Shown piece by piece: positions 1 through 64,000 of a stretch of 64,000 bases of DNA (position 1 is its first letter; each line of letters opens with the position of its first letter). The translations under genes and the position numbers were made by a program. Location: NCBI RefSeq assembly GCF_026020075.1, contig NZ_CP102772.1, forward strand, positions 3,012,501 through 3,076,500, given 5' to 3'. This stretch comes from Bosea sp. NBC_00550. Its GTDB lineage: Bacteria; Pseudomonadota; Alphaproteobacteria; Rhizobiales; Beijerinckiaceae. A model generated the notes under the pieces. That model was not told the DNA's origin, ran no database searches, and saw nothing but the letters and a program-made list of their open reading frames with translations.

Positions 1-3000
1 GAAGCCGAACTCGTCGGCCCCGAGCAGCGCGCCGATGATGACGTCGCGCCCGGTGCGCAGGCCGCCATCGACCTGCAATGCCACGCGCCCGCGCAGATGG
101 TTCAGCACCAGCGTCTGCTGCGTCTCGGCCAGCCCGATCTCCCAGGGCGAGCCGGCATGCTTCAGCGAGGTCAGCGGGCTCGCGCCCGTGCCGCCCTCGA
201 AGCCGGAGATGGTGATGTGGTCGGCGCGCGACTTGGCGACGCCCGCCGCGACCGTGCCGACCCCGATCTCGGAGACGAGCTTCACCGAGACATCGGCCGC
301 CGGGTTGACGTTCTTCAGGTCGAAGATCAGCTGGGCGAGATCCTCGATCGAGTAGATATCGTGATGCGGCGGCGGCGAGATCAGGCCGACCCCCGGCGTC
401 GAATGCCGGGTCCGCGCGATCTTGGCATCGACCTTGTGGCCGGGCAGCTGGCCGCCCTCGCCGGGCTTGGCACCCTGCGCCACCTTGATCTGCATCACGT
501 CGGAATTGACGAGGTACTCGGTCGTCACGCCGAAGCGGCCCGATGCGATCTGCTTGATCGCCGAACGCTTGGAGCGGCCGTCCGGCATCGGCTTGAAGCG
601 GATCGATTCCTCGCCGCCCTCGCCGGTGTTCGACTTGCCGCCGATCTGGTTCATCGCGATGGCGAGCGTCTCATGCGCCTCGCGCGAGATCGAGCCGAAG
701 GACATCGCGCCCGTGGCGAAGCGCTTGACGATGTCGGCAGCCGACTCGACGCTCTCCAGCGGCACGGGCTGGCGCCCGTCATCCTCGGCCATCTTGACCT
801 TGAACAGGCCGCGGATGGTGCTGAGCCGCTGCGCGTCGTCGTTCACCTGCCGGGCGAAATCCTCGTAGCGGTCCTGCGCGTTGAGGCGCACCGCATGCTG
901 CAGCGCGGCGACGACGTCCGGCTTCCAGACATGGTCCTCGCCGCGGATGCGGTAGGCGTATTCGCCGCCGATATCGAGGCTGTTGCGGTAGAGCGGCGAG
1001 TCGCCGAAGGCGTCGCGGTGGCGGCGCAGGCTCTCCTCGGCGATCTCGTCGAGGCCGACGCCCTCGATCGCCGTGCCCGTGCCGAAGAAGAACTTCTCGA
1101 CGAAGCTGGTCCGGAGGCCGACCGCGTCGAAGATCTGCGCGCCGCAATAGGACTGGTAGGTCGAGATGCCCATCTTGGACATCACCTTCAGCACGCCCTT
1201 GCCGACGGACTTGATGTAGCGCTTCACCACCTCGTCGGCGTCGACCTCCTCGGGGAAGGCGCCCTGCGCGTGCTGGTCGAGCAGGGTGTCAAAGGCGAGA
1301 TAGGGATTGATCGCCTCGGCGCCGTAGCCGGCGAGGCAGCAGAAATGATGGATCTCGCGCGGCTCGCCGCTCTCGACGACGAGGCCGACCGAGGTGCGCA
1401 GGCCCTTGCGGATCAGGTGATGGTGCACCGCCGCCGTCGCCAGCAGCGCCGGGATCGGGATGCGGTCGGAGCCGACCTGCCGGTCGGACAGGATGATGAT
1501 GTTGTAGCCGCCATGGACCGCCGATTCGGCGCGCTCGCAGAGCCGCTCCAGCGCGCCTTCCATGCCGGCGGCGCCTTCGCGCGCCGGATAGGTGAAGTCG
1601 ATCGTCTTGGTGTCGAACCGGTCCTCGTAATGGCCGATGCAGCGGATCTTCTCGAGATCGTCATTGGTTAGGATCGGCGTGCGCACTTCCAGCCGCTTGC
1701 GCCGCGACGTGCCTTCGAGGTCGAGGATATTCGGCCGCGGCCCGATGAAGGAGAGCAGGCTCATCACCAGCTCCTCGCGGATCGGATCGATCGGCGGGTT
1801 CGTAACCTGCGCGAAGTTCTGCTTGAAATAGGTGTAGAGCAGCTTCGACTTGAGCGAGAGCGCCGAGATCGGCGTGTCCGTGCCCATCGAGCCCACGGCT
1901 TCCTGCCCGGTCACCGCCATCGGCGCCATCAGCAGGCGGACATCCTCGGTGGTGTAGCCGAAGGCCTGCTGGCGATCGAGCAGCGGCACGTCGGTGCGCG
2001 AGGCCCGCGCCTCGACCGGCGGCAGATCCTCCAGCACGATCTGGGTGCGCTTCAGCCAGTCCTTGTAGGGGTTGGCGAGGCACAGGGACGTCTTGATCTC
2101 GTCGTCGCCGATGATGCGGCCCTGTTCGAGGTCGATCAGCAGCATCTTGCCGGGCTGGAGGCGCCACTTCTCGACGATCTTCTCCTCCGGGATCGGCAGA
2201 ACGCCGAATTCGGAGGCCAGCACCACGAGCCCGTCATCGGTGACGAGGTAGCGCGCGGGACGCAGGCCGTTGCGGTCCAGCGTCGCGCCGATCTGGCGCC
2301 CGTCGGTGAAGGCGATGGCGGCCGGCCCGTCCCAGGGCTCCATCAGCGCGGCGTGGTATTCGTAGAAGGCGCGCCGCTCGTCGTTCATCAGCGGGTTGCC
2401 GGCCCAGGCCTCGGGCACGAGCATCATCATGGCATGGGCCAGGGAGTAGCCGCCCTGCACCAGGAATTCGAGCGCGTTGTCGAAGCAGGCCGTGTCCGAC
2501 TGCCCCTCATAGGAAATCGGCCAGAGCTTCGAGATATCCGAGCCGAACAGGTCGGAATCGACGCTCGCCTGCCGCGCCGCCATCCAGTTGACGTTGCCGC
2601 GCAGCGTGTTGATCTCGCCGTTATGCGCCACCATCCGGTAGGGATGGGCGAGCCGCCAGGACGGGAAGGTGTTGGTGGCGAAGCGCTGGTGGACGAGGGC
2701 GAGCGAGCTCTCGAAACGCGCGTCCTGCAGGTCCTTGAAGTAGGAACCGAGCTGGTTCACCAGCACCATGCCCTTGTAGACGATGGTGCGGCAGGACATC
2801 GAGACGGGGTAGTATTCCGCCGTCTTGCGCTCCTGATGCTTGTAGACCTTGTTCGAGACCGACTTTCTGAGGACATAGACCTGCCGCTCGAACTCGTCCT
2901 CGTCGGTGATGTCGCCGGGGCGGCCGACGAAGAGCTGGCGATGCACCGGCTCGGTCTCCAGCACCGCCTTGCCGAGGTCGGAGTTGTCGACCGGCACGTT

Positions 3001-3441
3001 GCGCCAGCCGAGGAAGACGAGCCCCTCCTCCTCGACGGTCTGGGAGATGATCTCCTCGCACAGCGCGCGGATCGCCGGATCGCGCGGCATGAAGAACTGG
3101 CCGATGGCGTAGTGGCCGGGCTCCGGCAGGTCGATGCCGATCCTGGCGCATTCTTCCTGGAAGAAGCGATGCGGGATTTGGGTGAGGATGCCGCAGCCGT
3201 CGCCGAGCTTCGGATCGGCGCCGACAGCGCCGCGATGATCTATATTGTGCAGGATCTGCAGGCCCTGCTGCACGATGGCGTGGCTCTTGCGGTTCTTCAT
3301 GTCGGCGATGAAGCCGACACCGCAGGAATCCTTCTCGTTGGCCGGGTCGTAGAGGCCCTGATGCGTCGGCATGGCCGGATCGCGCACGGCCGGAAAACGC
3401 TCGAAGCTCACTGCGCCGCTCGGCTTGCTGGTCGCGCTCAT
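1..3441 (-). CDS. gltB: Glutamate synthase (NADPH) large subunit, 3' end missing
   Basis: The large subunit of glutamate synthase takes the amide of glutamine and transfers it to 2-oxoglutarate, giving two glutamates, with electrons from the GltD subunit; it is cytosolic. The 1147 codons visible start at an ATG at 3441 and stay open to the left edge, against about 1500 for the full protein. Cys40 in DSCGVGF is the nucleophile of the class II amidotransferase domain exposed after propeptide cleavage; motifs such as HNGEINT and DRNGLRPARY follow. The FMN-binding synthase domain begins near residue 830 with GAMSFGSIS and contains EGGTGASP. The window ends just before the cysteines that bind the 3Fe-4S cluster. 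gltD is not seen and may lie to the left. Confidence 0.97.
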   Translation of the reverse strand, partial: MSATSKPSGAVSFERFPAVRDPAMPTHQGLYDPANEKDSCGVGFIADMKNRKSHAIVQQGLQILHNIDHRGAVGADPKLGDGCGILTQIPHRFFQEECARIGIDLPEPGHYAIGQFFMPRDPAIRALCEEIISQTVEEEGLVFLGWRNVPVDNSDLGKAVLETEPVHRQLFVGRPGDITDEDEFERQVYVLRKSVSNKVYKHQERKTAEYYPVSMSCRTIVYKGMVLVNQLGSYFKDLQDARFESSLALVHQRFATNTFPSWRLAHPYRMVAHNGEINTLRGNVNWMAARQASVDSDLFGSDISKLWPISYEGQSDTACFDNALEFLVQGGYSLAHAMMMLVPEAWAGNPLMNDERRAFYEYHAALMEPWDGPAAIAFTDGRQIGATLDRNGLRPARYLVTDDGLVVLASEFGVLPIPEEKIVEKWRLQPGKMLLIDLEQGRIIGDDEIKTSLCLANPYKDWLKRTQIVLEDLPPVEARASRTDVPLLDRQQAFGYTTEDVRLLMAPMAVTGQEAVGSMGTDTPISALSLKSKLLYTYFKQNFAQVTNPPIDPIREELVMSLLSFIGPRPNILDLEGTSRRKRLEVRTPILTNDDLEKIRCIGHYEDRFDTKTIDFTYPAREGAAGMEGALERLCERAESAVHGGYNIIILSDRQVGSDRIPIPALLATAAVHHHLIRKGLRTSVGLVVESGEPREIHHFCCLAGYGAEAINPYLAFDTLLDQHAQGAFPEEVDADEVVKRYIKSVGKGVLKVMSKMGISTYQSYCGAQIFDAVGLRTSFVEKFFFGTGTAIEGVGLDEIAEESLRRHRDAFGDSPLYRNSLDIGGEYAYRIRGEDHVWKPDVVAALQHAVRLNAQDRYEDFARQVNDDAQRLSTIRGLFKVKMAEDDGRQPVPLESVESAADIVKRFATGAMSFGSISREAHETLAIAMNQIGGKSNTGEGGEESIRFKPMPDGRSKRSAIKQIASGRFGVTTEYLVNSDVMQIKVAQGAKPGEGGQLPGHKVDAKIARTRHSTPGVGLISPPPHHDIYSIEDLAQLIFDLKNVNPAADVSVKLVSEIGVGTVAAGVAKSRADHITISGFEGGTGASPLTSLKHAGSPWEIGLAETQQTLVLNHLRGRVALQVDGGLRTGRDVIIGALLGADEFGF

Positions 3442-4054
3442 CGTCAAACCCCGCTTCCCAGAACCCCGCTGGCTCGCCGCCGGCGGGAGACCCGTCAGTC
3501 CACAATCCTCTCCGCTGCGGCCTCGATGCCGACTTTGCGTCAGCAGCAAGGATGAGGCCAAGGCGGATCGGCCGTCGTCTTGTCAGAGGCTGGCTTGCGC
3601 TTTGTTTCCACCGCGCCCGCGTCCTCCGCAGGCGCCTCGGGCGGCTCTCGCCCGCTCGCGCCTGTCTTCAGGCCGTCGTTTTACGGACGGCGCACGTACG
3701 GTTGGCTTTGGCATCAGCAGCCCGGCCCCTCGTCATGCTCCGCTCCATTGCGACGGCGCGACCTCCAGCCTGAAGCGGCTTTCGGTCGGCGCGGTGAAAA
3801 ATGGGACAGCAACACTGTCCTATTGCGATGAACTTGCCAGAATTCCAATCTACGCACAAGCGCCTATTTCGCACCGCGGCGAAATTTTATTGCAAAATCG
3901 AATCCGCACCAGACATTTCCGGCATGAAAGCACGACTCCGGCAGCACGCTTCTTGTTTTTGCGCCTCCTGCCACGTTTCAGCCCGGCGCGCCGCGCAAGC
4001 CCCCTTTCCGCACGGTCGCTTGGCAGCACATCGCCAGCCGCCTAACGCTGCGCC
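3442..4054. other. Intergenic region between gltB and the aldolase gene, with a 23-bp imperfect palindrome
   Basis: About 610 bases with no convincing gene. Open frames here have arginine/proline-rich products without recognisable domains. The stretch 3800-3910 is clearly more AT-rich than its surroundings and is a plausible promoter area for gltB (leftward) and the aldolase (rightward). At 3801-3823 a near-perfect inverted repeat, with arms containing GGACAG and CTGTCC around a 5-base centre, may be a hairpin or an operator. Confidence 0.5.
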
Positions 4055-5110
4055 ATGGATTTCTTCAGCGACAACACCGCCGCCGCCAGCCCCCGCGTCA
4101 TGGCCGCCCTCGCCGCCGCCAATGCGGGCTCCGCCTCCTCCTACGGCAAGGATGACTGGACCAGTCGCGTCGAGGAGCGCTTTGCCGCGATCTTCGAGCG
4201 CGAGGTCGCCGTCTTCCTCGTGCTGACCGGCACGGCCGCGAATGCGCTGGCGCTGGCCAGCATCGTCCGGCCCTGGGGGGCAGTCATCACCCATGAGGAG
4301 GCCCATGTCGTCGAGGACGAATGCGGCGCCCCCGAATTCTTCACGGACGGCGCCAAGCTCGTCGACCTGCCCGGCGTGGGCGCCAAGCTGCGGCCGGAGA
4401 CCGTGACCGAGGCGCTCTCCCATCTGCGCGCCGGCGATTTCCACCAGGTCCAGGCCCAGGCGCTGACGATCACCCAGGCCACCGAATGCGGGACCGTCTA
4501 CACGCCGGCCGAAGTGCGGGCGTTGAAGGAGGCGATCACGCCGCGCGGCCTCAAGCTGCATATGGATGGCGCCCGCTTCGCCAATGCGCTGGTGACCCTC
4601 GGCTGCTCGCCGGCCGAGATCACCTGGAAGGCCGGCGTCGACGTCCTCTCCTTCGGCGGCACCAAGAACGGCGCGTTCGCGGCGGAGGCCGTGATCTTCT
4701 TCGACCCGGCCCATGCCGAGGAGATGAAATGGCGCCGCAAGCGCGCCGGGCAGACCCTGTCGAAGGGCCGCTTCCTCGGCGCCCAGTTCGAGGGGCTGCT
4801 CGCCGACGACCACTGGCTCGACCTTGCCCGCCATGCCAACGCCCAGGCGAAGCGGCTGGCGGAATCGGTGGCGCAGGGCAGCGAGGCACGCCTCGCCTGG
4901 CCCTGCCAGTCGAACGAGGTGTTCCTCGTCCTGCCGCCTGCCGTCCAGGAGCGATTGAAGGCGGCCGGCATCGGCTATTACGACTGGTCGGCCCGTTCGC
5001 TGCCGCCGGAGGCGCCTCTGCAGGATGGCGAGATCGTCGGCCGCTTCGTCATGTCCTTCGCGACAGAGCCCGACCATGTCGAACGCCTGATCACCGCAAT
5101 TGCCGGTTGA
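4055..5110 (+). CDS. ltaE: Low-specificity L-threonine aldolase
   Basis: This PLP enzyme of the beta-eliminating lyase fold (351 aa, normal length) cleaves L-threonine or L-allo-threonine to glycine and acetaldehyde in the cytosol. The N-terminal FFSDNTAAASP motif, His83 in THEEAH (stacks on the cofactor), Asp171 and Arg174 in HMDGAR and the Schiff-base Lys204 in FGGTKNG are all present. It stands alone between gltB on the opposite strand and an exported protein of unknown function. It could also act on other 3-hydroxy amino acids, as is usual in this family. Confidence 0.92.
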   Translation: MDFFSDNTAAASPRVMAALAAANAGSASSYGKDDWTSRVEERFAAIFEREVAVFLVLTGTAANALALASIVRPWGAVITHEEAHVVEDECGAPEFFTDGAKLVDLPGVGAKLRPETVTEALSHLRAGDFHQVQAQALTITQATECGTVYTPAEVRALKEAITPRGLKLHMDGARFANALVTLGCSPAEITWKAGVDVLSFGGTKNGAFAAEAVIFFDPAHAEEMKWRRKRAGQTLSKGRFLGAQFEGLLADDHWLDLARHANAQAKRLAESVAQGSEARLAWPCQSNEVFLVLPPAVQERLKAAGIGYYDWSARSLPPEAPLQDGEIVGRFVMSFATEPDHVERLITAIAG

Positions 5111-5203
5111 AGCGGCGCATTTCAGCCCCGTTTCAAACCCCATGCCCGCCGCAATCCCTAACAAGACTGCCCGCAACCAACGCAGTCGTTAAGGAAGTAT
5201 GGC

Positions 5204-6160
5204 ATGGCAAATCGTTCGTCCGCACCGGGGCGCATCGCGCTGATGGGCCTGGTCGTGGCCGGCGCTCTGGCCGGCACGGCGGGAGCCGCCGGCGCCCAAT
5301 ACTACTACTATGACGAGGATCCGTACCCGGCCTACGGCTACGGCTATCGCTATGATTACGGGTATGCGCCGCGCCCGCCGAGGGCTGTGCCCCGTGCACC
5401 GGCGGCCGTCTCGCCTTACACGGTCAACCGCATCGCCGCGCGCAATTACGGCCTGGTCCGGATCGATCGCTCGATCCGGCGGGACGACACTTATGTCGTC
5501 GATGGCATCACCGCCGGCGGCCAGCGCCAGCGCCTGGTACTCGACGCCTATGCCGGCGAGCTGATCCGCCGCATTCCGCTGCGCGGCCAGTCCGTGCCGG
5601 CGCCCGATGTCGCCCGCGTCGATCCGCGCGAGGAACATGTGGCGCCGCGTCCGCGCCTCGCCCCCCAGCCGCCCGAACGACCCGCCGAGCTGAAACCGCC
5701 GGCCGAGGCGAGCGCTCCCGCCACGGTTTCGCCGCCCTCCCCGGCCGCGCCGCCCGTGCCCGAGCCGGCCAAGCCGGTAGAGCGCCCACCCGCCGAAGCC
5801 AGCGCTCCCGCCACCGTTTCGCCGCCCTCCCCGGCCGCGCCTCCCGTGCCCGAGCCGGCCAAGCCGGCGGAGAAACCGCCCGCCGAGGCGAGCGCCCCGG
5901 CGACGGTGGCCCCGCCGCCGGTGGTAAGGCCCCCGCAGCCCTCGCCCGGAGCGACCAATCCGGAGACCGGCGCCGACAAGCCCAGGCTGGTCAATCCGAG
6001 CGACGTGCGCGGCACCGAGGACGGCGAGCGCAAGCCGCCGCTGTCGACCGCCGCTCCGGCGCCGGAAGCGCTGTCCATGCCGCCCGTGCAGCATGTCGAC
6101 CCGACTCCGACGACGCCAAAGCCCGAAACGCCGATCGCTCCGGTGGCTCCCTTGAACTGA
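5204..6160 (+). CDS. Exported proline-rich protein with 30-residue repeats, function unknown
   Basis: I do not recognise a characterised function. The start at 5204 follows a good ribosome site (AAGGAAG at 5191-5197). Residues 1-28 form a signal peptide ending in GAAGAQ, followed by a Tyr/Asp/Gly-rich stretch and a short folded-looking segment (about residues 65-130) in which VDGITAGGQRQRLVLDA resembles the small conserved domain of other rhizobial exported proteins. From about residue 160 the chain is Pro/Ala/Glu-rich and carries two full and one partial copies of a 30-residue unit beginning PPAEASAPATV. It probably sits in the periplasm or spans toward the wall or outer membrane. A strong terminator follows. 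Confidence 0.8.
   Translation: MANRSSAPGRIALMGLVVAGALAGTAGAAGAQYYYYDEDPYPAYGYGYRYDYGYAPRPPRAVPRAPAAVSPYTVNRIAARNYGLVRIDRSIRRDDTYVVDGITAGGQRQRLVLDAYAGELIRRIPLRGQSVPAPDVARVDPREEHVAPRPRLAPQPPERPAELKPPAEASAPATVSPPSPAAPPVPEPAKPVERPPAEASAPATVSPPSPAAPPVPEPAKPAEKPPAEASAPATVAPPPVVRPPQPSPGATNPETGADKPRLVNPSDVRGTEDGERKPPLSTAAPAPEALSMPPVQHVDPTPTTPKPETPIAPVAPLN
5693..5917 (+). repeat. 90-bp tandem repeat inside the proline-rich gene
   Basis: Two nearly identical 90-bp units (5693-5782 and 5783-5872) and half of a third (5873-5917). The period is a multiple of three, so copy number can change without breaking the frame. The units differ mainly at synonymous positions and at the last few codons. Confidence 0.9.
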
Positions 6161-6194
6161 TGGTTCTGCCCCGAAGCTCTCATTTCTGACCAAC

Positions 6195-6229
6195 AAAAAA
6201 GGCTCCCGTTTCCGGGAGCCTTTCTCTTT
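6195..6229. terminator. Bidirectional rho-independent terminator
   Basis: A 7-bp perfect stem (GGCTCCC/GGGAGCC) with a 6-base loop, preceded by six A and followed by a T-rich tract. It can end transcription of the proline-rich gene on the plus strand and of the convergent hsp20 gene on the minus strand. Confidence 0.9.
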
Positions 6230-6250
6230 CAGCCCAGCGGGCTTTTCGCG

Positions 6251-6718
6251 TTACGCCGCCTTGGCGACCTTGGCTTCGAGCACCTTGGCCGAACCGCCGC
6301 CGATCGGAATCTGGCGGGGCTTCTTGGCCTCGGGGATCTCGCGCACGAGGTCGATATGCAGCAGGCCGTTCTCGAGGCTGGCCCCGGTCACCTGCACATA
6401 ATCGGCAAGCTGGAAGCGGCGCTCGAAGGCGCGAGCGGCGATGCCCTGATGCAGGACCTCGCGCTTCTCGGCACCCTCGCCGACCTGCTTCTCGCCCTTG
6501 ACGGAAAGCGTGTTCTCCTTCGACTCGATGGCGAGGTCGCCCTCACCGAAACCCGCGACCGCGATGGTGATGCGGTAGGCGTTTTCGGCGGTCCGCTCGA
6601 TATTATAGGGCGGATAGGTCGGCGCCGCGTCGTTGCTCGTCGCCTGGTCGAGCAGAGAGAACAGGCGGTCGAAGCCGACGGTCGAGCGATAGAGCGGGGA
6701 AAGATCGAAATGACGCAT
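6251..6718 (-). CDS. Small heat shock protein, Hsp20/IbpA family
   Basis: A cytosolic holdase that binds unfolding proteins during heat stress. It has 155 aa, the usual size. The N-terminus contains [19 protein letters not shown], typical of rhizobial class A sHsps. The alpha-crystallin domain runs from about residue 35 to 140, with [17 protein letters not shown] and the IARAFERRF loop. The 3' end meets a shared terminator with the convergent upstream gene. The leader is highly structured and its last hairpin occludes the ribosome site, so heat-dependent translation is likely (separate entry). Confidence 0.95.
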
Positions 6719-6815
6719 GGTATGTCCTCCGAGGAAGCGACAATCTGGTCAGCCCGCCTCGTCTGAGCGCGGGCCTGGTTTGAGGTTGCGCAGCCGGTTT
6801 CGGCCTGCGCAGAAG
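6719..6815 (-). promoter_or_regulatory. ROSE-like RNA thermometer in the hsp20 leader
   Basis: Three hairpins can be drawn on the minus strand: 6811-6787 (arms around TGCGCAG, one bulge), 6774-6752 (GCCCGC/GCGGGC) and, next to the start codon, 6741-6722, in which the AGGA of the ribosome site pairs with an upstream TCCT. The segment before it reads TCGCT, matching the UYGCU anti-SD signature of ROSE elements that control hsp20 genes in rhizobia. Call by architecture and motif only; no folding energy was computed. Confidence 0.65.
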
Positions 6816-6927
6816 TGATCTGGGGTGGCTTTCCGGCTTTTCAAGAGCCCTCGCCCGGAGGCATAAGCGAAGCCCGAGAGCAGTTCGGCGGCTGCGTGAA
6901 GCAGCCGCGGCGACGCGGAGTGAGCCG

Positions 6928-7983
6928 ATGGCCGAGGCCGTTCTTTTCGCCCATCCCGGCTACCCCGTGCCGGGCCATGGCAGGGTGTGGTTCGCGACGA
7001 CGCGGGACGGCGCGAGCTTGCGGTTCGCGAGTTGGCGCCCGACCGTCAAGCCGGTGCGCGGCACCGTCGTGCTTATCCAGGGCCGGGCCGAATTCATCGA
7101 GCGCTATAGCGAGGCCGTCGCCGAACTGCGCCGCCGCGGCTTCCATGTCCTCACCTTCGACTGGCGCGGCCAGGGCGGCTCGCAGCGCTTCGTCCGGCGC
7201 GAGCGCAAGGGGCACATCGGGCATCTCAAGCACTACGAGGCCGACCTCGCTTTGGCGATGGCCGAAATGCAGGCGAAGTTCCCGCCGCCCTATTTCGTGC
7301 TCGCCCATTCGATGGGTGCCGCGATCTGCCTCGATGCCGCCCGCTTCGGGGCCCTGCCGGTATCTCGCATGGTCGCGCTGGCGCCGATGCTCGGGCTCAC
7401 CATGATCGCGCATCCGGTCCGGGCGAGCCGCCTCGCGAGCCTGCTGTTCTGGCTCGGCTTCGGCCGCGCCTTCATTCCCGGCGGCGGCGACACTGCGATC
7501 GCGACGAAGCCCTTCGAAGGCAACCGGCTGACGAGCGACGCCATCCGCTACGCCCGTAACAGCGCGCTCTCGGCCGAGGCGCGCCATCTCAGCATCGGCG
7601 ACCCGACCATTGCCTGGGTCCGGACCGCATTCCGCCTCATGGCCCGCCTCAACGCGCCTTCGGCCGCGCTGGAGGTCAAAGTGCCCACGCTGATCGTCGC
7701 CGCCGGTCAGGACCCGGTGGTCTCGACGCCGGCGATCGAGCGCTTCGCGGCGCGCCTGAAGACCGGCTCGGCATTGGTCCTGCCGACGGCGCGCCATGAG
7801 ATCCTGATGGAGAACGACGCGATTCGTGCCCAGTTCTGGGCCGCCTTCGACGCCTTCATTCCCGGCGAAGACCAGGCGGCGCCCGCCTCAGCCGGCGAGC
7901 CGCGCGAGAGCAGCCTCATGCAGCGCCTTGCTGCCGGCGGCGAGGATGCGCCCGCCACTGGCGGCGCTGCCGCCATCCCATGA
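6928..7983 (+). CDS. Alpha/beta hydrolase, lysophospholipase (PldB)-like
   Basis: A serine hydrolase (351 aa) of the lysophospholipase/monoacylglycerol lipase group, predicted to cleave acyl esters of lysophospholipids or glycerides; no signal peptide is evident. Residues 45-85 hold the oxyanion-strand region and TFDWRGQGGS; Ser128 in AHSMGA is the nucleophile; the acid is likely the Asp in AGQDPVV (near 263) and the His is in ARHEIL (near 290). The last 32 codons after the hydrolase domain overlap the 3' end of the convergent hisN gene, and this tail (rich in Ala/Pro/Glu) is probably dispensable. The gene follows the divergent hsp20 leader. Confidence 0.88.
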   Translation: MAEAVLFAHPGYPVPGHGRVWFATTRDGASLRFASWRPTVKPVRGTVVLIQGRAEFIERYSEAVAELRRRGFHVLTFDWRGQGGSQRFVRRERKGHIGHLKHYEADLALAMAEMQAKFPPPYFVLAHSMGAAICLDAARFGALPVSRMVALAPMLGLTMIAHPVRASRLASLLFWLGFGRAFIPGGGDTAIATKPFEGNRLTSDAIRYARNSALSAEARHLSIGDPTIAWVRTAFRLMARLNAPSAALEVKVPTLIVAAGQDPVVSTPAIERFAARLKTGSALVLPTARHEILMENDAIRAQFWAAFDAFIPGEDQAAPASAGEPRESSLMQRLAAGGEDAPATGGAAAIP

Positions 7984-8670
7984 GGTGACGATGCCGCCCG
8001 CGCCCTCGACGATCGGGATCAGCGCGACGATGTCATAGGGCTTGAGACCGCTCTCGATCACCAGATCGACATGGCCGGCGGCCAGCATGCAATAGGCATA
8101 GCAGTCGCAGCCATAGCGAGAGAGCCTGACCCCGCTTTCGACGCGGGCGAAGGCCTTGGCCTCCTCATCCTTGAACAACGCCGGAGAGGTCGTCATCAGC
8201 GTCGCGGCGGCGAGATCGGCCACAGGCCGCGTGCGCAGCTTCTTCGGCCCGCCCGGCCCCTCGTAGCGCGCCTCGCGCCCGTCCCCGGAATAGCGCTCGC
8301 CCGAGAAGGGCTGGTGCATCATGCCGTAGACCGGGACGCCCGCGCGCGTCAGGCCGATCAACGTGCCCCAGACCGGAATCCCCGAGATGAAGGCGCGCGT
8401 CCCGTCGATCGGGTCGAGCACCCAGACATACTCGGCCTCGGTGTTTTCGCTGCCGAACTCCTCGCCGAGCACGCCATGCTCGGGGAACTGCCGCTTGATC
8501 AGATGGCGCATCACCGATTCGCCGGCGCGGTCGGCCTCGGTCACCGGGTCGAACACGCCGCCCTGCGACTTGTCCTCGGTCGCGTGATGCGCGCGGAAGA
8601 ACGGCAGTATGGCCCGCCCCGACTGCGTCGCCAGTTCCGCGACGAAAGCGCCGAAATCGACTGCGCTCAT
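7888..8670 (-). CDS. hisN: Histidinol-phosphatase / inositol monophosphatase family enzyme
   Basis: A metal-dependent phosphatase (260 aa). The family includes inositol-1-phosphatase (SuhB) and the alphaproteobacterial histidinol-phosphatase HisN, which makes histidinol in histidine synthesis. Metal-site motifs are GEEFGSE, DPIDGTRAFISG and the later SGLKPYDIVALIPIVEGAGG. The tolerance of the DGTRAFI variant and SRYGCDCYAY favour HisN over SuhB. I chose the ATG at 8670, preceded by GGGAG, rather than an upstream in-frame ATG at 8835 whose extra 55 residues look non-coding. Its 3' end overlaps the convergent hydrolase gene by 96 bp. A small RNA is encoded divergently upstream. Confidence 0.87.
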   Translation of the reverse strand: MSAVDFGAFVAELATQSGRAILPFFRAHHATEDKSQGGVFDPVTEADRAGESVMRHLIKRQFPEHGVLGEEFGSENTEAEYVWVLDPIDGTRAFISGIPVWGTLIGLTRAGVPVYGMMHQPFSGERYSGDGREARYEGPGGPKKLRTRPVADLAAATLMTTSPALFKDEEAKAFARVESGVRLSRYGCDCYAYCMLAAGHVDLVIESGLKPYDIVALIPIVEGAGGIVTSWDGGSAASGGRILAAGSKALHEAALARLAG

Positions 8671-8856
8671 GACAATGTCTCCCGTTTGCTGCCCTGCAGC
8701 ATCAGTGCCCTGGAATACCGGCTCGTAAATTGTTGAATGACGCGAAAACCCGGAAAACGTCGATAATCTCAAGTTTCGCCATGCGCCATGCGCATGCCAT
8801 CTCCGATTTTCGTCGATTGCGCTTGCGTTTTGCACCGCACTCTCATATTGTGCACT

Positions 8857-8948
8857 GCGAAGGGGAGATCACCTCAAACCTTCATTGCCCTCCTTGGGCG
8901 TTTCCTCCCTAGACTTGGGCCGCCACGCAAGTGTGCGGCCCTTTTTTC
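8857..8948 (+). ncRNA. Small RNA of the suhB / MmgR (alpha-r8) type
   Basis: A short non-coding segment ends in a strong rho-independent terminator (GGGCCGC/GCGGCCC stem, then TTTTTT, 8917-8947). Just upstream are a small hairpin (GCCC/GGGC with a TCCTT loop) and the single-stranded motif TTTCCTCCCTAGACTTGG, which I recall as characteristic of the alphaproteobacterial suhB RNA family (MmgR in Sinorhizobium, a regulator linked to PHB accumulation). That family is named for its position beside an inositol-monophosphatase gene, as here. The 5' end (about 8857) is inferred from weak promoter boxes near 8823 and 8846. Confidence 0.7.
8917..8947 (+). terminator. Rho-independent terminator of the small RNA
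   Basis: Perfect 7-bp GC stem GGGCCGC (8917-8923) and GCGGCCC (8935-8941) with six T directly after. No protein gene on the plus strand ends before it, so it marks a non-coding transcript. Confidence 0.85.
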
Positions 8949-8990
8949 TGGTTTGGCGCCCTTTCCCGTCAGAGATGGCCGGCCTCAAGC

Positions 8991-9911
8991 CTATTCGGCA
9001 GCCTCGCGCCAGTCGTCGAGCCATCCGCTCCAGCGCGCGAAGCAATCGGCCATCGCGCTCGCGATCGCCTGCTCGACTGCGGCGAAGCCGGAATGCGGCT
9101 CCAGAGTCGCCTCGTTCATGTAGAGCGACCGGTTCACCTCGATCTGCAGCGCATGAACGCCAGCCGCCGGAGCCCCGTAATGCTCGGTGATGAAGCCGCC
9201 GGCATAGGGCCTGTTGCGGGTGACGCTGAAACCGAGCCGGGTGAAGGCCTGCTCGGCGATGTCGATGATGTAGCCGGCGGCGCTGGTGCCGAAGCGATCG
9301 CCTAGGATGATGTCGGATTTCGACAGCCCGTCCCGGTCGAGCCCGGCCGAGGGCATCGAATGGGCATCGACGAGGATGCAGGTGCCGAACACGCCCTGCG
9401 TGCGCTGGACCAGGCTGCGAAGCCCGGCATGATAGGGCCGGTAGAGCTCGTCGATCCGCGCGAGCCCCTCCTGAATCGGGATCCGCCCGAAATAGATCTC
9501 CTGCGCATCGCCGACGATGCGGGGGATGGTGCCGAGCCCACCCGCGACGCGCATCGAGCGCGTATTGGCGAAGGGCGGCAGACGGCCTTCGAACATGCGC
9601 GGGTCGAGCTCATAGGGCTCGCGGTTGACGTCGAGATAGGCGCGCGGGAACTCCGCCACCAGCAGCGGCGCGCCCAGCGCCACGCTCTGCCCGAACAGCC
9701 GGTCGACGAAGGCATCCTCCGAGCGCCGCAGGCTGCGCAGCGGCAGCCGCGCCGCCTCGACGAAGCTTCGCGGATAGCGGCGCCCCGCATGCGGCACGTC
9801 GACCACGACCGGCACGACCTGGAGGGCTGGCTGGTACAGGCTGAACGGCCGCTCGATCTCGGCGACGACATCGTCGGGGCCGGGCGGAAAGGGGGCGGAG
9901 GAGAAGCTCAT
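8991..9911 (-). CDS. N-formylglutamate amidohydrolase family protein
   Basis: A zinc hydrolase (306 aa) of the HutG/FGase family, which releases formate from N-formyl-L-glutamate. Visible are DVPHAGRRYP near the N-terminus, ELDPRMFEGRLP, a metal-binding ILVDAHSMPS and GGFITEHYGAP followed by ALQIEVNRSLYMNE. No other histidine-degradation genes are near, so the substrate is not certain; in related genomes this gene commonly stands beside cpdR. Start: the ATG at 9911 fits the family's N-terminus; an in-frame ATG at 9938 would add 9 residues. Divergent from cpdR. Confidence 0.88.
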   Translation of the reverse strand: MSFSSAPFPPGPDDVVAEIERPFSLYQPALQVVPVVVDVPHAGRRYPRSFVEAARLPLRSLRRSEDAFVDRLFGQSVALGAPLLVAEFPRAYLDVNREPYELDPRMFEGRLPPFANTRSMRVAGGLGTIPRIVGDAQEIYFGRIPIQEGLARIDELYRPYHAGLRSLVQRTQGVFGTCILVDAHSMPSAGLDRDGLSKSDIILGDRFGTSAAGYIIDIAEQAFTRLGFSVTRNRPYAGGFITEHYGAPAAGVHALQIEVNRSLYMNEATLEPHSGFAAVEQAIASAMADCFARWSGWLDDWREAAE

Positions 9912-10132
9912 CTCGCGCGACTGAAGCACACAAACCACGCCGTTTGAAGCGGTGTCGTGAACCCATGGAAATCCCGAATTGGATTCACGCGTTGTTTACC
10001 ACGATGCTGCCTTATACAACGGCATGGTTCCAACTGCGCGGACGGGTGAGTACCCAGCCGTTCCAGACCCGGCGGCCATCCGGGCGCCAGACGCATCGAA
10101 ACACAGGCCTTAGGGACGGACAGAACAGGCCC

Positions 10133-10492
10133 ATGACGAAGATATTGCTCGCGGAAGACGACAACGACATGCGTCGCTTCCTGGTCAAGGCCCTGCAGAA
10201 TGCGGGCTACGACGTCGCTTCCTTCGATAACGGCCTCTCGGCCTATAACCGGCTCCGCGAGGAGCCGTTCGAGCTGCTGTTGACCGACATCGTCATGCCC
10301 GAGATGGACGGCATCGAGCTGGCACGCCGCGCCACCGAGCTCGACCCCGACATCAAGGTGATGTTCATCACCGGCTTCGCGGCCGTCGCGCTCAACCCCG
10401 ATTCGCAGACGCCGAAGGATGCGAAGGTGCTCTCCAAGCCGTTCCACCTGCGCGAGCTCGTCAACGAAGTCGAGAAGCTGTTGGCCGCCTGA
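10133..10492 (+). CDS. cpdR: Cell-cycle response regulator CpdR
   Basis: A single-domain receiver (119 aa). In alphaproteobacteria unphosphorylated CpdR primes the ClpXP protease to degrade cell-cycle regulators such as PdeA and, indirectly, CtrA. Acidic pocket DD at 9-10, phospho-acceptor Asp52 in LLLTDIVMPEMDG, the T in FITGFA and Lys in LSKPFH are all intact; there is no output domain. The N-terminus MTKILLAEDDNDMRRFL is the rhizobial CpdR signature, so I use the ATG at 10133 even though the frame is open further upstream. It is followed by a long palindromic element and tRNA-Val. Confidence 0.93.
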   Translation: MTKILLAEDDNDMRRFLVKALQNAGYDVASFDNGLSAYNRLREEPFELLLTDIVMPEMDGIELARRATELDPDIKVMFITGFAAVALNPDSQTPKDAKVLSKPFHLRELVNEVEKLLAA

Positions 10493-10504
10493 GAGCCAAT
10501 TTGA

Positions 10505-10620
10505 AAATTCGTCAGGGCGTGTCGAGAAAGGGGTTTTTCGAGCATCGGAGCGCAGCGTACGTTTGTACGTGAGCACCGAAACGCAGAAAAACATCGTTCG
10601 CAGACCGCCATGACGAATTT
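10505..10620. repeat. 116-bp REP-like palindromic element
   Basis: The ends are perfect inverted copies (AAATTCGTCA at 10505-10514, TGACGAATTT at 10611-10620). The two halves remain imperfectly complementary to the centre, where CGTAC-GTTT-GTACG forms the apex. It contains a short GTTTTTCGAGC / GCAGAAAAAC pair, so a transcript could fold into one long hairpin. It lies between cpdR and the tRNA and may act as the cpdR transcript end. Probably one of a dispersed family, which cannot be checked here. Confidence 0.7.
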
Positions 10621-10758
10621 GCAAACGGGCTCGGAGAATTTATGCGGCAAACGCCTTGCAAGCCGCGAAGCGAGCCGCTATAGCCCCCCTCACTCGCAGC
10701 GTGATCGCGGCCCGCACGGCCCCGGACACGCTTCCGGAAGCTGCTTCTGGCGGCAAAC

Positions 10759-10833
<75 letters not shown>

Positions 10834-10862
10834 TTTGATGCCCTTGAAATACAGGGACAGAA

Positions 10863-10887
10863 GGCCGCCTCACCGGGCGGCCTTTTT
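10863..10887 (+). terminator. Rho-independent terminator after tRNA-Val
   Basis: 7-bp stem GGCCGCC/GGCGGCC with a short loop, followed by five T. It ends the tRNA transcript and lies just before the convergent LysR gene. Confidence 0.85.
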
Positions 10888-10913
10888 GCTTTCCGCAGCA
10901 CCCGCATCGCGCT

Positions 10914-11822
10914 TCAGTTCTCCTCGCTCGGCGCCAGCTGTCGTACGAAGCGGCGCAGCAGCGTCTCGAAGGCCGAGAGCGCCGGCGAGACCGAGCGCCC
11001 GCTCGGCCGGATCATGACGATGTCCCGGGCGATCGAGGGTTCTGCCAATGGCCGCGCTATGACCGTCGCCGGCGCGACGGCCCTCGCATAGGTCGGGAGC
11101 ACCGCGATCCCAAGCCCGGCCTCGACGAACGCCAGCGCCGTGGTGATCTGCGCGACCTCATGGGCCGGCTTCAGGGTGATTTCGGCGCTTTCATAGCCGA
11201 CCTCGACCAGCAGGCGGATGCCGCTGTCTCGAGTCAGCGTGATCAGGGGCTCGTCGGCGAGATCGCGCCAGAGCACCGATTCCCGCTCCGCGAAGCCACT
11301 GCCCCGCGCGCAGAACAGCATCAGGCTGTCGCGGGCGAGCGGCGTGCGCTCGATATTATCCTCCAGCGCGGAGAAGGTCCCGACGCCGCAATCCGCCTTC
11401 CCGAATCGCACCGCTTCGACGACGAGATCGTTGCGGGCATCGATGATCACGACCTGAAGGCCGGGGTATTTCTCCTGCAGCGCGACGATCGTCGGCGGCA
11501 TGATCACGGCCGCGAGCAGCGGCGGCACCGCGACCACGATGCGCCCGCGCCGGCGCTCCGCCAGCCCGTTGGCGTTCTGCACGGCCGTGTCGAGGTCCTG
11601 CACGATCTTCAGCGCCGCGCCGTGGAATTCGCGCCCGCCCTCGGTCAGCTCGACGCGCCGGGTCGTGCGATCGAGCACGCGGATGCCCAGCTCGCGCTCG
11701 AGGTCGCGCACGAGCTGGGAAAGCGCCGGCTGGGCCATGTGCAGCCGTTCCGCCGCCTTGGTAAAGGTGCCTTGCTCGGTCACGGCGAGGAAGGCCTGAA
11801 TCTGGCGCAGCGTGATCGCCAT
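10914..11822 (-). CDS. LysR-family transcriptional regulator (catabolic cluster)
   Basis: A 302-aa LysR-type regulator. Residues 1-60 form the winged HTH (RQIQAFLAVTEQGTFTKAAERLHMAQPALSQ is the DNA-reading part); residues 90-295 form the periplasmic-binding-protein-like effector domain that senses a small molecule. It is divergent from the lyase gene at 12049 with a 226-bp gap holding a 17-bp palindrome, the standard arrangement for a LysR activator of the neighbouring catabolic genes. The effector is unknown; a pathway substrate or intermediate is likely. Confidence 0.93.
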   Translation of the reverse strand: MAITLRQIQAFLAVTEQGTFTKAAERLHMAQPALSQLVRDLERELGIRVLDRTTRRVELTEGGREFHGAALKIVQDLDTAVQNANGLAERRRGRIVVAVPPLLAAVIMPPTIVALQEKYPGLQVVIIDARNDLVVEAVRFGKADCGVGTFSALEDNIERTPLARDSLMLFCARGSGFAERESVLWRDLADEPLITLTRDSGIRLLVEVGYESAEITLKPAHEVAQITTALAFVEAGLGIAVLPTYARAVAPATVIARPLAEPSIARDIVMIRPSGRSVSPALSAFETLLRRFVRQLAPSEEN

Positions 11823-11856
11823 GCGGTTCCCGGATTTATAAGGACAGGTTCCGAAT

Positions 11857-11873
11857 TCATACGAATGTTATGA
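11857..11873. promoter_or_regulatory. Candidate LysR operator
   Basis: An inverted repeat TCATA-N7-TATGA in the gap between the divergent LysR and lyase genes, 35 bp upstream of the regulator's start. It fits the general partially dyadic T-N11-A style of LysR boxes. An overlapping ATTC/GAAT pair (11855-11866) gives further symmetry. Confidence 0.5.
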
Positions 11874-12048
11874 GTTGCCGTATACCCCGCCTGTCATGCC
11901 ATCATCCCTCATCGCCCCAATCGCATACGGGGCGACGCCTGGGCGGGAACGCAAAGGATGGCGGCATGGGGGATGGACGGCGGGGACGCCGCCTCACCGA
12001 AGGCCGCCCTCCCGCCCGGATCGTTCCGGAATGCGAGGGTGAGGGTCG

Positions 12049-13029
12049 ATGAAATACGCGAAGAAGGACGCCAAGGCCTATGCCCGCGCCCATATGAAGG
12101 GCATCTGGGCGGCCGCGCTCACCCCCTTCACCCCCTCGCTCGCGATCGACGAGGACGGCTTCCGGGAGAACATCCGTCACTGGCTCGACGATCTGAAGAT
12201 CGACGGGCTGTTCATCGCCGGCAAGCAGGGCGAGTTCTTCTCGATGTCGATCGAGGAGCGCAAGCGCAACTTCGAGCTGGCGGTGGAGGCATCGGCCGGG
12301 CGCGGCCAGACCATCATGTCCTGCTCGGACCAGAACATGGACGTGGTGATCGACCTCGCGAAACACGCCCAGAAGGTCGGCGCCGACTACATCGTCGTGC
12401 ACGCGCCCATCCTGCATTTCTTCAAGGCGCAGGACGAGACGGTCTACGAGTACTACCGGACCATTGCCGAGAAGGTCGATATCGGCATCGCGCTCTGGAG
12501 CCATCCGGACTCGGGCTATCTGCTCTCGCCGCAGCTCTGCAATCGCCTCGCCGACATCGAGAACGTCGTCGCGATCAAGTACAGCGTGCCGCGCCCGATG
12601 TATGCCGAGCTCACCCGGATGGCCGGCGACCGCATCCTGGTCAGCACCGCCTCCGAGGAGGAATGGCTCGACAACATCCTCGAGCTCGGCTGGCAGCTCT
12701 ATCTCTGCTCCTCGCCGCCCTACCTGATCCAGACGGCGAACGATTTGCGCATGCGCGAATACACCGATCTCGCCTTCCGCGGCGAGGCCGACAAGGCGCG
12801 CGCGCTGCGCGACAGCCTGAACCCGGTGCGCGAGGCGCTGCGCGGCACACGGCCCGCCGAGAAGCCCCATTCCCACCAGAAATACTGGCAGGAGCTGCTC
12901 GGCCAGGTCGGCGGGCGGGTCCGGCCGCCGATGCTGGAGCTGACCGAGGCCGAGAAGGCCGCGACGCGCGCCGCCTTCGAAAGCTGCGGCCTGAAGCCCG
13001 GCCGCGCCCCGCTCGCCAAGGCCAGCTGA
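12049..13029 (+). CDS. Dihydrodipicolinate synthase (DapA)/NAL family lyase or aldolase
   Basis: A class I aldolase-fold enzyme (326 aa) of the DHDPS/N-acetylneuraminate lyase superfamily, which joins or splits carbon chains through a pyruvate- or keto-acid Schiff base. The Schiff-base lysine is in VVAIKYS (near residue 180); GKQGEFFSMS replaces the usual GTTGE loop, and the DapA catalytic Tyr region reads HAPILHFF, so it is not a true DapA. First gene downstream of the divergent LysR, followed after 35 bp by the 3-hydroxyanthranilate dioxygenase; GAGGGTGAGGG precedes the ATG. A role in cleaving or hydrating a ring-fission product is an inference. Confidence 0.85.
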   Translation: MKYAKKDAKAYARAHMKGIWAAALTPFTPSLAIDEDGFRENIRHWLDDLKIDGLFIAGKQGEFFSMSIEERKRNFELAVEASAGRGQTIMSCSDQNMDVVIDLAKHAQKVGADYIVVHAPILHFFKAQDETVYEYYRTIAEKVDIGIALWSHPDSGYLLSPQLCNRLADIENVVAIKYSVPRPMYAELTRMAGDRILVSTASEEEWLDNILELGWQLYLCSSPPYLIQTANDLRMREYTDLAFRGEADKARALRDSLNPVREALRGTRPAEKPHSHQKYWQELLGQVGGRVRPPMLELTEAEKAATRAAFESCGLKPGRAPLAKAS

Positions 13030-13040
13030 ACAAGACCTGA

Positions 13041-13616
<576 letters not shown>

Positions 13617-13729
13617 CGAGCGTCGCGCCGCCCCCGGGCGGCGCGCCTACGGACCGCGCAGGGCGCGGTGACGCAAAGGCGCCGTGCTGGAATGGATCGG
13701 CAGGTAGCTTGGAACGACCGGAGTTCGGA

Positions 13730-13994
13730 ATGAAACTGCGCGGAGCGCTGCTCGGCATCGCGTTATCCCTGGTGACCGCCGGCGGTGCCCCAGCGCAAGG
13801 CGATGCTGAAGGCGGACTTCGCATCGACCCGCGGCACCTTCAAGTTCGGCGCGAACCAGCATCCGGTGCAGGACTGGTGGGCCATGGTCGTCGACAAGGA
13901 CGAGGCCGGAAAGCCGAGCCTGCGCACCCGGACCAAGTTGCTGAGCGAACAGGGGGATCCCTTCGCCGCGCAGTGCAAGCTGCGGGTGCCGTGA
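13730..13994 (+). pseudogene. Relic of a branched-chain-type substrate-binding protein gene
   Basis: The first part encodes a signal peptide (MKLRGALLGIALSLVTAGG, from 13730). From about 13800, in another frame, the DNA encodes the last 60 residues of a LivJ-type binding protein (KADFASTRGTFKFGANQHPV through the end at 13994). These closely match the C-terminus of the intact binding protein encoded at 15006-16184 (FKFGKNQHPIQNWYALKV). The roughly 1 kb coding the middle is gone and the frame is broken, so this looks like an internally deleted duplicate. A short peptide could still be made from 13785. Confidence 0.85.
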
Positions 13995-13995
13995 C

Positions 13996-14970
13996 ATGGC
14001 CGAGGTGACGCGCCTGCGACTTCCCGAGCTCTCTGCCACGGCTGACCTGCTGAGCATCGGTTCGACCCGAATCTATCGGGTCGCCGACATCGAGGGCATC
14101 GGTTGGCCGGCGAAGGCGATGTTCGGCTCGCTGACGCAGGCCGATCTGGCGGCGGCCGCCGCGCGATTGCCCGAAAGCGCCGTCGATGCCGCGAACGCGA
14201 CTCTCGATCTCAGCTTCAACAGCTATGTGATCGCCCGGCCGGGCCTGACCGTCCTGATCGATGCGGGCATCGGCAATGACAAGGAACGGCCCGATCGCCC
14301 GGCATGGCATCGCCGCTCCGGGCGCTTCCTCGACGTCCTGACGGCGCTGGGCTTTCCTCCCGACAGCATCGATCTCGTCGTCAATACCCATCTCCACGCC
14401 GATCATGTCGGGTGGAACACGGTCCATGACGGGCAGCGCTGGCGGCCGACATTCGCGAGGGCGCGCTATGTGGCCCCCCGCGCCGAGCTCGATCACTGGT
14501 CGGCGCTCCACGACGCCGACCCGTCCGGCGCCACCCTGCACGGAGCCTTCGCGGACAGCGTCCTGCCGCTGGTCGAGGCGGGCGTCCTCACTGCCGTCGA
14601 GACGCCGGCGGAGATCGCGCCCGGCTTGTCTCTCGAGCCCGCGCCCGGCCACTCGCCGGGAATGACCATCGTCAGACTGAAGACGGAGGAGAACGATGTT
14701 TGTTTTCTGGCCGATCTCATCCATCATCCGATCCAGCTGATCATTTCCGGGCTGAACTCGAATTTCTGCGGAAACCCCTCCGAAGCGCTGTCGATGCGTG
14801 ACCGCATCCTGCGTCGTTGCGCGGGGGAACATGTGATAGTCGCGCCCTATCATTTTGCTCCGCCGTCCTTCGGCAGGGTCGAAGAGACGGGAAGCGAGGT
14901 ATCGTTTCGTTACCTTCCGGTATCGCGGGATCAGGTTGTCCTCACCGTGGACAAGCCGGGGAAATTATGA
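13996..14970 (+). CDS. Metallo-beta-lactamase-fold hydrolase
   Basis: A 324-aa MBL-fold protein of the lactonase/organophosphorus-hydrolase-like group. The dinuclear zinc motif THLHADHVGW lies near residue 133; a second metal His is in GHSPGM (near 217); FLADLIHHP supplies the bridging Asp and the last His. No signal peptide. Its start comes directly after the relic gene and its stop overlaps (ATGA) a possible start of the binding protein, so it is cotranscribed with the transporter. In this setting it may hydrolyse a lactone or amide formed during ring-fission metabolism; the substrate cannot be read from the sequence. Confidence 0.88.
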   Translation: MAEVTRLRLPELSATADLLSIGSTRIYRVADIEGIGWPAKAMFGSLTQADLAAAAARLPESAVDAANATLDLSFNSYVIARPGLTVLIDAGIGNDKERPDRPAWHRRSGRFLDVLTALGFPPDSIDLVVNTHLHADHVGWNTVHDGQRWRPTFARARYVAPRAELDHWSALHDADPSGATLHGAFADSVLPLVEAGVLTAVETPAEIAPGLSLEPAPGHSPGMTIVRLKTEENDVCFLADLIHHPIQLIISGLNSNFCGNPSEALSMRDRILRRCAGEHVIVAPYHFAPPSFGRVEETGSEVSFRYLPVSRDQVVLTVDKPGKL

Positions 14971-15005
14971 ATTCAACGACCAATAAACAGGGGAACCAGA
15001 CAACC

Positions 15006-16184
15006 ATGCTCAAACACACGAAGACAGGACTGGCCGCCTCGTTCGGCCTGGCATCGCTGCTGCTGGCCTCCACCGCCTTCGCCCAGCAGCCGGTCAAGAT
15101 CGGCATGATCACCACGCTTTCGGGTCCCGGCGGCTATCTCGGCCAGGACATCCGCGACGCGTTCAAGCTCGCCATCGACATGGAGGGCGGCAAGCTCGGC
15201 GGCGTGCCGGTCGAGCTCGTCGTCGAGGATGACGCGCTGAAGCCCGGCCAGGGCAAGCAGATCGCCGAGAAGATGCTGAAGACCGACGGCATCAAGATCA
15301 TGACCGGCATCGTCTTCTCGAACGTCGCTGGCGCGACCGTGCCCGACATCGTCGATTCCGGCGCGCTCTATGTCAGCCCCAACGCAGCGCCCTCGAACTT
15401 CGCCGGCAAGGAGTGCAACGAGAACTACTTCGTCGTCGCCTGGCAGAACGACAGCCTGCATGAGAGCGCCGGGCAATACGCCACCAATCTCGGCTACAAG
15501 AAGGCCTTCATCCTCGCCCCGAACTACCAGGCCGGCAAGGATGCGCTCACCGGCTTCAAGCGCCTGTTCAAGGGCGAGGTCGTCGGCGAGGTCTATACCC
15601 GCCTCGACCAGACCGACTTCGCACCCGAGATGGCGCAGATCCGTTCGGCCAATCCCGACGTCGTCTTCCAGTTCCATCCGGGCGGCCTCGGCATCGCCTT
15701 CCTGCGCCAGTACCAGCAGGCCGGCCTGCTCGGTAAGGTGCCGATGGTGCTGGCCGAGCCCTCGCTCGATGCCACCACGCTGAAGGCCGTCGGCGACGCC
15801 GCCGTCGGGCTCAACGTCACCGCCCACTGGAACACCGACTTCGACAACGCGGCGAACAAGAAGTTCGTGGAAGCCTGGACCAAGGCCTACAACCGCGTGC
15901 CGACCTATTATGCCAGCCAGGGCTACGACACCGCGCTCGCCATCGCCTCGGCGCTGAAGGCGACGAGCGGCAAGACCGATGTCGCGGCGCTCCGCACTGC
16001 CCTCGCCAAGGCCGATTTCCAGTCGGTGCGCGGCGCCTTCAAGTTCGGCAAGAACCAGCATCCGATCCAGAACTGGTACGCGCTTAAGGTCGAGAAGGGT
16101 GCGGACGGCACGCCGATCCTGAAGACGGTCGACAAGGTCCTGAGCGACCATGGCGACGTCTACGCCAAAGACTGCAAGCTCTGA
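15006..16184 (+). CDS. ABC transporter substrate-binding protein, branched-chain amino acid/aromatic type
   Basis: A periplasmic binding protein of the LivJ/type-1 fold (392 aa) that captures the substrate for the importer encoded just downstream. Signal peptide about residues 1-23 (ending ASTAFA, before QQPVKIG). VKIGMITTLSGPGGYLGQD and the GIVFSNVAGATVPD region are typical of members that bind aromatic acids or amides rather than leucine. I prefer the ATG at 15006, preceded by GGGGAA; an in-frame ATG at 14967 overlaps the previous stop and would put 13 polar residues ahead of the signal peptide. A 154-bp palindrome follows the stop. Confidence 0.92.
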   Translation: MLKHTKTGLAASFGLASLLLASTAFAQQPVKIGMITTLSGPGGYLGQDIRDAFKLAIDMEGGKLGGVPVELVVEDDALKPGQGKQIAEKMLKTDGIKIMTGIVFSNVAGATVPDIVDSGALYVSPNAAPSNFAGKECNENYFVVAWQNDSLHESAGQYATNLGYKKAFILAPNYQAGKDALTGFKRLFKGEVVGEVYTRLDQTDFAPEMAQIRSANPDVVFQFHPGGLGIAFLRQYQQAGLLGKVPMVLAEPSLDATTLKAVGDAAVGLNVTAHWNTDFDNAANKKFVEAWTKAYNRVPTYYASQGYDTALAIASALKATSGKTDVAALRTALAKADFQSVRGAFKFGKNQHPIQNWYALKVEKGADGTPILKTVDKVLSDHGDVYAKDCKL

Positions 16185-16259
16185 GCCACTTTGATCCCCG
16201 GGCCGGCAACACCGCCCCGGGCGTTTAATCCAACTGATGTTGATTTGGCTCGGAACCAC

Positions 16260-16413
16260 GCCGTCATTCCGGGGGAGGCCGAAGGCCTGAGCCCGGAACC
16301 CAGAACCGATGCCGTGCGTCGGAAGCTGTGCCGATAGCTACCCGTCTTTCGCGGGACGCGTGTCGGTTCTGGGTTCCGGGCTCTTCGCTGACGCGAAGCC
16401 CCGGAATGACGGC
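16260..16413. repeat. 154-bp palindromic repeat element inside the transporter operon
   Basis: The outer arms are exact inverted copies (GCCGTCATTCCGGGG at 16260-16274, CCCCGGAATGACGGC at 16399-16413). A second exact inner pair (GAGCCCGGAACCCAGAACCG and its complement) lies within. The RNA would make a long stable hairpin between the binding-protein and permease genes, a position where such structures often protect the upstream mRNA and raise binding-protein output. A related but shorter copy lies at 21784-21880. Confidence 0.85.
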
Positions 16414-16454
16414 AGCGTTTCGATCCGCCCCAGAGGATTCTGGCTTCCACCACA

Positions 16455-17369
16455 ATGACGCTCGTTCTCGAACAATTGCTCAACGGCCTGCAGTTCGGCG
16501 TGATGCTGTTCCTGCTCGCGGCCGGGCTGACGCTGATCTTCGGCATCATGGGCGTGATCAACCTCGCCCATGGCTCGCTTTACATGGTCGGCGCCTATGC
16601 CGCCGCCTTCGCCGCGGCGCAGACCGGCTCGTTCCTGCTCGCGGTGCTGGCCGGCCTCGCCGCCGCTGCGATCATCGGCATGGTGATGGAGGTGGTCGTG
16701 CTGCGCCGGCTCTATGCGCGGGACCATCTCGACCAGGTGCTGGCGACATTCGCGCTGATCCTGATCTTCAACCAGAGCGTGACGATCCTGTTCGGCCGCC
16801 AGCCGCTCTTCGTCTCGGTGTCCCCGGCGCTCAACGGCTCGGTCCAGCTCCTGCCCGGCCTGATCTATCCGGTCTATCGGCTGGCCATCATCGCGGTCGG
16901 CCTCCTCGTCGCGCTCGGGCTCTACCTGCTGATCAACCGCACCCGCGTCGGCATGCTCGTGCGCGCCGGCGCCACTCATCGCGAGATGGTCCGCGCGCTA
17001 GGTGTCGATATCCGCCTGCTCTACACCGCCGTCTTCGGGCTCGGCGCCCTGCTCGCCGGCCTCGCCGGGCTGATGGCGGGGCCGATCCTGGCCGTGCAGG
17101 TCGGCATGGGCGAGCAGATCCTGATCATGACCTTCGTGGTGGTGGTGATCGGCGGCGTCGGCTCGATCCGCGGCGCCTTCTTCGGCGCGCTGATCGTCGG
17201 CCTCGTCGACACCTCGCTGCGCGCTTTCATGCCGGGCCTGCTGCGCCATGTCATGGCCGGCTCGGAAGCCGACGCGCTCGGCGCCGGCCTCGCCTCAATG
17301 GGCATCTACCTGCTCATGGCGATCGTGCTGCTCGTGCGGCCCAAGGGACTGTTCCCCGCCCATGTCTGA
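16455..17369 (+). CDS. livH: Branched-chain-type ABC transporter permease, LivH
   Basis: An inner-membrane permease (304 aa, about eight membrane segments) forming half of the channel of the importer. MTLVLEQLLNGLQFGVMLFLLAAGLTLIFG is the typical LivH start; GVINLAHGSLYMVGAY and the C-terminal EXX loop region (VVVVIGGVGSIRGAFFGA) that docks to the ATPases are present. Starts 42 bp after the palindrome and overlaps livM by 8 bp. Confidence 0.95.
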   Translation: MTLVLEQLLNGLQFGVMLFLLAAGLTLIFGIMGVINLAHGSLYMVGAYAAAFAAAQTGSFLLAVLAGLAAAAIIGMVMEVVVLRRLYARDHLDQVLATFALILIFNQSVTILFGRQPLFVSVSPALNGSVQLLPGLIYPVYRLAIIAVGLLVALGLYLLINRTRVGMLVRAGATHREMVRALGVDIRLLYTAVFGLGALLAGLAGLMAGPILAVQVGMGEQILIMTFVVVVIGGVGSIRGAFFGALIVGLVDTSLRAFMPGLLRHVMAGSEADALGAGLASMGIYLLMAIVLLVRPKGLFPAHV

Positions 17370-18387
17370 CGACGCCCTCACCCGCGCGCATGCCGCGACG
17401 CCCGCACTGGGCCGCATCATCGCGCTGCTCGCGCTCACTGTTGCGCTGATCGCCCTGCCCTTCGTCCTCAAGGCGATCGGCCAGCCGGCGCTGGTGCCGC
17501 TGGCGACCCGCGTCCTGATCTACGCCATCGCCGCCGCCAGCCTCAATCTGGCGCTCGGCTTCGGCGGGATGGTGTCCTTCGGCCACGCCGCCTTCTTCGG
17601 CATCGGCGGCTATGTCGTCGGCATCCTCTACCGAACGATGACGGACGACGCCCTCTTCCTCGGCTTCATCCCCGGCACGGACCAGCTCCTCATCACGCTG
17701 CCCGCCGCGCTCCTCGTCGCCGGCCTGTTCGCCTGCCTCATCGGCGCGCTCAGCTTACGCACCAGCGGCGTGCAGTTCATCATGATCACGCTCGCCTTCG
17801 CGCAGATGCTGTTCTTCCTCTTCGTCTCGCTCAAGGCCTATGGCGGCGATGACGGCATGACGATCCGCCGCCGCAATGCGCTCTTCGAACTCAACACCCG
17901 CGACGACACGACCTTCTATTTCATCTGCCTCGTCGTCGCCGCCCTGGTCTTCCTGGCGCTCTGGCGCATCGTCGGCTCGCGCTTCGGCATGGTGCTGGCA
18001 GGCATCCGCCAGAACGAGCGGCGCATGGCCGCGATCGGCATCGCGCCCTACCGCTACAAGCTCGCGGCCTTCGTCATCTCCGGCATGGGCGCCGGCCTCG
18101 CAGGCGCGCTGATGGCGAACTACCTGCGCTTCGTCAGCCCGGACATGCTGCACTGGACCAAATCCGGCGAGCTGATGATCATGGTCATCCTCGGCGGTGT
18201 CGGCACGCTGCTCGGGCCTCTGCTGGGCGCCGCCGCCCTCGTCATCCTCGAAACCGTGCTGACGAGCTGGACCGAGCATTGGCAGCTCGTGCTTGGGCCG
18301 ATCCTGCTCCTCGTCGTGCTCTTCACCCAGGGCGGGCTGACCGGGCTCTTCAACCGCCTCGGCCTCGGCGGCAGGAGCGCGCCATGA
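17362..18387 (+). CDS. livM: Branched-chain-type ABC transporter permease, LivM
   Basis: The second permease of the importer (341 aa, about ten membrane segments). LNLALGFGGMVSFGHAAFFGIGGY and MVILGGVGTLLGPLLGAAALV are the family landmarks. The ATG at 17362 lies inside the end of livH and gives the hydrophilic N-terminus MSDDALTRAHAATP; longer versions would overlap livH too far. livG starts with an ATGA overlap. Confidence 0.95.
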   Translation: MSDDALTRAHAATPALGRIIALLALTVALIALPFVLKAIGQPALVPLATRVLIYAIAAASLNLALGFGGMVSFGHAAFFGIGGYVVGILYRTMTDDALFLGFIPGTDQLLITLPAALLVAGLFACLIGALSLRTSGVQFIMITLAFAQMLFFLFVSLKAYGGDDGMTIRRRNALFELNTRDDTTFYFICLVVAALVFLALWRIVGSRFGMVLAGIRQNERRMAAIGIAPYRYKLAAFVISGMGAGLAGALMANYLRFVSPDMLHWTKSGELMIMVILGGVGTLLGPLLGAAALVILETVLTSWTEHWQLVLGPILLLVVLFTQGGLTGLFNRLGLGGRSAP

Positions 18388-19151
18388 CCGACATTACCAT
18401 GACGCGACCGCTCCTCTCGGTACGCGGCCTGCGCAAGCGCTTCGGCGGGCTCGTCGCCACCGACGGCGTCGATCTCGACGTACGCGACGGCGAGATCCAT
18501 GCGCTGATCGGCCCGAACGGCGCCGGCAAGACCACGCTGATCACCCAGCTCTTCGGCGAATTGACCCAGGACGAGGGCGCGATCCTGCTGGAGGGCGAGG
18601 AGATCGGCGCCCTGCCGACGTCGCAGCGCGTCGGGCGCGGCCTCGCCCGCACCTTCCAGATCAACCAGCTCCTGCCCGACTTCACGATGCTCGACAATGT
18701 CGCGCTCGCCGTGCAGGCGCATGAGGGGCACAGCTTTCGCTTTTTCGCCAATGCGCGCCGCGACGAGGGCCTGCGCGGCCGCGCCCGCCAGCATCTCGCC
18801 ACGGCAGGCCTGAGCCATCGCGCCGAGGTCAAGGTCGCCGATCTCTCCCATGGAGAGCAGAAGCAGCTCGAATTCGCCATAGCGCTCGCCTGCGAGCCGC
18901 GCCTGCTGCTGCTCGACGAGCCGATGGCCGGCCTCGGCCATGCCGAGAGCGAGCAGATGGTCACGATGCTCTCCGCGCTGAAGGGCCGCGTCACCATGCT
19001 CCTGGTCGAGCACGACATGGATGCGGTCTTCGCACTGGCCGACCGCATCTCCGTTCTCGTCTATGGTCGCGTCATCGCGACCGGCACCGCCAACGAGATC
19101 CGCGACAACCCGGAAGTGCGCATCGCCTATCTCGGCGAGGGAGACGCCTGA
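18384..19151 (+). CDS. livG: ABC transporter ATP-binding protein, LivG
   Basis: A cytosolic ATPase subunit (255 aa). Walker A GPNGAGKTT near residue 40, signature LSHGEQKQLE near 155, Walker B LLLLDEPMAGL and switch histidine LVEHDMD are intact. The LSHGE form is the LivG/UrtD-type signature. ATGA overlap with livM and one-base overlap with livF show a tightly coupled operon. Confidence 0.95.
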   Translation: MTDITMTRPLLSVRGLRKRFGGLVATDGVDLDVRDGEIHALIGPNGAGKTTLITQLFGELTQDEGAILLEGEEIGALPTSQRVGRGLARTFQINQLLPDFTMLDNVALAVQAHEGHSFRFFANARRDEGLRGRARQHLATAGLSHRAEVKVADLSHGEQKQLEFAIALACEPRLLLLDEPMAGLGHAESEQMVTMLSALKGRVTMLLVEHDMDAVFALADRISVLVYGRVIATGTANEIRDNPEVRIAYLGEGDA

Positions 19152-19852
19152 TGCTGAGCGTGCGCAGCCTGCAATCCGCCTATGGCCGGAGCCAGGTGCT
19201 GTTCGATGTCGGCCTCGACATCGCCGAGGGCGAGGTTGTGACGCTGCTCGGCCGCAACGGCATGGGCAAGACCACCACGGTGCGCTCGATCATGGGCCTG
19301 CTCGCGCCGAAGGGCGGCGATATCAGCTTCGAAGGGCGCGCGGTGGCCGGCATCGCGCCGGAGAAGATCGCCCGCTGCGGCATCGGCCTCGTGCCCGAGG
19401 GGCGGCAGGTCTTCCCGACGCTGAGCGTGCGCGAAAACCTCGTCGCCACAGCCTCGAACCGGCTGAAACGCTCCTCGCCCTGGACGTTGGAGCGGGTCTA
19501 CGCCCTCTTCCCTCGCCTGCAGGAACGCGCCAGCCAGTCCGCCCGCACGCTGTCGGGCGGCGAGCAGCAGATGCTCGCGGTCGGCCGCGCGCTGATGACC
19601 AACCCGAAGCTCCTGATCCTCGACGAGGCGACCGAGGGGCTGGCGCCGGTGATCCGGGCCGAGATCTGGGGCTGCATCGAAGCGCTGAAGGCGCAGGGCC
19701 AGTCGATCCTGCTGATCGACAAGAACATCAATGTGCTCAAGCGCATCGCCGACAGGCACTACATCATCGAGAAGGGCCGCACGGTCTGGTCGGGCTCAAG
19801 CAACGACCTCGCCGCCAATGCCGAGCTGGTGCATCGCTATGTCGGAGTCTGA
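19151..19852 (+). CDS. livF: ABC transporter ATP-binding protein, LivF
   Basis: The second ATPase of the importer (233 aa). Walker A GRNGMGKTT, GLVPEGRQVFPTLSVRENL, signature LSGGEQQML and Walker B LLILDEATEGLAP are the LivF set. It completes a five-component importer with the genes at 15006-19151. The next gene starts 14 bp inside its 3' end. Confidence 0.95.
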   Translation: MLSVRSLQSAYGRSQVLFDVGLDIAEGEVVTLLGRNGMGKTTTVRSIMGLLAPKGGDISFEGRAVAGIAPEKIARCGIGLVPEGRQVFPTLSVRENLVATASNRLKRSSPWTLERVYALFPRLQERASQSARTLSGGEQQMLAVGRALMTNPKLLILDEATEGLAPVIRAEIWGCIEALKAQGQSILLIDKNINVLKRIADRHYIIEKGRTVWSGSSNDLAANAELVHRYVGV

Positions 19853-20951
19853 GATCGTCGCCCACAGCGCTGAGGCCGATCCGGTCGAGGCCTTGCGGGA
19901 CGCGCTGAGCGACATCCTGGCCGGGCTGATCGCCGCAGGCTGCGGCCCGCATCATCTCACCGGGATGATCTGGCAGACCGACTGTCCCGAAGCCTTCCAC
20001 CTGTCGCGCCACACCATCGAGCTCGCCTGGCGCGAGGTCTTCGCCGGCTTCCGCCCAACGATCCGGCTTCAACCCAAGGCAGAGCCCGGCCTGACCATCC
20101 GCGCCCGGCACCTCGCTCCGCAGCCGCTGCCCGAGACGATCGTCGAGGGCTACACGCTGCGCGATCTCGGCCGGCAATACAGCCCGCGCCTGCAGGCCGA
20201 CATGAAGGCGTTGTTCCGGCAGTGGAGCCGCGACGGCGAGGCCTTCCGCGCCAATCACGAGGGCGTCGACCTCGCCTATGGCCCCGGCCGTTTCGAGACC
20301 CTCGACCTCTATCGTCCCGCCGGGACGAGCCCTGCGCCGATCTTCGTCTTCATCCATGGCGGTTACTGGCAGGCCTCGGACAAGGTCCAGCACGCCCAGT
20401 TCGCACAGGGGCTGCTCGATGCGGGGTACGCCGTCGCCATGCCGAATTACGGGCTCGCGCCGGACACGCCGCTGGAAGCGAGCATCGCCCAGAGCGTGGC
20501 GGCGCTGAACTTCCTCGTTGATGAAGCCGATGCGCTCGGCCTCGATGCCAACAGCCTGCACATCTGCGGCCATTCCGCCGGCGCGCATCTTGCAGCCATG
20601 GCGCTTTGCGCGGCTGAAGCCCCGTCGATCGCCTCGGTCCTGCTGCTCTCCGGCCTCTTCGACCTGAAGCCGCTCGGCCGTCTTCCTCTCGGCCGCCTGC
20701 TCGGCCTCGACGATGTGGCGCGTGCGACGCGGCTCAGCCCCATCGTCCAGTCTCGCCCGCAAACAGCGCGGATCGCTTTCGCCGTCGGCGAAGGCGAGAG
20801 CGACGCCTTCAAGGCGCAATCGGCCGCTCTCGCCAAAACATGGCAGGCGCCGGCACCGCTGATCTGCCCGGGCCACCATTTCAGCATGCTCGAAGGGTTG
20901 AACGGCGGCGCGCTGCTCGACCTCGCGCTCCGCACGGCCAAGGGCTCATGA
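19839..20951 (+). CDS. Partial RidA-like domain fused to an arylformamidase-like alpha/beta hydrolase
   Basis: 370 aa with two regions. Residues 15-95 (ILAGLIAAGCGPHHLTGMIW, LAWREVFAGFRPTIRLQP, GLTIRARHLAP) read like the C-terminal two thirds of a RidA/YjgF protein, the enamine/imine deaminase family that includes 2-aminomuconate deaminase; the first beta strands appear missing. Residues 105-370 are an alpha/beta hydrolase of the arylformamidase type: LGRQYSPRL, oxyanion motif HGGYW at 173-177, nucleophile Ser246 in GHSAGAH and a late His in PGHHFSML. The fold suggests hydrolysis of an N-formyl or similar amide. Next to the 3-hydroxyanthranilate dioxygenase, a part in kynurenine/aminomuconate-like chemistry is plausible. 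Starts inside livF, ends with an ATGA overlap to nadX. Confidence 0.78.
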   Translation: MSESEIVAHSAEADPVEALRDALSDILAGLIAAGCGPHHLTGMIWQTDCPEAFHLSRHTIELAWREVFAGFRPTIRLQPKAEPGLTIRARHLAPQPLPETIVEGYTLRDLGRQYSPRLQADMKALFRQWSRDGEAFRANHEGVDLAYGPGRFETLDLYRPAGTSPAPIFVFIHGGYWQASDKVQHAQFAQGLLDAGYAVAMPNYGLAPDTPLEASIAQSVAALNFLVDEADALGLDANSLHICGHSAGAHLAAMALCAAEAPSIASVLLLSGLFDLKPLGRLPLGRLLGLDDVARATRLSPIVQSRPQTARIAFAVGEGESDAFKAQSAALAKTWQAPAPLICPGHHFSMLEGLNGGALLDLALRTAKGS

Positions 20952-21775
20952 CGCACCACCCTCGCAAGCCGCTGCGTTTTGCTTTGATCGGCTGGGGCGC
21001 CATCAACCGCCGCATCGTCGAATTGCTGGCGGAACGCGATGGTGGCACCGATTTCGTCGTCGCCGCGATAGGTGTCCGCAACGCCGCTGGAGCTGGTGAC
21101 GTTCCGGCCGGTGCAATGGTCATCACGACGCCCGACGCACTCGAAGGCCTCGATCTCGATCTCGATCTCGTCGTCGAGGCGGCCGGGCGCGAGTCGGTCG
21201 GCATCTGGGGCGAGGCGGCGCTCCGATCCGCGCCCGCCTTCGCCGTCGCATCGACCAGCGCCTTCTGCGATACCGCGCTGCTCGACCGCTTGGTCGCCAC
21301 GGCGGAGGCCCATGGCAGCCAGATCCTGATCCCGCCCGGCGCCCTCGCGGGCATCGACGCCATCGCCGCCGCCTCCGTGCTGCCGCTCGACGAAGTGGTC
21401 CATCGCATCGTCAAGCCGCCATCCGCATGGCGCGGCACACCGGTCGAAAGCCTCGTCGCGCTCGACGAACTGACCGAAGCGACATCCTTCTTCATCGGCA
21501 CCGCCCGCGAAGCCGCCTCCCGCTTCCCCCAGAACGCCAATGTCGCGGTGATCTCGGCGCTGGCGGGCCTCGGGCTCGATCGCACCCGCGTCGAGCTCGT
21601 CGCCGACCCGGCCGCCGGTGGCAACGGCCACCAGCTCAGCGCGCGCGGCGACTTCGGGAAGCTGGAGATCGCCATAGAGAACCGACCGCTGGCCTCGAAC
21701 CGGAAATCCTCCGAAATGACGGCGCTGGGGCTGGTCAGGCTTATCGAGAATCGCGTGCGACCGCTCGTGCGGTAG
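20948..21775 (+). CDS. nadX: L-aspartate dehydrogenase (NadX-like)
   Basis: An NAD(P)-dependent dehydrogenase (275 aa) of the aspartate dehydrogenase family, which interconverts L-aspartate and iminoaspartate/oxaloacetate plus ammonia. The Rossmann motif is FALIGWGAINRRI; VVEAAGRESV, LIPPGALAGIDAIAAAS and a C-terminal GNGHQLSARGDFGKLEI with NRKSSEMTALG are typical. In NAD synthesis NadX supplies iminoaspartate for NadA, but no nadA or nadC is present. Within this catabolic operon it more likely handles a related imine or amino acid; that is an inference. Its stop is followed by a palindromic repeat that closes the operon. Confidence 0.88.
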   Translation: MTHHPRKPLRFALIGWGAINRRIVELLAERDGGTDFVVAAIGVRNAAGAGDVPAGAMVITTPDALEGLDLDLDLVVEAAGRESVGIWGEAALRSAPAFAVASTSAFCDTALLDRLVATAEAHGSQILIPPGALAGIDAIAAASVLPLDEVVHRIVKPPSAWRGTPVESLVALDELTEATSFFIGTAREAASRFPQNANVAVISALAGLGLDRTRVELVADPAAGGNGHQLSARGDFGKLEIAIENRPLASNRKSSEMTALGLVRLIENRVRPLVR

Positions 21776-21783
21776 ACGCACTT

Positions 21784-21880
21784 GCCGTCATGCCCTCGGC
21801 TTGACCCGGGCATCTCGGAAACCAGCGCCTTCTCGTCGTGAGATTCCCGGGTCGAAGCTTTGCTTCGCCCCGGAATGACG
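21784..21880. repeat. Palindromic repeat related to the element at 16260
   Basis: An imperfect inverted repeat: GCCGTCATGCCCTCGGCTTG and CCCGGGCATCT face AGATTCCCGGGTCGAAGC and CCCCGGAATGACG. It shares the outer CGTCAT...CCGGAATGACG arms with the 154-bp element, so both belong to one dispersed family. It follows the nadX stop and may serve as the operon's 3' end. Confidence 0.75.
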
Positions 21881-22034
21881 CTCGCAGCAAACCCACATTA
21901 TTCATAATCAGATCAATCTGAATTTATCTGATTTATCCGACTGGATCACAGAATGAGCCCGCACCTATGGTCTCGTTGAGACTAGCGGAAACGACCCCGA
22001 CAGACCGCTGAACACGCCGCCAGCCGAGGCTTTC
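21881..22034 (+). promoter_or_regulatory. AT-rich promoter region of the aldehyde dehydrogenase gene with inverted repeats
   Basis: A short AT-rich stretch in otherwise GC-rich DNA. AATCAGA (21906-21912) and TCTGATT (21927-21933) form an inverted repeat, and CAGAT-CA-ATCTG (21909-21920) a smaller one inside it. This suggests a separately controlled promoter for the downstream gene. Box positions were not assigned. Confidence 0.45.
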
Positions 22035-23468
22035 ATGACGATTTATCCCGACCTCAAGCTCTATATCGGCGGCGCCTGGCGGAAGACGGCCGAGGAGCAG
22101 CCGGTTCTGAACCCGGCCGACGAAAGCGTCATCGGTGCGGTCCCCCTCGCCTCCCATGCCGATCTCGACGATGCCCTCGCGGCCGCCGCCGAGGGCTTCA
22201 AGGTCTGGAGCCGGATGGCGCCGCGCATCCGCGCCGAGATCATGCTGAAGGCTGCCGCGCTGATGCGCGAGCGTGTCGAGGAGATCGCCTTCGCGATCAC
22301 GCTGGAGCACGGCAAGCCGCTGGCGCAGGCGCGGCTTGAGGTGGTCCGCGGCTGCGAGTTCTTCGAATGGGATGCGGCCGAGGGTCAGCGCGCCTATGGC
22401 CGCGTCATACCGAGCGAGCCCGGCATCCGCTATGTCGTGATGCATCAGCCGGTCGGCACGGTGGCGGCCTTCTCGCCCTGGAACTTCCCGATGAGCCAGC
22501 CCTGCCGCAAGATCGCGGGCGCGCTCGCGGCGGGCTGCTCGATCATCATCAAGGCGGCGGAGGAGACGCCGGCCGGCGCCCTCCACATCGCCCGCGCCTT
22601 GCACGATGCCGGCGTGCCGCCCGGCGTTTTCAACCTCGTCTTCGGCGTGCCGGCCAAGATCTCGAGCTATCTGATCCCGCAGGCGCAGACCCGCCTCGTC
22701 GCCTTCACCGGCTCGACCGCCGTCGGCAAGCACCTCTCGGAGCTGGCCGCGCGCCACATGACGCCCGTGCTGATGGAGCTTGGCGGCCACGCCCCCGTCA
22801 TCGTCTGCGACGATGTCGACCCCGTCGCCGCCGGCCATCTCTCAGCCACCCGCAAGGTCCGCAATGCCGGCCAGGTCTGCACCTCGCCGACGCGCTTCTT
22901 CGTGCAGGAATCGATCTACGAGCGCTTCACCAAGGCCTTCGTCGAGAAGGCGCAGGCGGTGACGGTCGGCAACGGCCTCGACTCGGAGACGCAGATGGGC
23001 CCGGTCGCCAACCACCGCCGCATCGAGGCGCTGGAAACCCTCGCCGCCGATGCCCGCGCTCGCGGCGCCCGCGTGCTCACCGGCGGCGAGCGGCTCGGCA
23101 ATCGCGGCTATTTCTTCCCGCCGACGGTGATCGCCGATCTGCCGGACGATGCCCGTGCCATGCGCGAAGAGCCTTTCGGCCCGATGGCGCTGATCAACCC
23201 GGTGCGTTCGGTCGAGGAAGCCCTCGAAAAGGCGAACTCGCTGCCCTTCGGCCTCGCCGCCTACGCCTTCACGCATTCCGCCGCGCGCGCCGACCAGATC
23301 GCCGAAGGCATCGAGGCCGGCAACGTCTCGATCAACACGCTGGAAGCCTCCGTCGCGGAGGTGCCCTTCGGCGGCGTCAAGGATAGCGGCTATGGCCGCG
23401 AGGGCGGGGCCGAGGGCCTGTCGCACTACATGACGATCAAGACGCTTTCGCATCGCATGGCCATCTAG
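22035..23468 (+). CDS. NAD(P)-dependent aldehyde dehydrogenase, succinate-semialdehyde dehydrogenase-like
   Basis: A 477-aa ALDH-superfamily enzyme that oxidises a semialdehyde to the acid. Oxyanion Asn150 in FSPWNFPMS, Glu249 in LMELGGHAP and catalytic Cys282 in NAGQVCTSP are intact; cofactor-site residues IIKAAEETPA and GSTAVGK fit. The sequence type (GQVCTSPTRFFVQESIYERF) is closest to succinate/alpha-ketoglutarate semialdehyde dehydrogenases. Beside a 3-hydroxyanthranilate dioxygenase it could oxidise aminomuconate semialdehyde or a later semialdehyde. It has its own leader after the palindromic repeat, so it may be a separate transcription unit. Confidence 0.9.
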   Translation: MTIYPDLKLYIGGAWRKTAEEQPVLNPADESVIGAVPLASHADLDDALAAAAEGFKVWSRMAPRIRAEIMLKAAALMRERVEEIAFAITLEHGKPLAQARLEVVRGCEFFEWDAAEGQRAYGRVIPSEPGIRYVVMHQPVGTVAAFSPWNFPMSQPCRKIAGALAAGCSIIIKAAEETPAGALHIARALHDAGVPPGVFNLVFGVPAKISSYLIPQAQTRLVAFTGSTAVGKHLSELAARHMTPVLMELGGHAPVIVCDDVDPVAAGHLSATRKVRNAGQVCTSPTRFFVQESIYERFTKAFVEKAQAVTVGNGLDSETQMGPVANHRRIEALETLAADARARGARVLTGGERLGNRGYFFPPTVIADLPDDARAMREEPFGPMALINPVRSVEEALEKANSLPFGLAAYAFTHSAARADQIAEGIEAGNVSINTLEASVAEVPFGGVKDSGYGREGGAEGLSHYMTIKTLSHRMAI

Positions 23469-23575
23469 CTGCAATCTCCGCCCCTTTACTGGCAGGATTG
23501 CCATAGGGACGAAATATTGCGCATGGACGGGGTGAAAGGCTGGCGGCCTCGGGTTTTCGCGGCATTGTGGCCGCG

Positions 23576-25024
23576 ATGATTCGCTCCGCAACCCTGCTGA
23601 TGCTGGCGTTGAGTCTTGGCGCCTGTGCCGTGGGGCCGGACTACACGCCGCCCACGCTCGACATGCCGCAGCGCTGGAGCGCGACGACGAGCGGGCCGAA
23701 GGCGCCGAAGCCATCCGAATGGTGGCGCAGCCTCCGCGACCCCACGCTCAATGCGCTGATCGATCAGGCCATCGCCGGCAATCTCGATGTCGCGCAAGCC
23801 AAGGCCCGCATCCGCGATGCCCGTGCCGCGCGCGAGCAGGCGGTCGGCGCGCTCTTCCCGCAGGTCGATGGCGGCGCCACCGCCAGCCGCTCGCGCTCGG
23901 CTCTCGTGACCCGCAACAGCTTCCGCGCCGGCTTCGACGCGTCTTGGGAGATCGACCTGTTCGGCGCCCGCGACCGCGCCGTCGAGGCCGCGACATACGG
24001 CACGGACGCCGCCTTCGACGACTTGGACTCCGTCATGCTGACGCTGATCGGCGATGTCGCCTCGACCTATGTCGAGTCGCGCGGCCTGCAGGCGCGGATC
24101 GCGCTCGCCCGCAGCACGGCGCGGACCCAGCGCGAGACCGAGGCGCTCACTCGCACCCGTTTTCGGGCCGGCGACATCTCCGCCATCGACACCTCCCGCG
24201 CCACCGCCCAGGCCGCGAGCACGGAATCGCAGATTCCCCTGCTGGAAACCTCGCTCGCCCAGAACCAGCATCGGCTTGCCGTGCTGACGGGCCGCCCGCC
24301 GGCCGCGATGGCTCCTTACTTCGCCCGCCCTGCCGCGGTGCCCGCGACGCCGGCACCGCCGCGCGCCGGCATTCCCGCCGATGTGCTGCGCCGCCGCCCG
24401 GACGTCCGCTCGGCCGAGCGCCTGCTCGCACAGGCGACCGCGCGCATCGGCCAGGCGGAGGCCAACCGCTACCCGTCGGTCTCGCTGACCGGCAGCATCT
24501 CGACCTCGGCGCTGAAGCTCGGCGACCTCGCCAAGAACAGCGCCATCGGCTGGTCGATCGGCCCCAGCCTCAGCGTGCCGATCTTCAACGGCGGCGAGCT
24601 GGCGGCGGCGGTCGATGCGGCCAGGGCCCAGCGAGACCGACAGGACGCGGCGTTCAGGCTCGCCGTGCTCACCGCCTTGCAGGATGTCGAGAACGGGCTG
24701 GTCGGGCTGCGGCAGGAAAGGCTCCGGCTCGGCAGCCTGTCGGAAGCAGCCCGCGCTTCGGGCGAGGCGGCGCGGTTGTCCCGTGCGCTCTATGCCTCCG
24801 GCAATGTCAGCTTCCTCGATGTGCTCGAAGCGCAGCGCTCGGAATATGGCGCCGAGGAATCGCTGATCCAGAGTAGGGTCGCGCTCGTCACCCAGTTCAT
24901 CGCTCTCAACAAGGCGCTGGGCGGCGGCTGGCTCAGGCCCGTCGCGGTCTCCGTGCCCGCCGTGATCGACGGCGAAACCGGGCCGCGCCCGCGCCTCATT
25001 CCCATAGAGGAACCGCAACCATGA
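23576..25024 (+). CDS. Outer-membrane efflux lipoprotein, TolC/NodT family
   Basis: The outer-membrane channel (482 aa) of a tripartite exporter. A lipoprotein signal with lipobox LGAC (Cys near residue 16) is followed by AVGPDYTPP, the NodT-family mature start. Two OEP repeats follow with long helices; DASWEIDLFGARDR and ASGNVSFLDVLEAQRS are typical. An in-frame GTG at 23567 would add three residues. Its stop overlaps the macA start (ATGA), so the three exporter genes form one operon. Confidence 0.92.
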   Translation: MIRSATLLMLALSLGACAVGPDYTPPTLDMPQRWSATTSGPKAPKPSEWWRSLRDPTLNALIDQAIAGNLDVAQAKARIRDARAAREQAVGALFPQVDGGATASRSRSALVTRNSFRAGFDASWEIDLFGARDRAVEAATYGTDAAFDDLDSVMLTLIGDVASTYVESRGLQARIALARSTARTQRETEALTRTRFRAGDISAIDTSRATAQAASTESQIPLLETSLAQNQHRLAVLTGRPPAAMAPYFARPAAVPATPAPPRAGIPADVLRRRPDVRSAERLLAQATARIGQAEANRYPSVSLTGSISTSALKLGDLAKNSAIGWSIGPSLSVPIFNGGELAAAVDAARAQRDRQDAAFRLAVLTALQDVENGLVGLRQERLRLGSLSEAARASGEAARLSRALYASGNVSFLDVLEAQRSEYGAEESLIQSRVALVTQFIALNKALGGGWLRPVAVSVPAVIDGETGPRPRLIPIEEPQP

Positions 25025-26232
25025 GGCTGCGCCGCCTCCTTTTCCCTGCCCTGATCGTCGCGGCCGCCGGCGGCTATTATGTCTGGCAGGCTCGGCAGGC
25101 TCGGCAGGCCACGCCGGCCGAGGCCGTCAGCCTCCCGAGCGTCGAGGCGACGATGGGCAATGTCGAGGAAGCCGTGCTCGCCTCCGGCGCGCTCGAGCCG
25201 ATCCGGCAGGTCAGCGTCGGCGCGCAGGCGACCGGCCGCGTCGTCTCGCTCAAGGTCAAACTCGGGGACAACGTCGCGGCGGGCGATCTGATCGCCGAGA
25301 TCGACGGCGTCACCCTGCAGAACGCATTGCGCTCGGCCGAGGCCGATCTCGCCGCGCTCAAGGCGCAGCGCACGGAACGCAAGGCCAGCCTCGTCTATGC
25401 CCAGGCCGTGCTCGCCCGGCAGAAGCAGATGATCGGCCAGAACGCCGTCTCGCGCGACGCCTACGAGAACGCCGAGATGACGGTCAACACGACCGGCGCC
25501 CAGATCGAAGCGCTCGACGCGCAGATCGTCTCGAGCCAGGTCAAGGTCGAGAACGCCCGTGCCAATCTCGGCTATACCCGCATCACCGCGCCGAGCGCCG
25601 GCACCGTGCTTGCCGTCGTCGCCCAGGAAGGCCAGACGTTGAATTCCGTCCAGTCGGCGCCGACCATCGTCGTGCTCGGCGACGTCTCGACGATGACGGT
25701 GAAGGCCAAGATCTCGGAAGCCGACGTGCTCAGAGTGAAGGCCGGGCAGGAGGTCTATTTCAGCGTGCTCGGCGCGCCGGAACAGCGCTTCCCCGGCAAG
25801 ATCTCCTTCGTCGAGCCAGCCCCCGACACGCTGAAGACGCAGAACGCCACGAGCTCCTCCGCCGCCAGCAGTTCCTCATCCACGAGCACCAGCGCGGTCT
25901 ACTACAACGCCCTCTTCGAGGTGCCGAATCCGGACGGGCGCCTGATGACCTCGATGACCGCGCAGGTCACGGTCATCGTCGGCCGGGCGCAGAACGTCGT
26001 CACCGTGCCCTCCACGGCCATACGCCGCCGCGGACCCAATACCTTCGTCGATGTCCTCGGCCCGGACGGCAAGCCGGAGCAGCGCAAGGTCACCGTCGGG
26101 CTCGACAACAAGATCGTCGCCGAGATCAGCTCGGGGCTGAAGGCGGGCGAGCGCGTCGTCACCACCCGCAGCGCCGGCGGCCCGGACGCCACGCGCCAGA
26201 CCCGGCGCCCCCGTTCGGCCTTCGGGTTCTGA
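25021..26232 (+). CDS. macA: Periplasmic adaptor protein, MacA/HlyD family
   Basis: The periplasmic adaptor (403 aa) that links MacB to the outer-membrane channel. One N-terminal membrane anchor (residues 5-20), a split lipoyl domain (GRVVSLKVKLGDNVAAGDLI and TRITAPSAGTVL), an alpha hairpin between them (about 100-180) and a beta-barrel with the ATP/substrate-coupling region. A serine-rich loop (near residues 280-295, SSSAASSSSSTSTSA) lies within the barrel, as in many MacA-like adaptors. ATGA overlap upstream; macB follows after one base. Confidence 0.9.
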   Translation: MRLRRLLFPALIVAAAGGYYVWQARQARQATPAEAVSLPSVEATMGNVEEAVLASGALEPIRQVSVGAQATGRVVSLKVKLGDNVAAGDLIAEIDGVTLQNALRSAEADLAALKAQRTERKASLVYAQAVLARQKQMIGQNAVSRDAYENAEMTVNTTGAQIEALDAQIVSSQVKVENARANLGYTRITAPSAGTVLAVVAQEGQTLNSVQSAPTIVVLGDVSTMTVKAKISEADVLRVKAGQEVYFSVLGAPEQRFPGKISFVEPAPDTLKTQNATSSSAASSSSSTSTSAVYYNALFEVPNPDGRLMTSMTAQVTVIVGRAQNVVTVPSTAIRRRGPNTFVDVLGPDGKPEQRKVTVGLDNKIVAEISSGLKAGERVVTTRSAGGPDATRQTRRPRSAFGF

Positions 26233-26233
26233 G

Positions 26234-28186
<1,953 letters not shown>

Positions 28187-28229
28187 GGCCTGCGGCTACC
28201 GAGGCATCCGGAAAGCCGTGTTCTCGCGA

Positions 28230-29288
28230 TCAGGCCGGCTGGACGCTCGCTTCGACGACACCAGCCTTGCGCTGCGTGTAGACTCCGACGACTCGCCAAA
28301 TGATCCAGGCCAGGATCGCGCCCGTATAGCCGTCGACCGCATAGTGCCAGCCGAGGACGACCGAGCCGATCATAATGATCACGGCGAAGATCCACATGAA
28401 AACCCCGACGAGCTTCCGGCGTTCGCTGTAATACAGGGCGAACAGGACCGAAGTCGCCACATGGATGGAGGGGAAGGCGCTGATCCCGAGCGCGCCCGGG
28501 CGTTCGCCCGTATAGCCTTCCCATAGCATGTCCTGGGTAGACAACGCCCAGATCGGCCAGGTTTTGGATGAGCGCGCCAGCGCATCCATGAGCGGCTTGT
28601 AGCGGTCGCCGAGGCCCAGATCCTCGAAGAAGCAGGGTCCGGCGGAAGAGAAGACGGTGGCGATGAAGAACCCCGCGACGAGCCAGATCGCCATGAACGT
28701 CATGAGATATTGTTGGCGCAGGGGCGCATCTTCGCGAGCGGCGACGGTGATCAGAATGGTTCCGATCATGATGAAGAACCACAGATTATAGAAGAGATTG
28801 ACGATGCAAATGCCCACCGGCCATTCGATCAGCCACCAGAAGTATTCATGCGGCAACCGGCCGAAATGCAGCCCGCGATCGATATCGGAGAATGCGACGT
28901 CCCATTTGAATGGGTTCAGCAAGGCGATCGCGCCCTTGAGGACGCCGAACCCCGCAACGAAGGCCGTAATGGCCGCCATTCCCACGACAAAATTGGCCAT
29001 GCGCGGGCCATCCAGGAGGAAGCTCTTGCACGGCTTCAGGAATGTCCTGAGTGGCGAAGGATCGCGCGCGACGAGGGCGAGCCACACCAGCCGATGCGCC
29101 GCATAGAGGCTGGCGAGACACCAGATCGCAATTCCAAGATAGCCGGCGAATATCCTGACGCCGTCCATGTCGAGGCTGTTCTTCGTCTCGTCGCTGACGA
29201 GCATGGCGATACCGAGCGTGAATATAGCGACGATGATGAGGCCGATGTGGCGGCGCAAACTCTCAGCGAACATCAGCACGACAGGCAT
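28230..29288 (-). CDS. PAP2-superfamily membrane phosphatase/transferase
   Basis: An integral membrane protein (352 aa, about eight to nine membrane segments) of the PAP2_3 group related to inositolphosphorylceramide synthase-like enzymes. The phosphatase motifs are ISAFPSIHVATS (C2) and VVLGWHYAVDGYTGAI (C3). It may remove or transfer phosphate on lipids at the periplasmic face. I chose the ATG preceded by the strong site GGGGGAGGAACCG over an upstream GTG. It lies downstream of the LysR gene on the same strand and converges with macB. Slightly less GC-rich than its neighbours. Confidence 0.83.
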   Translation of the reverse strand: MPVVLMFAESLRRHIGLIIVAIFTLGIAMLVSDETKNSLDMDGVRIFAGYLGIAIWCLASLYAAHRLVWLALVARDPSPLRTFLKPCKSFLLDGPRMANFVVGMAAITAFVAGFGVLKGAIALLNPFKWDVAFSDIDRGLHFGRLPHEYFWWLIEWPVGICIVNLFYNLWFFIMIGTILITVAAREDAPLRQQYLMTFMAIWLVAGFFIATVFSSAGPCFFEDLGLGDRYKPLMDALARSSKTWPIWALSTQDMLWEGYTGERPGALGISAFPSIHVATSVLFALYYSERRKLVGVFMWIFAVIIMIGSVVLGWHYAVDGYTGAILAWIIWRVVGVYTQRKAGVVEASVQPA

Positions 29289-29440
29289 CGGTTCCTCCCC
29301 CGAATGAACCTCCGTATTCGCTACCACGAAGTTCCTTTCGTGTTTGACAACGGCGGAGCGATATCCGTTCCGAACCACGATGCTTCCGACGTGAGGAGCC
29401 TCGCTGAAGATGCGCCTCGCTGGACGCAGAGCATGCGTAG

Positions 29441-30328
29441 CTAGACCTTCCTGCCGCGCCGCGTCGGCACTGAAGGAAGGAGGCGCCCCGCACCCGACAG
29501 GATGCTGGCAGCGAGCGCCCGCGCCGCCTCTTGACGCGATTGTCCGCCGATGACGACGAATTCGATCGTCCCGAGCGTCGGCAGCGCCTCGCGCGGCTCG
29601 ACCTCGGCCAGTCCCGGCGGAATCAGCCGGGCCGAATGGGCGGTGATGCCGAGCCCCGCCACCGTCGCCGCGCGCAGGCCCGCGAGGCTACCACTGGTGC
29701 AGGCAACGCGCCAGGCGCACCCGGCCTGCTCCAGCGTCTCGATCGCATGGACGCGCGTAATGCTCGGCGGCGGATAGAGCACCAGCGGCACCTCGCGCTG
29801 CTCGACCAATCTTGCACCCGGCCGCCCGATCCAGACGAGGCGTTCCTGCCAAGCGACTTCCCCGCGCTCGTCGCCCTTGCGGCGCTTGGCGAAGATCAGG
29901 TCGAGATCGCCGGCGTCGTATTGCTCGTAGAGCAGGCCGCTGAGGCCGACCGTCAGTTCGAGATCGACGGCATGATGCTGCATGGCGAATTCGGCCAGGA
30001 TGTCCGGCAGCGCCGTATAGGCGAAGTCTTCGGAGACTCCGAGCCGGAGCCGCCCGCGCAGCGTCGAGCCCTTGAGATAGCGCTCGATCCGGCTGCCGGC
30101 CTCCAGAACCTCCCGCGCGAAGGGCAGGATGGCGTCGCCATCCGGCGTCGGGCGCACTACATGGGTGTCGCGCGCCAATAGCCGCCGCCCGACCCTCTTC
30201 TCCAGTCGCGCGACATGCTGGCTGACCGAGGACTGGCGGAGACCGAGCTGGCGCGCGGCCTCGGTGAAGCTCAGCGTCTCGCAGACCTTGAGGAAGCTCT
30301 GTAACAGGACGGGATCGAGCGGCTTCAT
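29441..30328 (-). CDS. LysR-family transcriptional regulator (BASS-transporter locus)
   Basis: A 295-aa LysR regulator: N-terminal HTH (LLQSFLKVCETLSFTEAARQLGLRQSSVSQHVARLE) and a shorter effector domain. Three in-frame ATGs (30358, 30343, 30328) give the same protein with up to ten extra residues; MKPLDPVLLQSF at 30328 matches family starts best. It is divergent from the transporter gene at 30425, which it probably regulates. Confidence 0.9.
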   Translation of the reverse strand: MKPLDPVLLQSFLKVCETLSFTEAARQLGLRQSSVSQHVARLEKRVGRRLLARDTHVVRPTPDGDAILPFAREVLEAGSRIERYLKGSTLRGRLRLGVSEDFAYTALPDILAEFAMQHHAVDLELTVGLSGLLYEQYDAGDLDLIFAKRRKGDERGEVAWQERLVWIGRPGARLVEQREVPLVLYPPPSITRVHAIETLEQAGCAWRVACTSGSLAGLRAATVAGLGITAHSARLIPPGLAEVEPREALPTLGTIEFVVIGGQSRQEAARALAASILSGAGRLLPSVPTRRGRKV

Positions 30329-30424
30329 GTCATCATGATTCATGATGAGCGATATCATGTCCAGTCCGGATCAAAATAAAGCCAGAAAGGATTAGAAAGC
30401 GACACCTCACCTGAAGGACCGCAG

Positions 30425-31447
30425 ATGATCCGCCGCACCCTCGCCCGCTTCGGCATAGACCCTTATCTGATTGCGCTGATGGCGACCGTCGCGGTCGCCG
30501 CCATCCTGCCGGCGCGCGGGATCGGTGCCGAGATCTCCAACGATGCCGTCACAGTGGCGGTCGCCCTGCTGTTCTTCCTCTACGGGGCGCGCCTCTCGCC
30601 GCTGGCCGTTTGGGAGGGGCTGCTGCACTGGCGGCTGCAATCGCTGGTCTTCGCCAGCACCTATGTGCTCTTCCCGCTGCTCGGCCTCCTGCTGACGCGC
30701 CTCTTCGGTGGCTGGCTGCCGTCGGAGCTCGTGGCCGGGCTGATCTTCGTCTGCATCCTGCCCTCGACCGTGCAGTCCTCGATCGCCTTCACCTCGATCG
30801 CGCGGGGCAATGTCGCTGCGGCGCTGTGCAGCGCCTCGGTTTCCAACCTCTTCGGCATCGTGCTGACGCCCCTGCTTGTCGTCGCGCTGCTCGACTCGCA
30901 TGGCAGCGGCTTCAGCACGAAGGCGGTCGAGAGCATCGCGCTGCAGATCCTCCTGCCCTTCGTCGCCGGCCAGCTGCTGCGCCGTTGGGTGGGGCCCTTC
31001 CTTCAGCGCCACAAGGCGCCGATCTCTATCGTCGACCGCGGCTCGATCCTTCTCGTCGTCTACGCCGCCTTCAGCGAGGGCATGGTTGCCGGCATCTGGT
31101 CGCGGGTCACGCTCGGCGATCTCGGCCTCATCCTCCTGCTCGACATGGTCCTGCTCGCGGTGGTGCTGGCGATCACGACCATCGTCAGCCGTCGCCTCGG
31201 CTTCTCGAAGGAAGACGAGATCGCCATCGTCTTCTGCGGCTCGAAGAAGAGCATGGCGAGCGGCATCCCGATGGCCAACATCCTCTTCCCCGGCCAGGCG
31301 CTTGGCCTCATCGTGCTGCCGCTGATGCTCTTCCACCAGGCGCAGCTCTTCGCCTGCGCCGTGCTGGCACAGCGCTATGCGCGCCGCCCCGCTCAGCCGA
31401 AAGCGGAGCCGTCCGCCGACGCCGCACTGACCCCGGCCAAGGCCTGA
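30425..31447 (+). CDS. Bile acid:sodium symporter (BASS/SBF-like) family transporter
   Basis: An inner-membrane secondary transporter (340 aa, about ten segments) of the SBF-like/YfeH group. LFFLYGARLS, FVCILPSTVQSSIAFTSIARGNVAAALCSASVSNLFG (the first crossover region) and FCGSKKSMASGIPMANILF (the second) are diagnostic. Eukaryotic and bacterial relatives move organic anions with sodium; the substrate here is unknown. Divergent from a LysR gene, 96 bp apart. Confidence 0.9.
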   Translation: MIRRTLARFGIDPYLIALMATVAVAAILPARGIGAEISNDAVTVAVALLFFLYGARLSPLAVWEGLLHWRLQSLVFASTYVLFPLLGLLLTRLFGGWLPSELVAGLIFVCILPSTVQSSIAFTSIARGNVAAALCSASVSNLFGIVLTPLLVVALLDSHGSGFSTKAVESIALQILLPFVAGQLLRRWVGPFLQRHKAPISIVDRGSILLVVYAAFSEGMVAGIWSRVTLGDLGLILLLDMVLLAVVLAITTIVSRRLGFSKEDEIAIVFCGSKKSMASGIPMANILFPGQALGLIVLPLMLFHQAQLFACAVLAQRYARRPAQPKAEPSADAALTPAKA

Positions 31448-31596
31448 GACCTGGCCCCGCCGCCGCTCCTCAATCTGAGGTCGGCGACGGAACAGCGCGC
31501 GCCCCATGCCGTTGATCTCCTGCACGGCAGGACCGTTGCACTCCCTGAGGCCAAAATCCCCCGCCGCGCGACGGGGAACGGTCATGGAGACGACCC

Positions 31597-31824
31597 ATGC
31601 AGGACGAACAACGCGAGATCAGGAAGATCGCCTACGGCTTGTGGATGAAGGACGGCCAACCCGAAGGCCGCGACCGCGAGCATTGGGAAGCGGCCAAGGA
31701 AATATGGGCCTACCGCAGCCACAACCATGTGCTCGACGACGAGAACACATCGTCGCCGTCACGCCAGCAGGCCGCCGAAACGGCGGCAGCAGACGGCAAG
31801 GCATCGCAGCAGCACAGAGGCTGA
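31597..31824 (+). CDS. DUF2934 small protein
   Basis: A 75-aa protein with the DUF2934 signature near its start (IRKIAYGLWMKDGQPEGRDREHW). The family is widespread in rhizobia, often in several copies, with no known function. GGAGACGACCC precedes the ATG. The last 25 residues are low complexity. Confidence 0.8.
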   Translation: MQDEQREIRKIAYGLWMKDGQPEGRDREHWEAAKEIWAYRSHNHVLDDENTSSPSRQQAAETAAADGKASQQHRG

Positions 31825-31910
31825 CTCGGCGCCGCATTCGAGCGGTGCATTGCGATCAAGCGCCCAAGGCGAAAGGATCATTCCCGGCCGCCGTGGCCTG
31901 ACTTACGCGA

Positions 31911-32195
31911 TCACGGGCAGAGATATCCGCCTTGGTCGGGCAGGCAACGTGCGCCTGTCGGCAGGATGAGCGCGCCGCCGGGATCGCGCTTGACGTAATC
32001 ACCGTTGGGCAGTTCGAAGCCGCCGGTCGAGTCCGGGTTCACGCGCGTGCCGTCCGGCAGGATCAGCTGGAAGCTGTCTCGAACGATCCGCTTGGACGAG
32101 GCAGCCGGCGCGCCCGAGACCGGTCGCGGCGGGGACGAGACGCAGCCTGCCACGAGGATGGCAACGGCGCTTGCAGCTATCGATATCCTGATCAT
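31911..32195 (-). CDS. Small lipoprotein, function unknown
   Basis: 94 aa with a lipoprotein signal peptide (lipobox LVAGC, Cys18). The mature part contains two short repeats of the form LPDGTRVNPDSTGGFELPNG and LPTGARC, and ends in a Cys-containing tail (CLPDQGGYLCP) that may form a disulfide. Likely anchored in the outer or inner membrane. Not recognised further. Confidence 0.72.
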   Translation of the reverse strand: MIRISIAASAVAILVAGCVSSPPRPVSGAPAASSKRIVRDSFQLILPDGTRVNPDSTGGFELPNGDYVKRDPGGALILPTGARCLPDQGGYLCP

Positions 32196-32711
32196 CCGCC
32201 ATTGTTGCCGCGCCCGGCGCGGCGGCGCAAGCCCGCGGCGGAAATGCCGCGCCCATGGCGAGGATAGCAGAATCGGTATCCCTCAAGGCTTTGTACTTGA
32301 ACGCCCCGGGCCGCCCTGCATCGCCTGCAGTCTCATCGACCGTTCTTGCATGGCGATTTGGCTCGCGTGCGATCCTTGATTTGTCGGCCTGACGTCTTCT
32401 CAACAGGTGTTTTCAAAGTGCGGGCGCCCGGAAGCGACCACTTTATCAATCCATGCGGCTGGTCGGCGGGCCGTCATCATCGGACGAAAGCGCCTCTCCG
32501 CACCGCCTGATCGCCATGGCATCGCGCCCTGGACGCTCCGTCCGGCAAAGATCCAAGGTTGGAATAATCTCGCGAATCATCTGTATTGCGGTCGGGGGTT
32601 CGAGCCTGACGGTCGTATTGCGGTCACACGGTCGAAGGTAACGGCGCGTTAACCTGTATTAACCAGTGGTCAAGACATGACGATGCCGAGCAGACATCGA
32701 CCGGCTCGCCG
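32196..32711. other. Intergenic region before the cellulose operon
   Basis: About 515 bases with no convincing gene. Frames open on both strands have no ribosome site or domain. The last 80 bases become AT-richer (TTAACCTGTATTAACC near 32649-32664, a direct repeat of TTAACC-like halves) and are a candidate promoter/regulator site for bcsN. Confidence 0.5.
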
Positions 32712-33617
32712 ATGAGTGTTTCGAGGCCGCCTCAGCCCAGGCGATGCCCGGCGCCTAGGCGCATGGCGATATACACAGCAGCAGCCTGCCTGGGTCTGGC
32801 TGGAGCCGGCTGCGGCGAGCAGAAGCTCTCCACTTCCGAGCTGATGAGCGCGTCGCGAGCCGTCACCGTCGATGTCGGCAGGGCGCTGGCCCTGCCTCCG
32901 CCCGGCAGCCTCCCCGTGACCGGGGTGACGCAGCGCAGCTACGACAACGCCGTTTCGCAGGTGGTTTCCCTGGCGACGCGCGGGCGCACGCCTGGCGAGA
33001 ACGCGATCCACGTCGCCTTCCTGACCGCCGCCGATCTCCCGGACAGCATGGGTGTCGAGGGCAATCTGCTGAGGGAACCCAGCATCGACGATTTCGCCAT
33101 CGCACAGGAGATGGAAGAGCGCCTGCCCGGCGTCGCCATGGCCCCGGCAGCCGTCTTCGTCCAGAACAAGTTCGGCCCCTTCGGCTACGCCTTCGGACGT
33201 GGAGCGGGCGGCGAGGCCTGCCTCTATGCCTGGCAGCGCATGGCGAACGGAGACAGCATATTCCTGCCGAGATCGGGCGTGATCTCGGTCCGCATCCGCG
33301 TCTGCGACCCCGTCGCCACGGAAGCGAGCCTGCTGCGCCTCGCCTACAGCTATTCGATCAACGCCTCGCTGCGGCGGCCGGGCTGGAACCCGATCGGTGA
33401 CGCGCCTGCGCCCGCGCCGGAGCTCGGAAGGGCCGGCGCACCGATCTATCCGGTGCCGCAGGCCTCCGCCGCGGATGCCTTCGAGCAGCAGCCCGTCGCA
33501 CGGCCGCGCCCCGCACGGGCGCCGCGCGCCGAGCGCCGCATAGAGGAAGCCCCCGAGCCCATCCCGGACAAGCCTCTCGAAGGATATCCGACCGTTCCAC
33601 CGCCGCCCGCGCCCTGA
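32712..33617 (+). CDS. bcsN: Cellulose biosynthesis protein BcsN
   Basis: 301 aa; the BcsN family occurs at the head of cellulose operons in Hyphomicrobiales, with a role not established. The N-terminus is basic and then hydrophobic (IYTAAACLGLAGAGC), consistent with export and perhaps lipid attachment at Cys34. The conserved core runs from about 50 to 215 (VTGVTQRSYDNAVSQVVSLATRG, IHVAFLT, FGPFGYA, GVISVRIRVCDP). The tail is Pro/Arg-rich. Ends 27 bp before bcsA. Confidence 0.87.
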   Translation: MSVSRPPQPRRCPAPRRMAIYTAAACLGLAGAGCGEQKLSTSELMSASRAVTVDVGRALALPPPGSLPVTGVTQRSYDNAVSQVVSLATRGRTPGENAIHVAFLTAADLPDSMGVEGNLLREPSIDDFAIAQEMEERLPGVAMAPAAVFVQNKFGPFGYAFGRGAGGEACLYAWQRMANGDSIFLPRSGVISVRIRVCDPVATEASLLRLAYSYSINASLRRPGWNPIGDAPAPAPELGRAGAPIYPVPQASAADAFEQQPVARPRPARAPRAERRIEEAPEPIPDKPLEGYPTVPPPPAP

Positions 33618-33644
33618 GCGTAACCCCAGATTGCCGGACGCCTG

Positions 33645-35828
33645 ATGCGAACAGCCAGCTACGTCATCTTCTGGGCCATCACCGCGATCGTGGTCGTGGT
33701 GCTCATCACGCTGCCGATCAGCCTGCAGGCGCATCTGATCGCCGGCGCGATCGTCGTCGCCGCGATGATCATCCTCAAATTCCTGAGGCCTTACGGCGTC
33801 TGGCGGCTGATCGCGCTGGGCCTCGGGACCGCCATCGTGCTGCGCTACATCTATTGGCGCACCACCAGCACCCTGCCGCCGGTCAACCAGCTCGAGGATT
33901 TCATCCCCGGCCTGATCGTCTATCTCGCCGAGCTCTACAATATCGGCATGCTCTTCCTCAGCCTGTTCGTCGTCGCGATGCCGCTGCCCAAGCGCAAGAC
34001 GCCGCCGATCGACCCGGAGAACGCGCCGACGGTCGATGTCTTCGTTCCCTCCTACAATGAGGATGCGGAGCTTCTGGCGACGACGCTCTCGGCGGCACTG
34101 GCGATGGACTACCCGGCAGGCCGCCTGAAGGTGTTTCTGCTCGACGACGGCGGCACCGACGAGAAATGCAATGCCGACAACTTCGTCGGGGCCAGCGCCG
34201 CGCGGGAGCGGCGCGCGACGTTGCAGACGCTGTGCGAAGGCCTCGGCGTCACCTATCTGACGCGCGAGCGCAACATCAGCGCCAAGGCCGGCAATCTCAA
34301 CAACGGCATCGCCAACTCGCAAGGCGAGCTGATCGTCGTCTTCGACGCCGACCATGCCCCGGCGCGCAGCTTCCTGACCGAGACGGTCGGCTATTTCGGG
34401 CAGGACCCGAAGCTCTTCCTCGTCCAGACCCCGCACTTCTTCATCAATCCCGACCCGCTCGAGCGCAATCTCAAGACCTTCAAGATGATGCCCTCCGAGA
34501 ACGAGATGTTCTACGGCATCATCCAGCGCGGCCTCGACAAATGGGATGCCTCGTTCTTCTGCGGCTCGGCCGCGGTCCTGCGCCGCACCGCGCTGGAGAC
34601 GACGAACGGCTTCTCCGGGCGCAGCATCACGGAAGATGCCGAGACGGCGATCACCCTGCATGCCACCGGCTGGCACAGCGTCTATGTCGACAAGCCGCTC
34701 ATCGCGGGGCTTCAGCCGGCGACCTTCACCAGCTTCATCGGCCAGCGCTCGCGCTGGGCCCAGGGCATGATGCAGATCCTGCTGTTCCACCGCCCGATGT
34801 TCAAGAGCGGCCTCTCCCTGCCGCAGCGCCTCTGCTACTCGTCTTCGGCCCTGTTCTGGCTGTTCCCCTTCGCGCGGCTGACCTTCCTGATCGCGCCGCT
34901 GTTCTATCTGTTCTTCGGCCTGGAGATCTTCACTGCCTCGGGCGCCGAGTTCATCGCCTATGTGCTCAGCTACATGGTGGTGAACCTGATGATGCAGAAC
35001 TATCTCTACGGCCGCTATCGCTGGCCGTGGATCTCCGAGCTCTACGAGTTCATCCAGTCGGTCTACCTGCTGCCGGCGGTGATCTCGGTGCTGCTGAGGC
35101 CGACCAAGCCGACCTTCAAGGTCACGGCGAAGAACGAGTCGCTCGAAAGCAGGCGCGTTTCCGAGCTCGGCAAACCGTTCTTCATCATCTTCGCCGTGCT
35201 GTTTCTCGGCGTCATCGCCACCTACTGGCGCACGGTGGCGGAGCCGTACAATGCCGACACGACCCTGGTCGTGGGGCTGTGGAACATCCTCAACCTGCTG
35301 ATGGCGGGCTGTGCGCTCGGCGTCGTCTCCGAGCGGCCGGAAGGGCGCGCCGCGCGTCGCTTTGCCGTGAAGCGCCGCGGCGAGATCACCATCGACGGCC
35401 GCACTGCCCCGGTCGTCACGGAGAACGTCTCGGTCGACGGCATCGCCATCCGCGTGATGTCGAAGGATTTCGACAAGGTGCCGGTCGGCACCGTCGGGCA
35501 GGTTTCGTTCGAGACGACGATCGACATGCCGCGCGGCTCGCTGCCCGTACGCGTCATGCGCCTTGCTCCCGACGACAAGGGGCTGATGCTGGGTTGCAGC
35601 TACGAGCCGAGCGAACCGCTGCACAGCCGGATCATCGCCGACCTCGCATTCTCCGACGCCGATAACTGGAGCCAGTTCCAGAAGGCGCGGCGCCAGAACA
35701 TGGGCGTGATCTACGGCACGCTGCGCTTCCTGCGGATGGCGGTCTTCCAGACCAGCCGCGGCCTGTCCTATTTCTTCGGTCTCTACCGGTTTTCCCGTTC
35801 TCCCTCGCGGCCGGGAGCGGCGGAATGA
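33645..35828 (+). CDS. bcsA: Cellulose synthase catalytic subunit (UDP-forming)
   Basis: An inner-membrane family 2 glycosyltransferase (727 aa) that polymerises UDP-glucose into beta-1,4-glucan and extrudes it. N-terminal membrane helices, then the GT core: first Asp in LLDDGGTDEKC (near 166), DxD in FDADHAPA (near 234), TED in SITEDAET (near 328) and QRSRW (near 367), followed by further helices. A C-terminal PilZ domain for c-di-GMP has RRFAVKRR (near 570) and ENVSVDG (near 592). Its stop overlaps bcsB (ATGA). Confidence 0.97.
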   Translation: MRTASYVIFWAITAIVVVVLITLPISLQAHLIAGAIVVAAMIILKFLRPYGVWRLIALGLGTAIVLRYIYWRTTSTLPPVNQLEDFIPGLIVYLAELYNIGMLFLSLFVVAMPLPKRKTPPIDPENAPTVDVFVPSYNEDAELLATTLSAALAMDYPAGRLKVFLLDDGGTDEKCNADNFVGASAARERRATLQTLCEGLGVTYLTRERNISAKAGNLNNGIANSQGELIVVFDADHAPARSFLTETVGYFGQDPKLFLVQTPHFFINPDPLERNLKTFKMMPSENEMFYGIIQRGLDKWDASFFCGSAAVLRRTALETTNGFSGRSITEDAETAITLHATGWHSVYVDKPLIAGLQPATFTSFIGQRSRWAQGMMQILLFHRPMFKSGLSLPQRLCYSSSALFWLFPFARLTFLIAPLFYLFFGLEIFTASGAEFIAYVLSYMVVNLMMQNYLYGRYRWPWISELYEFIQSVYLLPAVISVLLRPTKPTFKVTAKNESLESRRVSELGKPFFIIFAVLFLGVIATYWRTVAEPYNADTTLVVGLWNILNLLMAGCALGVVSERPEGRAARRFAVKRRGEITIDGRTAPVVTENVSVDGIAIRVMSKDFDKVPVGTVGQVSFETTIDMPRGSLPVRVMRLAPDDKGLMLGCSYEPSEPLHSRIIADLAFSDADNWSQFQKARRQNMGVIYGTLRFLRMAVFQTSRGLSYFFGLYRFSRSPSRPGAAE

Positions 35829-38275
35829 AGCGGTTCGGGATACCCCTTCTCGCGGCTGCGATCGCTCCGCTGGCGCTGGGGCTGATCCCGCATCTTTCGG
35901 CACAGGAGGCGCCGTCGCCTGCTCCCGCCCCGGCGCCCTTCATGATCGCCCCGCCGAGCCAGCAGCCGGCCGCGCCGCCGCCTGCGGCCCCTGCCCCCGC
36001 TCCATCGCGGGAGGCGGCGCCGCCCCCGGCTCCGGCTTTCGCGTTCAAGCCGTTGCTGCCTGCGTCGCGTGTCACGCTCGAAGGCGAAAGCGACACGCGC
36101 AGCTGGGCCTTTTACCTGTCTCAGGACGAAGCCGGAACCGATCTGAGCCTCGACGTCGCCTTCCAGAACGCGCTCGTGGTGATGCCGGAGGTTTCGCGGC
36201 TAGCCGTTCGCCTCAATGGCGAGCGGATCATCGAGGTGCCCATCGCCTCGTCCGATCGCCTCAAGCATAGCTCCACCGCGGTTCGCAAGGGCCTGCTCCG
36301 GCCGGGGCAGAACACGATCAGCTTCGAAGTCCTGCAGCGGCATCGGACGGACTGCACGGTCGCCTCGACCTATGAGTTGTGGACCCGGATCGACGGCGCG
36401 GGCACCCGGCTGACGTTCAAGGGCCCGAACGCGCAGCAGTTCCGCCTGCGCGGCATCGACGATCTGCCGGCCATCGGCGCCGACGAGGGCGGCCAGACCA
36501 CGATCGTCATCGTCGCGCCCGGCGCCTCGCGCGCCATTTCGGCGAACAGCATCTTCGCCGTCGCACAGGCACTCGCCTTGCGCGGCCGCTATGGCCAGGT
36601 GGCGGTGAAAGTCTCCGAACAAATGCCGGACCGTGTCCGCCCGGGGACGCTGACCGTCGCACTCGGCACGAACGAAGAGATACGCGCCCTGCTGGGAGCG
36701 CTGCCCGCCGAAGCCGGTGGCCGCAGCTTCCTCGGCTTCGTGCCGAGCCCGAAGAAGGGCGCCGACATGTTGCTTGTCACCGGCGAAAGCTGGCCGGATC
36801 TCGACGCGATCGTCGGCAAGATCCTGACCGCGCCGGTTTCCCGGCCCGCCAACATCAACCGCAAGACCATGGATACCGCAAGCTGGCACGTGCCCGATGC
36901 GCCCTTCATCTCCGACCGGCAGGTGGTGCGGTTCTCCGAGCTCGGCATCGCCACCCAGGAATCGTCCGGGCGCCGCATGCGCGTGCGTGCGGTCGTCGCG
37001 ATGCCCGGCGACTTCTATGCCAACGCCTATGGCGAGGCGACGCTTTATCTGGATGGTGCCTACTCGAACGAGGTCCTTCCAGGCGACAGCCATATCGAGA
37101 TCTTCGTCAACGGCAACGTCGCCGCGACCGTGCCGCTCAATGCCGCAACGGGCGGTCTCTTCCAGCAGTTTCCGATCACCGTGCCGCTTCGGCATTTCCG
37201 CCCAGGCGTCAACGAAGTCTGGTTCGAGACCGTCACCGTGACGAAATCGGACCTGGCCTGCGGGCCGGGGGCGACACTGCCCGGCAAGAGCCGCTTCGCG
37301 CTGTTCGACACGACCGCGCTTGCCATCCCCGACTTCGCCAAGATCGGCGTGAGCCCCAATCTCGCGGCGGTCGCCGGCACCGGCTTCCCCTATTCGGTCG
37401 CATCGCGGGTCGCGCTGATCATGGGCCGGCAGGACCCCGCCAATCTCAGCGCCGCGACGACATTGCTGGCGCACATCGCCCAGCGCGCCAGCCGGCCGCT
37501 CGCCGTCGATGTGCTGGCGGGCACCGCGGCCGTTGGGGACCGGCCCGTCCTGATCGTCGGCGCCGCCGGACAGCTGCCGGCCGGCCTGCTCCCGCGCGTA
37601 GGCATCGCCGACAACGTCCGTGCGACCTGGCCGTTGCGCGCCGATGCCGTGGTGGTGACGCCGGATGCGGAAGGCGCCGCCGTCTTCGATGCGGTGATCA
37701 ACCGGCTGCAGGGCCGGCAAGCGACGCCGGAAGCGTCCGGCGGCGCGGCACCGACCACGGAAGGCGTCCGCGAGCGCTGGCGCGGTTCGCTGGGCGGCCC
37801 GCTCGCACGCTATTTCATCGCCTTCGACCAATGGCTCCAGCGAACCTTCGACCTGTCCTTCGCGCAGCTGCGTACCCCCTCGCGCGCGCCCACGCTCTAC
37901 GAGCCGGCTGAGGGCACCGATCTCATCGCCGTCCAGGCGGCCGACCCGGATACGAGGCAGGTCTGGACCGCCTTCATCGCCCGCCGCGAGGAGGCGCTGG
38001 AAAGCACGGTGGACAGGATCGTCTCGCCCGGTAATTGGGCGGGCATGGCCGGCAAGATCACTGCCTTTCGCGGTGCCCAGGAAGCCCACATCATCTCCGC
38101 GGACAGCACCTCCTTCGTCATGACCAGGCCTTTCAGCCTGGCGAATATGCGGCTGGTCTTCGCCAACTGGATGTCGAGCAATATCGGGATCTACGCATTG
38201 GCCCTCCTCACGGCCTGCATCGGGCTGGGCATTGGAACCTCGCTCATGCTCGGACGGTTGGGGCGTCGATCATGA
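35825..38275 (+). CDS. bcsB: Cellulose synthase regulatory/periplasmic subunit BcsB
   Basis: 816 aa. A signal peptide (about 1-26, ending HLSAQ), a Pro/Ala-rich linker, then the repeated carbohydrate-binding and flavodoxin-like domains that guide the glucan across the periplasm, and one C-terminal anchor helix (IGIYALALLTACIGLGIGTSLML). VRLNGERIIEVPI, GQNTISFEVLQRHRTDC and the second pair around GLFQQFPITVPLRHFRPGVNE are typical. BcsB's tail helix is needed for BcsA activity. ATGA overlap on both sides. Confidence 0.95.
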   Translation: MKRFGIPLLAAAIAPLALGLIPHLSAQEAPSPAPAPAPFMIAPPSQQPAAPPPAAPAPAPSREAAPPPAPAFAFKPLLPASRVTLEGESDTRSWAFYLSQDEAGTDLSLDVAFQNALVVMPEVSRLAVRLNGERIIEVPIASSDRLKHSSTAVRKGLLRPGQNTISFEVLQRHRTDCTVASTYELWTRIDGAGTRLTFKGPNAQQFRLRGIDDLPAIGADEGGQTTIVIVAPGASRAISANSIFAVAQALALRGRYGQVAVKVSEQMPDRVRPGTLTVALGTNEEIRALLGALPAEAGGRSFLGFVPSPKKGADMLLVTGESWPDLDAIVGKILTAPVSRPANINRKTMDTASWHVPDAPFISDRQVVRFSELGIATQESSGRRMRVRAVVAMPGDFYANAYGEATLYLDGAYSNEVLPGDSHIEIFVNGNVAATVPLNAATGGLFQQFPITVPLRHFRPGVNEVWFETVTVTKSDLACGPGATLPGKSRFALFDTTALAIPDFAKIGVSPNLAAVAGTGFPYSVASRVALIMGRQDPANLSAATTLLAHIAQRASRPLAVDVLAGTAAVGDRPVLIVGAAGQLPAGLLPRVGIADNVRATWPLRADAVVVTPDAEGAAVFDAVINRLQGRQATPEASGGAAPTTEGVRERWRGSLGGPLARYFIAFDQWLQRTFDLSFAQLRTPSRAPTLYEPAEGTDLIAVQAADPDTRQVWTAFIARREEALESTVDRIVSPGNWAGMAGKITAFRGAQEAHIISADSTSFVMTRPFSLANMRLVFANWMSSNIGIYALALLTACIGLGIGTSLMLGRLGRRS

Positions 38276-39291
38276 AACGTTTTCTCGCCGTGCTGGCCGC
38301 AACCTTCTTCGGCTTCCTCTCCAACGCGCAGGCGACCGTGCCTGCCGATGCCTGGGCGCTGTACCGGCAGAAATTCGTCACGGCCGAGGGCCGCGTCATC
38401 GACGATGCGAATGGCGGGATCAGCCATAGCGAGAGCCAGGGCTACGGGCTCCTGCTGGCATGCCTGGCGGGGGACCGCAGCACCTTCGCCAGCATCTTCG
38501 CCTTCACCCGCACCGAACTCCTCATCCGGGACGACGGGCTTGCGGCGTGGCGCTGGGATCCGAAGGCAACCCCACGCGTCAGCGACATCAACAACGCCAG
38601 CGACGGCGATCTGCTGATCGCCCACGCCCTCGCCTGCGCCGGCAGCCGCTGGACCATGCCGGCCTATACCGCCGCCGCGCGCCAGATCGCCCGCTCGCTG
38701 GCGAAGGTGGCGCTCATGAAGCGCGGCAGCGATGTCCGGCTGATGCCGGCCGCAGTCGGCTTTTCGGAAAAGGATCGCGCCGACGGCCCCGTGATCAACC
38801 CGTCCTATTGGGTGTTCGAGGCCCTCCCGGTCATGGCCCAGCTGACCGGCGAGCCCGTCTGGATGCAGCTCCAGGCAAGCGGGCTCAAGCTGCTCGACGA
38901 TCTGGCGAAGCGAAAGATGCTGGCGCCCGAATGGCTGTCGATCAGGGCCGAGCCAAAGCCGGCCGAAGGTTTCCCCGCACAGTTCGGCTACAACGCGATC
39001 CGCATCCCGCTTTATCTGCTGCGCGCGGGGCTGGGCGAGAAGGCACGCCTCGCGCCGTTCCGGCAGGCCTGGGCCGACGGCACCGCGGTCATCGATGTGC
39101 GCAGCGGCAAGCCGGTCGAGCCGCTGGCCGATGCCGGCTATCGCATTCTGGCCGCCGCCATGGCCTGCGCGCTCGACGGCACCCCGATTCCGGAGGAGCT
39201 GAAAACCTTCCAGCCGACGCTCTACTATCCGTCGACCCTGCACCTTCTCTCCCTCTCCATGCTGAGCGAGAGGTATCCGCAATGCATGTGA
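38272..39291 (+). CDS. bcsZ: Periplasmic endo-beta-1,4-glucanase, glycoside hydrolase family 8
   Basis: 339 aa with a signal peptide (1-22, ending NAQA). GH8 hallmarks: general acid Glu in HSESQGYGLLLA (near 47), WRWDPKATPRVSDINNASDGDLLIAHAL and the FGYNAIRIPLYL strand. It trims glucan chains during cellulose synthesis. Overlaps bcsB by 4 bp and the next gene by 10 bp. Confidence 0.95.
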   Translation: MKRFLAVLAATFFGFLSNAQATVPADAWALYRQKFVTAEGRVIDDANGGISHSESQGYGLLLACLAGDRSTFASIFAFTRTELLIRDDGLAAWRWDPKATPRVSDINNASDGDLLIAHALACAGSRWTMPAYTAAARQIARSLAKVALMKRGSDVRLMPAAVGFSEKDRADGPVINPSYWVFEALPVMAQLTGEPVWMQLQASGLKLLDDLAKRKMLAPEWLSIRAEPKPAEGFPAQFGYNAIRIPLYLLRAGLGEKARLAPFRQAWADGTAVIDVRSGKPVEPLADAGYRILAAAMACALDGTPIPEELKTFQPTLYYPSTLHLLSLSMLSERYPQCM

Positions 39292-41450
39292 AATCGACCC
39301 TGATCCTCGTCGCGGCATCGAGCGTCGCGTTTTATGCCTTCGGTCGCTACGGCCAGGACGTAAAGCCGTCGCAATCCATGATTCGGTCCGCGCAGGCTGA
39401 GGGACAGGCGCAATCGGCCACGCCGGGCTCGGAAACAGCTATCGAACTGGCGCAGGCTCCCAGCGTGCCCGGCCGGCCAGCGGCTGCGCCGCCACAGTCC
39501 CAGCCGCAACCGCAGAAGGTCGACGAAACCGCGCTGCGCTATTTCGCGGCGCAGGGCGACACCCGCCGCTTCGAAGCCGAGCTCGCCAGGCTGCGCGCGC
39601 TCTATCCCGAGTGGAGGCCACCGACCGACCTGACATCGCAGGGCCAGGTCGGAGACCCCGAACTCGAACGGATGTGGAAGCTCTTCGCCGACGGCAAATA
39701 CGGCGAGGTGCGCGCCGCGATAGCGCAGCGCAGCAGCGCCGATCCGAACTGGCGTGCGCCGGCCGATCTCGTCGCGCAGCTCGATCTGACCGAGGCCCGC
39801 CAGCGCCTCGTCAACGCATCGAACGCCCGGCAGTGGGAACAGGTCATCCGCCTCGGCACCGAGACGCCGGCCCTGCTGACCTGCGCCAATGTCGATGCGC
39901 TCTGGCGCGTCGGCGAGGCTTTCGTCCAGACCGGCAAGCCGGAACGCGCGCGCGACGCCTACGCCTATGTTCTCGCCAACTGCACCAACCCGGCCGAGCG
40001 GATCGGCACGATGCAGAAGGTGATCACCACGCTGCCGGAGAATTTCGTCGACCCGCTCCTCGCACAGGAGCGGCAGAACGAATTCGCGAGCATCCGCGAC
40101 GAACTCGCGCGACGCCATATCGGCAAGGCGGCCGACGACCCGGCCCAGACCGCAACGCAAGAGGATATCCGCCGCATCGAGGCGCTCGCCAACGCTGCCG
40201 CCACGGCGGACGACCCGATACTGCTCGGCTTCTACGCCCTCCACCACAACGACCCGGCCAAGGCCGCGACATGGTTCCAGACCGCGCTCACGCGCAATGG
40301 CGGCGCCAAGGCCGCCGAAGGCGCGGTGCTCGCTCTGGGCGCGACGCGGAAATACCAGGAGGCCGAGACGCTCGGCGCGCAATGGCTGGAGGCCGGAGCC
40401 GCCAACCGCAAGGCCTATCTCGATGTCGTCACCGCGCTGCTCACTCAGGAGCCGCCGTTGCGGCTCGAGCGCAACGTGATCGAACGCATCGTCAAGACGG
40501 TCGGAACGGACCGCTACGCACCCGGAGCGGCGGCACTCGGCTGGTATGCCTACAACTCGGGACAAACCGTGCCGGCCGGCACCTGGTTTGAGACGGCTCT
40601 GTCATGGGACCGCGGCTACGAGCCGGCAGCCTATGGACTCGCGCTCGTGCGCCAGCGCCTGCGCGATCAAGGCGGGCTGCGGGCCCTCATGACCGAATGG
40701 GGCGGTCGTTCCCAGCGGATCGCCGACATTCTCAATCCCGCGCGCAGAAGGCCCTCGCCCCAGGCGGATCGACCCGTGGCTCCCGATACGCGTCCGGTTT
40801 CGCGGATAGAGCCCGCCGTCGAGCCCGTGGAACGCATATCTCGCCCCGTCAGTCCTGCGGAGCGCCCTCGTCGCGCGGTGGCACAAGACGACACGGCGGT
40901 CGTGGCGGCGTCCCCCCGACCGAGTGCGGCACGCCCGAGCAGCGGCAGTTGCGGTGCCGGCTCGTCTGGTGCGGCCGCCCTGCAGCGCGGCTGGTGCCTG
41001 CTTAACCTCAAGCGCCCGGTTGCGGCGGCGGAGGCCTTCGAGGCGGCGCGGCGCAGCGGCAGTGCCCAGGTCGCCGCCGATGCAGCCGCGGGCCTGGCTT
41101 ATGCCAAGATCCAGCAGGGATTGACGACGGAGGCCAGCGCGGCGGCAAGCAGCGCAGCGCTGCCAGTCGCGCGACGCAACGAGCTCTCGGCCCTGCTCCT
41201 CTCGGAGCGCTTTTACGCGCAATACGATGCCAAGGATTTCAACGGAGCGTTGGTCACGCTTTCGGGCCGCGCGCGCTATGCCCCCGAGACCACCGACCTG
41301 ATGCTGATGCGCGGGTGGTCCTATTTCAATCTCGGTCGGTTCGATGACGCCGACCAGGTCTTCCAGGCGCTCTACAAGGCGAACAAGTCACCCCAGGCGT
41401 TGTCGGGGTTGACCGCGATCCGCGATGTGACCCAGCGCAACAGATACTAG
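39282..41450 (+). CDS. bcsK: TPR protein of the cellulose operon, BcsK-like
   Basis: 722 aa beginning with one hydrophobic segment (LILVAASSVAFYAFG), then TPR-like helical repeats over most of its length (LRYFAAQGDTRRFEAELARL, FVQTGKPERARDAYAYVL, LGRFDDADQVFQALYKANK). A low-complexity Arg/Pro/Ser stretch lies at about 485-560. In this position other operons have BcsC, but the outer-membrane barrel domain of BcsC is absent. Operons with bcsN are described as carrying BcsK instead, so I call it BcsK-like. The TPRs probably scaffold peptidoglycan or synthase contacts in the periplasm. Confidence 0.75.
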   Translation: MHVKSTLILVAASSVAFYAFGRYGQDVKPSQSMIRSAQAEGQAQSATPGSETAIELAQAPSVPGRPAAAPPQSQPQPQKVDETALRYFAAQGDTRRFEAELARLRALYPEWRPPTDLTSQGQVGDPELERMWKLFADGKYGEVRAAIAQRSSADPNWRAPADLVAQLDLTEARQRLVNASNARQWEQVIRLGTETPALLTCANVDALWRVGEAFVQTGKPERARDAYAYVLANCTNPAERIGTMQKVITTLPENFVDPLLAQERQNEFASIRDELARRHIGKAADDPAQTATQEDIRRIEALANAAATADDPILLGFYALHHNDPAKAATWFQTALTRNGGAKAAEGAVLALGATRKYQEAETLGAQWLEAGAANRKAYLDVVTALLTQEPPLRLERNVIERIVKTVGTDRYAPGAAALGWYAYNSGQTVPAGTWFETALSWDRGYEPAAYGLALVRQRLRDQGGLRALMTEWGGRSQRIADILNPARRRPSPQADRPVAPDTRPVSRIEPAVEPVERISRPVSPAERPRRAVAQDDTAVVAASPRPSAARPSSGSCGAGSSGAAALQRGWCLLNLKRPVAAAEAFEAARRSGSAQVAADAAAGLAYAKIQQGLTTEASAAASSAALPVARRNELSALLLSERFYAQYDAKDFNGALVTLSGRARYAPETTDLMLMRGWSYFNLGRFDDADQVFQALYKANKSPQALSGLTAIRDVTQRNRY

Positions 41451-41454
41451 AAGA

Positions 41455-41488
41455 GCCCGCAGCGCCGTATGGGCATGGCGCTGCGGGC
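41455..41488. terminator. Strong hairpin between the cellulose operon and dctA
   Basis: A perfect 12-bp stem (GCCCGCAGCGCC with its complement) and a 10-base loop, 5 bp after the bcsK stop and 12 bp before the dctA stop. The T tract is weak, so it could be a terminator used in both directions or an mRNA 3'-end stabiliser. Confidence 0.75.
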
Positions 41489-41499
41489 CTTCGCAGATC

Positions 41500-42840
41500 T
41501 TACTCGGCCGGAACCGCCAGCACCTCGCCATCCACCACCAGCGGAGAGTGCCCGCTCAGTGCCGCCTGCAGCTGGTCCTGATCGAGCTCGCCTTCCCAGC
41601 GCGCCACCACGATCGTCGCGACGGCGTTGCCGATGAAGTTGGTCACAGCCCGGCATTCCGACATGAAGCGGTCGATGCCGAGGATGAGCGCCATGCCCGC
41701 GACCGGGACGGCGGGAACCACCGAGAGCGTCGCCGCCAGCGTGATGAAGCCCGCACCGGTGATGCCGGCCGCGCCCTTCGAGCTGAGCATGGCGACGAGC
41801 AGCAGCAGAATCTGGTCGCCGAGCGGCAGATGGATGTCCATCGCCTGCGCGATGAACAGCGCAGCCAGCGTCATGTAGATGTTGGTGCCGTCGAGATTGA
41901 AGGAATAGCCGGTCGGGATGACCAGGCCGACGACGGAGCGCTTGCAGCCAGCCGCCTCCATCTTCTCCATCAGGCTCGGCAGAGCGGCTTCGGAGGAGCT
42001 GGTGCCGATGACGAGGAGGATCTCCTCCTTGATGTAGCGGATCAGCGCCAGGATCGAAAAGCCGTTGTAGCGGGCGACGGCGCCGAGCACGACAAGCACG
42101 AAGATCGCCGCCGTCAGGTAGAAGGTTGCAATCAGCATCGCGAGATTGGCGACGGAGCCGATACCGTAGCGGCCGATGGTGAAGGCCATCGCGCCGAAGG
42201 CGCCGAGCGGTGCCGCCTTCATCAGGATCGCGACCAGCTTGAAGATCGGGGTCGAGAGCGCCTGCAGGAAATCGAGCACCGGCTTGCCGCGCTCGCCGAC
42301 CATCGACAGCGAGAGGCCAAATAGCACCGAGAAGAACAGCACCTGGAGGATATCGCCCGAGGCAAAGGCGCCGACGATGGTGTCGGGAATGATGTTCTGC
42401 AGGAAGCCGATGATGCTCGAGTCATGCGCCTTGGCCGCATAGCCCTGCACCGCCTTGGCATCCAGGCTGGCTGCGCCGATATGCAGCCCGGCGCCCGGCT
42501 GGACGATATTGCCGACGATGAGGCCGATGATCAGGGCGAGCGTCGAGAACGTCAGGAAATAGATCATCGCCTTACCGGCGACGCGCCCGACCTTCTGCAT
42601 GTCGCTCATGCCCGCGATCCCGGTCGAGACCGTCAGGAAGATCACCGGTGCGATGATCATCTTCACCAGCTTGATGAAGGCATCGCCGAGCGGCTTCATG
42701 GCCGTGCCCTGTTCCGGCCAGAAATGGCCGAGCAGGATGCCCACCGCGATCGCGAACAGGACCTGTACATAGAGCTGCTGGTAGAATTTCTTCGGTCGCG
42801 CCGCCGGCTGGGCGTGCGCGAGATCGAGCGTAGTCGCCAT
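41500..42840 (-). CDS. dctA: C4-dicarboxylate transporter DctA
   Basis: An inner-membrane proton/cation-coupled symporter (446 aa, eight helices and two re-entrant loops) for succinate, malate and fumarate. [37 protein letters not shown], the serine-rich loop [16 protein letters not shown], the [19 protein letters not shown] helix and [20 protein letters not shown] are diagnostic. Start 42840 is preceded by AAGGAG. A sigma-54 promoter lies 59 bp upstream of the start and dctBD diverge, so expression is dicarboxylate-induced. Confidence 0.97.
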
Positions 42841-42898
42841 GATGTGCTCCTTGGGTCTGCGGTGTTTTGCTCTTGTTCGAAACCGCTGCGCCCCTTGG

Positions 42899-42914
42899 GC
42901 AACCGGCGTGCCAA
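42899..42914 (-). promoter_or_regulatory. Sigma-54 (-24/-12) promoter of dctA
   Basis: On the minus strand the sequence is TTGGCACG-CCGG-TTGC, an exact match to the TGGCAC-N5-TTGC core of RpoN promoters. The start codon follows 58 bp downstream. DctD is the expected activator. Confidence 0.92.
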
Positions 42915-43016
42915 CTGCCGGAAAATGCAAAAAATTCGACAAAACAAGATGTTAGCGGACGAGCGGTCGTTCTTCTTGAAACCATCTGGCGAGAACCCGC
43001 ACGCACCCCTCTTGAT

Positions 43017-43036
43017 TTGTGCGGAAATCCGCACAA
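43017..43036. promoter_or_regulatory. DctD upstream activator site (perfect 20-bp palindrome)
   Basis: TTGTGCGGA-AA-TCCGCACAA, two perfect 9-bp arms with a 2-bp centre, about 100 bp upstream of the dctA sigma-54 promoter. This is the shape and position of the DctD binding sites of rhizobial dctA. It ends 9 bp before the dctB start, so DctD bound here may also affect dctBD. Confidence 0.8.
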
Positions 43037-43045
43037 CGACAATGC

Positions 43046-44866
43046 ATGAGCCGCCCATTGCTCGATCTGGGGAAAGGCACTGCCAGGCTGTTTTGGCTGG
43101 TCTTCGGACTGGCTGCAGCGGCGGTCGCCATCGCGTCGCTGTTCGCCGCCGGCGAGATCGGCCGCAGCCGCGCCATCGCGGGTACGCAGGCCCGCGCCGA
43201 GGATGCGGGAACGCTGGCTCTCGCCATCCTGCGCGGCGAACTCGAAAAGCAGCGCGCCCTGCCGGTCATCCTCGCCCGCGATCCGGACGTTAGGCAGGCG
43301 CTGGCCGGCGGCAGCCGGCACGGGCTCGACCTCAAGCTGGAGATCATCGCGCGCGAGGCGCGGGCCGCGGTGATCTATCTGCTCGGTCCCGATGGCGTCG
43401 CGATCGCGGCCAGCAACTGGAACGAACCGACGAGCTTCGTCGGCAGCGACTACAGTTTCCGCGATTATTTCAGGGGGGCCGTCGCCACCGGAAGCGCAGA
43501 GCAGTTCGCGCTCGGCACGGTCAGCCAGCGGCCAGGCCTCTATATCACGCGGCGGATCGAGGAGGCCGGCCAGAGCCTCGGCGTGATCGTCGTCAAGGTC
43601 GAGTTCGACCGGGTCGAGGCGGATTGGCGGGCTCTCGGCGGTGAGACCTATGTCGTCGACCGGCGCGGCGTGGTGCTGCTCGCGACGATCGAGGATTGGC
43701 GCTTCCGGGTCGAGGCTCCGCTCGACCCAGCGACGGCAGCTGCGATCCGGGATTCGCTTCAGTTCGGCGCAGCGCCGCTGACGCTGCTGCCGCTGCGGCC
43801 GCAGGGAGAGCTGGTACAGGGGCTGAGCCCGCTCGCCGGTCGCTATGTCCAGATGCGCCAGCCCGTTCCGACGACGGACTGGGCACTGGAGGTGCTGCTG
43901 CCTGTCGATGCGGTGATTACCTCCGGCCGCTCGCAATCGCAGGCGCTGGTCGCGCTCGTGCTGATGCCGGGCGCCGCGCTCGCCGCCTTCGCCCTGCGCC
44001 GCCGCCAGCACAATCTGGCACGGCGCGAGGCGGACGCCCGGGCGAAGGCCGAGTTGGAGGAACGCGTCGCCGAACGGACGGCCGAGCTCGCCGGCGCCAA
44101 TCAACGCCTCGTCGCCGAGATGGCGAAGCGGACCCGGGCGCAGGAGCGCCTGTCAAACGTCAGAGAGGAGTTAGCCAAGGCCAACCGCCTCGCGACACTC
44201 GGCCAGATTACCGCCGGCGTTGCCCATGAGGTCAACCAGCCGCTGGCAGCCTTGCGCACCTATGCCGAGAATGCCCGGGCCTTCCTGAAGCGCTCCGACG
44301 CCGCCGAGGCCGACGGCGCGCTGGTGCGGATCGTCTCGCTGACGGACCGGATCGGCGCGATCACCGAGGCCCTGCGCGGCTTCGCGCGGCGCGGCAAGGG
44401 GCCGCTTGTGCCCGTTCCCGTCGCCAGTGTCATTGAAGGCGCGCTGACCCTGCTGGAAGGCCCGCTGCGTCAGGCCGGCGTGACGCCGGTCGTCACGGCC
44501 CCGCCGGAATCGGTCCTCGTCACCGCCCGGCCGATCGAGCTCGAACAGGTGCTGGTCAACCTCCTGCGCAACGCGACCGAGGCCCTGCTCGAAGGCGGCG
44601 ACCGGGGCGAGCCCGCGCTCGCCATCACCGTCACCCCGCGCGGCGACCGGGTCGAGGTCACGATCACGGATCGCGGCCCCGGCCTGTCGCAGGAAGCGCT
44701 GGCGCAGCTCTTCACTCCGTTCAGCACAACGAAGCCGAAGGGGCTCGGACTTGGGCTGGTGATCTCGCAGGACATGGTCACATCGTTTGGCGGCACGCTG
44801 ACCGCCAGGAGCCGGCCGGGCGACGGCGCGAGCTTCGTCATCGATCTGAAGAGGGCTGCTGCATGA
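43046..44866 (+). CDS. dctB: C4-dicarboxylate sensor histidine kinase DctB
   Basis: 606 aa. Two membrane helices (about 15-38 and 292-312) enclose a periplasmic double-PDC sensor domain that binds dicarboxylates; a coiled coil follows ([23 protein letters not shown]...). The H-box is [20 protein letters not shown] (His near 394), then N-box LLRNATEAL and G-boxes DRGPGLS and GLGLGLVIS. It phosphorylates DctD. Start: ATG at 43046; an in-frame GTG at 43019 lies inside the DctD palindrome and is less likely. Confidence 0.95.
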
Positions 44867-46239
44867 CCGATCCCGGCGCTCCCATCGACGCGATCGAGGT
44901 CGCCTTCGTCGACGACGATCCCGATCTGCGGGACGCCAATGTGCAGGCGTTGCGCCTGGCCGGGTTCCGGGCGATGGCGCTGCCCTCCGGCCAGGCGGCG
45001 CTGCAGCGGATCGGACCCGATTATCCGGGTATCGTCGTCACCGATATCCGCATGCCCGGCATGGATGGGATCGAGCTGTTCCGGCGCTTGCAGGCACTCG
45101 ACCGTGACATCCCGGTGATCATGATCTCGGGCCATGCCGACATCGAGACGGCGGTCGGCGCGATGAACGAAGGCGCTTACGACTTCATCGCGAAACCCTA
45201 TGCCGGCGAGCGCCTCGTCGAGAGCCTGCGGCGCGCGGCCGAGAAGCGCGCGCTCATCCTCGAGAACCGCCGCCTGCGGATGCTGGCTGCGCAGGGCGAG
45301 GAGGACGGCGCCCTCATCGGCGAAACGGCCGGCATCACCCGCCTGCGCCAGACCATCCGAGAGCTCGCCGATGTCGATGTCGACGTGCTGATCCTCGGCG
45401 AGACGGGCACGGGCAAGGAGGTCGTCGCGAGCCTGCTTCACCGTCTCGGCCGGCGGCGCGACAAGCCCTTCGTCGCGCTGAACTGCGGGGCGCTGCCAGA
45501 CAGCGTCATCGAGAGCGAGCTCTTCGGCTACGAGCCGGGCGCCTTCACCGGCGCGCAGAAACGACGCATCGGCCGCATCGAGCATTCCAGCGGCGGCACG
45601 CTTTTCCTCGACGAGCTGGAGAGCATGCCGATCACGGCCCAGGTCAAGCTGCTGCGGGTCCTGGAGATGCGTGAGATCGCGCCGCTCGGCTCGAACGATC
45701 TGCGCCGCGTCGATCTGAGGGTCGTGGCCGCGACCAAGGTCGATCTCGGCGACCCCGCGCAACGCGGCGATTTCCGCGAGGATCTGTACTACCGCCTCAA
45801 CGTGGTGACCCTGCGCATACCGCCGCTGCGCGAGCGCCGCCGCGATATCCCGCTGCTCTTCACCCGCTTCCTGGCGCGGGCCGCGGAAAAATATCGTCGG
45901 GAGGTGCCGCCATTGGACCGTGCCGTGGAGCGCCACCTCGTCGAGAACGATTGGCCGGGCAATGTGCGCGAACTCGTCCACTTCGCCGAGCGCGTCGCAC
46001 TCGGCCTGCCGGACAACCTGCTGCCGGTCCGAAAGCAGGACGAAACCGAAGCGCTGAGCTTGCCCGAACGACTCAACGCCTTTGAGGCGACGCTGATCCG
46101 GGAAGCCCTGCAGGAAAACCAGGGCGATGTCCGCGCCGCGCTGGAGAAGCTCCGCATTCCCCGCAAGACGTTCTACGACAAGCTCGCGCGCCACGGCATC
46201 GACCGTATCGCCTATGAGCCCGGAACGGTCGGGCGATGA
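44863..46239 (+). CDS. dctD: Sigma-54-dependent response regulator DctD
   Basis: 458 aa with receiver (Asp61 in [12 protein letters not shown]), AAA+ and Fis-type HTH domains. The AAA+ part has Walker A GETGTGKE, the sigma-54-contacting GAFTGAQ loop, Walker [11 protein letters not shown] and [11 protein letters not shown]. The C-terminal helix-turn-helix ([21 protein letters not shown]) should read the palindrome at 43017. ATGA overlap with dctB. Confidence 0.96.
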
Positions 46240-46290
46240 AAGCTCCGCCAATGCCGAGCATTGCGGCGTTTTACAGGCTCTCCGTGACCC

Positions 46291-46557
46291 CTATCTGAGC
46301 TGGCTGTCCTTGCTGCCGCGCCGGTTATAGGCGGATGATGCCGCCGGCCGATCATGGCCCGCCTGGCAATGCACGCAGAGCCGGGCGCCGGGCATGGCGC
46401 GGCGGCGCGCTTCGGGGATTTCGTCGCCACATTCCTGGCAATGAATCTCCCCCGGACCGGACGGCAGTTGCGCCCGCGCCAGCCGAACCGCGTCGTTGAC
46501 GGAATCATCGATCTGATCCTGAACGGCCCCGTCAGGGGCCCAGCCGCTGGCCATCAT
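46291..46557 (-). CDS. DksA/TraR-type C4 zinc-finger protein
   Basis: 88 aa, the size of the short TraR/YbiI group rather than full DksA. A single zinc finger is formed by CQEC and CVHC (about residues 40-65), with EIPEARRRAMPGARLC between. Short members bind RNA polymerase's secondary channel without ppGpp, or have unknown partners. AGGAGGTGC precedes the ATG. Confidence 0.85.
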   Translation of the reverse strand: MMASGWAPDGAVQDQIDDSVNDAVRLARAQLPSGPGEIHCQECGDEIPEARRRAMPGARLCVHCQAGHDRPAASSAYNRRGSKDSQLR

Positions 46558-46639
46558 GCACCTCCTGAGCCAGAGGATATGGGGTCCGTGGCCGAGAATC
46601 CAACGCCTGCGCGCCGCCTCCGCCGAAGCTCGTCCCTGC

Positions 46640-46846
46640 CTAGGAGCCGCTGGCCGCCGCCGCCTTTTCGAGCGCGTTCACGACATCATCGAGGCTCTCC
46701 TTCACCCCGAGCAGAAAGTCCTTGCGGAAAGCGATGATCGTGTCCGGTGGCTGGCCCTTGAACGTGTAGACCGCGGCGACCTGATCGGGGTTGACGTAGA
46801 CGGGCTGGCCGTCCTTCGGCGAGGTGAATTTGCAAAGCTTGGGCAT
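46640..46846 (-). CDS. Small conserved-looking protein, function unknown
   Basis: 68 aa. MPKLCKFTSPKDGQPVYVNP leads into VAAVYTFKGQPPDTIIAFRK and a helical tail. The pattern of a small beta fold with 'VNP-x-V' resembles short regulators of the FlbD type and other small beta proteins, but I cannot assign it. GGAGA precedes the ATG at 46846; a longer reading upstream lacks support. Confidence 0.65.
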   Translation of the reverse strand: MPKLCKFTSPKDGQPVYVNPDQVAAVYTFKGQPPDTIIAFRKDFLLGVKESLDDVVNALEKAAAASGS

Positions 46847-46998
46847 CTGCAGTCTCCATTCGGACCCGCCCGCTGGCGGCATCGGCTTGCCCGGGCAGCG
46901 GCGGTTTGTCCGTGGAGATTTCGCTACAAGCTCACGGCGCCTCAGTCCACGGGTGGGCCTGCACAGCCGCAGAAGAAGCATCGTATGCGGTGCGGTAT

Positions 46999-47808
46999 TC
47001 AGCGCGTCGAGGTGAGAAACCCCGTGACATCGTCCAGGATCGGCGCCCGCCACTGCAGAAGGCTCGAAATCGCTGCCACTGTTTCGGCGTGGCCGAGCCC
47101 GGGATAGATCTTGAGAGAGACCGATCTCGCGCCGGCCCGTTGCAGCGCGACCGCGAGCCGCTCGCTGTTGCGCGGCAGCACGGTGGTATCGTCGGAGCCG
47201 GTCACCAGAAGGATCGGCGGAGCGTCGCTGCGCGCAAAGTTGATCGGCTGCGTTTGCGCAAGGTCGCGGGCGTTTCCGAATGCAGCCTTCGTGACCTCGA
47301 TGTTGAGCGGCAGGAAATCATAAGGGCCCGAAAGCCCGACGGCGGAGCGGATATAACGCGAAGGCAGCCCGGCGGCGGCAAGATAGCGCCTGTCCAGCGT
47401 CAGCATCATGGCGTTGTAGGCGCCGGCCGAGTGGCCGATGACGTGAACCTGGCGCGGAGCGCCGCCGTAACGAGCGATGTTGTCACGGACGAAGCGCAGA
47501 GCGAGGGCGCCATCCTCGATGAAGACCGGAAAGCGGACCTCGGGAACGAGACGATAATCCGCGATCACGGTGACGAAGCCCCGAGCGGCGAACTCCTCTC
47601 CGACGAAGGCGTAGGTCTCCTTGCTGCCATTGGCCCACGAGCCGCCATAGATGAAGAAGACGACCGGCCTGTCGGTACCGCCACCTTGCGGGACATAGAT
47701 GTCCATGCGCTGCCGGGGATGGCGGCCATAGGCGACATCGCGTGCGCGGTCGGTCAGGCCACCCGGTCGGAGCGTGGAGCAGCCTGGAAGCGCTCCCGCC
47801 GCTAGCAC
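46999..47808 (-). CDS. Alpha/beta hydrolase (BD-FAE/esterase-like), probably a lipoprotein with a damaged start
   Basis: 269 aa in the open frame from a GTG at 47808. The esterase core has YGRHPRQRMDIYVP, oxyanion IYGGSW, nucleophile Ser in GHSAGAY (near 122), acid in TGSDDTTV and His in LGHAETV. The N-terminus LAAGALPGCSTL looks like the end of a lipoprotein signal, but only nine residues precede the Cys. Fourteen more in-frame codons upstream include RRAIVPV, which would complete the signal, yet have no start codon. An ATG at 47843 lies one frame off, so a small indel near the start is likely. Confidence 0.8.
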   Translation of the reverse strand: MLAAGALPGCSTLRPGGLTDRARDVAYGRHPRQRMDIYVPQGGGTDRPVVFFIYGGSWANGSKETYAFVGEEFAARGFVTVIADYRLVPEVRFPVFIEDGALALRFVRDNIARYGGAPRQVHVIGHSAGAYNAMMLTLDRRYLAAAGLPSRYIRSAVGLSGPYDFLPLNIEVTKAAFGNARDLAQTQPINFARSDAPPILLVTGSDDTTVLPRNSERLAVALQRAGARSVSLKIYPGLGHAETVAAISSLLQWRAPILDDVTGFLTSTR

Positions 47809-47986
47809 AGGAACGATCGCACGGCGGGAGTTTGGGTCGTCATGATCGCCATCGGCTTGAGTGCATTCGGCTTATACGCCCGGCCGGGCCGTTTGGATCC
47901 GCGGGGCCGATCATGCGAAAGCGACGCCGCTACTGAACCGGGGCCGCATGCGCGACGTATCTCCATGCACAGCCCCGGAGGTCGTC

Positions 47987-48400
47987 ATGCGCTTCGTCGC
48001 CGCCTACATCGCCTTCCTCGTCGCCTTCGGAATCTGCGATGCCATCTGGCTCGGCACGATGACGGCGAGGCTCTATCGGCCGGCCCTCGGCGACCTGATC
48101 GTCGAGCAGGTGCGCTACTGGCCCGCGGCACTGTTCTATTTCGGCTTTCCGCTCGGTGTCGTGCACTTCGCGCTCATGCCTGCCCTGCGCGATGGAAGTG
48201 CGAGCGCCGCGCTCATCAACGGCGCCCTGATCGGCCTCCTCGCCTATGCGACCTATGACCTGACGAACTACGCCACGCTGCGCCCGTGGACGCTGACGAT
48301 CACGCTGGCGGACCTCGCCTATGGCACGGTCGTGGTCGGTTTCTGCAGCTGGATCGCCTATGGCGCGGTCCGCCGCGCCATGGAATGGGGCTGGGTTTAG
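47987..48400 (+). CDS. DUF2177 membrane protein
   Basis: 137 aa with four membrane segments, the DUF2177 family: MRFVAAYIAFLVAFGICDAIWLG at the start, WPAALFYFGFPLGVVHFAL, and GLLAYATYDLTNYATLRPW, the best conserved part. Function unknown; frequently found near singlet-oxygen or photo-oxidative stress loci and fatty-acid methyltransferases, as here. GGAGG precedes the ATG. Confidence 0.85.
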   Translation: MRFVAAYIAFLVAFGICDAIWLGTMTARLYRPALGDLIVEQVRYWPAALFYFGFPLGVVHFALMPALRDGSASAALINGALIGLLAYATYDLTNYATLRPWTLTITLADLAYGTVVVGFCSWIAYGAVRRAMEWGWV

Positions 48401-48410
48401 CCCCTGCCCG

Positions 48411-49433
48411 TCAGGCCGGGCGCAGGCGATAGTGATTGACGCCCCATGACGCCCCGGCCGCATGGCCGAACAGCCCGCTCGTCGCCAGAAAGAACAGGCG
48501 CCAGCGCCGACGCCAGAGCGGCGCTTCCGCACCGTAGACCTGGCGTAGAATCGGGTCGATCGTCGGCAGGTTGCGATCGAAATTCGCCAGCCAGTCCTCG
48601 GCGGTCGCCCGATAGTGCTCGCCGCTCCAGCGCCACTCCGCCTCGACGGCGAAGAGATCGGGGAACTGATGGGCCAGCGCAGCGCTCGGCATCAGCCCGC
48701 CGGTGAAGAAATGCTGCGCGATCCAGTCACCGGTATCGGCGGCATCGAAACGGTAGCAACCCTGCGCATGGGCGAAGACGTGGAAGAACAGCCGCCCGTC
48801 CGGCTTCAGCCAGCCATGGATCCGCCCGAGAAGGGCTTGCCAGTTCGCCATATGCTCGAACATCTCCACGGAGACGACGCGGTCGAAGCGCTCCTCCGAG
48901 GCGAAATCGTTCATGTCGGCCGTGACCACCCGCAGGTTGACGAGCCGGCGCCGAACGGCCTGCTCCTCGATGAAGGCGCGCTGCGAGGCCGAGTTGGAGA
49001 CCGAGACGATCCGCGCCTTCGGATAGCGCTCGGCCATCCACAGCGAGAGCGAGCCCCAGCCGCAGCCGAGCTCGAGGATATCCTGCCCATCGGCGAGGTC
49101 GGCATGCTCCGCCGTCATCGTCAGCGCCGTCTCTTCCGCAGTCGCCAGGGTATCCCCGGGGTCGGCGTAGTAGCAGCAGGAATACTTCCGCCGCGCTCCG
49201 AGAACCTGATCGAAGAAGGCGGCAGGCACCTCGTAATGCTGTGTATTGGCGGTGTCGGTATGAACAGCGATCGGGAACGCCGCCATCCCGCGCGCGAATG
49301 CCGCCGCATCGGCGGATTGCGTCGCGAGCGACCGATCCGTGCGCCCGACCAGCGAGGCGATCACCATGCGGCTGACGGCGTCGGGCACGGTCAACCCCTC
49401 GCCCCAGTTCGAGAGCCTCTGCATGAAGGTCAT
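48411..49433 (-). CDS. SAM-dependent methyltransferase of the cyclopropane-fatty-acid synthase superfamily
   Basis: 340 aa. Motif I ILELGCGWGSLSLWMAERYP near residue 120, then VSNSASQRAFIEE, VVSVEMFEHMANW and FFHVFAHAQGCYRF. It lacks the N-terminal domain and the lipid-loop features of classical Cfa, and is nearer to the coclaurine/phospholipid methyltransferase-like branch. It probably methylates or modifies unsaturated acyl chains in the membrane. AAGGAG precedes the ATG; the start overlaps the DUF1295 stop (ATGA). Last gene of the rpoE-chrR operon, so likely induced by the same stress. Confidence 0.85.
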   Translation of the reverse strand: MTFMQRLSNWGEGLTVPDAVSRMVIASLVGRTDRSLATQSADAAAFARGMAAFPIAVHTDTANTQHYEVPAAFFDQVLGARRKYSCCYYADPGDTLATAEETALTMTAEHADLADGQDILELGCGWGSLSLWMAERYPKARIVSVSNSASQRAFIEEQAVRRRLVNLRVVTADMNDFASEERFDRVVSVEMFEHMANWQALLGRIHGWLKPDGRLFFHVFAHAQGCYRFDAADTGDWIAQHFFTGGLMPSAALAHQFPDLFAVEAEWRWSGEHYRATAEDWLANFDRNLPTIDPILRQVYGAEAPLWRRRWRLFFLATSGLFGHAAGASWGVNHYRLRPA

Positions 49434-50233
49434 GGCATCGCTCCTTTCGGCGGCAGCGGGATCAGCGCGCTGGTTCGGTTCTGGTAGGCCCGATAGGCCG
49501 CGCCGTGCTTGGCGAGCATGTGCTCCTCCAATGGCGGGATGCCCGAGATGCGCGTGAGCAGCAGCGTGATGCAGGCCGGCGCCAGCAGAGCGAGCCAGCC
49601 CCACGGATAGGACATGCCGGGCGCGATCACCGCGTAGGAGCACCAGAGCAGGCATTCGAAGAAGTAGTTTGGGTGTCGCGACCAGCGCCACAGGCCACGA
49701 TCGCAGACGCCGCCCCGTCCGGAACGGGCGAAGGCACGCAGCTGCCCGTCCGCGACCGCACCGCCCGCCAGACCGGCGACGAAGACGATGATACCGGCGA
49801 GGTCCTGCCATCCCAGCACAGGCGCAGGGCTATGCGCCGCCAGGACGATCCCCAGCGCCAGCGGAATGCTGACCAGCGCCTGAATCTGGAGCAGCCGGAC
49901 CATCTGCCTAGGGGCATCGTTACCCCAGTCGCGCTTGAGCTTCGCATAGCGCGGGTCCTCGGCGATGCCGCTGGTCCGGCGCGCGATGTGGAGCCCAAGC
50001 CGCAGCGCCCAGGCAAGCGCGAGCCCGGCCACCAGCCAGTGCCGCGACATCGGCCCCGCCCCGAACGGCAGCAACGCGCCGGCGATGCCGGTCGCGCCAA
50101 GGCCGAAGGTCCAGACCACGTCGATCCAGCCGGAATTGCCGCTGCGGCGTTCGATCAGCGTCGCCAGCGCCATGAACCCCGACATCGCCACGGCCGTGAA
50201 AACGACGGCCATGGCGAAGGAGGCGATGGTCAC
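49430..50233 (-). CDS. DUF1295 membrane protein (steroid 5-alpha-reductase-like)
   Basis: 267 aa with about seven membrane segments. The family signature NSGWIDVVWTFGLG near residue 35 and the C-terminal GLWRWSRHPNYFFECLLWCSY are present; the latter resembles the cofactor site of isoprenylcysteine methyltransferases and 5-alpha-reductases. In rpoE-chrR regulons this protein accompanies the CFA-like methyltransferase and is suspected to reduce or modify lipids. Overlaps both neighbours (ATGA). Confidence 0.88.
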   Translation of the reverse strand: MTIASFAMAVVFTAVAMSGFMALATLIERRSGNSGWIDVVWTFGLGATGIAGALLPFGAGPMSRHWLVAGLALAWALRLGLHIARRTSGIAEDPRYAKLKRDWGNDAPRQMVRLLQIQALVSIPLALGIVLAAHSPAPVLGWQDLAGIIVFVAGLAGGAVADGQLRAFARSGRGGVCDRGLWRWSRHPNYFFECLLWCSYAVIAPGMSYPWGWLALLAPACITLLLTRISGIPPLEEHMLAKHGAAYRAYQNRTSALIPLPPKGAMP

Positions 50234-50856
50234 AGCCGCACCAGCGGTTGCAGCAGCCGGCCGAGCCAGCCCTGGAACAGCACGTTTCCGGTCATGGCGA
50301 CGATGCAGGTGCAGCCCTCGACCGGGTCGACGCGCGGCGTGTGATCATGGTCGGAATCGGCTTCGTCGAAATCGCCGGCCGCATAACGCCCGTATTCGTG
50401 CTCGTAGGCGCCCGAGAGGATCGTGGTCCATTCGAGGCCGCTATGCTTGTGATGCGGCAATGCGATGCCCGGCCCGGCGCGCAGCATGAACACGCGCGCT
50501 TCCGCGCCGGGAACCTCGACGCGCCGCAGGGCGATCCGGATACCGATCGGCCGCCACGGGCCGAGGCCATAGGGACGCAGCACTCCGGGCAGCCCATGCT
50601 CGGTCGCCGGCGAAGCTTGGCCGAACCCTGCAGCATCGGGCCCGACCAGCCGCGAATACGGCGGCCCCATATCCATCGCGACGGGCTCGACCGCATCGAG
50701 GAGGGCGCCCTGCACAGCCTGCAGTTCCTGCACCCGCTTCCGGCTCTCGCGATCCGCCTCGACATGGGCGGCGACCACCAGCGCAAGGCCTTCGTCGAGT
50801 TGGCCCGCGGCGAACGTAGCCAGCATTTCATCGGATGGACGATGCGCGATGCTCAT
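50230..50856 (-). CDS. chrR: ChrR-family anti-sigma factor lacking the N-terminal zinc cysteines
   Basis: 208 aa. ChrR binds sigma-E and releases it upon singlet oxygen. The N-terminal domain (1-85) keeps His5 and His31 at the zinc positions (His6 and His32 in the Rhodobacter protein), but the two cysteines of the HxxxCxxC ligand set are Ala34 and Glu37. The C-terminal cupin domain (100-200) is intact: His136, His138, Glu142, a His near 170 and the GCTC pair at 182-184. So sigma binding may be metal-independent or weaker. Start overlaps the rpoE stop (ATGA). Confidence 0.88.
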   Translation of the reverse strand: MSIAHRPSDEMLATFAAGQLDEGLALVVAAHVEADRESRKRVQELQAVQGALLDAVEPVAMDMGPPYSRLVGPDAAGFGQASPATEHGLPGVLRPYGLGPWRPIGIRIALRRVEVPGAEARVFMLRAGPGIALPHHKHSGLEWTTILSGAYEHEYGRYAAGDFDEADSDHDHTPRVDPVEGCTCIVAMTGNVLFQGWLGRLLQPLVRL

Positions 50857-51437
50857 CGCAAATCCTCCAGTTTGCCGCGCAGATGCGACAGCGCCAGCCG
50901 CAGCCGCGACTTGACCGTGCCGAGCGGAATGGCGAGGCGTTGAGCAACATCCTGGTGGCTGAAGCCTTCCAGGAAGGCCAGTTCGACGACGCGATACTGA
51001 TCGGCAGAAAGCTGCGTCATCGCAGCCCGCACGCGCGCCTCGCGCTCGGCTCCAGCGAGGGTCGTGTCGGGTTGTTCGGGGGCTTCTTCATCCAGGATCT
51101 CGTAAACTTGGGACAGCCGCGACCGGGTTTCCCGACGGGCGATGTCGATGCGTTGATTGCGCGCGATGGTCGCGATCCAGGTCGATGCGCTCGCTTTCGC
51201 GGGGTCGAACAGCGCCGCCTTGCGCCAGACTGTCAGCAGCGTCTCCTGCGCGACCTCCTCGGCCAGCTCCGCAGGGGTACCGCCGCGCATCAGCAGCCCC
51301 TTCACGCGCGGCGCGAAATGGTCGAACAGCGCGACGAAGGCTGCCCGGTCACCCGAGCATGCGATCGCGGCAATCAATGTGTTGGGGTCGAACAAGACGA
51401 CGAAACGACCTCCTTGCGCTGCTCCCGCCTTGCGCAT
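50853..51437 (-). CDS. rpoE: ECF sigma factor RpoE (ECF11, singlet-oxygen type)
   Basis: 194 aa. Region 2 (SGDRAAFVALFDHFAPRVKGLLMRGG, ETLLTVWRKAALFDP, ASTWIATIARNQRIDIARRE) and region 4 (LSADQYRVVELAFLEGFSHQDVAQRL, GTVKSRLRLALSHLR) are of the RpoE/ECF11 type, which pairs with ChrR. An in-frame ATG at 51470 would give 205 aa but falls where the transcript from the promoter at 51477-51504 would begin; the ATG at 51437 leaves a normal leader. Activates its own operon and probably the operon at 52685. Confidence 0.9.
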   Translation of the reverse strand: MRKAGAAQGGRFVVLFDPNTLIAAIACSGDRAAFVALFDHFAPRVKGLLMRGGTPAELAEEVAQETLLTVWRKAALFDPAKASASTWIATIARNQRIDIARRETRSRLSQVYEILDEEAPEQPDTTLAGAEREARVRAAMTQLSADQYRVVELAFLEGFSHQDVAQRLAIPLGTVKSRLRLALSHLRGKLEDLR

Positions 51438-51476
51438 GCCATCGACAGTCAGGGCGAGTGCGGCAACCATATGCGA

Positions 51477-51504
51477 GATACGCCGGCGTCGCCGCCCCGG
51501 ATCA
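51477..51504 (-). promoter_or_regulatory. RpoE-dependent autoregulatory promoter
   Basis: On the minus strand: TGATCC, 16-bp spacer, CGTATC. TGATCC is the -35 box I recall for ChrR-controlled sigma-E promoters. It sits directly upstream of rpoE. Confidence 0.72.
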
Positions 51505-51537
51505 CCGGCCGATGGGCTCCGGCAGGACGAGCCGATA

Positions 51538-51906
51538 TCATTCGGCGGCCTTCCAGTTCACGTCGCGGCAGATCAGGCGCCCGACGATGCAGCCGCGCGT
51601 GGTGAGCGCGCCGGCCGTCGCCGTGATCGTCATCGAATAGCTCCAGTCGCGCTTGGGATCGTAGGCGTTCCCGGAAAAGGTCCCGTCGGGCTGGCGCGAT
51701 AGGGTCATGATGAGCTTGTCGCCGGCCGCCTCGCCCTTGCTGGTGTCGCCGATCCAGAGATTGGTGGCGCAGATCTTGTCGCCGCAGGGCGCGATGTGCA
51801 CGCGCGCATTGCCGTCGTCGCGCAGCCATGTGCCGTCGAGATCGGTAGCGGCCGCGCTCGCGGCCGAAAGAGACGCGAAAGCGAGAGCGAGCGGAAAACG
51901 CCTCAT
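51538..51906 (-). CDS. DUF2147 secreted protein
   Basis: 122 aa with a signal peptide (1-20, ASLSAASAAA). The small beta-barrel DUF2147 fold: LDGTWLRDDGNARVHIAPCGDKICAT at the start and GCIVGRLICRDVNW at the end, with two likely disulfides. Function unknown. AAAGGA precedes the ATG. Lies between the rpoE promoter and a membrane-protein gene. Confidence 0.88.
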   Translation of the reverse strand: MRRFPLALAFASLSAASAAATDLDGTWLRDDGNARVHIAPCGDKICATNLWIGDTSKGEAAGDKLIMTLSRQPDGTFSGNAYDPKRDWSYSMTITATAGALTTRGCIVGRLICRDVNWKAAE

Positions 51907-51936
51907 GGCAATGTCCTTTCAGCGAATGCCCCTCGT

Positions 51937-52536
51937 CTACGCGCCACGAGCGCCGCCGGTTTCATCGGAGCGCGAAATCGTGTCGAGGCGGGCAGCGAAG
52001 AGCCAGCCGATCAGCGCGGTCAGCGAGGCCGCGCTCAGGAAATTCAGGCGCTGCAGCGCCGCATATTCGCCCTGCTCGTAGAGATGCAGCGGCGCGCCGA
52101 GCATCTCCGCAGGCAGCAGATAGGCGACGAATGCGAGCGCAGCGAAGCCCAGGGCAAACGCCCGTTCGGAGCGGCGAAACAGCAGCAGCGCGAGCACGAG
52201 GCAAGGAAACAGGAAGACTTCGACGCCTGAGCCCGGGCCGAACGCGACGCGGCACAGCAGCGTGTTGCCGATGCCAGCCATTAGCAAAAGCGAGCGCCCG
52301 AGAAGTGGGCTGCGGCGCATCGCGGCCGGCACCGCCGCGAAGAAGGGCGTCGACAGGAAGGTGACGTAGGACGGAGAGATCGTCGGCGACACCGCCCAGT
52401 AGAGATAAAGCGGATAGAAAGGCTGGTTCGAGACGATCACGAGCGCGATGGTATTGGCGATCGCCGCTCGCGGGTCGGGATGCGCGGCATAGGCGCCGAT
52501 CGCCGCGATCACTCGCTTCAGGCCATTCGCACTCAT
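51937..52536 (-). CDS. Six-helix membrane protein, function unknown
   Basis: 199 aa with six predicted membrane segments (ANTIALVIVSNQPFYPLYLYW, YVTFLSTPFFAAVPAAM, LLLMAGIGNTLLCRVAFG, VFLFPCLVLALLLF, LGFAALAFVAYLLPAEM, SLTALIGWLFAARL). The topology resembles the membrane input modules of bacterial cyclases and kinases, but no output domain follows. GAGGG precedes the ATG at 52536. Back to back with the flavin-oxidoreductase operon. Confidence 0.72.
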   Translation of the reverse strand: MSANGLKRVIAAIGAYAAHPDPRAAIANTIALVIVSNQPFYPLYLYWAVSPTISPSYVTFLSTPFFAAVPAAMRRSPLLGRSLLLMAGIGNTLLCRVAFGPGSGVEVFLFPCLVLALLLFRRSERAFALGFAALAFVAYLLPAEMLGAPLHLYEQGEYAALQRLNFLSAASLTALIGWLFAARLDTISRSDETGGARGA

Positions 52537-52629
52537 CGCCCAACCCTCGCGACTCTCCGATCCCTCTTCGCTTACGCCGCAGCCCGGCCTTCGGGTCACC
52601 CGGCCAACGCGCTTTTGACGATCCGCGGC

Positions 52630-52657
52630 AAATCCAGAACGGAGCCCCCCGCGTATA
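52630..52657 (+). promoter_or_regulatory. Candidate RpoE-dependent promoter of the flavin oxidoreductase operon
   Basis: AAATCC, 16-bp spacer, CGTATA. It matches the rpoE autoregulatory promoter at ATCC, at spacer length and at CGTAT. The next start codon chosen (52685) is about 20 bases beyond the expected transcript start. Confidence 0.55.
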
Positions 52658-52684
52658 CCCCTCATGAAAAGCGGGGATGCGGAG

Positions 52685-54022
52685 ATGGAACGGGCGCTGG
52701 ACAAGCCGATGAGGATCGCTGTGATCGGTGCCGGTATCTCCGGCCTCTCCGCCGCCTGGCTGCTGGGACAGGCGCACGACGTCGTGCTGTTCGAGGCCGC
52801 CGCTCGGCTCGGCGGGCACGCCAACACGGTTCGCGTCGCCGGGGATGGCGGCGAGACGGCGGTCGATACCGGCTTCATCGTCTACAACGAGGCGACCTAT
52901 CCGAATTTCATCGCGCTGATGGAGCATCTTGGCGTCGCGACGCAGCCGACCGAGATGTCCTTTGCAGTATCGCTCGACGACGGCCGCCTGGAATATAGCG
53001 GCACCAGCATCACCGGGCTGTTCGCTCAACGCAGCAACCTGTTCCGCCCGCGCTTCTGGGCGATGCTGCAGGACATCCGTCGCTTCTACCGCGCCGCATC
53101 GCGTGATGCTCTGATCGGCGTTGCGGCGGAGATTTCGCTGGGCGACTACCTCGCAGCCGGCTGTTATGGCGCCGCCTTCCGGGACGACCACCTTCTGCCG
53201 ATGGCCGCGGCGATCTGGTCGGCGCCCTGCGCGGAAATCCTGTCCTATCCTGCCGCGGCCTTCCTGCGTTTCCATCACAATCACGGGCTACTCCAGCTCA
53301 CCGATCGGCCGGCCTGGCGCACCGTGACCGGCGGCAGCGCCGTCTATGTCGAGAGGCTGCGCAACGCCTTTTCGGGTGAGGTCAGGACCGGCTCGCCGGT
53401 GAGGCAAGTCAGGCGCGGGCCGAACGAGGTCGTGCTCGCGGGCGACGGCTGGAGCGAGCGCTTCGACCAGGTCGTCTTCGCTGTTCATGCCGACCAGACG
53501 CTGGCCCTGCTCGCCGACCCCGGCACGGCGGAGGCCGAGGCACTCGGTGCCTTCCGCTACAGCCGCAACCGTACCGTGCTGCATGGCGACACGGCCCTGA
53601 TGCCTCGGCGCCGGCGAGCCTGGGCAAGCTGGAACCATATCGGCGACCGGAGCCGGCCAGAGGCCGCCTGCGCCGTCACCTATTGGATGAACCGGCTTCA
53701 AGGCCTGCCGCAGGAGCGGCCGCTCTTCGTCACCCTCAACCCGCCGGACACGCTCCGCAAGGAGACCATCCTCCATGAGGAGATCTACGAGCACCCGCTG
53801 TTCGATGCCGCCGCGCTCGACGCGCAGACGCGGCTCTGGTCGCTGCAGGGCAGTCGGCGCAGCTGGTTCTGCGGCGCCTATTTCGGATCCGGTTTTCATG
53901 AGGACGGGCTACAGGCCGGGCTCGCGGTCGCCGAGGCGCTCGGCGGCGTGCGGCGGCCCTGGCGCGTGCGCGACGAGTCCGGCCGCATCCCGTTGCCCGC
54001 TCAGCGCGAGCAGGCGGCATGA
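52685..54022 (+). CDS. FAD-dependent amine-oxidase-like oxidoreductase
   Basis: 445 aa of the flavin amine oxidase/phytoene desaturase fold. FAD-binding MRIAVIGAGISGLSAAWLLG with GGHANTV, and VDTGFIVYNEATYPNF, are typical of the RpoE-regulated members; GSAVYVERLRNAF and the C-terminal FCGAYFGSGFHEDGLQAGL close the flavin site. In Rhodobacter the homologous gene with DUF1365 and a CFA-type methyltransferase contributes to methylated/furan fatty-acid formation, which I recall without being able to check. Start uncertain: 52664, 52685 (GGAG) or 52709. ATGA overlap downstream. Confidence 0.87.
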   Translation: MERALDKPMRIAVIGAGISGLSAAWLLGQAHDVVLFEAAARLGGHANTVRVAGDGGETAVDTGFIVYNEATYPNFIALMEHLGVATQPTEMSFAVSLDDGRLEYSGTSITGLFAQRSNLFRPRFWAMLQDIRRFYRAASRDALIGVAAEISLGDYLAAGCYGAAFRDDHLLPMAAAIWSAPCAEILSYPAAAFLRFHHNHGLLQLTDRPAWRTVTGGSAVYVERLRNAFSGEVRTGSPVRQVRRGPNEVVLAGDGWSERFDQVVFAVHADQTLALLADPGTAEAEALGAFRYSRNRTVLHGDTALMPRRRRAWASWNHIGDRSRPEAACAVTYWMNRLQGLPQERPLFVTLNPPDTLRKETILHEEIYEHPLFDAAALDAQTRLWSLQGSRRSWFCGAYFGSGFHEDGLQAGLAVAEALGGVRRPWRVRDESGRIPLPAQREQAA

Positions 54023-54822
54023 GCTGGAACTCCGCCCTTTACGTCGGGCAGGTGCGACACCGCCGGTTCCGGCCGAAACCGCATGCCCTGGCCTATCGCG
54101 TCTTCTGGATGCTGCTCGACCTCGAGGAGATCGATGCGCTCGCCGCGAGCCTGAGAACCTTCTCGCGCAATCGCTTCAATCTCTACGCCTTTCGCGATGC
54201 CGATTACGGCGACCGTAGCGGGCGACCCTTGCGGGCGCAGATCGGCGAAGCTCTGGCGAGCGCCGATATCCCCTGGGACGATGGCCCGATCCGGCTGCTG
54301 ACGATGCCGCGTATCCTCGGCTACGCCTTCAACCCGATCAGCACCTATTTCTGCCATCGCCGTGACGGCAGCCTCTGCGCCACCGTCTATGAGGTGCACA
54401 ACACCTTCGGCGAGATCCACAGCTACGTCGCGCCGGCCGATGCCTCGGGAGAGCCGCTCCGGCAGGAGGCCCGCAAGCTCCTCCATGTCTCGCCCTTCAT
54501 GGGTCTGGCGATGCGCTATGCCTTCCAGGTCGTACCGCCCGCAGAGAATGTCTCAATCACCATCGACGGTCACGATGCCGGGGGCCGGCTGATCGCCGCC
54601 ACGATGAGCGGCAGGCGCGCGGCAGTGAGCGACGCGGCACTGCTGCGGCTGCTGGCGAGCCACCCGCTCCTGACCTTGAAAGTCACCGCCGCCATTCATT
54701 GGCATGCGCTACGTCTGCTGGCGAAGCGCATTCCCTGGCGGCCGCATCCGGCCCCACCGGAACAGCCCTTCAGCCCGGGCAACGCCGTGACGCCTCATGC
54801 GAAAGGACCGATACAGCCATGA
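54019..54822 (+). CDS. DUF1365 protein
   Basis: 267 aa. Family motifs: YVGQVRHRRFRPKPHALAYRVFWMLLDL, LLTMPRILGYAFNPISTYFCH and YEVHNTFGEIHSY, with KLLHVSPFM. It is almost always encoded between a flavin oxidoreductase and a cyclopropane-type synthase, as here, and takes part in the unsaturated-fatty-acid modification controlled by RpoE. Probably cytosolic; biochemical role unclear. Overlaps both neighbours by 4 bp. Confidence 0.9.
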   Translation: MSWNSALYVGQVRHRRFRPKPHALAYRVFWMLLDLEEIDALAASLRTFSRNRFNLYAFRDADYGDRSGRPLRAQIGEALASADIPWDDGPIRLLTMPRILGYAFNPISTYFCHRRDGSLCATVYEVHNTFGEIHSYVAPADASGEPLRQEARKLLHVSPFMGLAMRYAFQVVPPAENVSITIDGHDAGGRLIAATMSGRRAAVSDAALLRLLASHPLLTLKVTAAIHWHALRLLAKRIPWRPHPAPPEQPFSPGNAVTPHAKGPIQP

Positions 54823-56054
54823 GCCGGCCCGAGACAGAGCAGAATCTCCCCATGGTCGAGCAATCGCTTGAGCTGCCGCGCGGCATCAGCCTGTCGCGCT
54901 GGTTCCTGCGCCGCGCGCTCGCGCGCATCGCCGTCGGCCGCCTGACCGTCGTCACGCCCGAGGGCGAGCGCCTCCAGAACGGACATGGCGCACCCGGCCC
55001 TCAGGCCACGCTGATCCTGAAGAAGTGGCGCGCGATGCGGCGGCTGCTGCTCGACGGCGATATCGGACTGGCCGAGGCCTATCGCGACGGCGATCTCGAT
55101 ACGCCCGATCTCACCGCATTGATCGAGCTCGGCGCGCGCAACGATGCCACGCTGCGCCGGCTGACCTCCGGCGCGTGGCCGGCACGCCTGCTCAATCGCT
55201 TCCGGCATGTGCGGAATGCCAATACCCGCGCGGGCAGCCGCCGCAACATCACGGCGCATTACGACCTCGGCAACGCGTTCTACGGCCATTGGCTCGACGC
55301 CAGCATGATGTACTCCTCGGCGCTCTACGAAACGCCGACGGAAACCCTCGAAGCCGCGCAGCAGCGCAGGCTCGACAGGATCGTCGCCATGCTCGACCTT
55401 TCCGGCGGCGAGCATATCCTCGAGATCGGCTGCGGCTGGGGCGCGCTGGCGGAGCGGCTGGCCCGCGAAGGCTGCCGCGTGACCGCGATCACCCTGTCGC
55501 CTTCGCAACTCGAGGCAGCGCAGCGGCGCATTGCCGAGGCCGGCCTGGGCGAACGCGTCAGCCTGCAACTGCAGGACTACCGCGACATCTCCGGCCAGTT
55601 CGACCGCATCGTCTCGATCGAGATGATCGAGGCGGTCGGGCGGGGATATTGGCCGTCCTACTTCGCCACCTTGCGCCGCTCGCTACGGCCCGGCGGCCGG
55701 GTCGTCCTGCAGGCGATCACGATCGACGAACATATGTTCGAGGACTATCAGCAGGGCACCGATTTCATCCAGCGCTACATCTTCCCCGGCGGCTGCCTGC
55801 CATCCGTCCCTGCGGTGAAGAGCAAGGCGGAAGCAGCCGGTCTCTCCGTCACCGAGCAACTCGACTTCGGCGAGAGCTACGCCTTGACGCTCAAGGAGTG
55901 GCGCCGGCGTTTTCTGGAGCGCTGGTCCGAGATCGCACCGCTCGGCTTCGACGAGCCTTTTCGCCGGTTGTGGGAGTTCTACCTCTGCTATTGCGAAGCC
56001 GGCTTCAGGGCACGAACCATCGACGTCAACCTGATCGCGTTGCGGGGCAGCTGA
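54819..56054 (+). CDS. Cyclopropane-fatty-acyl-phospholipid synthase family methyltransferase
   Basis: 411 aa, the full two-domain Cfa architecture. The N-terminal lipid-binding part (ARIAVGRLTVVTPEGERL, AEAYRDGDLDTPDLTALIE) precedes the SAM domain: ITAHYDLGNAFYGHWLD, MMYSSALY, EIGCGWGALAERLAREG, SIEMIEAVGRGYWPSYF and the C-terminal YCEAGFRARTIDVN. It transfers a methylene or methyl group to cis double bonds of membrane lipids. Third gene of the operon with the flavin protein and DUF1365. Confidence 0.92.
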   Translation: MSRPETEQNLPMVEQSLELPRGISLSRWFLRRALARIAVGRLTVVTPEGERLQNGHGAPGPQATLILKKWRAMRRLLLDGDIGLAEAYRDGDLDTPDLTALIELGARNDATLRRLTSGAWPARLLNRFRHVRNANTRAGSRRNITAHYDLGNAFYGHWLDASMMYSSALYETPTETLEAAQQRRLDRIVAMLDLSGGEHILEIGCGWGALAERLAREGCRVTAITLSPSQLEAAQRRIAEAGLGERVSLQLQDYRDISGQFDRIVSIEMIEAVGRGYWPSYFATLRRSLRPGGRVVLQAITIDEHMFEDYQQGTDFIQRYIFPGGCLPSVPAVKSKAEAAGLSVTEQLDFGESYALTLKEWRRRFLERWSEIAPLGFDEPFRRLWEFYLCYCEAGFRARTIDVNLIALRGS

Positions 56055-56229
56055 TCCACGCGCAGCCCGCTTATCCCGAAGCGAGCGAGATGCTTCCCTG
56101 CAGGGTTGAACCGATTTCGGTAGCGGGCGATGCGCCCACTACCGAGCGGTTGACATGGCGATGACGACGAAGCTGCCATCGCCATCGCGCAACAGATCGT
56201 CAATCCAGGAAGCTGCGTATTTGCACCGA
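56055..56229. other. Short gap between the fatty-acid operon and the IS-disrupted gene
   Basis: No gene, terminator or repeat recognised in these 175 bases. Gene order typical of the chromosome ends here. Confidence 0.4.
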
Positions 56230-56419
56230 CTAGGCGATACTGAGGAAAAGCTCTTCGGGCGCCGGTCGTGTGGGGATGAGCCCGTCTGCAAACGACCATT
56301 CGATCATCCGTGAGATAACCTCCCGGTTTTTCTCGAGGCCCGACGGCCAATAGTCGCGCCCCATGATCTCGGTGGTGCGTCGCAGTTCCTCCCCTACCCA
56401 GGGCAGGCTGATCTTGAGG
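56230..56419 (-). pseudogene. 3' remnant of a 4,5-dihydroxyphthalate decarboxylase-like gene
   Basis: The last 62 codons before the stop at 56230 (LPWVGEELRRTTEIMGRDYW, GLEKNREVISRMIEWSFADG, PEELFLSIA) resemble the C-terminus of 4,5-dihydroxyphthalate decarboxylase-type proteins (a periplasmic-binding-protein fold). Nothing upstream of the insertion element continues this gene, so the 5' part has been lost. Confidence 0.65.
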
Positions 56420-57381
56420 TGTTTAGTCCCGGCATTTGGTGGATTGGATCGAGGGTGAATCGTTTCCGGCTCTGAAGTCCAGCGCTTGCAGGTGAACTCG
56501 TAGGGCGTGAGGCCTTTGAGGGTCTTCAGGCGCCGGCCGAAATTGTAAGCTGAGACGAAGTCCTGGAGGTGACGATCGAGCTGGTCGTGGCTGTCGTAGT
56601 GATAGCGTTTGACGGTCGCGTCTTTGATCGTCCGGTTCATTCGCTCGACCTGCCCATTGGTCCAGGGATGGTTGATCTTGGTGAAGCGGTGCTCGATGCC
56701 ATTCTCGCGGCAGCGCATCGCGAACATGTGGGTGATGTAACGGGCCGTGGGACCGTTGGCGTAGCGCGGCGGGAAGCGGAATTGGATGCCGTTGTCGGTC
56801 AGGATCGTATGGACCCTGTAGGGAACGGCTGCGATCAGGGCGACGAGGAAAGCTGAGGCCGTCACCCGGTTGGCGCTCTCCACCGGTTGCACGAAGGCGA
56901 ATTTGCTCGTCCGATCGATCGCGACAAACAGATAGAGCTTTCCTTCGGCGGTCTGGACCTCGGCGATGTCGATGTGGAAGAAGCCGATCGGATAGGACTT
57001 GAACCGCTTCTTCGGCTCCTTGTCGCCCTCGATCTCCGGTAGCCGGCTGATGCCGTGCCGTTGCAGGCAGCGATGCAACGACGAACGGGTCAGATGCGGG
57101 ATCGTGGCCTGAAGCGCGTAGAGGCAGTCATCCAAAGGCAGCAGGGTATGTCGTCGAAAGGCGACGATGATCGCCTCTTCCTCGGCTGACAGAACCGTCG
57201 AAGCCGGCTGCTGCGGGCCCGTCGGCAGATCAGCCACCGAGGCCCGCTTCTTCCACTTCGCGACGGTCTTCTGGTTGAGGCCGTAGCGCTTTGCCAGAGC
57301 CCTCAGGCTCGCTTGACTATGCTGTATCGCTCGACGGATCGCCTCCGTCGTTGTGGCGCTCCCGTGCAGAACCTGGCCCAT
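56230..57381 (-). CDS. IS481 transposase, frameshifted near the end and read through into host DNA
   Basis: 383 aa as read. N-terminal HTH (SLRALAKRYGLNQKTVAKWKKR) and DDE integrase core: GFFHIDIAEVQTAEGKLYLFVAID (first Asp), LTDNGIQFRF (second Asp) and NHPWTNGQVERMNRTIK (Glu). The family normally ends FTLDPIHQMPGLN; here those codons are present but one frame off, because GAAACG has one extra A near 56463. As a result translation continues out of the IS into the decarboxylase remnant. AAGGAGG precedes the ATG at 57381. The catalytic core is complete, so activity is possible. Confidence 0.85.
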   Translation of the reverse strand: MGQVLHGSATTTEAIRRAIQHSQASLRALAKRYGLNQKTVAKWKKRASVADLPTGPQQPASTVLSAEEEAIIVAFRRHTLLPLDDCLYALQATIPHLTRSSLHRCLQRHGISRLPEIEGDKEPKKRFKSYPIGFFHIDIAEVQTAEGKLYLFVAIDRTSKFAFVQPVESANRVTASAFLVALIAAVPYRVHTILTDNGIQFRFPPRYANGPTARYITHMFAMRCRENGIEHRFTKINHPWTNGQVERMNRTIKDATVKRYHYDSHDQLDRHLQDFVSAYNFGRRLKTLKGLTPYEFTCKRWTSEPETIHPRSNPPNAGTKHLKISLPWVGEELRRTTEIMGRDYWPSGLEKNREVISRMIEWSFADGLIPTRPAPEELFLSIA

Positions 57382-57437
57382 AGTGCCTCCTTCCATCCGA
57401 TGGAAAAGATCGCACCATCAAAACCTGGGATCAAACA
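56420..57437 (-). mobile_element. IS481-family insertion sequence
   Basis: A 1018-bp element with imperfect terminal inverted repeats: left TGTTTAGTCCCGGCATTTGG, right (complement) TGTTTGATCCCAGGTTTTGA, both starting with the TGT typical of this family. AGG/CCT beyond the ends could extend the repeat by 3 bp. No clear target duplication, consistent with rearrangement after insertion. Contains one transposase gene. Confidence 0.82.
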
Positions 57438-57448
57438 CCTAGATACGA

Positions 57449-57694
57449 ATGGAAATCGTAATGTTCGAACTTTCAAAGCAGCGCTTAACGGCCGACAACC
57501 AATTTTCGAAGATCCAAACCCGCTCGCTCTCTCACGCAAGGATTGTTTCCGAAACGGAGAAGCTGATCCAGCATCGCGAGGACAACATGCTCAAACTGCG
57601 CGGGCTTCGTCTGGCGAAAGAAGCCAATGTTAAACAGGCTGGCCTAGCAGCACAGATCAAAACGAAGTCGCGGCGCCGTCCGGGCTTCAAATAG
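57449..57694 (+). CDS. Small basic/helical protein, function unknown
   Basis: 81 aa (or 77 from the ATG at 57461). Highly helical, with the tail KLRGLRLAKEANVKQA, a pattern I associate with short proteins found in several rhizobial genomes. AT-richer than the window average. Not recognised further. Confidence 0.5.
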   Translation: MEIVMFELSKQRLTADNQFSKIQTRSLSHARIVSETEKLIQHREDNMLKLRGLRLAKEANVKQAGLAAQIKTKSRRRPGFK

Positions 57695-57772
57695 CCCAGG
57701 AGCCGAACTCTTTCAGTCTTGGCAGTATGTGGCAGCCCATTCAGCTTCCGTTAGGATTGGGCTCAATGGCCT

Positions 57773-57973
57773 TCATGCCGCGAAGTCTTCCGCAGCAAAG
57801 CGTCGGATCACGATAAACAGGTCATTCTGTCGCGCGGCGCCGGAAGCAATTAGCTCGGCCTCCTTGCACTTCGCATCTTCCGATCGGGCCTCAATGAGAT
57901 GCTGTCGCGCGGCGCCGGCATCCCTGACACTCTCCAGCTTGGCGACGCGCTGCCTGATACCTGCTGTGCTCAT
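57773..57973 (-). CDS. Small protein of the integrated element, function unknown
   Basis: 66 aa from an ATG at 57973 with GAGG nearby. A short helical start (IRQRVAKLESVRDAGAARQH), a charged middle and the ending NDLFIVIRRFAAEDFAA, a style common in small island or phage proteins. An overlapping frame on the same strand (57891-58148, including DEFVMFVTIYEEP) may be the end of a second small gene just upstream. Confidence 0.45.
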   Translation of the reverse strand: MSTAGIRQRVAKLESVRDAGAARQHLIEARSEDAKCKEAELIASGAARQNDLFIVIRRFAAEDFAA

Positions 57974-58351
57974 TGCGGGGCTCCTCATAGATCGTCACGA
58001 ACATCACGAACTCGTCACGCTCGGCAGCCGTGCCGGCTCGGATCATGGCCGTTCGCTGGGCTTGCACGTCCTCATGGCTGCGGCCGAATATGATGCTTCC
58101 AGGGGCGCGGCATCGCGAGAGCCATTGTGTACCACCCGTGTGTACCACTCGGGCGGCTGCAAGCCACTGATTTTTCAGAACTCTTTTTGGATCAAACCCT
58201 TAGCGGGATGATGGCGGACAGGGAGTCCGTGTAATTGAACTGCCATGACGTGCTTCAAGGTGAACGCAGTAGGGGAGTCTCACGAACATAACCGGAAAAT
58301 TGTTGCCGGTCTGTGCCTTTCTGTGTCATGAAATGACAGTCGCCTGGTGGG
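57974..58351. other. Region before the integrase; no confident gene
   Basis: About 380 bases, lower in GC than the chromosome part. It may hold the end of one small gene on the minus strand and the integrase promoter. The element's attachment site would be expected here, but I see neither an intact tRNA nor a convincing tRNA end, and the right-hand attachment site lies outside the window. Confidence 0.4.
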
Positions 58352-59605
58352 GTGAAAGGTGGGGTAGCGGTGGGGCGCCAAGTCAACAAACTCACAGCAC
58401 GAGGCGTCGCCACATTGACGGCGCCGGGGCGGCACAGCGATGGCGGCGGCCTTTATCTGTGGGTCGATGCCAGCGGCGCGAAGCGCTGGCTTTTCTTGTT
58501 CCGGTGGGGAACTGTCCGAAAGGAGATGGGTCTCGGCGGGCTCGATGCCGTTACGCTGGCGGAGGCTCGGGCGAAGGCATCCGCCGCCCGGAAACTCCTC
58601 GATGCAGGCAGCGATCCAATCCAAGCTCGAAAAGATGCCATCGCAGCGGCAGAGGCTGGCCCAAATGCGACGCCTACTTTTGGCGAGTTCGCCGAGACAC
58701 TGATCGAAGACATCAAATCCGGTTTTCGGAACGCGAAGCATCAGGCGCAATGGTCGTCATCGCTTAAGACGCATGCCGGTTCGCTCTGGCCTCTCCGAAT
58801 AGACGAAGTTGGGACCGAGCATGTGCTCGATGTGCTCAAGCCGATCTGGAGGACCAAGGCGGAAACAGCATCGCGCGTGCGCGGTCGCATCGAACGCATC
58901 CTCGATGCCGCCAAGGCCAAGGGCAAACGTATCGGGGAGAACCCAGCGCGATGGCGCGGCCACCTCGACAAGTTGCTTCCGCAGAGGTCGAGGCTCGCGC
59001 GCGGCCATCACGCCGCCATGGCTTACGATGATGTGCCCGCCTTCGTCCAAAGCCTCCGCGAGCGTGAAGCCACTGCGGCGCGCGCCCTTGAGTTTCTGAT
59101 CCTGACCGCCTCGCGCACTGGAGAGATCCGGGGTGCGAAATGGAACGAATTCGACTTCGAGCGCGGCGTCTGGACCGTTGCTGCCGATAGGATGAAAGCC
59201 GGGCGGGTTCACCGCGTTCCGCTAGCCGAACGCCCGCTCGATATCGCGCGGTCTCTTCAACAGAGCAACACCAGCGAGTTTGTATTTGCCGGCTCTCGCA
59301 AAGACCGGCCGCTATCATCTCACGCCATTCTGATGCTGATGCGCCGCATGCAGATGGAGCAATATACGCCGCACGGCTTTCGATCGAGTTTTCGAGACTG
59401 GTGCGGCGAGCAAACCGCATTTCCGCGCGAGATTGCCGAGGCCGCACTTGCGCACGTCGTCGGCGATGAGACTGAGCGAGCCTATCGCCGTCGCGACGCG
59501 CTGGAGAAGCGCCGCAAGCTCATGGACGCCTGGGCGCGTTTCGTCGATACGCCCAAGTCAAAGGGAACCAACATCACTCCTATCGGCGCCAAACGCGCCG
59601 GGTAG
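58352..59605 (+). CDS. Tyrosine site-specific integrase, P4 type
   Basis: 417 aa. An N-terminal arm-binding domain (DGGGLYLWVDASGAKRWLFLFRW, VTLAEARAKASAARKLLDAG), a central core-binding SAM-like domain and a C-terminal catalytic domain with Arg255 (TASRTGEIRG), His341 and Arg344 (HGFRSSFRDW), His368 (LAHVVGD) and Tyr378 (ERAYRR). All catalytic residues are intact. It would integrate and excise the element that fills the rest of the window. Start is GTG (58352 or 58370). It marks the left end of the element. Confidence 0.94.
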   Translation: MKGGVAVGRQVNKLTARGVATLTAPGRHSDGGGLYLWVDASGAKRWLFLFRWGTVRKEMGLGGLDAVTLAEARAKASAARKLLDAGSDPIQARKDAIAAAEAGPNATPTFGEFAETLIEDIKSGFRNAKHQAQWSSSLKTHAGSLWPLRIDEVGTEHVLDVLKPIWRTKAETASRVRGRIERILDAAKAKGKRIGENPARWRGHLDKLLPQRSRLARGHHAAMAYDDVPAFVQSLREREATAARALEFLILTASRTGEIRGAKWNEFDFERGVWTVAADRMKAGRVHRVPLAERPLDIARSLQQSNTSEFVFAGSRKDRPLSSHAILMLMRRMQMEQYTPHGFRSSFRDWCGEQTAFPREIAEAALAHVVGDETERAYRRRDALEKRRKLMDAWARFVDTPKSKGTNITPIGAKRAG

Positions 59606-59628
59606 TTAACGAGACAGAGGCGGATAGC

Positions 59629-60592
59629 ATGGCCAGGCGACGAGTGGGGAAGCACCGCCCCGCCGCCCCTATGATCCCAACGGTGCGTCGAGGGGTGCGG
59701 CGAGTGAGTATTACGAAGGGCATTCCGGAAGGCGAAAGAATCAGCCTCCAGAAAGCGGTGACCTGGGCCTTCTATGGCTGGAGCTTGGCGGGTGATCTAT
59801 CCCGAAAAGAAATAGAAGAATTGGATCGACTCGCCGACTATCCGGCTCCCGGCTCAATCTACCACTCATTGCCGGAACTTCGTCAGGACAGCAAAAAAGG
59901 ATTTCTGGCTGAAGTTCGAACATCTTTTCAATGAAGCATGCGCCGAACGTCTTCTGCCGCTGACCGGCAGAAAGACTGGCGAGACACTGTCCATCTCGAT
60001 ACCGCATAAGTATTTCGACAGGCAACCCGGCGAGAAACGTGGTCTGGATGTCTGGGGCGATAAATCGGCCATCATGAGCATGCCTTCCAATTCTTCCTTA
60101 GACCTGATTTTGAGAAAGCGTCACGATGGCGACGTCTCATGGGAAGACGTTTGGGTTGATATCGCTAAGTTCACTGCTTGGTTTGACAAGGCTAAAGCCC
60201 TGCTCCTAGGGCTGCCGCCGACGCCCCTAGATGCCGAAGGCGATCTAGCGGGCAATGTTCCGAGCCAGGACAGTGCCCCTACGGTTTCCGAAATTGGCCT
60301 CACACGGAAGGACATCAACGAGGTTCGCCAGATTCGCCGCGTCCTCACGATTCACGACCGCTTCGGCGCGCCTCTCAAGGGAAAGCAGCTTGTTGTGGCG
60401 ATAGCCCTCCGAGATTGTTTCGGATCTGACGCGGGCCGCGGCAAAAATATAGCAACGCGCGTTGAAGCCGTCCGGGAGTGGCACGAGCGCGTTGAGAAGG
60501 CGCAGGACGAGCAACTGCCGGCGTTGCCTACCCAAACAAAGGATATTTCCCGACTGATCCACCATGTGGACAAAAAATTATTCACGAGCTAA
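59629..60592 (+). pseudogene. Unknown gene of the element, split by a frameshift at a run of six A
   Basis: The first frame (59629 to 59934) codes 101 residues. The second, which opens at the same place and runs to 60592, codes DFWLKFEHLFNEACAERLL directly after the A6 run at 59893-59898, then a 172-residue part from 60074. Read as one, it is about 320 aa with LQKAVTWAFYGWSLAGDLSRKEI and a C-terminal helical part. I do not recognise a domain. Either the gene is broken, or polymerase slippage or a sequence error accounts for the shift. Confidence 0.65.
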
Positions 60593-60631
60593 CCCATTGA
60601 TATCATTTCTTTCCGTCGCGCAAAATCGCTG

Positions 60632-60686
60632 GCGCATTTCTGCGCCGTTCCGCGCATTTCTGCGCTGTTGCGGCGCATTTTTGCGC
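60632..60686. repeat. Three iteron-like palindromic repeats
   Basis: GCGCATTTCTGCGC at 60632-60645 and 60652-60665 and GCGCATTTTTGCGC at 60673-60686, start-to-start spacing 20 and 21 bp, so all on one face of the helix. Each is itself an inverted repeat (GCGCA/TGCGC). A degenerate fourth copy (GCGCAAAAT) lies near 60618. They precede the excisionase-like gene and look like a regulator or replication-initiator binding array. Confidence 0.82.
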
Positions 60687-60737
60687 CTTCAACCTCCATC
60701 CACGCCACGACGCGCAACGGCATGAAGCCGGCGCCGG

Positions 60738-60950
60738 ATGGCGGGATTGGAGACCCCCAACGTGGAACCCGTCGCCCTCACTCTCGATGACGTAGCGCTT
60801 CAGGCTCGCATGAGCCGGCGCAAGGTCTATCGGCTGCTGAAGACCGGCGAGCTTAAGGCTCGCAAGAACGGCCGACAGACGCTGATCCTGGCCGAAGACT
60901 TCAAGGCCTGGCTTGCCTCGCTCCCCTCCGCCGATCTGGAGGTCGCCTGA
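60738..60950 (+). CDS. Helix-turn-helix protein, excisionase/MerR-like
   Basis: 70 aa with one winged-HTH domain: LTLDDVALQARMSRRKVYRLLKTGELKARKNGRQTLILAEDFKAWL carries the recognition helix and the 'wing' turn. This is the family of DNA-binding excisionases and small phage regulators. It may bind the repeats just upstream and direct excision or control the operon. Followed by three overlapping genes. Confidence 0.85.
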   Translation: MAGLETPNVEPVALTLDDVALQARMSRRKVYRLLKTGELKARKNGRQTLILAEDFKAWLASLPSADLEVA

Positions 60951-60953
60951 GCC

Positions 60954-61148
60954 ATGCTGAAGACGAAAAACCCCACGGCGCCGTTTACGGCGACCGCAGG
61001 GTCGGAACTGCTTCGCTGGGGAGCTAGCAATTTCGACCTTAACACACAGCGACTTGCTCTCAACAGCATTCTGCGCCGCGTCGCTGTCTCCGAGCCTCTC
61101 GCGCTCGTCATCGCCACTCATGCCGGCCTCCTTCGGGGGGCCCGCTGA
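60954..61148 (+). CDS. Small protein of the element, function unknown
   Basis: 64 aa starting 3 bp after the HTH gene. The second half (NTQRLALNSILRRVAVSEPLALVIATHAGL) is helical. No domain recognised. Its stop overlaps the next start (TGATG), so it belongs to the HTH-to-DUF3987 operon. Confidence 0.6.
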   Translation: MLKTKNPTAPFTATAGSELLRWGASNFDLNTQRLALNSILRRVAVSEPLALVIATHAGLLRGAR

Positions 61149-61384
61149 TGGCTGGTCTCCCTCCCGACAGCGCCGCCGCCTCGGCAATCGACATCGAGCC
61201 CGCCCTTTTCGAGCAACTCGGCTTCGTGAGCATCTATGCCGGCATCGCACAATCGCACATGGAAACCCGCGATTTCGCGGGCCTTGCGTATTCGGTGCGT
61301 CAGCTCGTCGCCCGCACCCGCTTTGTGGCGGGCGTCCTGAACGATCTCGGCAAGAGCGCCGATTCCAAATCGGAGACGCGCTGA
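61148..61384 (+). CDS. Small protein of the element, function unknown
   Basis: 78 aa. Helical middle (ALFEQLGFVSIYAGIAQSHMETRDFAGLAYSVRQLVARTRF) with hydrophobic periodicity, likely a small helical dimer. One-base overlap with the gene before and after. No domain recognised. Confidence 0.6.
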   Translation: MAGLPPDSAAASAIDIEPALFEQLGFVSIYAGIAQSHMETRDFAGLAYSVRQLVARTRFVAGVLNDLGKSADSKSETR

Positions 61385-62969
61385 TGGCCTTTGACAAGAT
61401 TGATCTCTCCGACCTCGACATCAAGCCGGCGCCTTTCGCGCCGGCCCTCCTCCTCAGCCAGACCAGCGATGCCCGACGCCAGGATTCTGACCGGGCCGAC
61501 GGCGAATGGCCACGTCCCGAGCCGATCGTCACGGCGCTCCCTCCGGTTGCAGGCTTCGCCGCCGATCTGCTCCCGAACCGGCTGCGCGGTTACGTTTTCG
61601 ATGTTGCGGAACGCCAGCAAAGCCCGCGCGATTTCGTGGCCGTCGCGCTTCTCTGCGGCATCGCTGCCGTTGTCGGAAACCAGGTTCGCGTCAGTCCCAA
61701 GCAGCATGACGACTGGACCGTCGTGCCCAACCTCTGGGGTGTCGAGATCGGCCCGCCCTCGGCGATGAAATCTCCGGCGATGCGGGCGGCGCTGGCGCCG
61801 ATTTACAAGCTCGAGGACGAAATGCGGGATCTTTGGGAGCAGCGTTGCGCCGCGATTGCCGAGGACGAGGCGCTTGCCGAACTCAGCGCCAAGGCAGCGA
61901 AGAGCAAGGCGGCCAAGGCGATGAAGGCCGGCGATCGAGAGGACGCCCGCAGGCTCCTGAAGGAATCGCAGGATGACGGTGAGGAGCCGCCACCTTGCCC
62001 CCGCCTCATCGTCAACGACGCGACAGTTGAGAAGCTCGGCGAGCTGCTCAACGAAAACCCCAACGGGCTCCTGCTCATCCGCGACGAGTTGCCCGGCTTC
62101 CTGGCCCGGATGGAGGACGAGGACTGCCAGGGCGAACGTGCCTTCTATCTGGAGGCGTATAACGGCGATGGCTCGTTCACCTTCGACCGGATTGGGCGGG
62201 GGGCACCAAACACATCCCGTCCTGCACGCTCTCCATCATCGGCGGCGTCCAGCCCTCCCGCATCATCCCGTTGGTCAGAGGCGCGGTCTCGGGCTCCAGC
62301 AATGACGGCCTGCTCCAGCGCCTCCAGATGACTGTCTGGCCCGATCCCAGCGCGTCGTGGAAATGGGTGGACCGATCGCCGGATGCCTCGGCCCGGATCG
62401 CCGTGGATCGGATCTTCCGCGACATGCGGGACATGCCGGCGACGCCTGACGGGGAGCCCCGCATCATGCGGTTCGAACCGGCGGCGCAGGATGCTTTCCG
62501 CGAGTGGATGGAAGGCATTCAGATTGAGGCCCGCTCCGGCGCCCTGCCCTCGGCGCTGGAGAGCCATCTCCTCAAGATGCCGAAGACGGTCGCCAGCCTT
62601 GCGCTCATCTTCGACCTGATCGAGGGCGACGGCGACGACCTGATCGGCGTAGATTCCCTCCTGCGGGCTCTCGGCTGGGCAGACTATCTGCGCACCCATG
62701 CGAACCGCCTCTATGCCTCTGGCCAGACAATGGCGGAGGAAGGCGCTCGTCTGATCGTCGAGCGGCGCGGGCTGCTTCCGAAAACCTTTACCGTCCGAGA
62801 CGTGCACAAGAAGGACTGGACCGGCCTGACCGACAAAGATGCGGTCCAATCGGCCATCGAAGTGCTGCTGGGAACCTGCCACTGCCGCGAGGCCCGTCGG
62901 GGTCATGTCGGGGCGGGCAGGCCAACGGTCGCCTACGAGTGGAACCCCAACATCCTGGTGGAGGGCTGA
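61384..62969 (+). pseudogene. DUF3987/YfjI-type primase-helicase-like gene with a -1 frameshift at a run of six G
   Basis: Frame 1 from 61384 codes about 275 good residues (SPRDFVAVALLCGIAAVVGNQVRV, NLWGVEIGPPSAMKSPAMRAALAP with a Walker-like GPPSAMKS, LLLIRDELPGFLARM). At 62199-62204, GGGGGG precedes a change of frame. The correct continuation, GTKHIPSCTLSIIGGVQPSRI, is one base back and joins to QRLQMTVWPDP and the C-terminal helical domain ending at 62969. Together about 528 aa, as expected for DUF3987 proteins of phages and islands, probably involved in element replication. A slippage-expressed intact protein is possible. Confidence 0.8.
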
Positions 62970-62971
62970 CG

Positions 62972-63237
62972 ATGGGCAAGTGGCTGGAGCGCCGTCGTGA
63001 GCATGAAAAAAAGCGGCGGATGGCCGGAAGTGAAACCCCCAAAACCCACAAAATACCCGAGCCACCTATTTTGGGGGTTTTGTCGGTTCGCTCCGGGCGG
63101 GAATCCGTGAATTTTTCACCTCGCTCGACGACGACGCGATGGCGGCATTCGAGGAGCGCGCCGTGGACTGCCCCGCTCAGAAGCCGAGCGGCTGGCGCGT
63201 CTCCAGCCCCCCACGAGACACTGAGGCCGGCCCATGA
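62972..63237 (+). pseudogene. Small unknown gene with a frameshift
   Basis: Starts at an ATG 3 bp after the DUF3987 stop with KWLERRREHEKKRRMAGSETPKT. After the TTTTGGGGGTTTTG stretch (63070-63083) the natural frame is one base back, giving REFFTSLDDDAMAAFEERAV, an acidic helical end typical of small phage-island proteins, with a stop at 63235-63237. In the annotated frame the sequence becomes Arg/Ser-rich and unlike a real protein. Function unknown. Confidence 0.6.
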
Positions 63238-63294
63238 GCCGGAGCGCCGCACCAACCGCGCCCGGCCGGATGCCGGGTCAACCGAGAGAGCGGA
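63238..63294. other. Junction between the small gene and the nuclease remnant
   Basis: Open in several frames but with no credible protein. The homology to a nuclease begins near the end of this stretch. Confidence 0.4.
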
Positions 63295-63618
63295 ACCGCG
63301 CCATGGCTGAGCCAAGTCTGCCGATCGGACGCAGGGAAGGCGACGCCATGTGGGCGGGATTCTCGAGACGCGCTTGCCGGGCTAATTCGCCACGGCGTAG
63401 ATGCGCGGTGCTACGGGCGAGAGGTGGCCACCTGCACGAATGCAGCCGAGCTCGACGTTGGAAGCGAAATGATGAGCCAAAGCTGGGCAGTCCCATACTG
63501 GCGCTATGGCGGAGCCCGCTATTCCAAGGCGTATGTCGAAGTATTGTCAGCCCATGTCGGCATGCATGCCGGGACGTTCATCGAGCCCGAGCGCTGGCGT
63601 CGGGGCGAGCGTCGGTGA
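63295..63618 (+). pseudogene. 5'-truncated staphylococcal-nuclease (SNase)-like gene
   Basis: In a frame ending at 63618, without a usable start codon, the DNA codes APWLSQVCRSDAGKATPCGR, then DALAGLIRHGVDARCYGREV and HAGTFIEPERWRR. These match in order the middle and end of thermonuclease-fold proteins (compare APELxQxC..G..xxCG, RYGRxVAxC, GIWAGxFxxPxxWRR). The first strands and part of the active site are missing. A remnant from the element. Confidence 0.7.
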
Positions 63619-63632
63619 TGTCGGTGGTCGCG

Positions 63633-64000
63633 TCACCTCGCACGCGCCCAACGGCGGCGCCTAAACCGGATCAGCAGCGCCGCTAGGCTGATAAGCCCTG
63701 CCAGGCCCGTCCCAACTCCGATCAAAAACTGCCCGGAGTACGGATTCGGGTATGGGGGATGGCTGTACGGTGAACTCGCCGAAGAGACGCGTGCACGGGG
63801 CCGCCTGCTGATGAAATACGCGGTTACTCCACAGCCAATCGCAACACCGAGAAACACGGCAGCGACGATCAAGCTGGCGGTTACCAGCCCGAACCGAAGC
63901 GCGAGCACAGTGTGGCCCGCGTCAATCGCATATCCGAGCGCAAAAATGGTGATGAGTGCCGCGACAGCGAGCAGTCCATGGCTAAGGGCTACGCGCTTAA
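63633..64000 (-). CDS. Membrane protein, start beyond the right edge
   Basis: The frame ends at 63633 and stays open to the right edge (at least 122 codons), so the gene starts outside the window. Three hydrophobic segments (GLLAVAALITIFALGYAI, FGLVTASLIVAAVFLGVAIGCGVTAYF, FLIGVGTGLAGLISLAALLI), a Ser/Tyr/Pro-rich loop (SSPYSHPPYPNPYSG) and an Arg-rich tail. Not recognised. An internal GTG at 63908 is unlikely to be the start. Confidence 0.6.
   Translation of the reverse strand, partial: KRVALSHGLLAVAALITIFALGYAIDAGHTVLALRFGLVTASLIVAAVFLGVAIGCGVTAYFISRRPRARVSSASSPYSHPPYPNPYSGQFLIGVGTGLAGLISLAALLIRFRRRRWARAR

Follow-up and report, generated by a model that had tools for sequence, protein, structure and literature searches.

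A gene cluster of Bosea sp. NBC_00550 that may degrade 3-hydroxyanthranilate by cleaving its ring-fission product

Known fates of 3-hydroxyanthranilate and the Bosea cluster

Tryptophan/kynurenine metabolism branches at 3-hydroxyanthranilate (3HAA). Enzymes of the 3-hydroxyanthranilate 3,4-dioxygenase (3HAO) family convert it to 2-amino-3-carboxymuconate semialdehyde (ACMS), which is normally decarboxylated by ACMS decarboxylase (ACMSD) or cyclises spontaneously to quinolinate, which is neurotoxic and serves as a precursor of NAD. The bacterial form of the ACMSD-type meta-cleavage pathway is of the nbaCDEF type. In fungi, a 3HAA cluster with an ACMSD-type meta-cleavage pathway is described in PMC7842363. 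The iad auxin-degradation loci of Variovorax and Bradyrhizobium are also comparable, as they come from plant-associated Proteobacteria and involve indole/anthranilate chemistry.

We analyzed a 64,000-nucleotide stretch of the Bosea genome (the window), in which a first, sequence-only reading had pointed to a 3HAO-centered catabolic cluster. The genes named there (3HAO, DHDPS-family lyase, MBL hydrolase, Liv importer, NadX, ALDH and LysR) are indeed open frames of the stated families. The core consists of a LysR regulator, the lyase, 3HAO, a NadX-like aspartate dehydrogenase, an aldehyde dehydrogenase (ALDH) and an importer. Like the ACMSD-type pathway, it has 3HAO as its first enzyme and relies on an aldehyde dehydrogenase, but it lacks ACMSD and a stand-alone RidA deaminase, as the sequence-only reading had noted, and has the lyase and NadX instead. 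Its ALDH resembles SSADH and KGSADH, or is swapped in other strains for a molybdenum (Mo) enzyme subunit of the aldehyde-oxidase type. Unlike the iad loci, it has no Rieske oxygenase (IadDE) or MarR gene among the cluster genes scanned. The auxin pathway had been considered because of Bradyrhizobium and the isatin/anthranilate chemistry, and was set aside since the key enzyme names are absent from the main texts of the auxin papers; these main texts do not mention DHDPS, 3HAA or aspartate dehydrogenase.

In our proposal, the cluster serves to take up and break down 3HAA, or a compound that is easily converted to it. Judged from sequence comparisons, there is a little less than an even chance that it encodes an undescribed route in which four enzymes turn 3HAA into L-aspartate and malonate semialdehyde via iminosuccinate and malondialdehyde. 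Such a route would proceed with no decarboxylation, keep the nitrogen as an amino acid and have spread, partly on plasmids, through Alphaproteobacteria.

Gene layout and enzyme families

The LysR-family regulator (10914..11822, minus strand; Pfam HTH_1 and LysR_substrate) is divergent from the operon. All further genes lie on the plus strand: the DHDPS/NAL-superfamily lyase, our proposed ACMS hydratase-aldolase (12049..13029); 3HAO (13065..13616); an accessory, lactonase-like MBL-fold hydrolase (13996..14970; PF00753, 68 bits), whose top NCBIfam match is the AidB lactonase at 78 bits (cut-off 360); and the importer, assigned from reading frames and annotated relatives, with the LivJ-type periplasmic binding protein (15006..16184), the permeases LivH (16455..17369) and LivM (17362..18387) and the ATPases LivG (18384..19151) and LivF (19151..19852). 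An alpha/beta hydrolase (19842..20951), the NadX-like L-aspartate dehydrogenase, a proposed iminosuccinate reductase (20948..21775; PF01958, 98 bits), and an NAD-dependent semialdehyde dehydrogenase, the ALDH (22035..23468; PF00171), complete the cluster. Some start codons were chosen by us. Gene starts had been described as mostly overlapping; this applies from LivH to NadX, the only part with touching or overlapping genes, but not elsewhere, where gaps of 379 bp after 3HAO, 270 bp after LivJ and 259 bp after NadX occur.

The gap at 13617-13995 was considered as a place for an uncharacterised gene, which we rejected, as the sequence is the remnant of a second livJ. Its C-terminal 63 codons remain (13794..13982, plus strand), and they are nearer to the livJ found between 3HAO and the MBL gene in locus L100 (65% identity, E 1e-27) than to the LivJ encoded at 15006..16184 (55.6%). 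A scan of 11700-12200 for sigma-70 promoters and terminators found none, and an Rfam scan of 9000-25000 matched a tRNA alone. Between lysR and the lyase gene lies an inverted repeat of the T-N11-A type, TCATA-N7-TATGA (11857..11873), a candidate LysR site. It is the sole exact match in the window and is present in 2 of 87 relatives; 10 of 81 regions upstream of a divergent lysR contain a looser form, versus 0.6% in the background, which weakly suggests a conserved site.

By sequence, the window 3HAO is a full-strength family member, scoring 282 bits against NF009763 (cut-off 220) and 268 bits against TIGR03037 (cut-off 146). It matches PDB 1yfu with an E-value of 1.4e-78, and two stretches of 13 and 11 residues, which we take to hold the iron ligands and substrate arginines, are identical or nearly identical to those of 1yfu.

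The lyase matches PF00701 and has a TIM-barrel fold, which places it in the DHDPS/NAL superfamily. Its K177 aligns with the Schiff-base lysine of the genome's own DapA and is invariant in 40 of 40 aligned sequences, an alignment that leaves out loci on the minus strand and two whose match span contains a stop. At the DapA positions T44/T45, Y133 and R138, the lyase has K59/Q60, W150 and S155. These changes, together with a TIGR00674 (DapA) score of 90 bits (cut-off 206), argue against DapA itself. Two other paralogues of the Bosea genome (L225 and L227) also lack the tyrosine, and its loss is thus not unique. The lyase also matches TIGR03249 (KdgD) with an E-value of 1.1e-23 (84 bits, cut-off 374), and it shares about 24% identity with the best-matching solved members of the superfamily.

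Within the DHDPS superfamily, the hydratase-aldolases cleave 2-oxo-3-ene acids. NahE and PhdJ share the superfamily and the Schiff-base lysine with the window lyase, and the tautomer we propose as its substrate would be of the same 2-imino/oxo-3-ene type. The lyase differs in having K/Q/W in place of the DapA T/T/Y, and its proposed substrate would be a dicarboxylate enamine. Because of the tryptophan at the position of the DapA catalytic tyrosine, NahE-like chemistry cannot be read from the lyase sequence. No hydratase-aldolase was among the 50 matches listed for it in the fold comparison, and the lyase may be one all the same.

The NadX-like protein scores 231 bits against the subfamily model NF009828 (cut-off 177) and falls under the cut-offs of the equivalog models TIGR03855 and NF009827. 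It matches PDB 2dc1 (E 7.7e-26) and shares its FPxNxNV and N-x-H stretches, the latter presumably the catalytic histidine motif of NadX. It thus resembles NadX L-aspartate dehydrogenase at the family level; the role we propose differs, being nitrogen salvage in an aromatic pathway, not NAD synthesis.

The alpha/beta hydrolase (PF20434/PF07859), possibly arylformamidase-like, had been read as a RidA/arylformamidase-like fusion. The hydrolase and its extra N-terminal domain of about 90 residues stood, but the RidA half is unproven. No Pfam model matched this domain even at E<=10, and BLAST of the RidA from locus L184 against it gave an E-value of 0.27, so we rejected a RidA fusion on sequence. 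The predicted order of secondary-structure elements is RidA-like (b-a-b-a-b-b). Fold searches used the whole protein, and the hydrolase domain filled their matches, so that a RidA match could hardly appear. In Foldseek, kynurenine formamidase holds ranks 2-5; it is absent among 50 VIA-align rows, which are mostly lipases and esterases. The top NCBIfam match is the HaHSL hormone-sensitive lipase at 161 bits (cut-off 320).

Distribution of the lyase and its partners

The sequence-only reading had called for a search of the gene neighborhood, and the cluster was found to recur far beyond chance. Among 397 genomes of the order, 30 have the lyase, 35 have 3HAO and 28 have both (Fisher p 4e-34; this and our other Fisher p-values take no account of shared ancestry or block transfer of the cluster). 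Lyase and 3HAO lie on one contig at most 10 kb apart in 23 of these 28 and on separate contigs in four (G037, G133, G206 and G262). Two genomes with the lyase, G061 and G204, have no 3HAO above the cut-off. An ACMSD orthologue (68-100% identity) is present in 4 of the 7 genomes with 3HAO only and in none of the 30 lyase genomes. ACMSD stands beside 3HAO and RidA in loci L183, L184, L186 and L188, and has no match in 117 lyase loci. On this comparative evidence, the lyase very probably takes the place of ACMSD in 3HAA breakdown. This favors the earlier suggestions of an alternative route from 3HAO that uses neither ACMSD nor a stand-alone deaminase, and of a lyase that would act on the ring-fission product in the decarboxylase's place.

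In the Bosea genome, an ACMSD orthologue is missing; the best match there, 32% identical to bacterial ACMSD, is a distant homologue at C1:3604707 (L199). We considered an ordinary pathway that relies on this protein in trans, with the lyase serving another step, such as one on a precursor. Human ACMSD is the best PDB match of the homologue (E 1.9e-55), and an ACMSD-like match at E<=1e-20 turned up in 8 of the 30 lyase genomes. However, 21 of the 28 genomes with both lyase and 3HAO have no such match (7 have one), and the Bosea homologue adjoins genes that look by eye GntR-like and TctC-like, not 3HAO. We regard this explanation as very unlikely.

The NadX family is present in 26 of 30 lyase genomes compared to 82 of 367 others (p 2e-12). 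Of the 28 genomes that combine lyase and 3HAO, 26 contain it, and the 4 ACMSD genomes all lack it; the lyase genomes without it are G012, G061, G089 and G204. These counts favor the earlier idea that NadX may act on an imino/amino product of the pathway.

Lyase relatives comprised 321 stretches at a loose limit, of which the best 80 were inspected. Merging six duplicates with an identical lyase left 111 of the 117 loci, and 83 loci with flanks of at least 8 kb were used for neighbor counts. Among these 83, LysR (at least 40% identity) occurs in 73, LivJ (at least 45%) and LivH (at least 50%) in 63 each and the MBL hydrolase in 11; NadX is missing at 20, and 3HAO is absent from the span of 8. 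The close relatives L064 and L065 have a gap at the expected NadX position.

ALDH and the Mo-subunit replace each other. At 60% identity, 59 of the 111 loci have the ALDH, 38 the Mo-subunit, none both and 14 neither (p 2e-18); with a truncated ALDH query (SSADH2) added, the counts are 61, 38, 0 and 12. Lowering the threshold to 50% brings up a single locus with both, L106 from Amorphus. All 38 Mo-subunit genes and 35 of the 59 ALDH genes lie directly upstream of the lyase, and both versions are found within Nitratireductor and likewise within Gemmobacter. The best profile of the Mo-subunit is glyceraldehyde dehydrogenase alpha (605 bits, cut-off 790), which fits an aldehyde substrate; L141 and L143 have the Mo-subunit with no small-subunit genes alongside. 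The solved structures nearest to the ALDH are KGSADH 5x5t (481 bits) and SSADH 5vbf (477 bits). No entry named AMSDH is among the best 60 of its 166 PDB matches, and TIGR03216 (hydroxymuconate semialdehyde dehydrogenase) gave 295 bits (cut-off 693).

The replacement of ACMSD would fit equally well if the lyase stood in for ACMSD as a Schiff-base decarboxylase, converting ACMS to 2-aminomuconate or 2-hydroxymuconate semialdehyde, with the ALDH or Mo-enzyme as muconate semialdehyde dehydrogenase and NadX in another role. In favor of this, ACMS belongs to the beta-imino acids, decarboxylation is known from KdgD-type enzymes of the superfamily, the GEFFS stretch of the lyase is KdgD-like, and TIGR03249 matches under its cut-off. 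Such a pathway leaves NadX unexplained, however, and the ALDH is nearer to KGSADH and SSADH than to TIGR03216. A tblastn search with the L184 RidA revealed no close stand-alone deaminase and hit just 2 of 117 lyase loci (L040 and L078), at no more than 32% identity; G037 is an exception, since a RidA-like gene adjoins its 3HAO as in canonical clusters (L191), with no ACMSD. We consider a decarboxylase unlikely.

The substrate might also be a related o-aminophenol carboxylate, such as a substituted 3HAA, an N-acyl form or another imported compound, with different lyase products. The importers vary among loci (Liv, TRAP, TTT and other ABC types), the Foldseek resemblance to kynurenine formamidase would allow an acylated precursor, and kynureninase finds no match in the Bosea genome. 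On the other hand, 3HAO exceeds both of its family cut-offs, kynureninase lies inside 6 of 111 loci (annotated in L144, L145 and L147), and the canonical 3HAO-ACMSD clusters L183 and L184, from the same order, have a Liv importer as in the window. We hold a different substrate to be improbable, even more so than a decarboxylase. The kynurenine-like substrate suggested by the sequence-only reading fits those loci and the 17 of 30 lyase genomes with kynureninase above the cut-off (71 of 367 others), but not Bosea, which, lacking it, more likely imports 3HAA or a formyl or acyl derivative.

It had also been suggested that 3HAO and NadX form two routes to quinolinate, and either enzyme is in principle able to supply it. 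The distribution argues against NAD synthesis, as the cluster is patchy (30 of 397 genomes) and partly plasmid-borne, with 47 plasmid records, 16 of them predicted conjugative. Its neighbors are importers, ALDH or Mo-enzyme and LysR genes, and no other NAD gene was seen within the cluster. We give this idea hardly any credence.

A proposed route from 3-hydroxyanthranilate to aspartate

In the route we favor, 3HAO would open the ring of 3HAA to give ACMS, and the lyase would then fill the slot of ACMSD. ACMS can be viewed as a 2-aminofumarate with a 3-oxopropenyl group, whose 2-imino-3-ene tautomer would resemble the substrates of hydratase-aldolases. Water addition to a Schiff base formed on Lys177, followed by retro-aldol cleavage, would yield malondialdehyde and iminosuccinate, or oxaloacetate and ammonia in place of the latter (C7H7NO5 + H2O = C4H5NO4 + C3H4O2). 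NadX would reduce iminosuccinate to L-aspartate. Malondialdehyde, the presumed substrate of both interchangeable enzymes, would be oxidized to malonate semialdehyde by the ALDH or, in other strains, by the Mo aldehyde-oxidase-type subunit, and NADH would balance over these two last steps. We found no gene that would process malonate semialdehyde further. For the chemistry as a whole, from ACMS to iminosuccinate and malondialdehyde with NadX and the ALDH or Mo-enzyme, the comparisons leave the chances about even. Among the papers listed in searches of the open-access literature, none was recognisable as a description of this gene set or of an ACMS lyase.

If the proposal is true, splitting would be a third enzymatic fate of ACMS. 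An orphan DHDPS subfamily and the cluster-borne NadX proteins now annotated as aspartate dehydrogenase would both gain a function, and many genomes would be better annotated.

Gene content and history of the Bosea cluster

The open reading frames named by the sequence-only reading were all present in the window where it had placed them, and family profile searches assigned the enzymes and the regulator to the families it had given: LysR, a DHDPS-family protein (the lyase, 12049-13029, plus strand), 3-hydroxyanthranilate 3,4-dioxygenase (3HAO), an MBL hydrolase, an alpha/beta hydrolase with an extra N-terminus, a NadX-like protein (aspartate dehydrogenase-like) and a semialdehyde dehydrogenase (ALDH). 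LivJHMGF was identified by reading of the open reading frames and by matches to annotated relatives. The observation of this gene cluster is confirmed. From LivH through NadX, neighbouring genes touch or overlap, and three longer gaps lie elsewhere in the row. The gap at 13617-13995 holds a remnant of a second livJ (its last 63 codons, 13794-13982) that is 65% identical to the livJ sited between the 3HAO and MBL genes of a related locus, L100. A full-length second livJ was seen at the position of the remnant in L100 and in three other loci (L081, L095 and L098). The 3HAO search gave a single match in the Bosea genome. The nearest relatives that carry a name are Bosea, and G366, a genome from the window's genus, encodes a lyase sequence identical to that of the Bosea lupini record L070 (merged with L032), in line with a Bosea origin of the window.

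The 3HAO of the window shares 94% identity with the protein from Bosea sp. BK604 (L079) and 91% with the one from a Rhizobium (L080), but only 75-77% with the copies in six close relatives (L061, L063, L064, L065, L067 and L068; four of these carry the name Bosea, the other two just 'Rhizobiales bacterium'). The other cluster proteins are 77-97% identical to their counterparts in these six: NadX, which four of them encode, 77-82%, the alpha/beta hydrolase 81-85%, and the remaining proteins 85-97%. None of the six has the MBL gene. The 3HAO identity pattern, together with this absence, suggests that the stretch 13065-14970, with 3HAO, the livJ remnant and the MBL gene, was probably swapped as one unit, an event that would have left the remnant behind.

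The sequence CCCCGGAATGAC occurs exactly three times (16263-16274, 16399-16410 and 21868-21879; one copy on the opposite strand), always in the operon's two long gaps. When up to one mismatch is allowed, 0.48 copies are expected per 64 kb, and three were reached in 1 of 100 shuffles; the copies are possible REP-like elements. An inverted repeat, TCATA-N7-TATGA, lies between lysR and the lyase gene (11857-11873) and is present in 2 of 87 relatives. A tRNA-Val(gac) gene (10759-10833) adjoins the cluster end and is a possible integration site. The genes immediately downstream (23567-28186), read by eye as an outer-membrane factor, a membrane-fusion protein and a MacB-like ABC protein, are probably a separate efflux operon.

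Distribution of the cluster

Among 397 genomes from the window's order, 30 had an orthologue of the lyase (E<=1e-60), with one match per genome. At phylum level the count was 10 in 364 genomes (1e-80), all from the window's class. Orthologues were also present on 47 plasmid records, 16 of which are predicted to be conjugative. Neighbourhoods were compared at 117 loci, namely 29 from the compared genomes, 80 from genome contigs (the best 80 of 321 stretches encoding a lyase relative) and 8 from plasmids. Merging identical lyases left 111 loci, and 83 loci were well covered (at least 8 kb on each side). Within the well-covered loci, 3HAO lay near the lyase in 75, LysR in 73, NadX in 63, LivJ and LivH in 63 each, the formamidase-like hydrolase in 56, ALDH in 50, a molybdenum aldehyde-oxidase-type subunit (Mo-subunit) in 24, MBL in 11, TRAP in 7 and kynureninase in 6. 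The same gene sets are found on annotated plasmids of Chelatococcus, Rhizobium, Paroceanicella, Phaeobacter, Ensifer, Ruegeria and Agrobacterium, and on a plasmid record labelled Roseateles that is marked unverified. Across 99 loci, lyase distances correlated with 3HAO distances (Mantel r 0.62, a value that none of 999 permutations reached). The cluster is conserved, and its distribution is patchy.

Lyase and ACMS decarboxylase

3HAO exceeded the family cut-off in 35 of the 397 genomes, and 28 of these were among the 30 lyase genomes. The two genes shared a contig, less than 10 kb apart, in 23 of the 28; they were 13 kb apart in G256 and on separate contigs in G037, G133, G206 and G262. A lyase orthologue without 3HAO above the cut-off was seen in G061 (L051, 68%; genome 99% complete) and G204 (L060, 57%; 74% complete).

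Four of the seven genomes with 3HAO only had a neighbourhood of RidA, 3HAO and the decarboxylase of the ring-fission product ACMS (ACMSD). The ACMSD of locus L184 matched a solved ACMSD with E of about 1e-138, and its orthologues (68-100%) were found in G013, G098, G224 and G047. NadX was absent from all four ACMSD genomes. None of the 30 lyase genomes had an orthologue of the L184 ACMSD (matches there, in 8 of the 30, were 28-33% identical), and this query gave no match in the 117 lyase loci. Replacement of ACMSD by the lyase is supported by these comparisons.

Some findings speak against a replacement. The Bosea genome encodes a distant ACMSD homologue, with human ACMSD as nearest solved relative, which may have a role. 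This amidohydrolase (L199, G000:C1:3604707-3605705) adjoins, by eye, GntR-like and TctC-like genes. In G037, a RidA-like gene adjoins 3HAO (L191, G037:C24:43066-44099) without ACMSD, the lyase being on another contig, and the genes around the 3HAO of G133 (L192), judged by eye, do not resemble catabolic ones.

The remaining genomes with 3HAO only were G114, G185 and G171. The 3HAO contig of G114 (genome 71% complete) carries a Mo-subunit-like end, NadX and 3HAO, so that a lyase gene could be located outside it. In G171, neither ACMSD (E<=1e-20) nor the lyase (E<=1e-60) gave a match. Its 3HAO locus (L189, G171:C124), where 3HAO is found beside a two-component flavin monooxygenase, a flavin reductase and RidA (by eye), is perhaps yet another arrangement.

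Aldehyde oxidation, substrate supply and a proposed route

With thresholds of at least 60% for ALDH and at least 40% for the molybdopterin-binding xanthine/aldehyde oxidase-type subunit, the two were mutually exclusive in the 111 loci (ALDH 59, Mo-subunit 38, both 0, neither 14). One more ALDH query changed the counts to 61, 38, 0 and 12, and lowering the threshold to 50% produced one locus with both. The position immediately upstream of the lyase was occupied by the Mo-subunit in 38 of its 38 loci and by ALDH in 35 of 59. Both versions occur within Nitratireductor and likewise within Gemmobacter, and seven extra loci from the phylum sample were consistent (Mo-subunit 4, ALDH 2, neither 1). 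The best NCBIfam match of the Mo-subunit was glyceraldehyde dehydrogenase alpha (605 bits, below the cut-off of 790). Two loci have the molybdopterin subunit annotated without adjoining FAD or 2Fe-2S genes (L141:8683-10968 and L143:8686-10965), in plasmid gene tables that are incomplete. Because two unrelated aldehyde-oxidising enzymes interchange, the pattern argues for some aldehyde substrate common to both.

The NadX family was present in 26 of the 30 lyase genomes versus 82 of the 367 others, though the gene did not always lie inside the cluster (63 of the 83 well-covered loci). In two close relatives, nadX is missing between the hydrolase and ALDH genes (L064:17578-17881 and L065:17603-17751).

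The kynureninase family exceeded its cut-off in 17 of the 30 lyase genomes versus 71 of the 367 others, and the gene lay inside 6 of the 111 loci. The Bosea genome gave no kynureninase match and therefore probably imports 3-hydroxyanthranilate (3HAA) itself or an acylated derivative. For the hydrolase model (pLDDT 72, poorest in the linker), Drosophila kynurenine formamidase held Foldseek ranks 2-5; the VIA-align rows listed were mostly lipases and esterases, with no kynurenine formamidase among them, and the best NCBIfam match was a hormone-sensitive-lipase model, below cut-off.

ACMS includes an aminofumarate unit, and NadX enzymes use iminosuccinate, the tautomer of aminofumarate. The hydratase-aldolases NahE and PhdJ belong to the superfamily of the lyase. 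Beyond the observed gene content, co-occurrence and displacement, we infer every reaction after 3HAO. In the simplest scheme using every core enzyme, the lyase would convert ACMS and water to iminosuccinate and malondialdehyde, NadX would convert iminosuccinate and NADH to aspartate, and ALDH or the Mo-enzyme would convert malondialdehyde and NAD to malonate semialdehyde. ALDH2, an aldehyde dehydrogenase, is described as converting malondialdehyde to malonic semialdehyde (PMC8910853). The earlier proposal of an alternative route, with the lyase cleaving the ring-fission product and NadX handling an amino- or imino-acid product, was right in outline. The cluster would represent a new variant route for degrading 3HAA; support is strong for the gene system and moderate for the chemistry.
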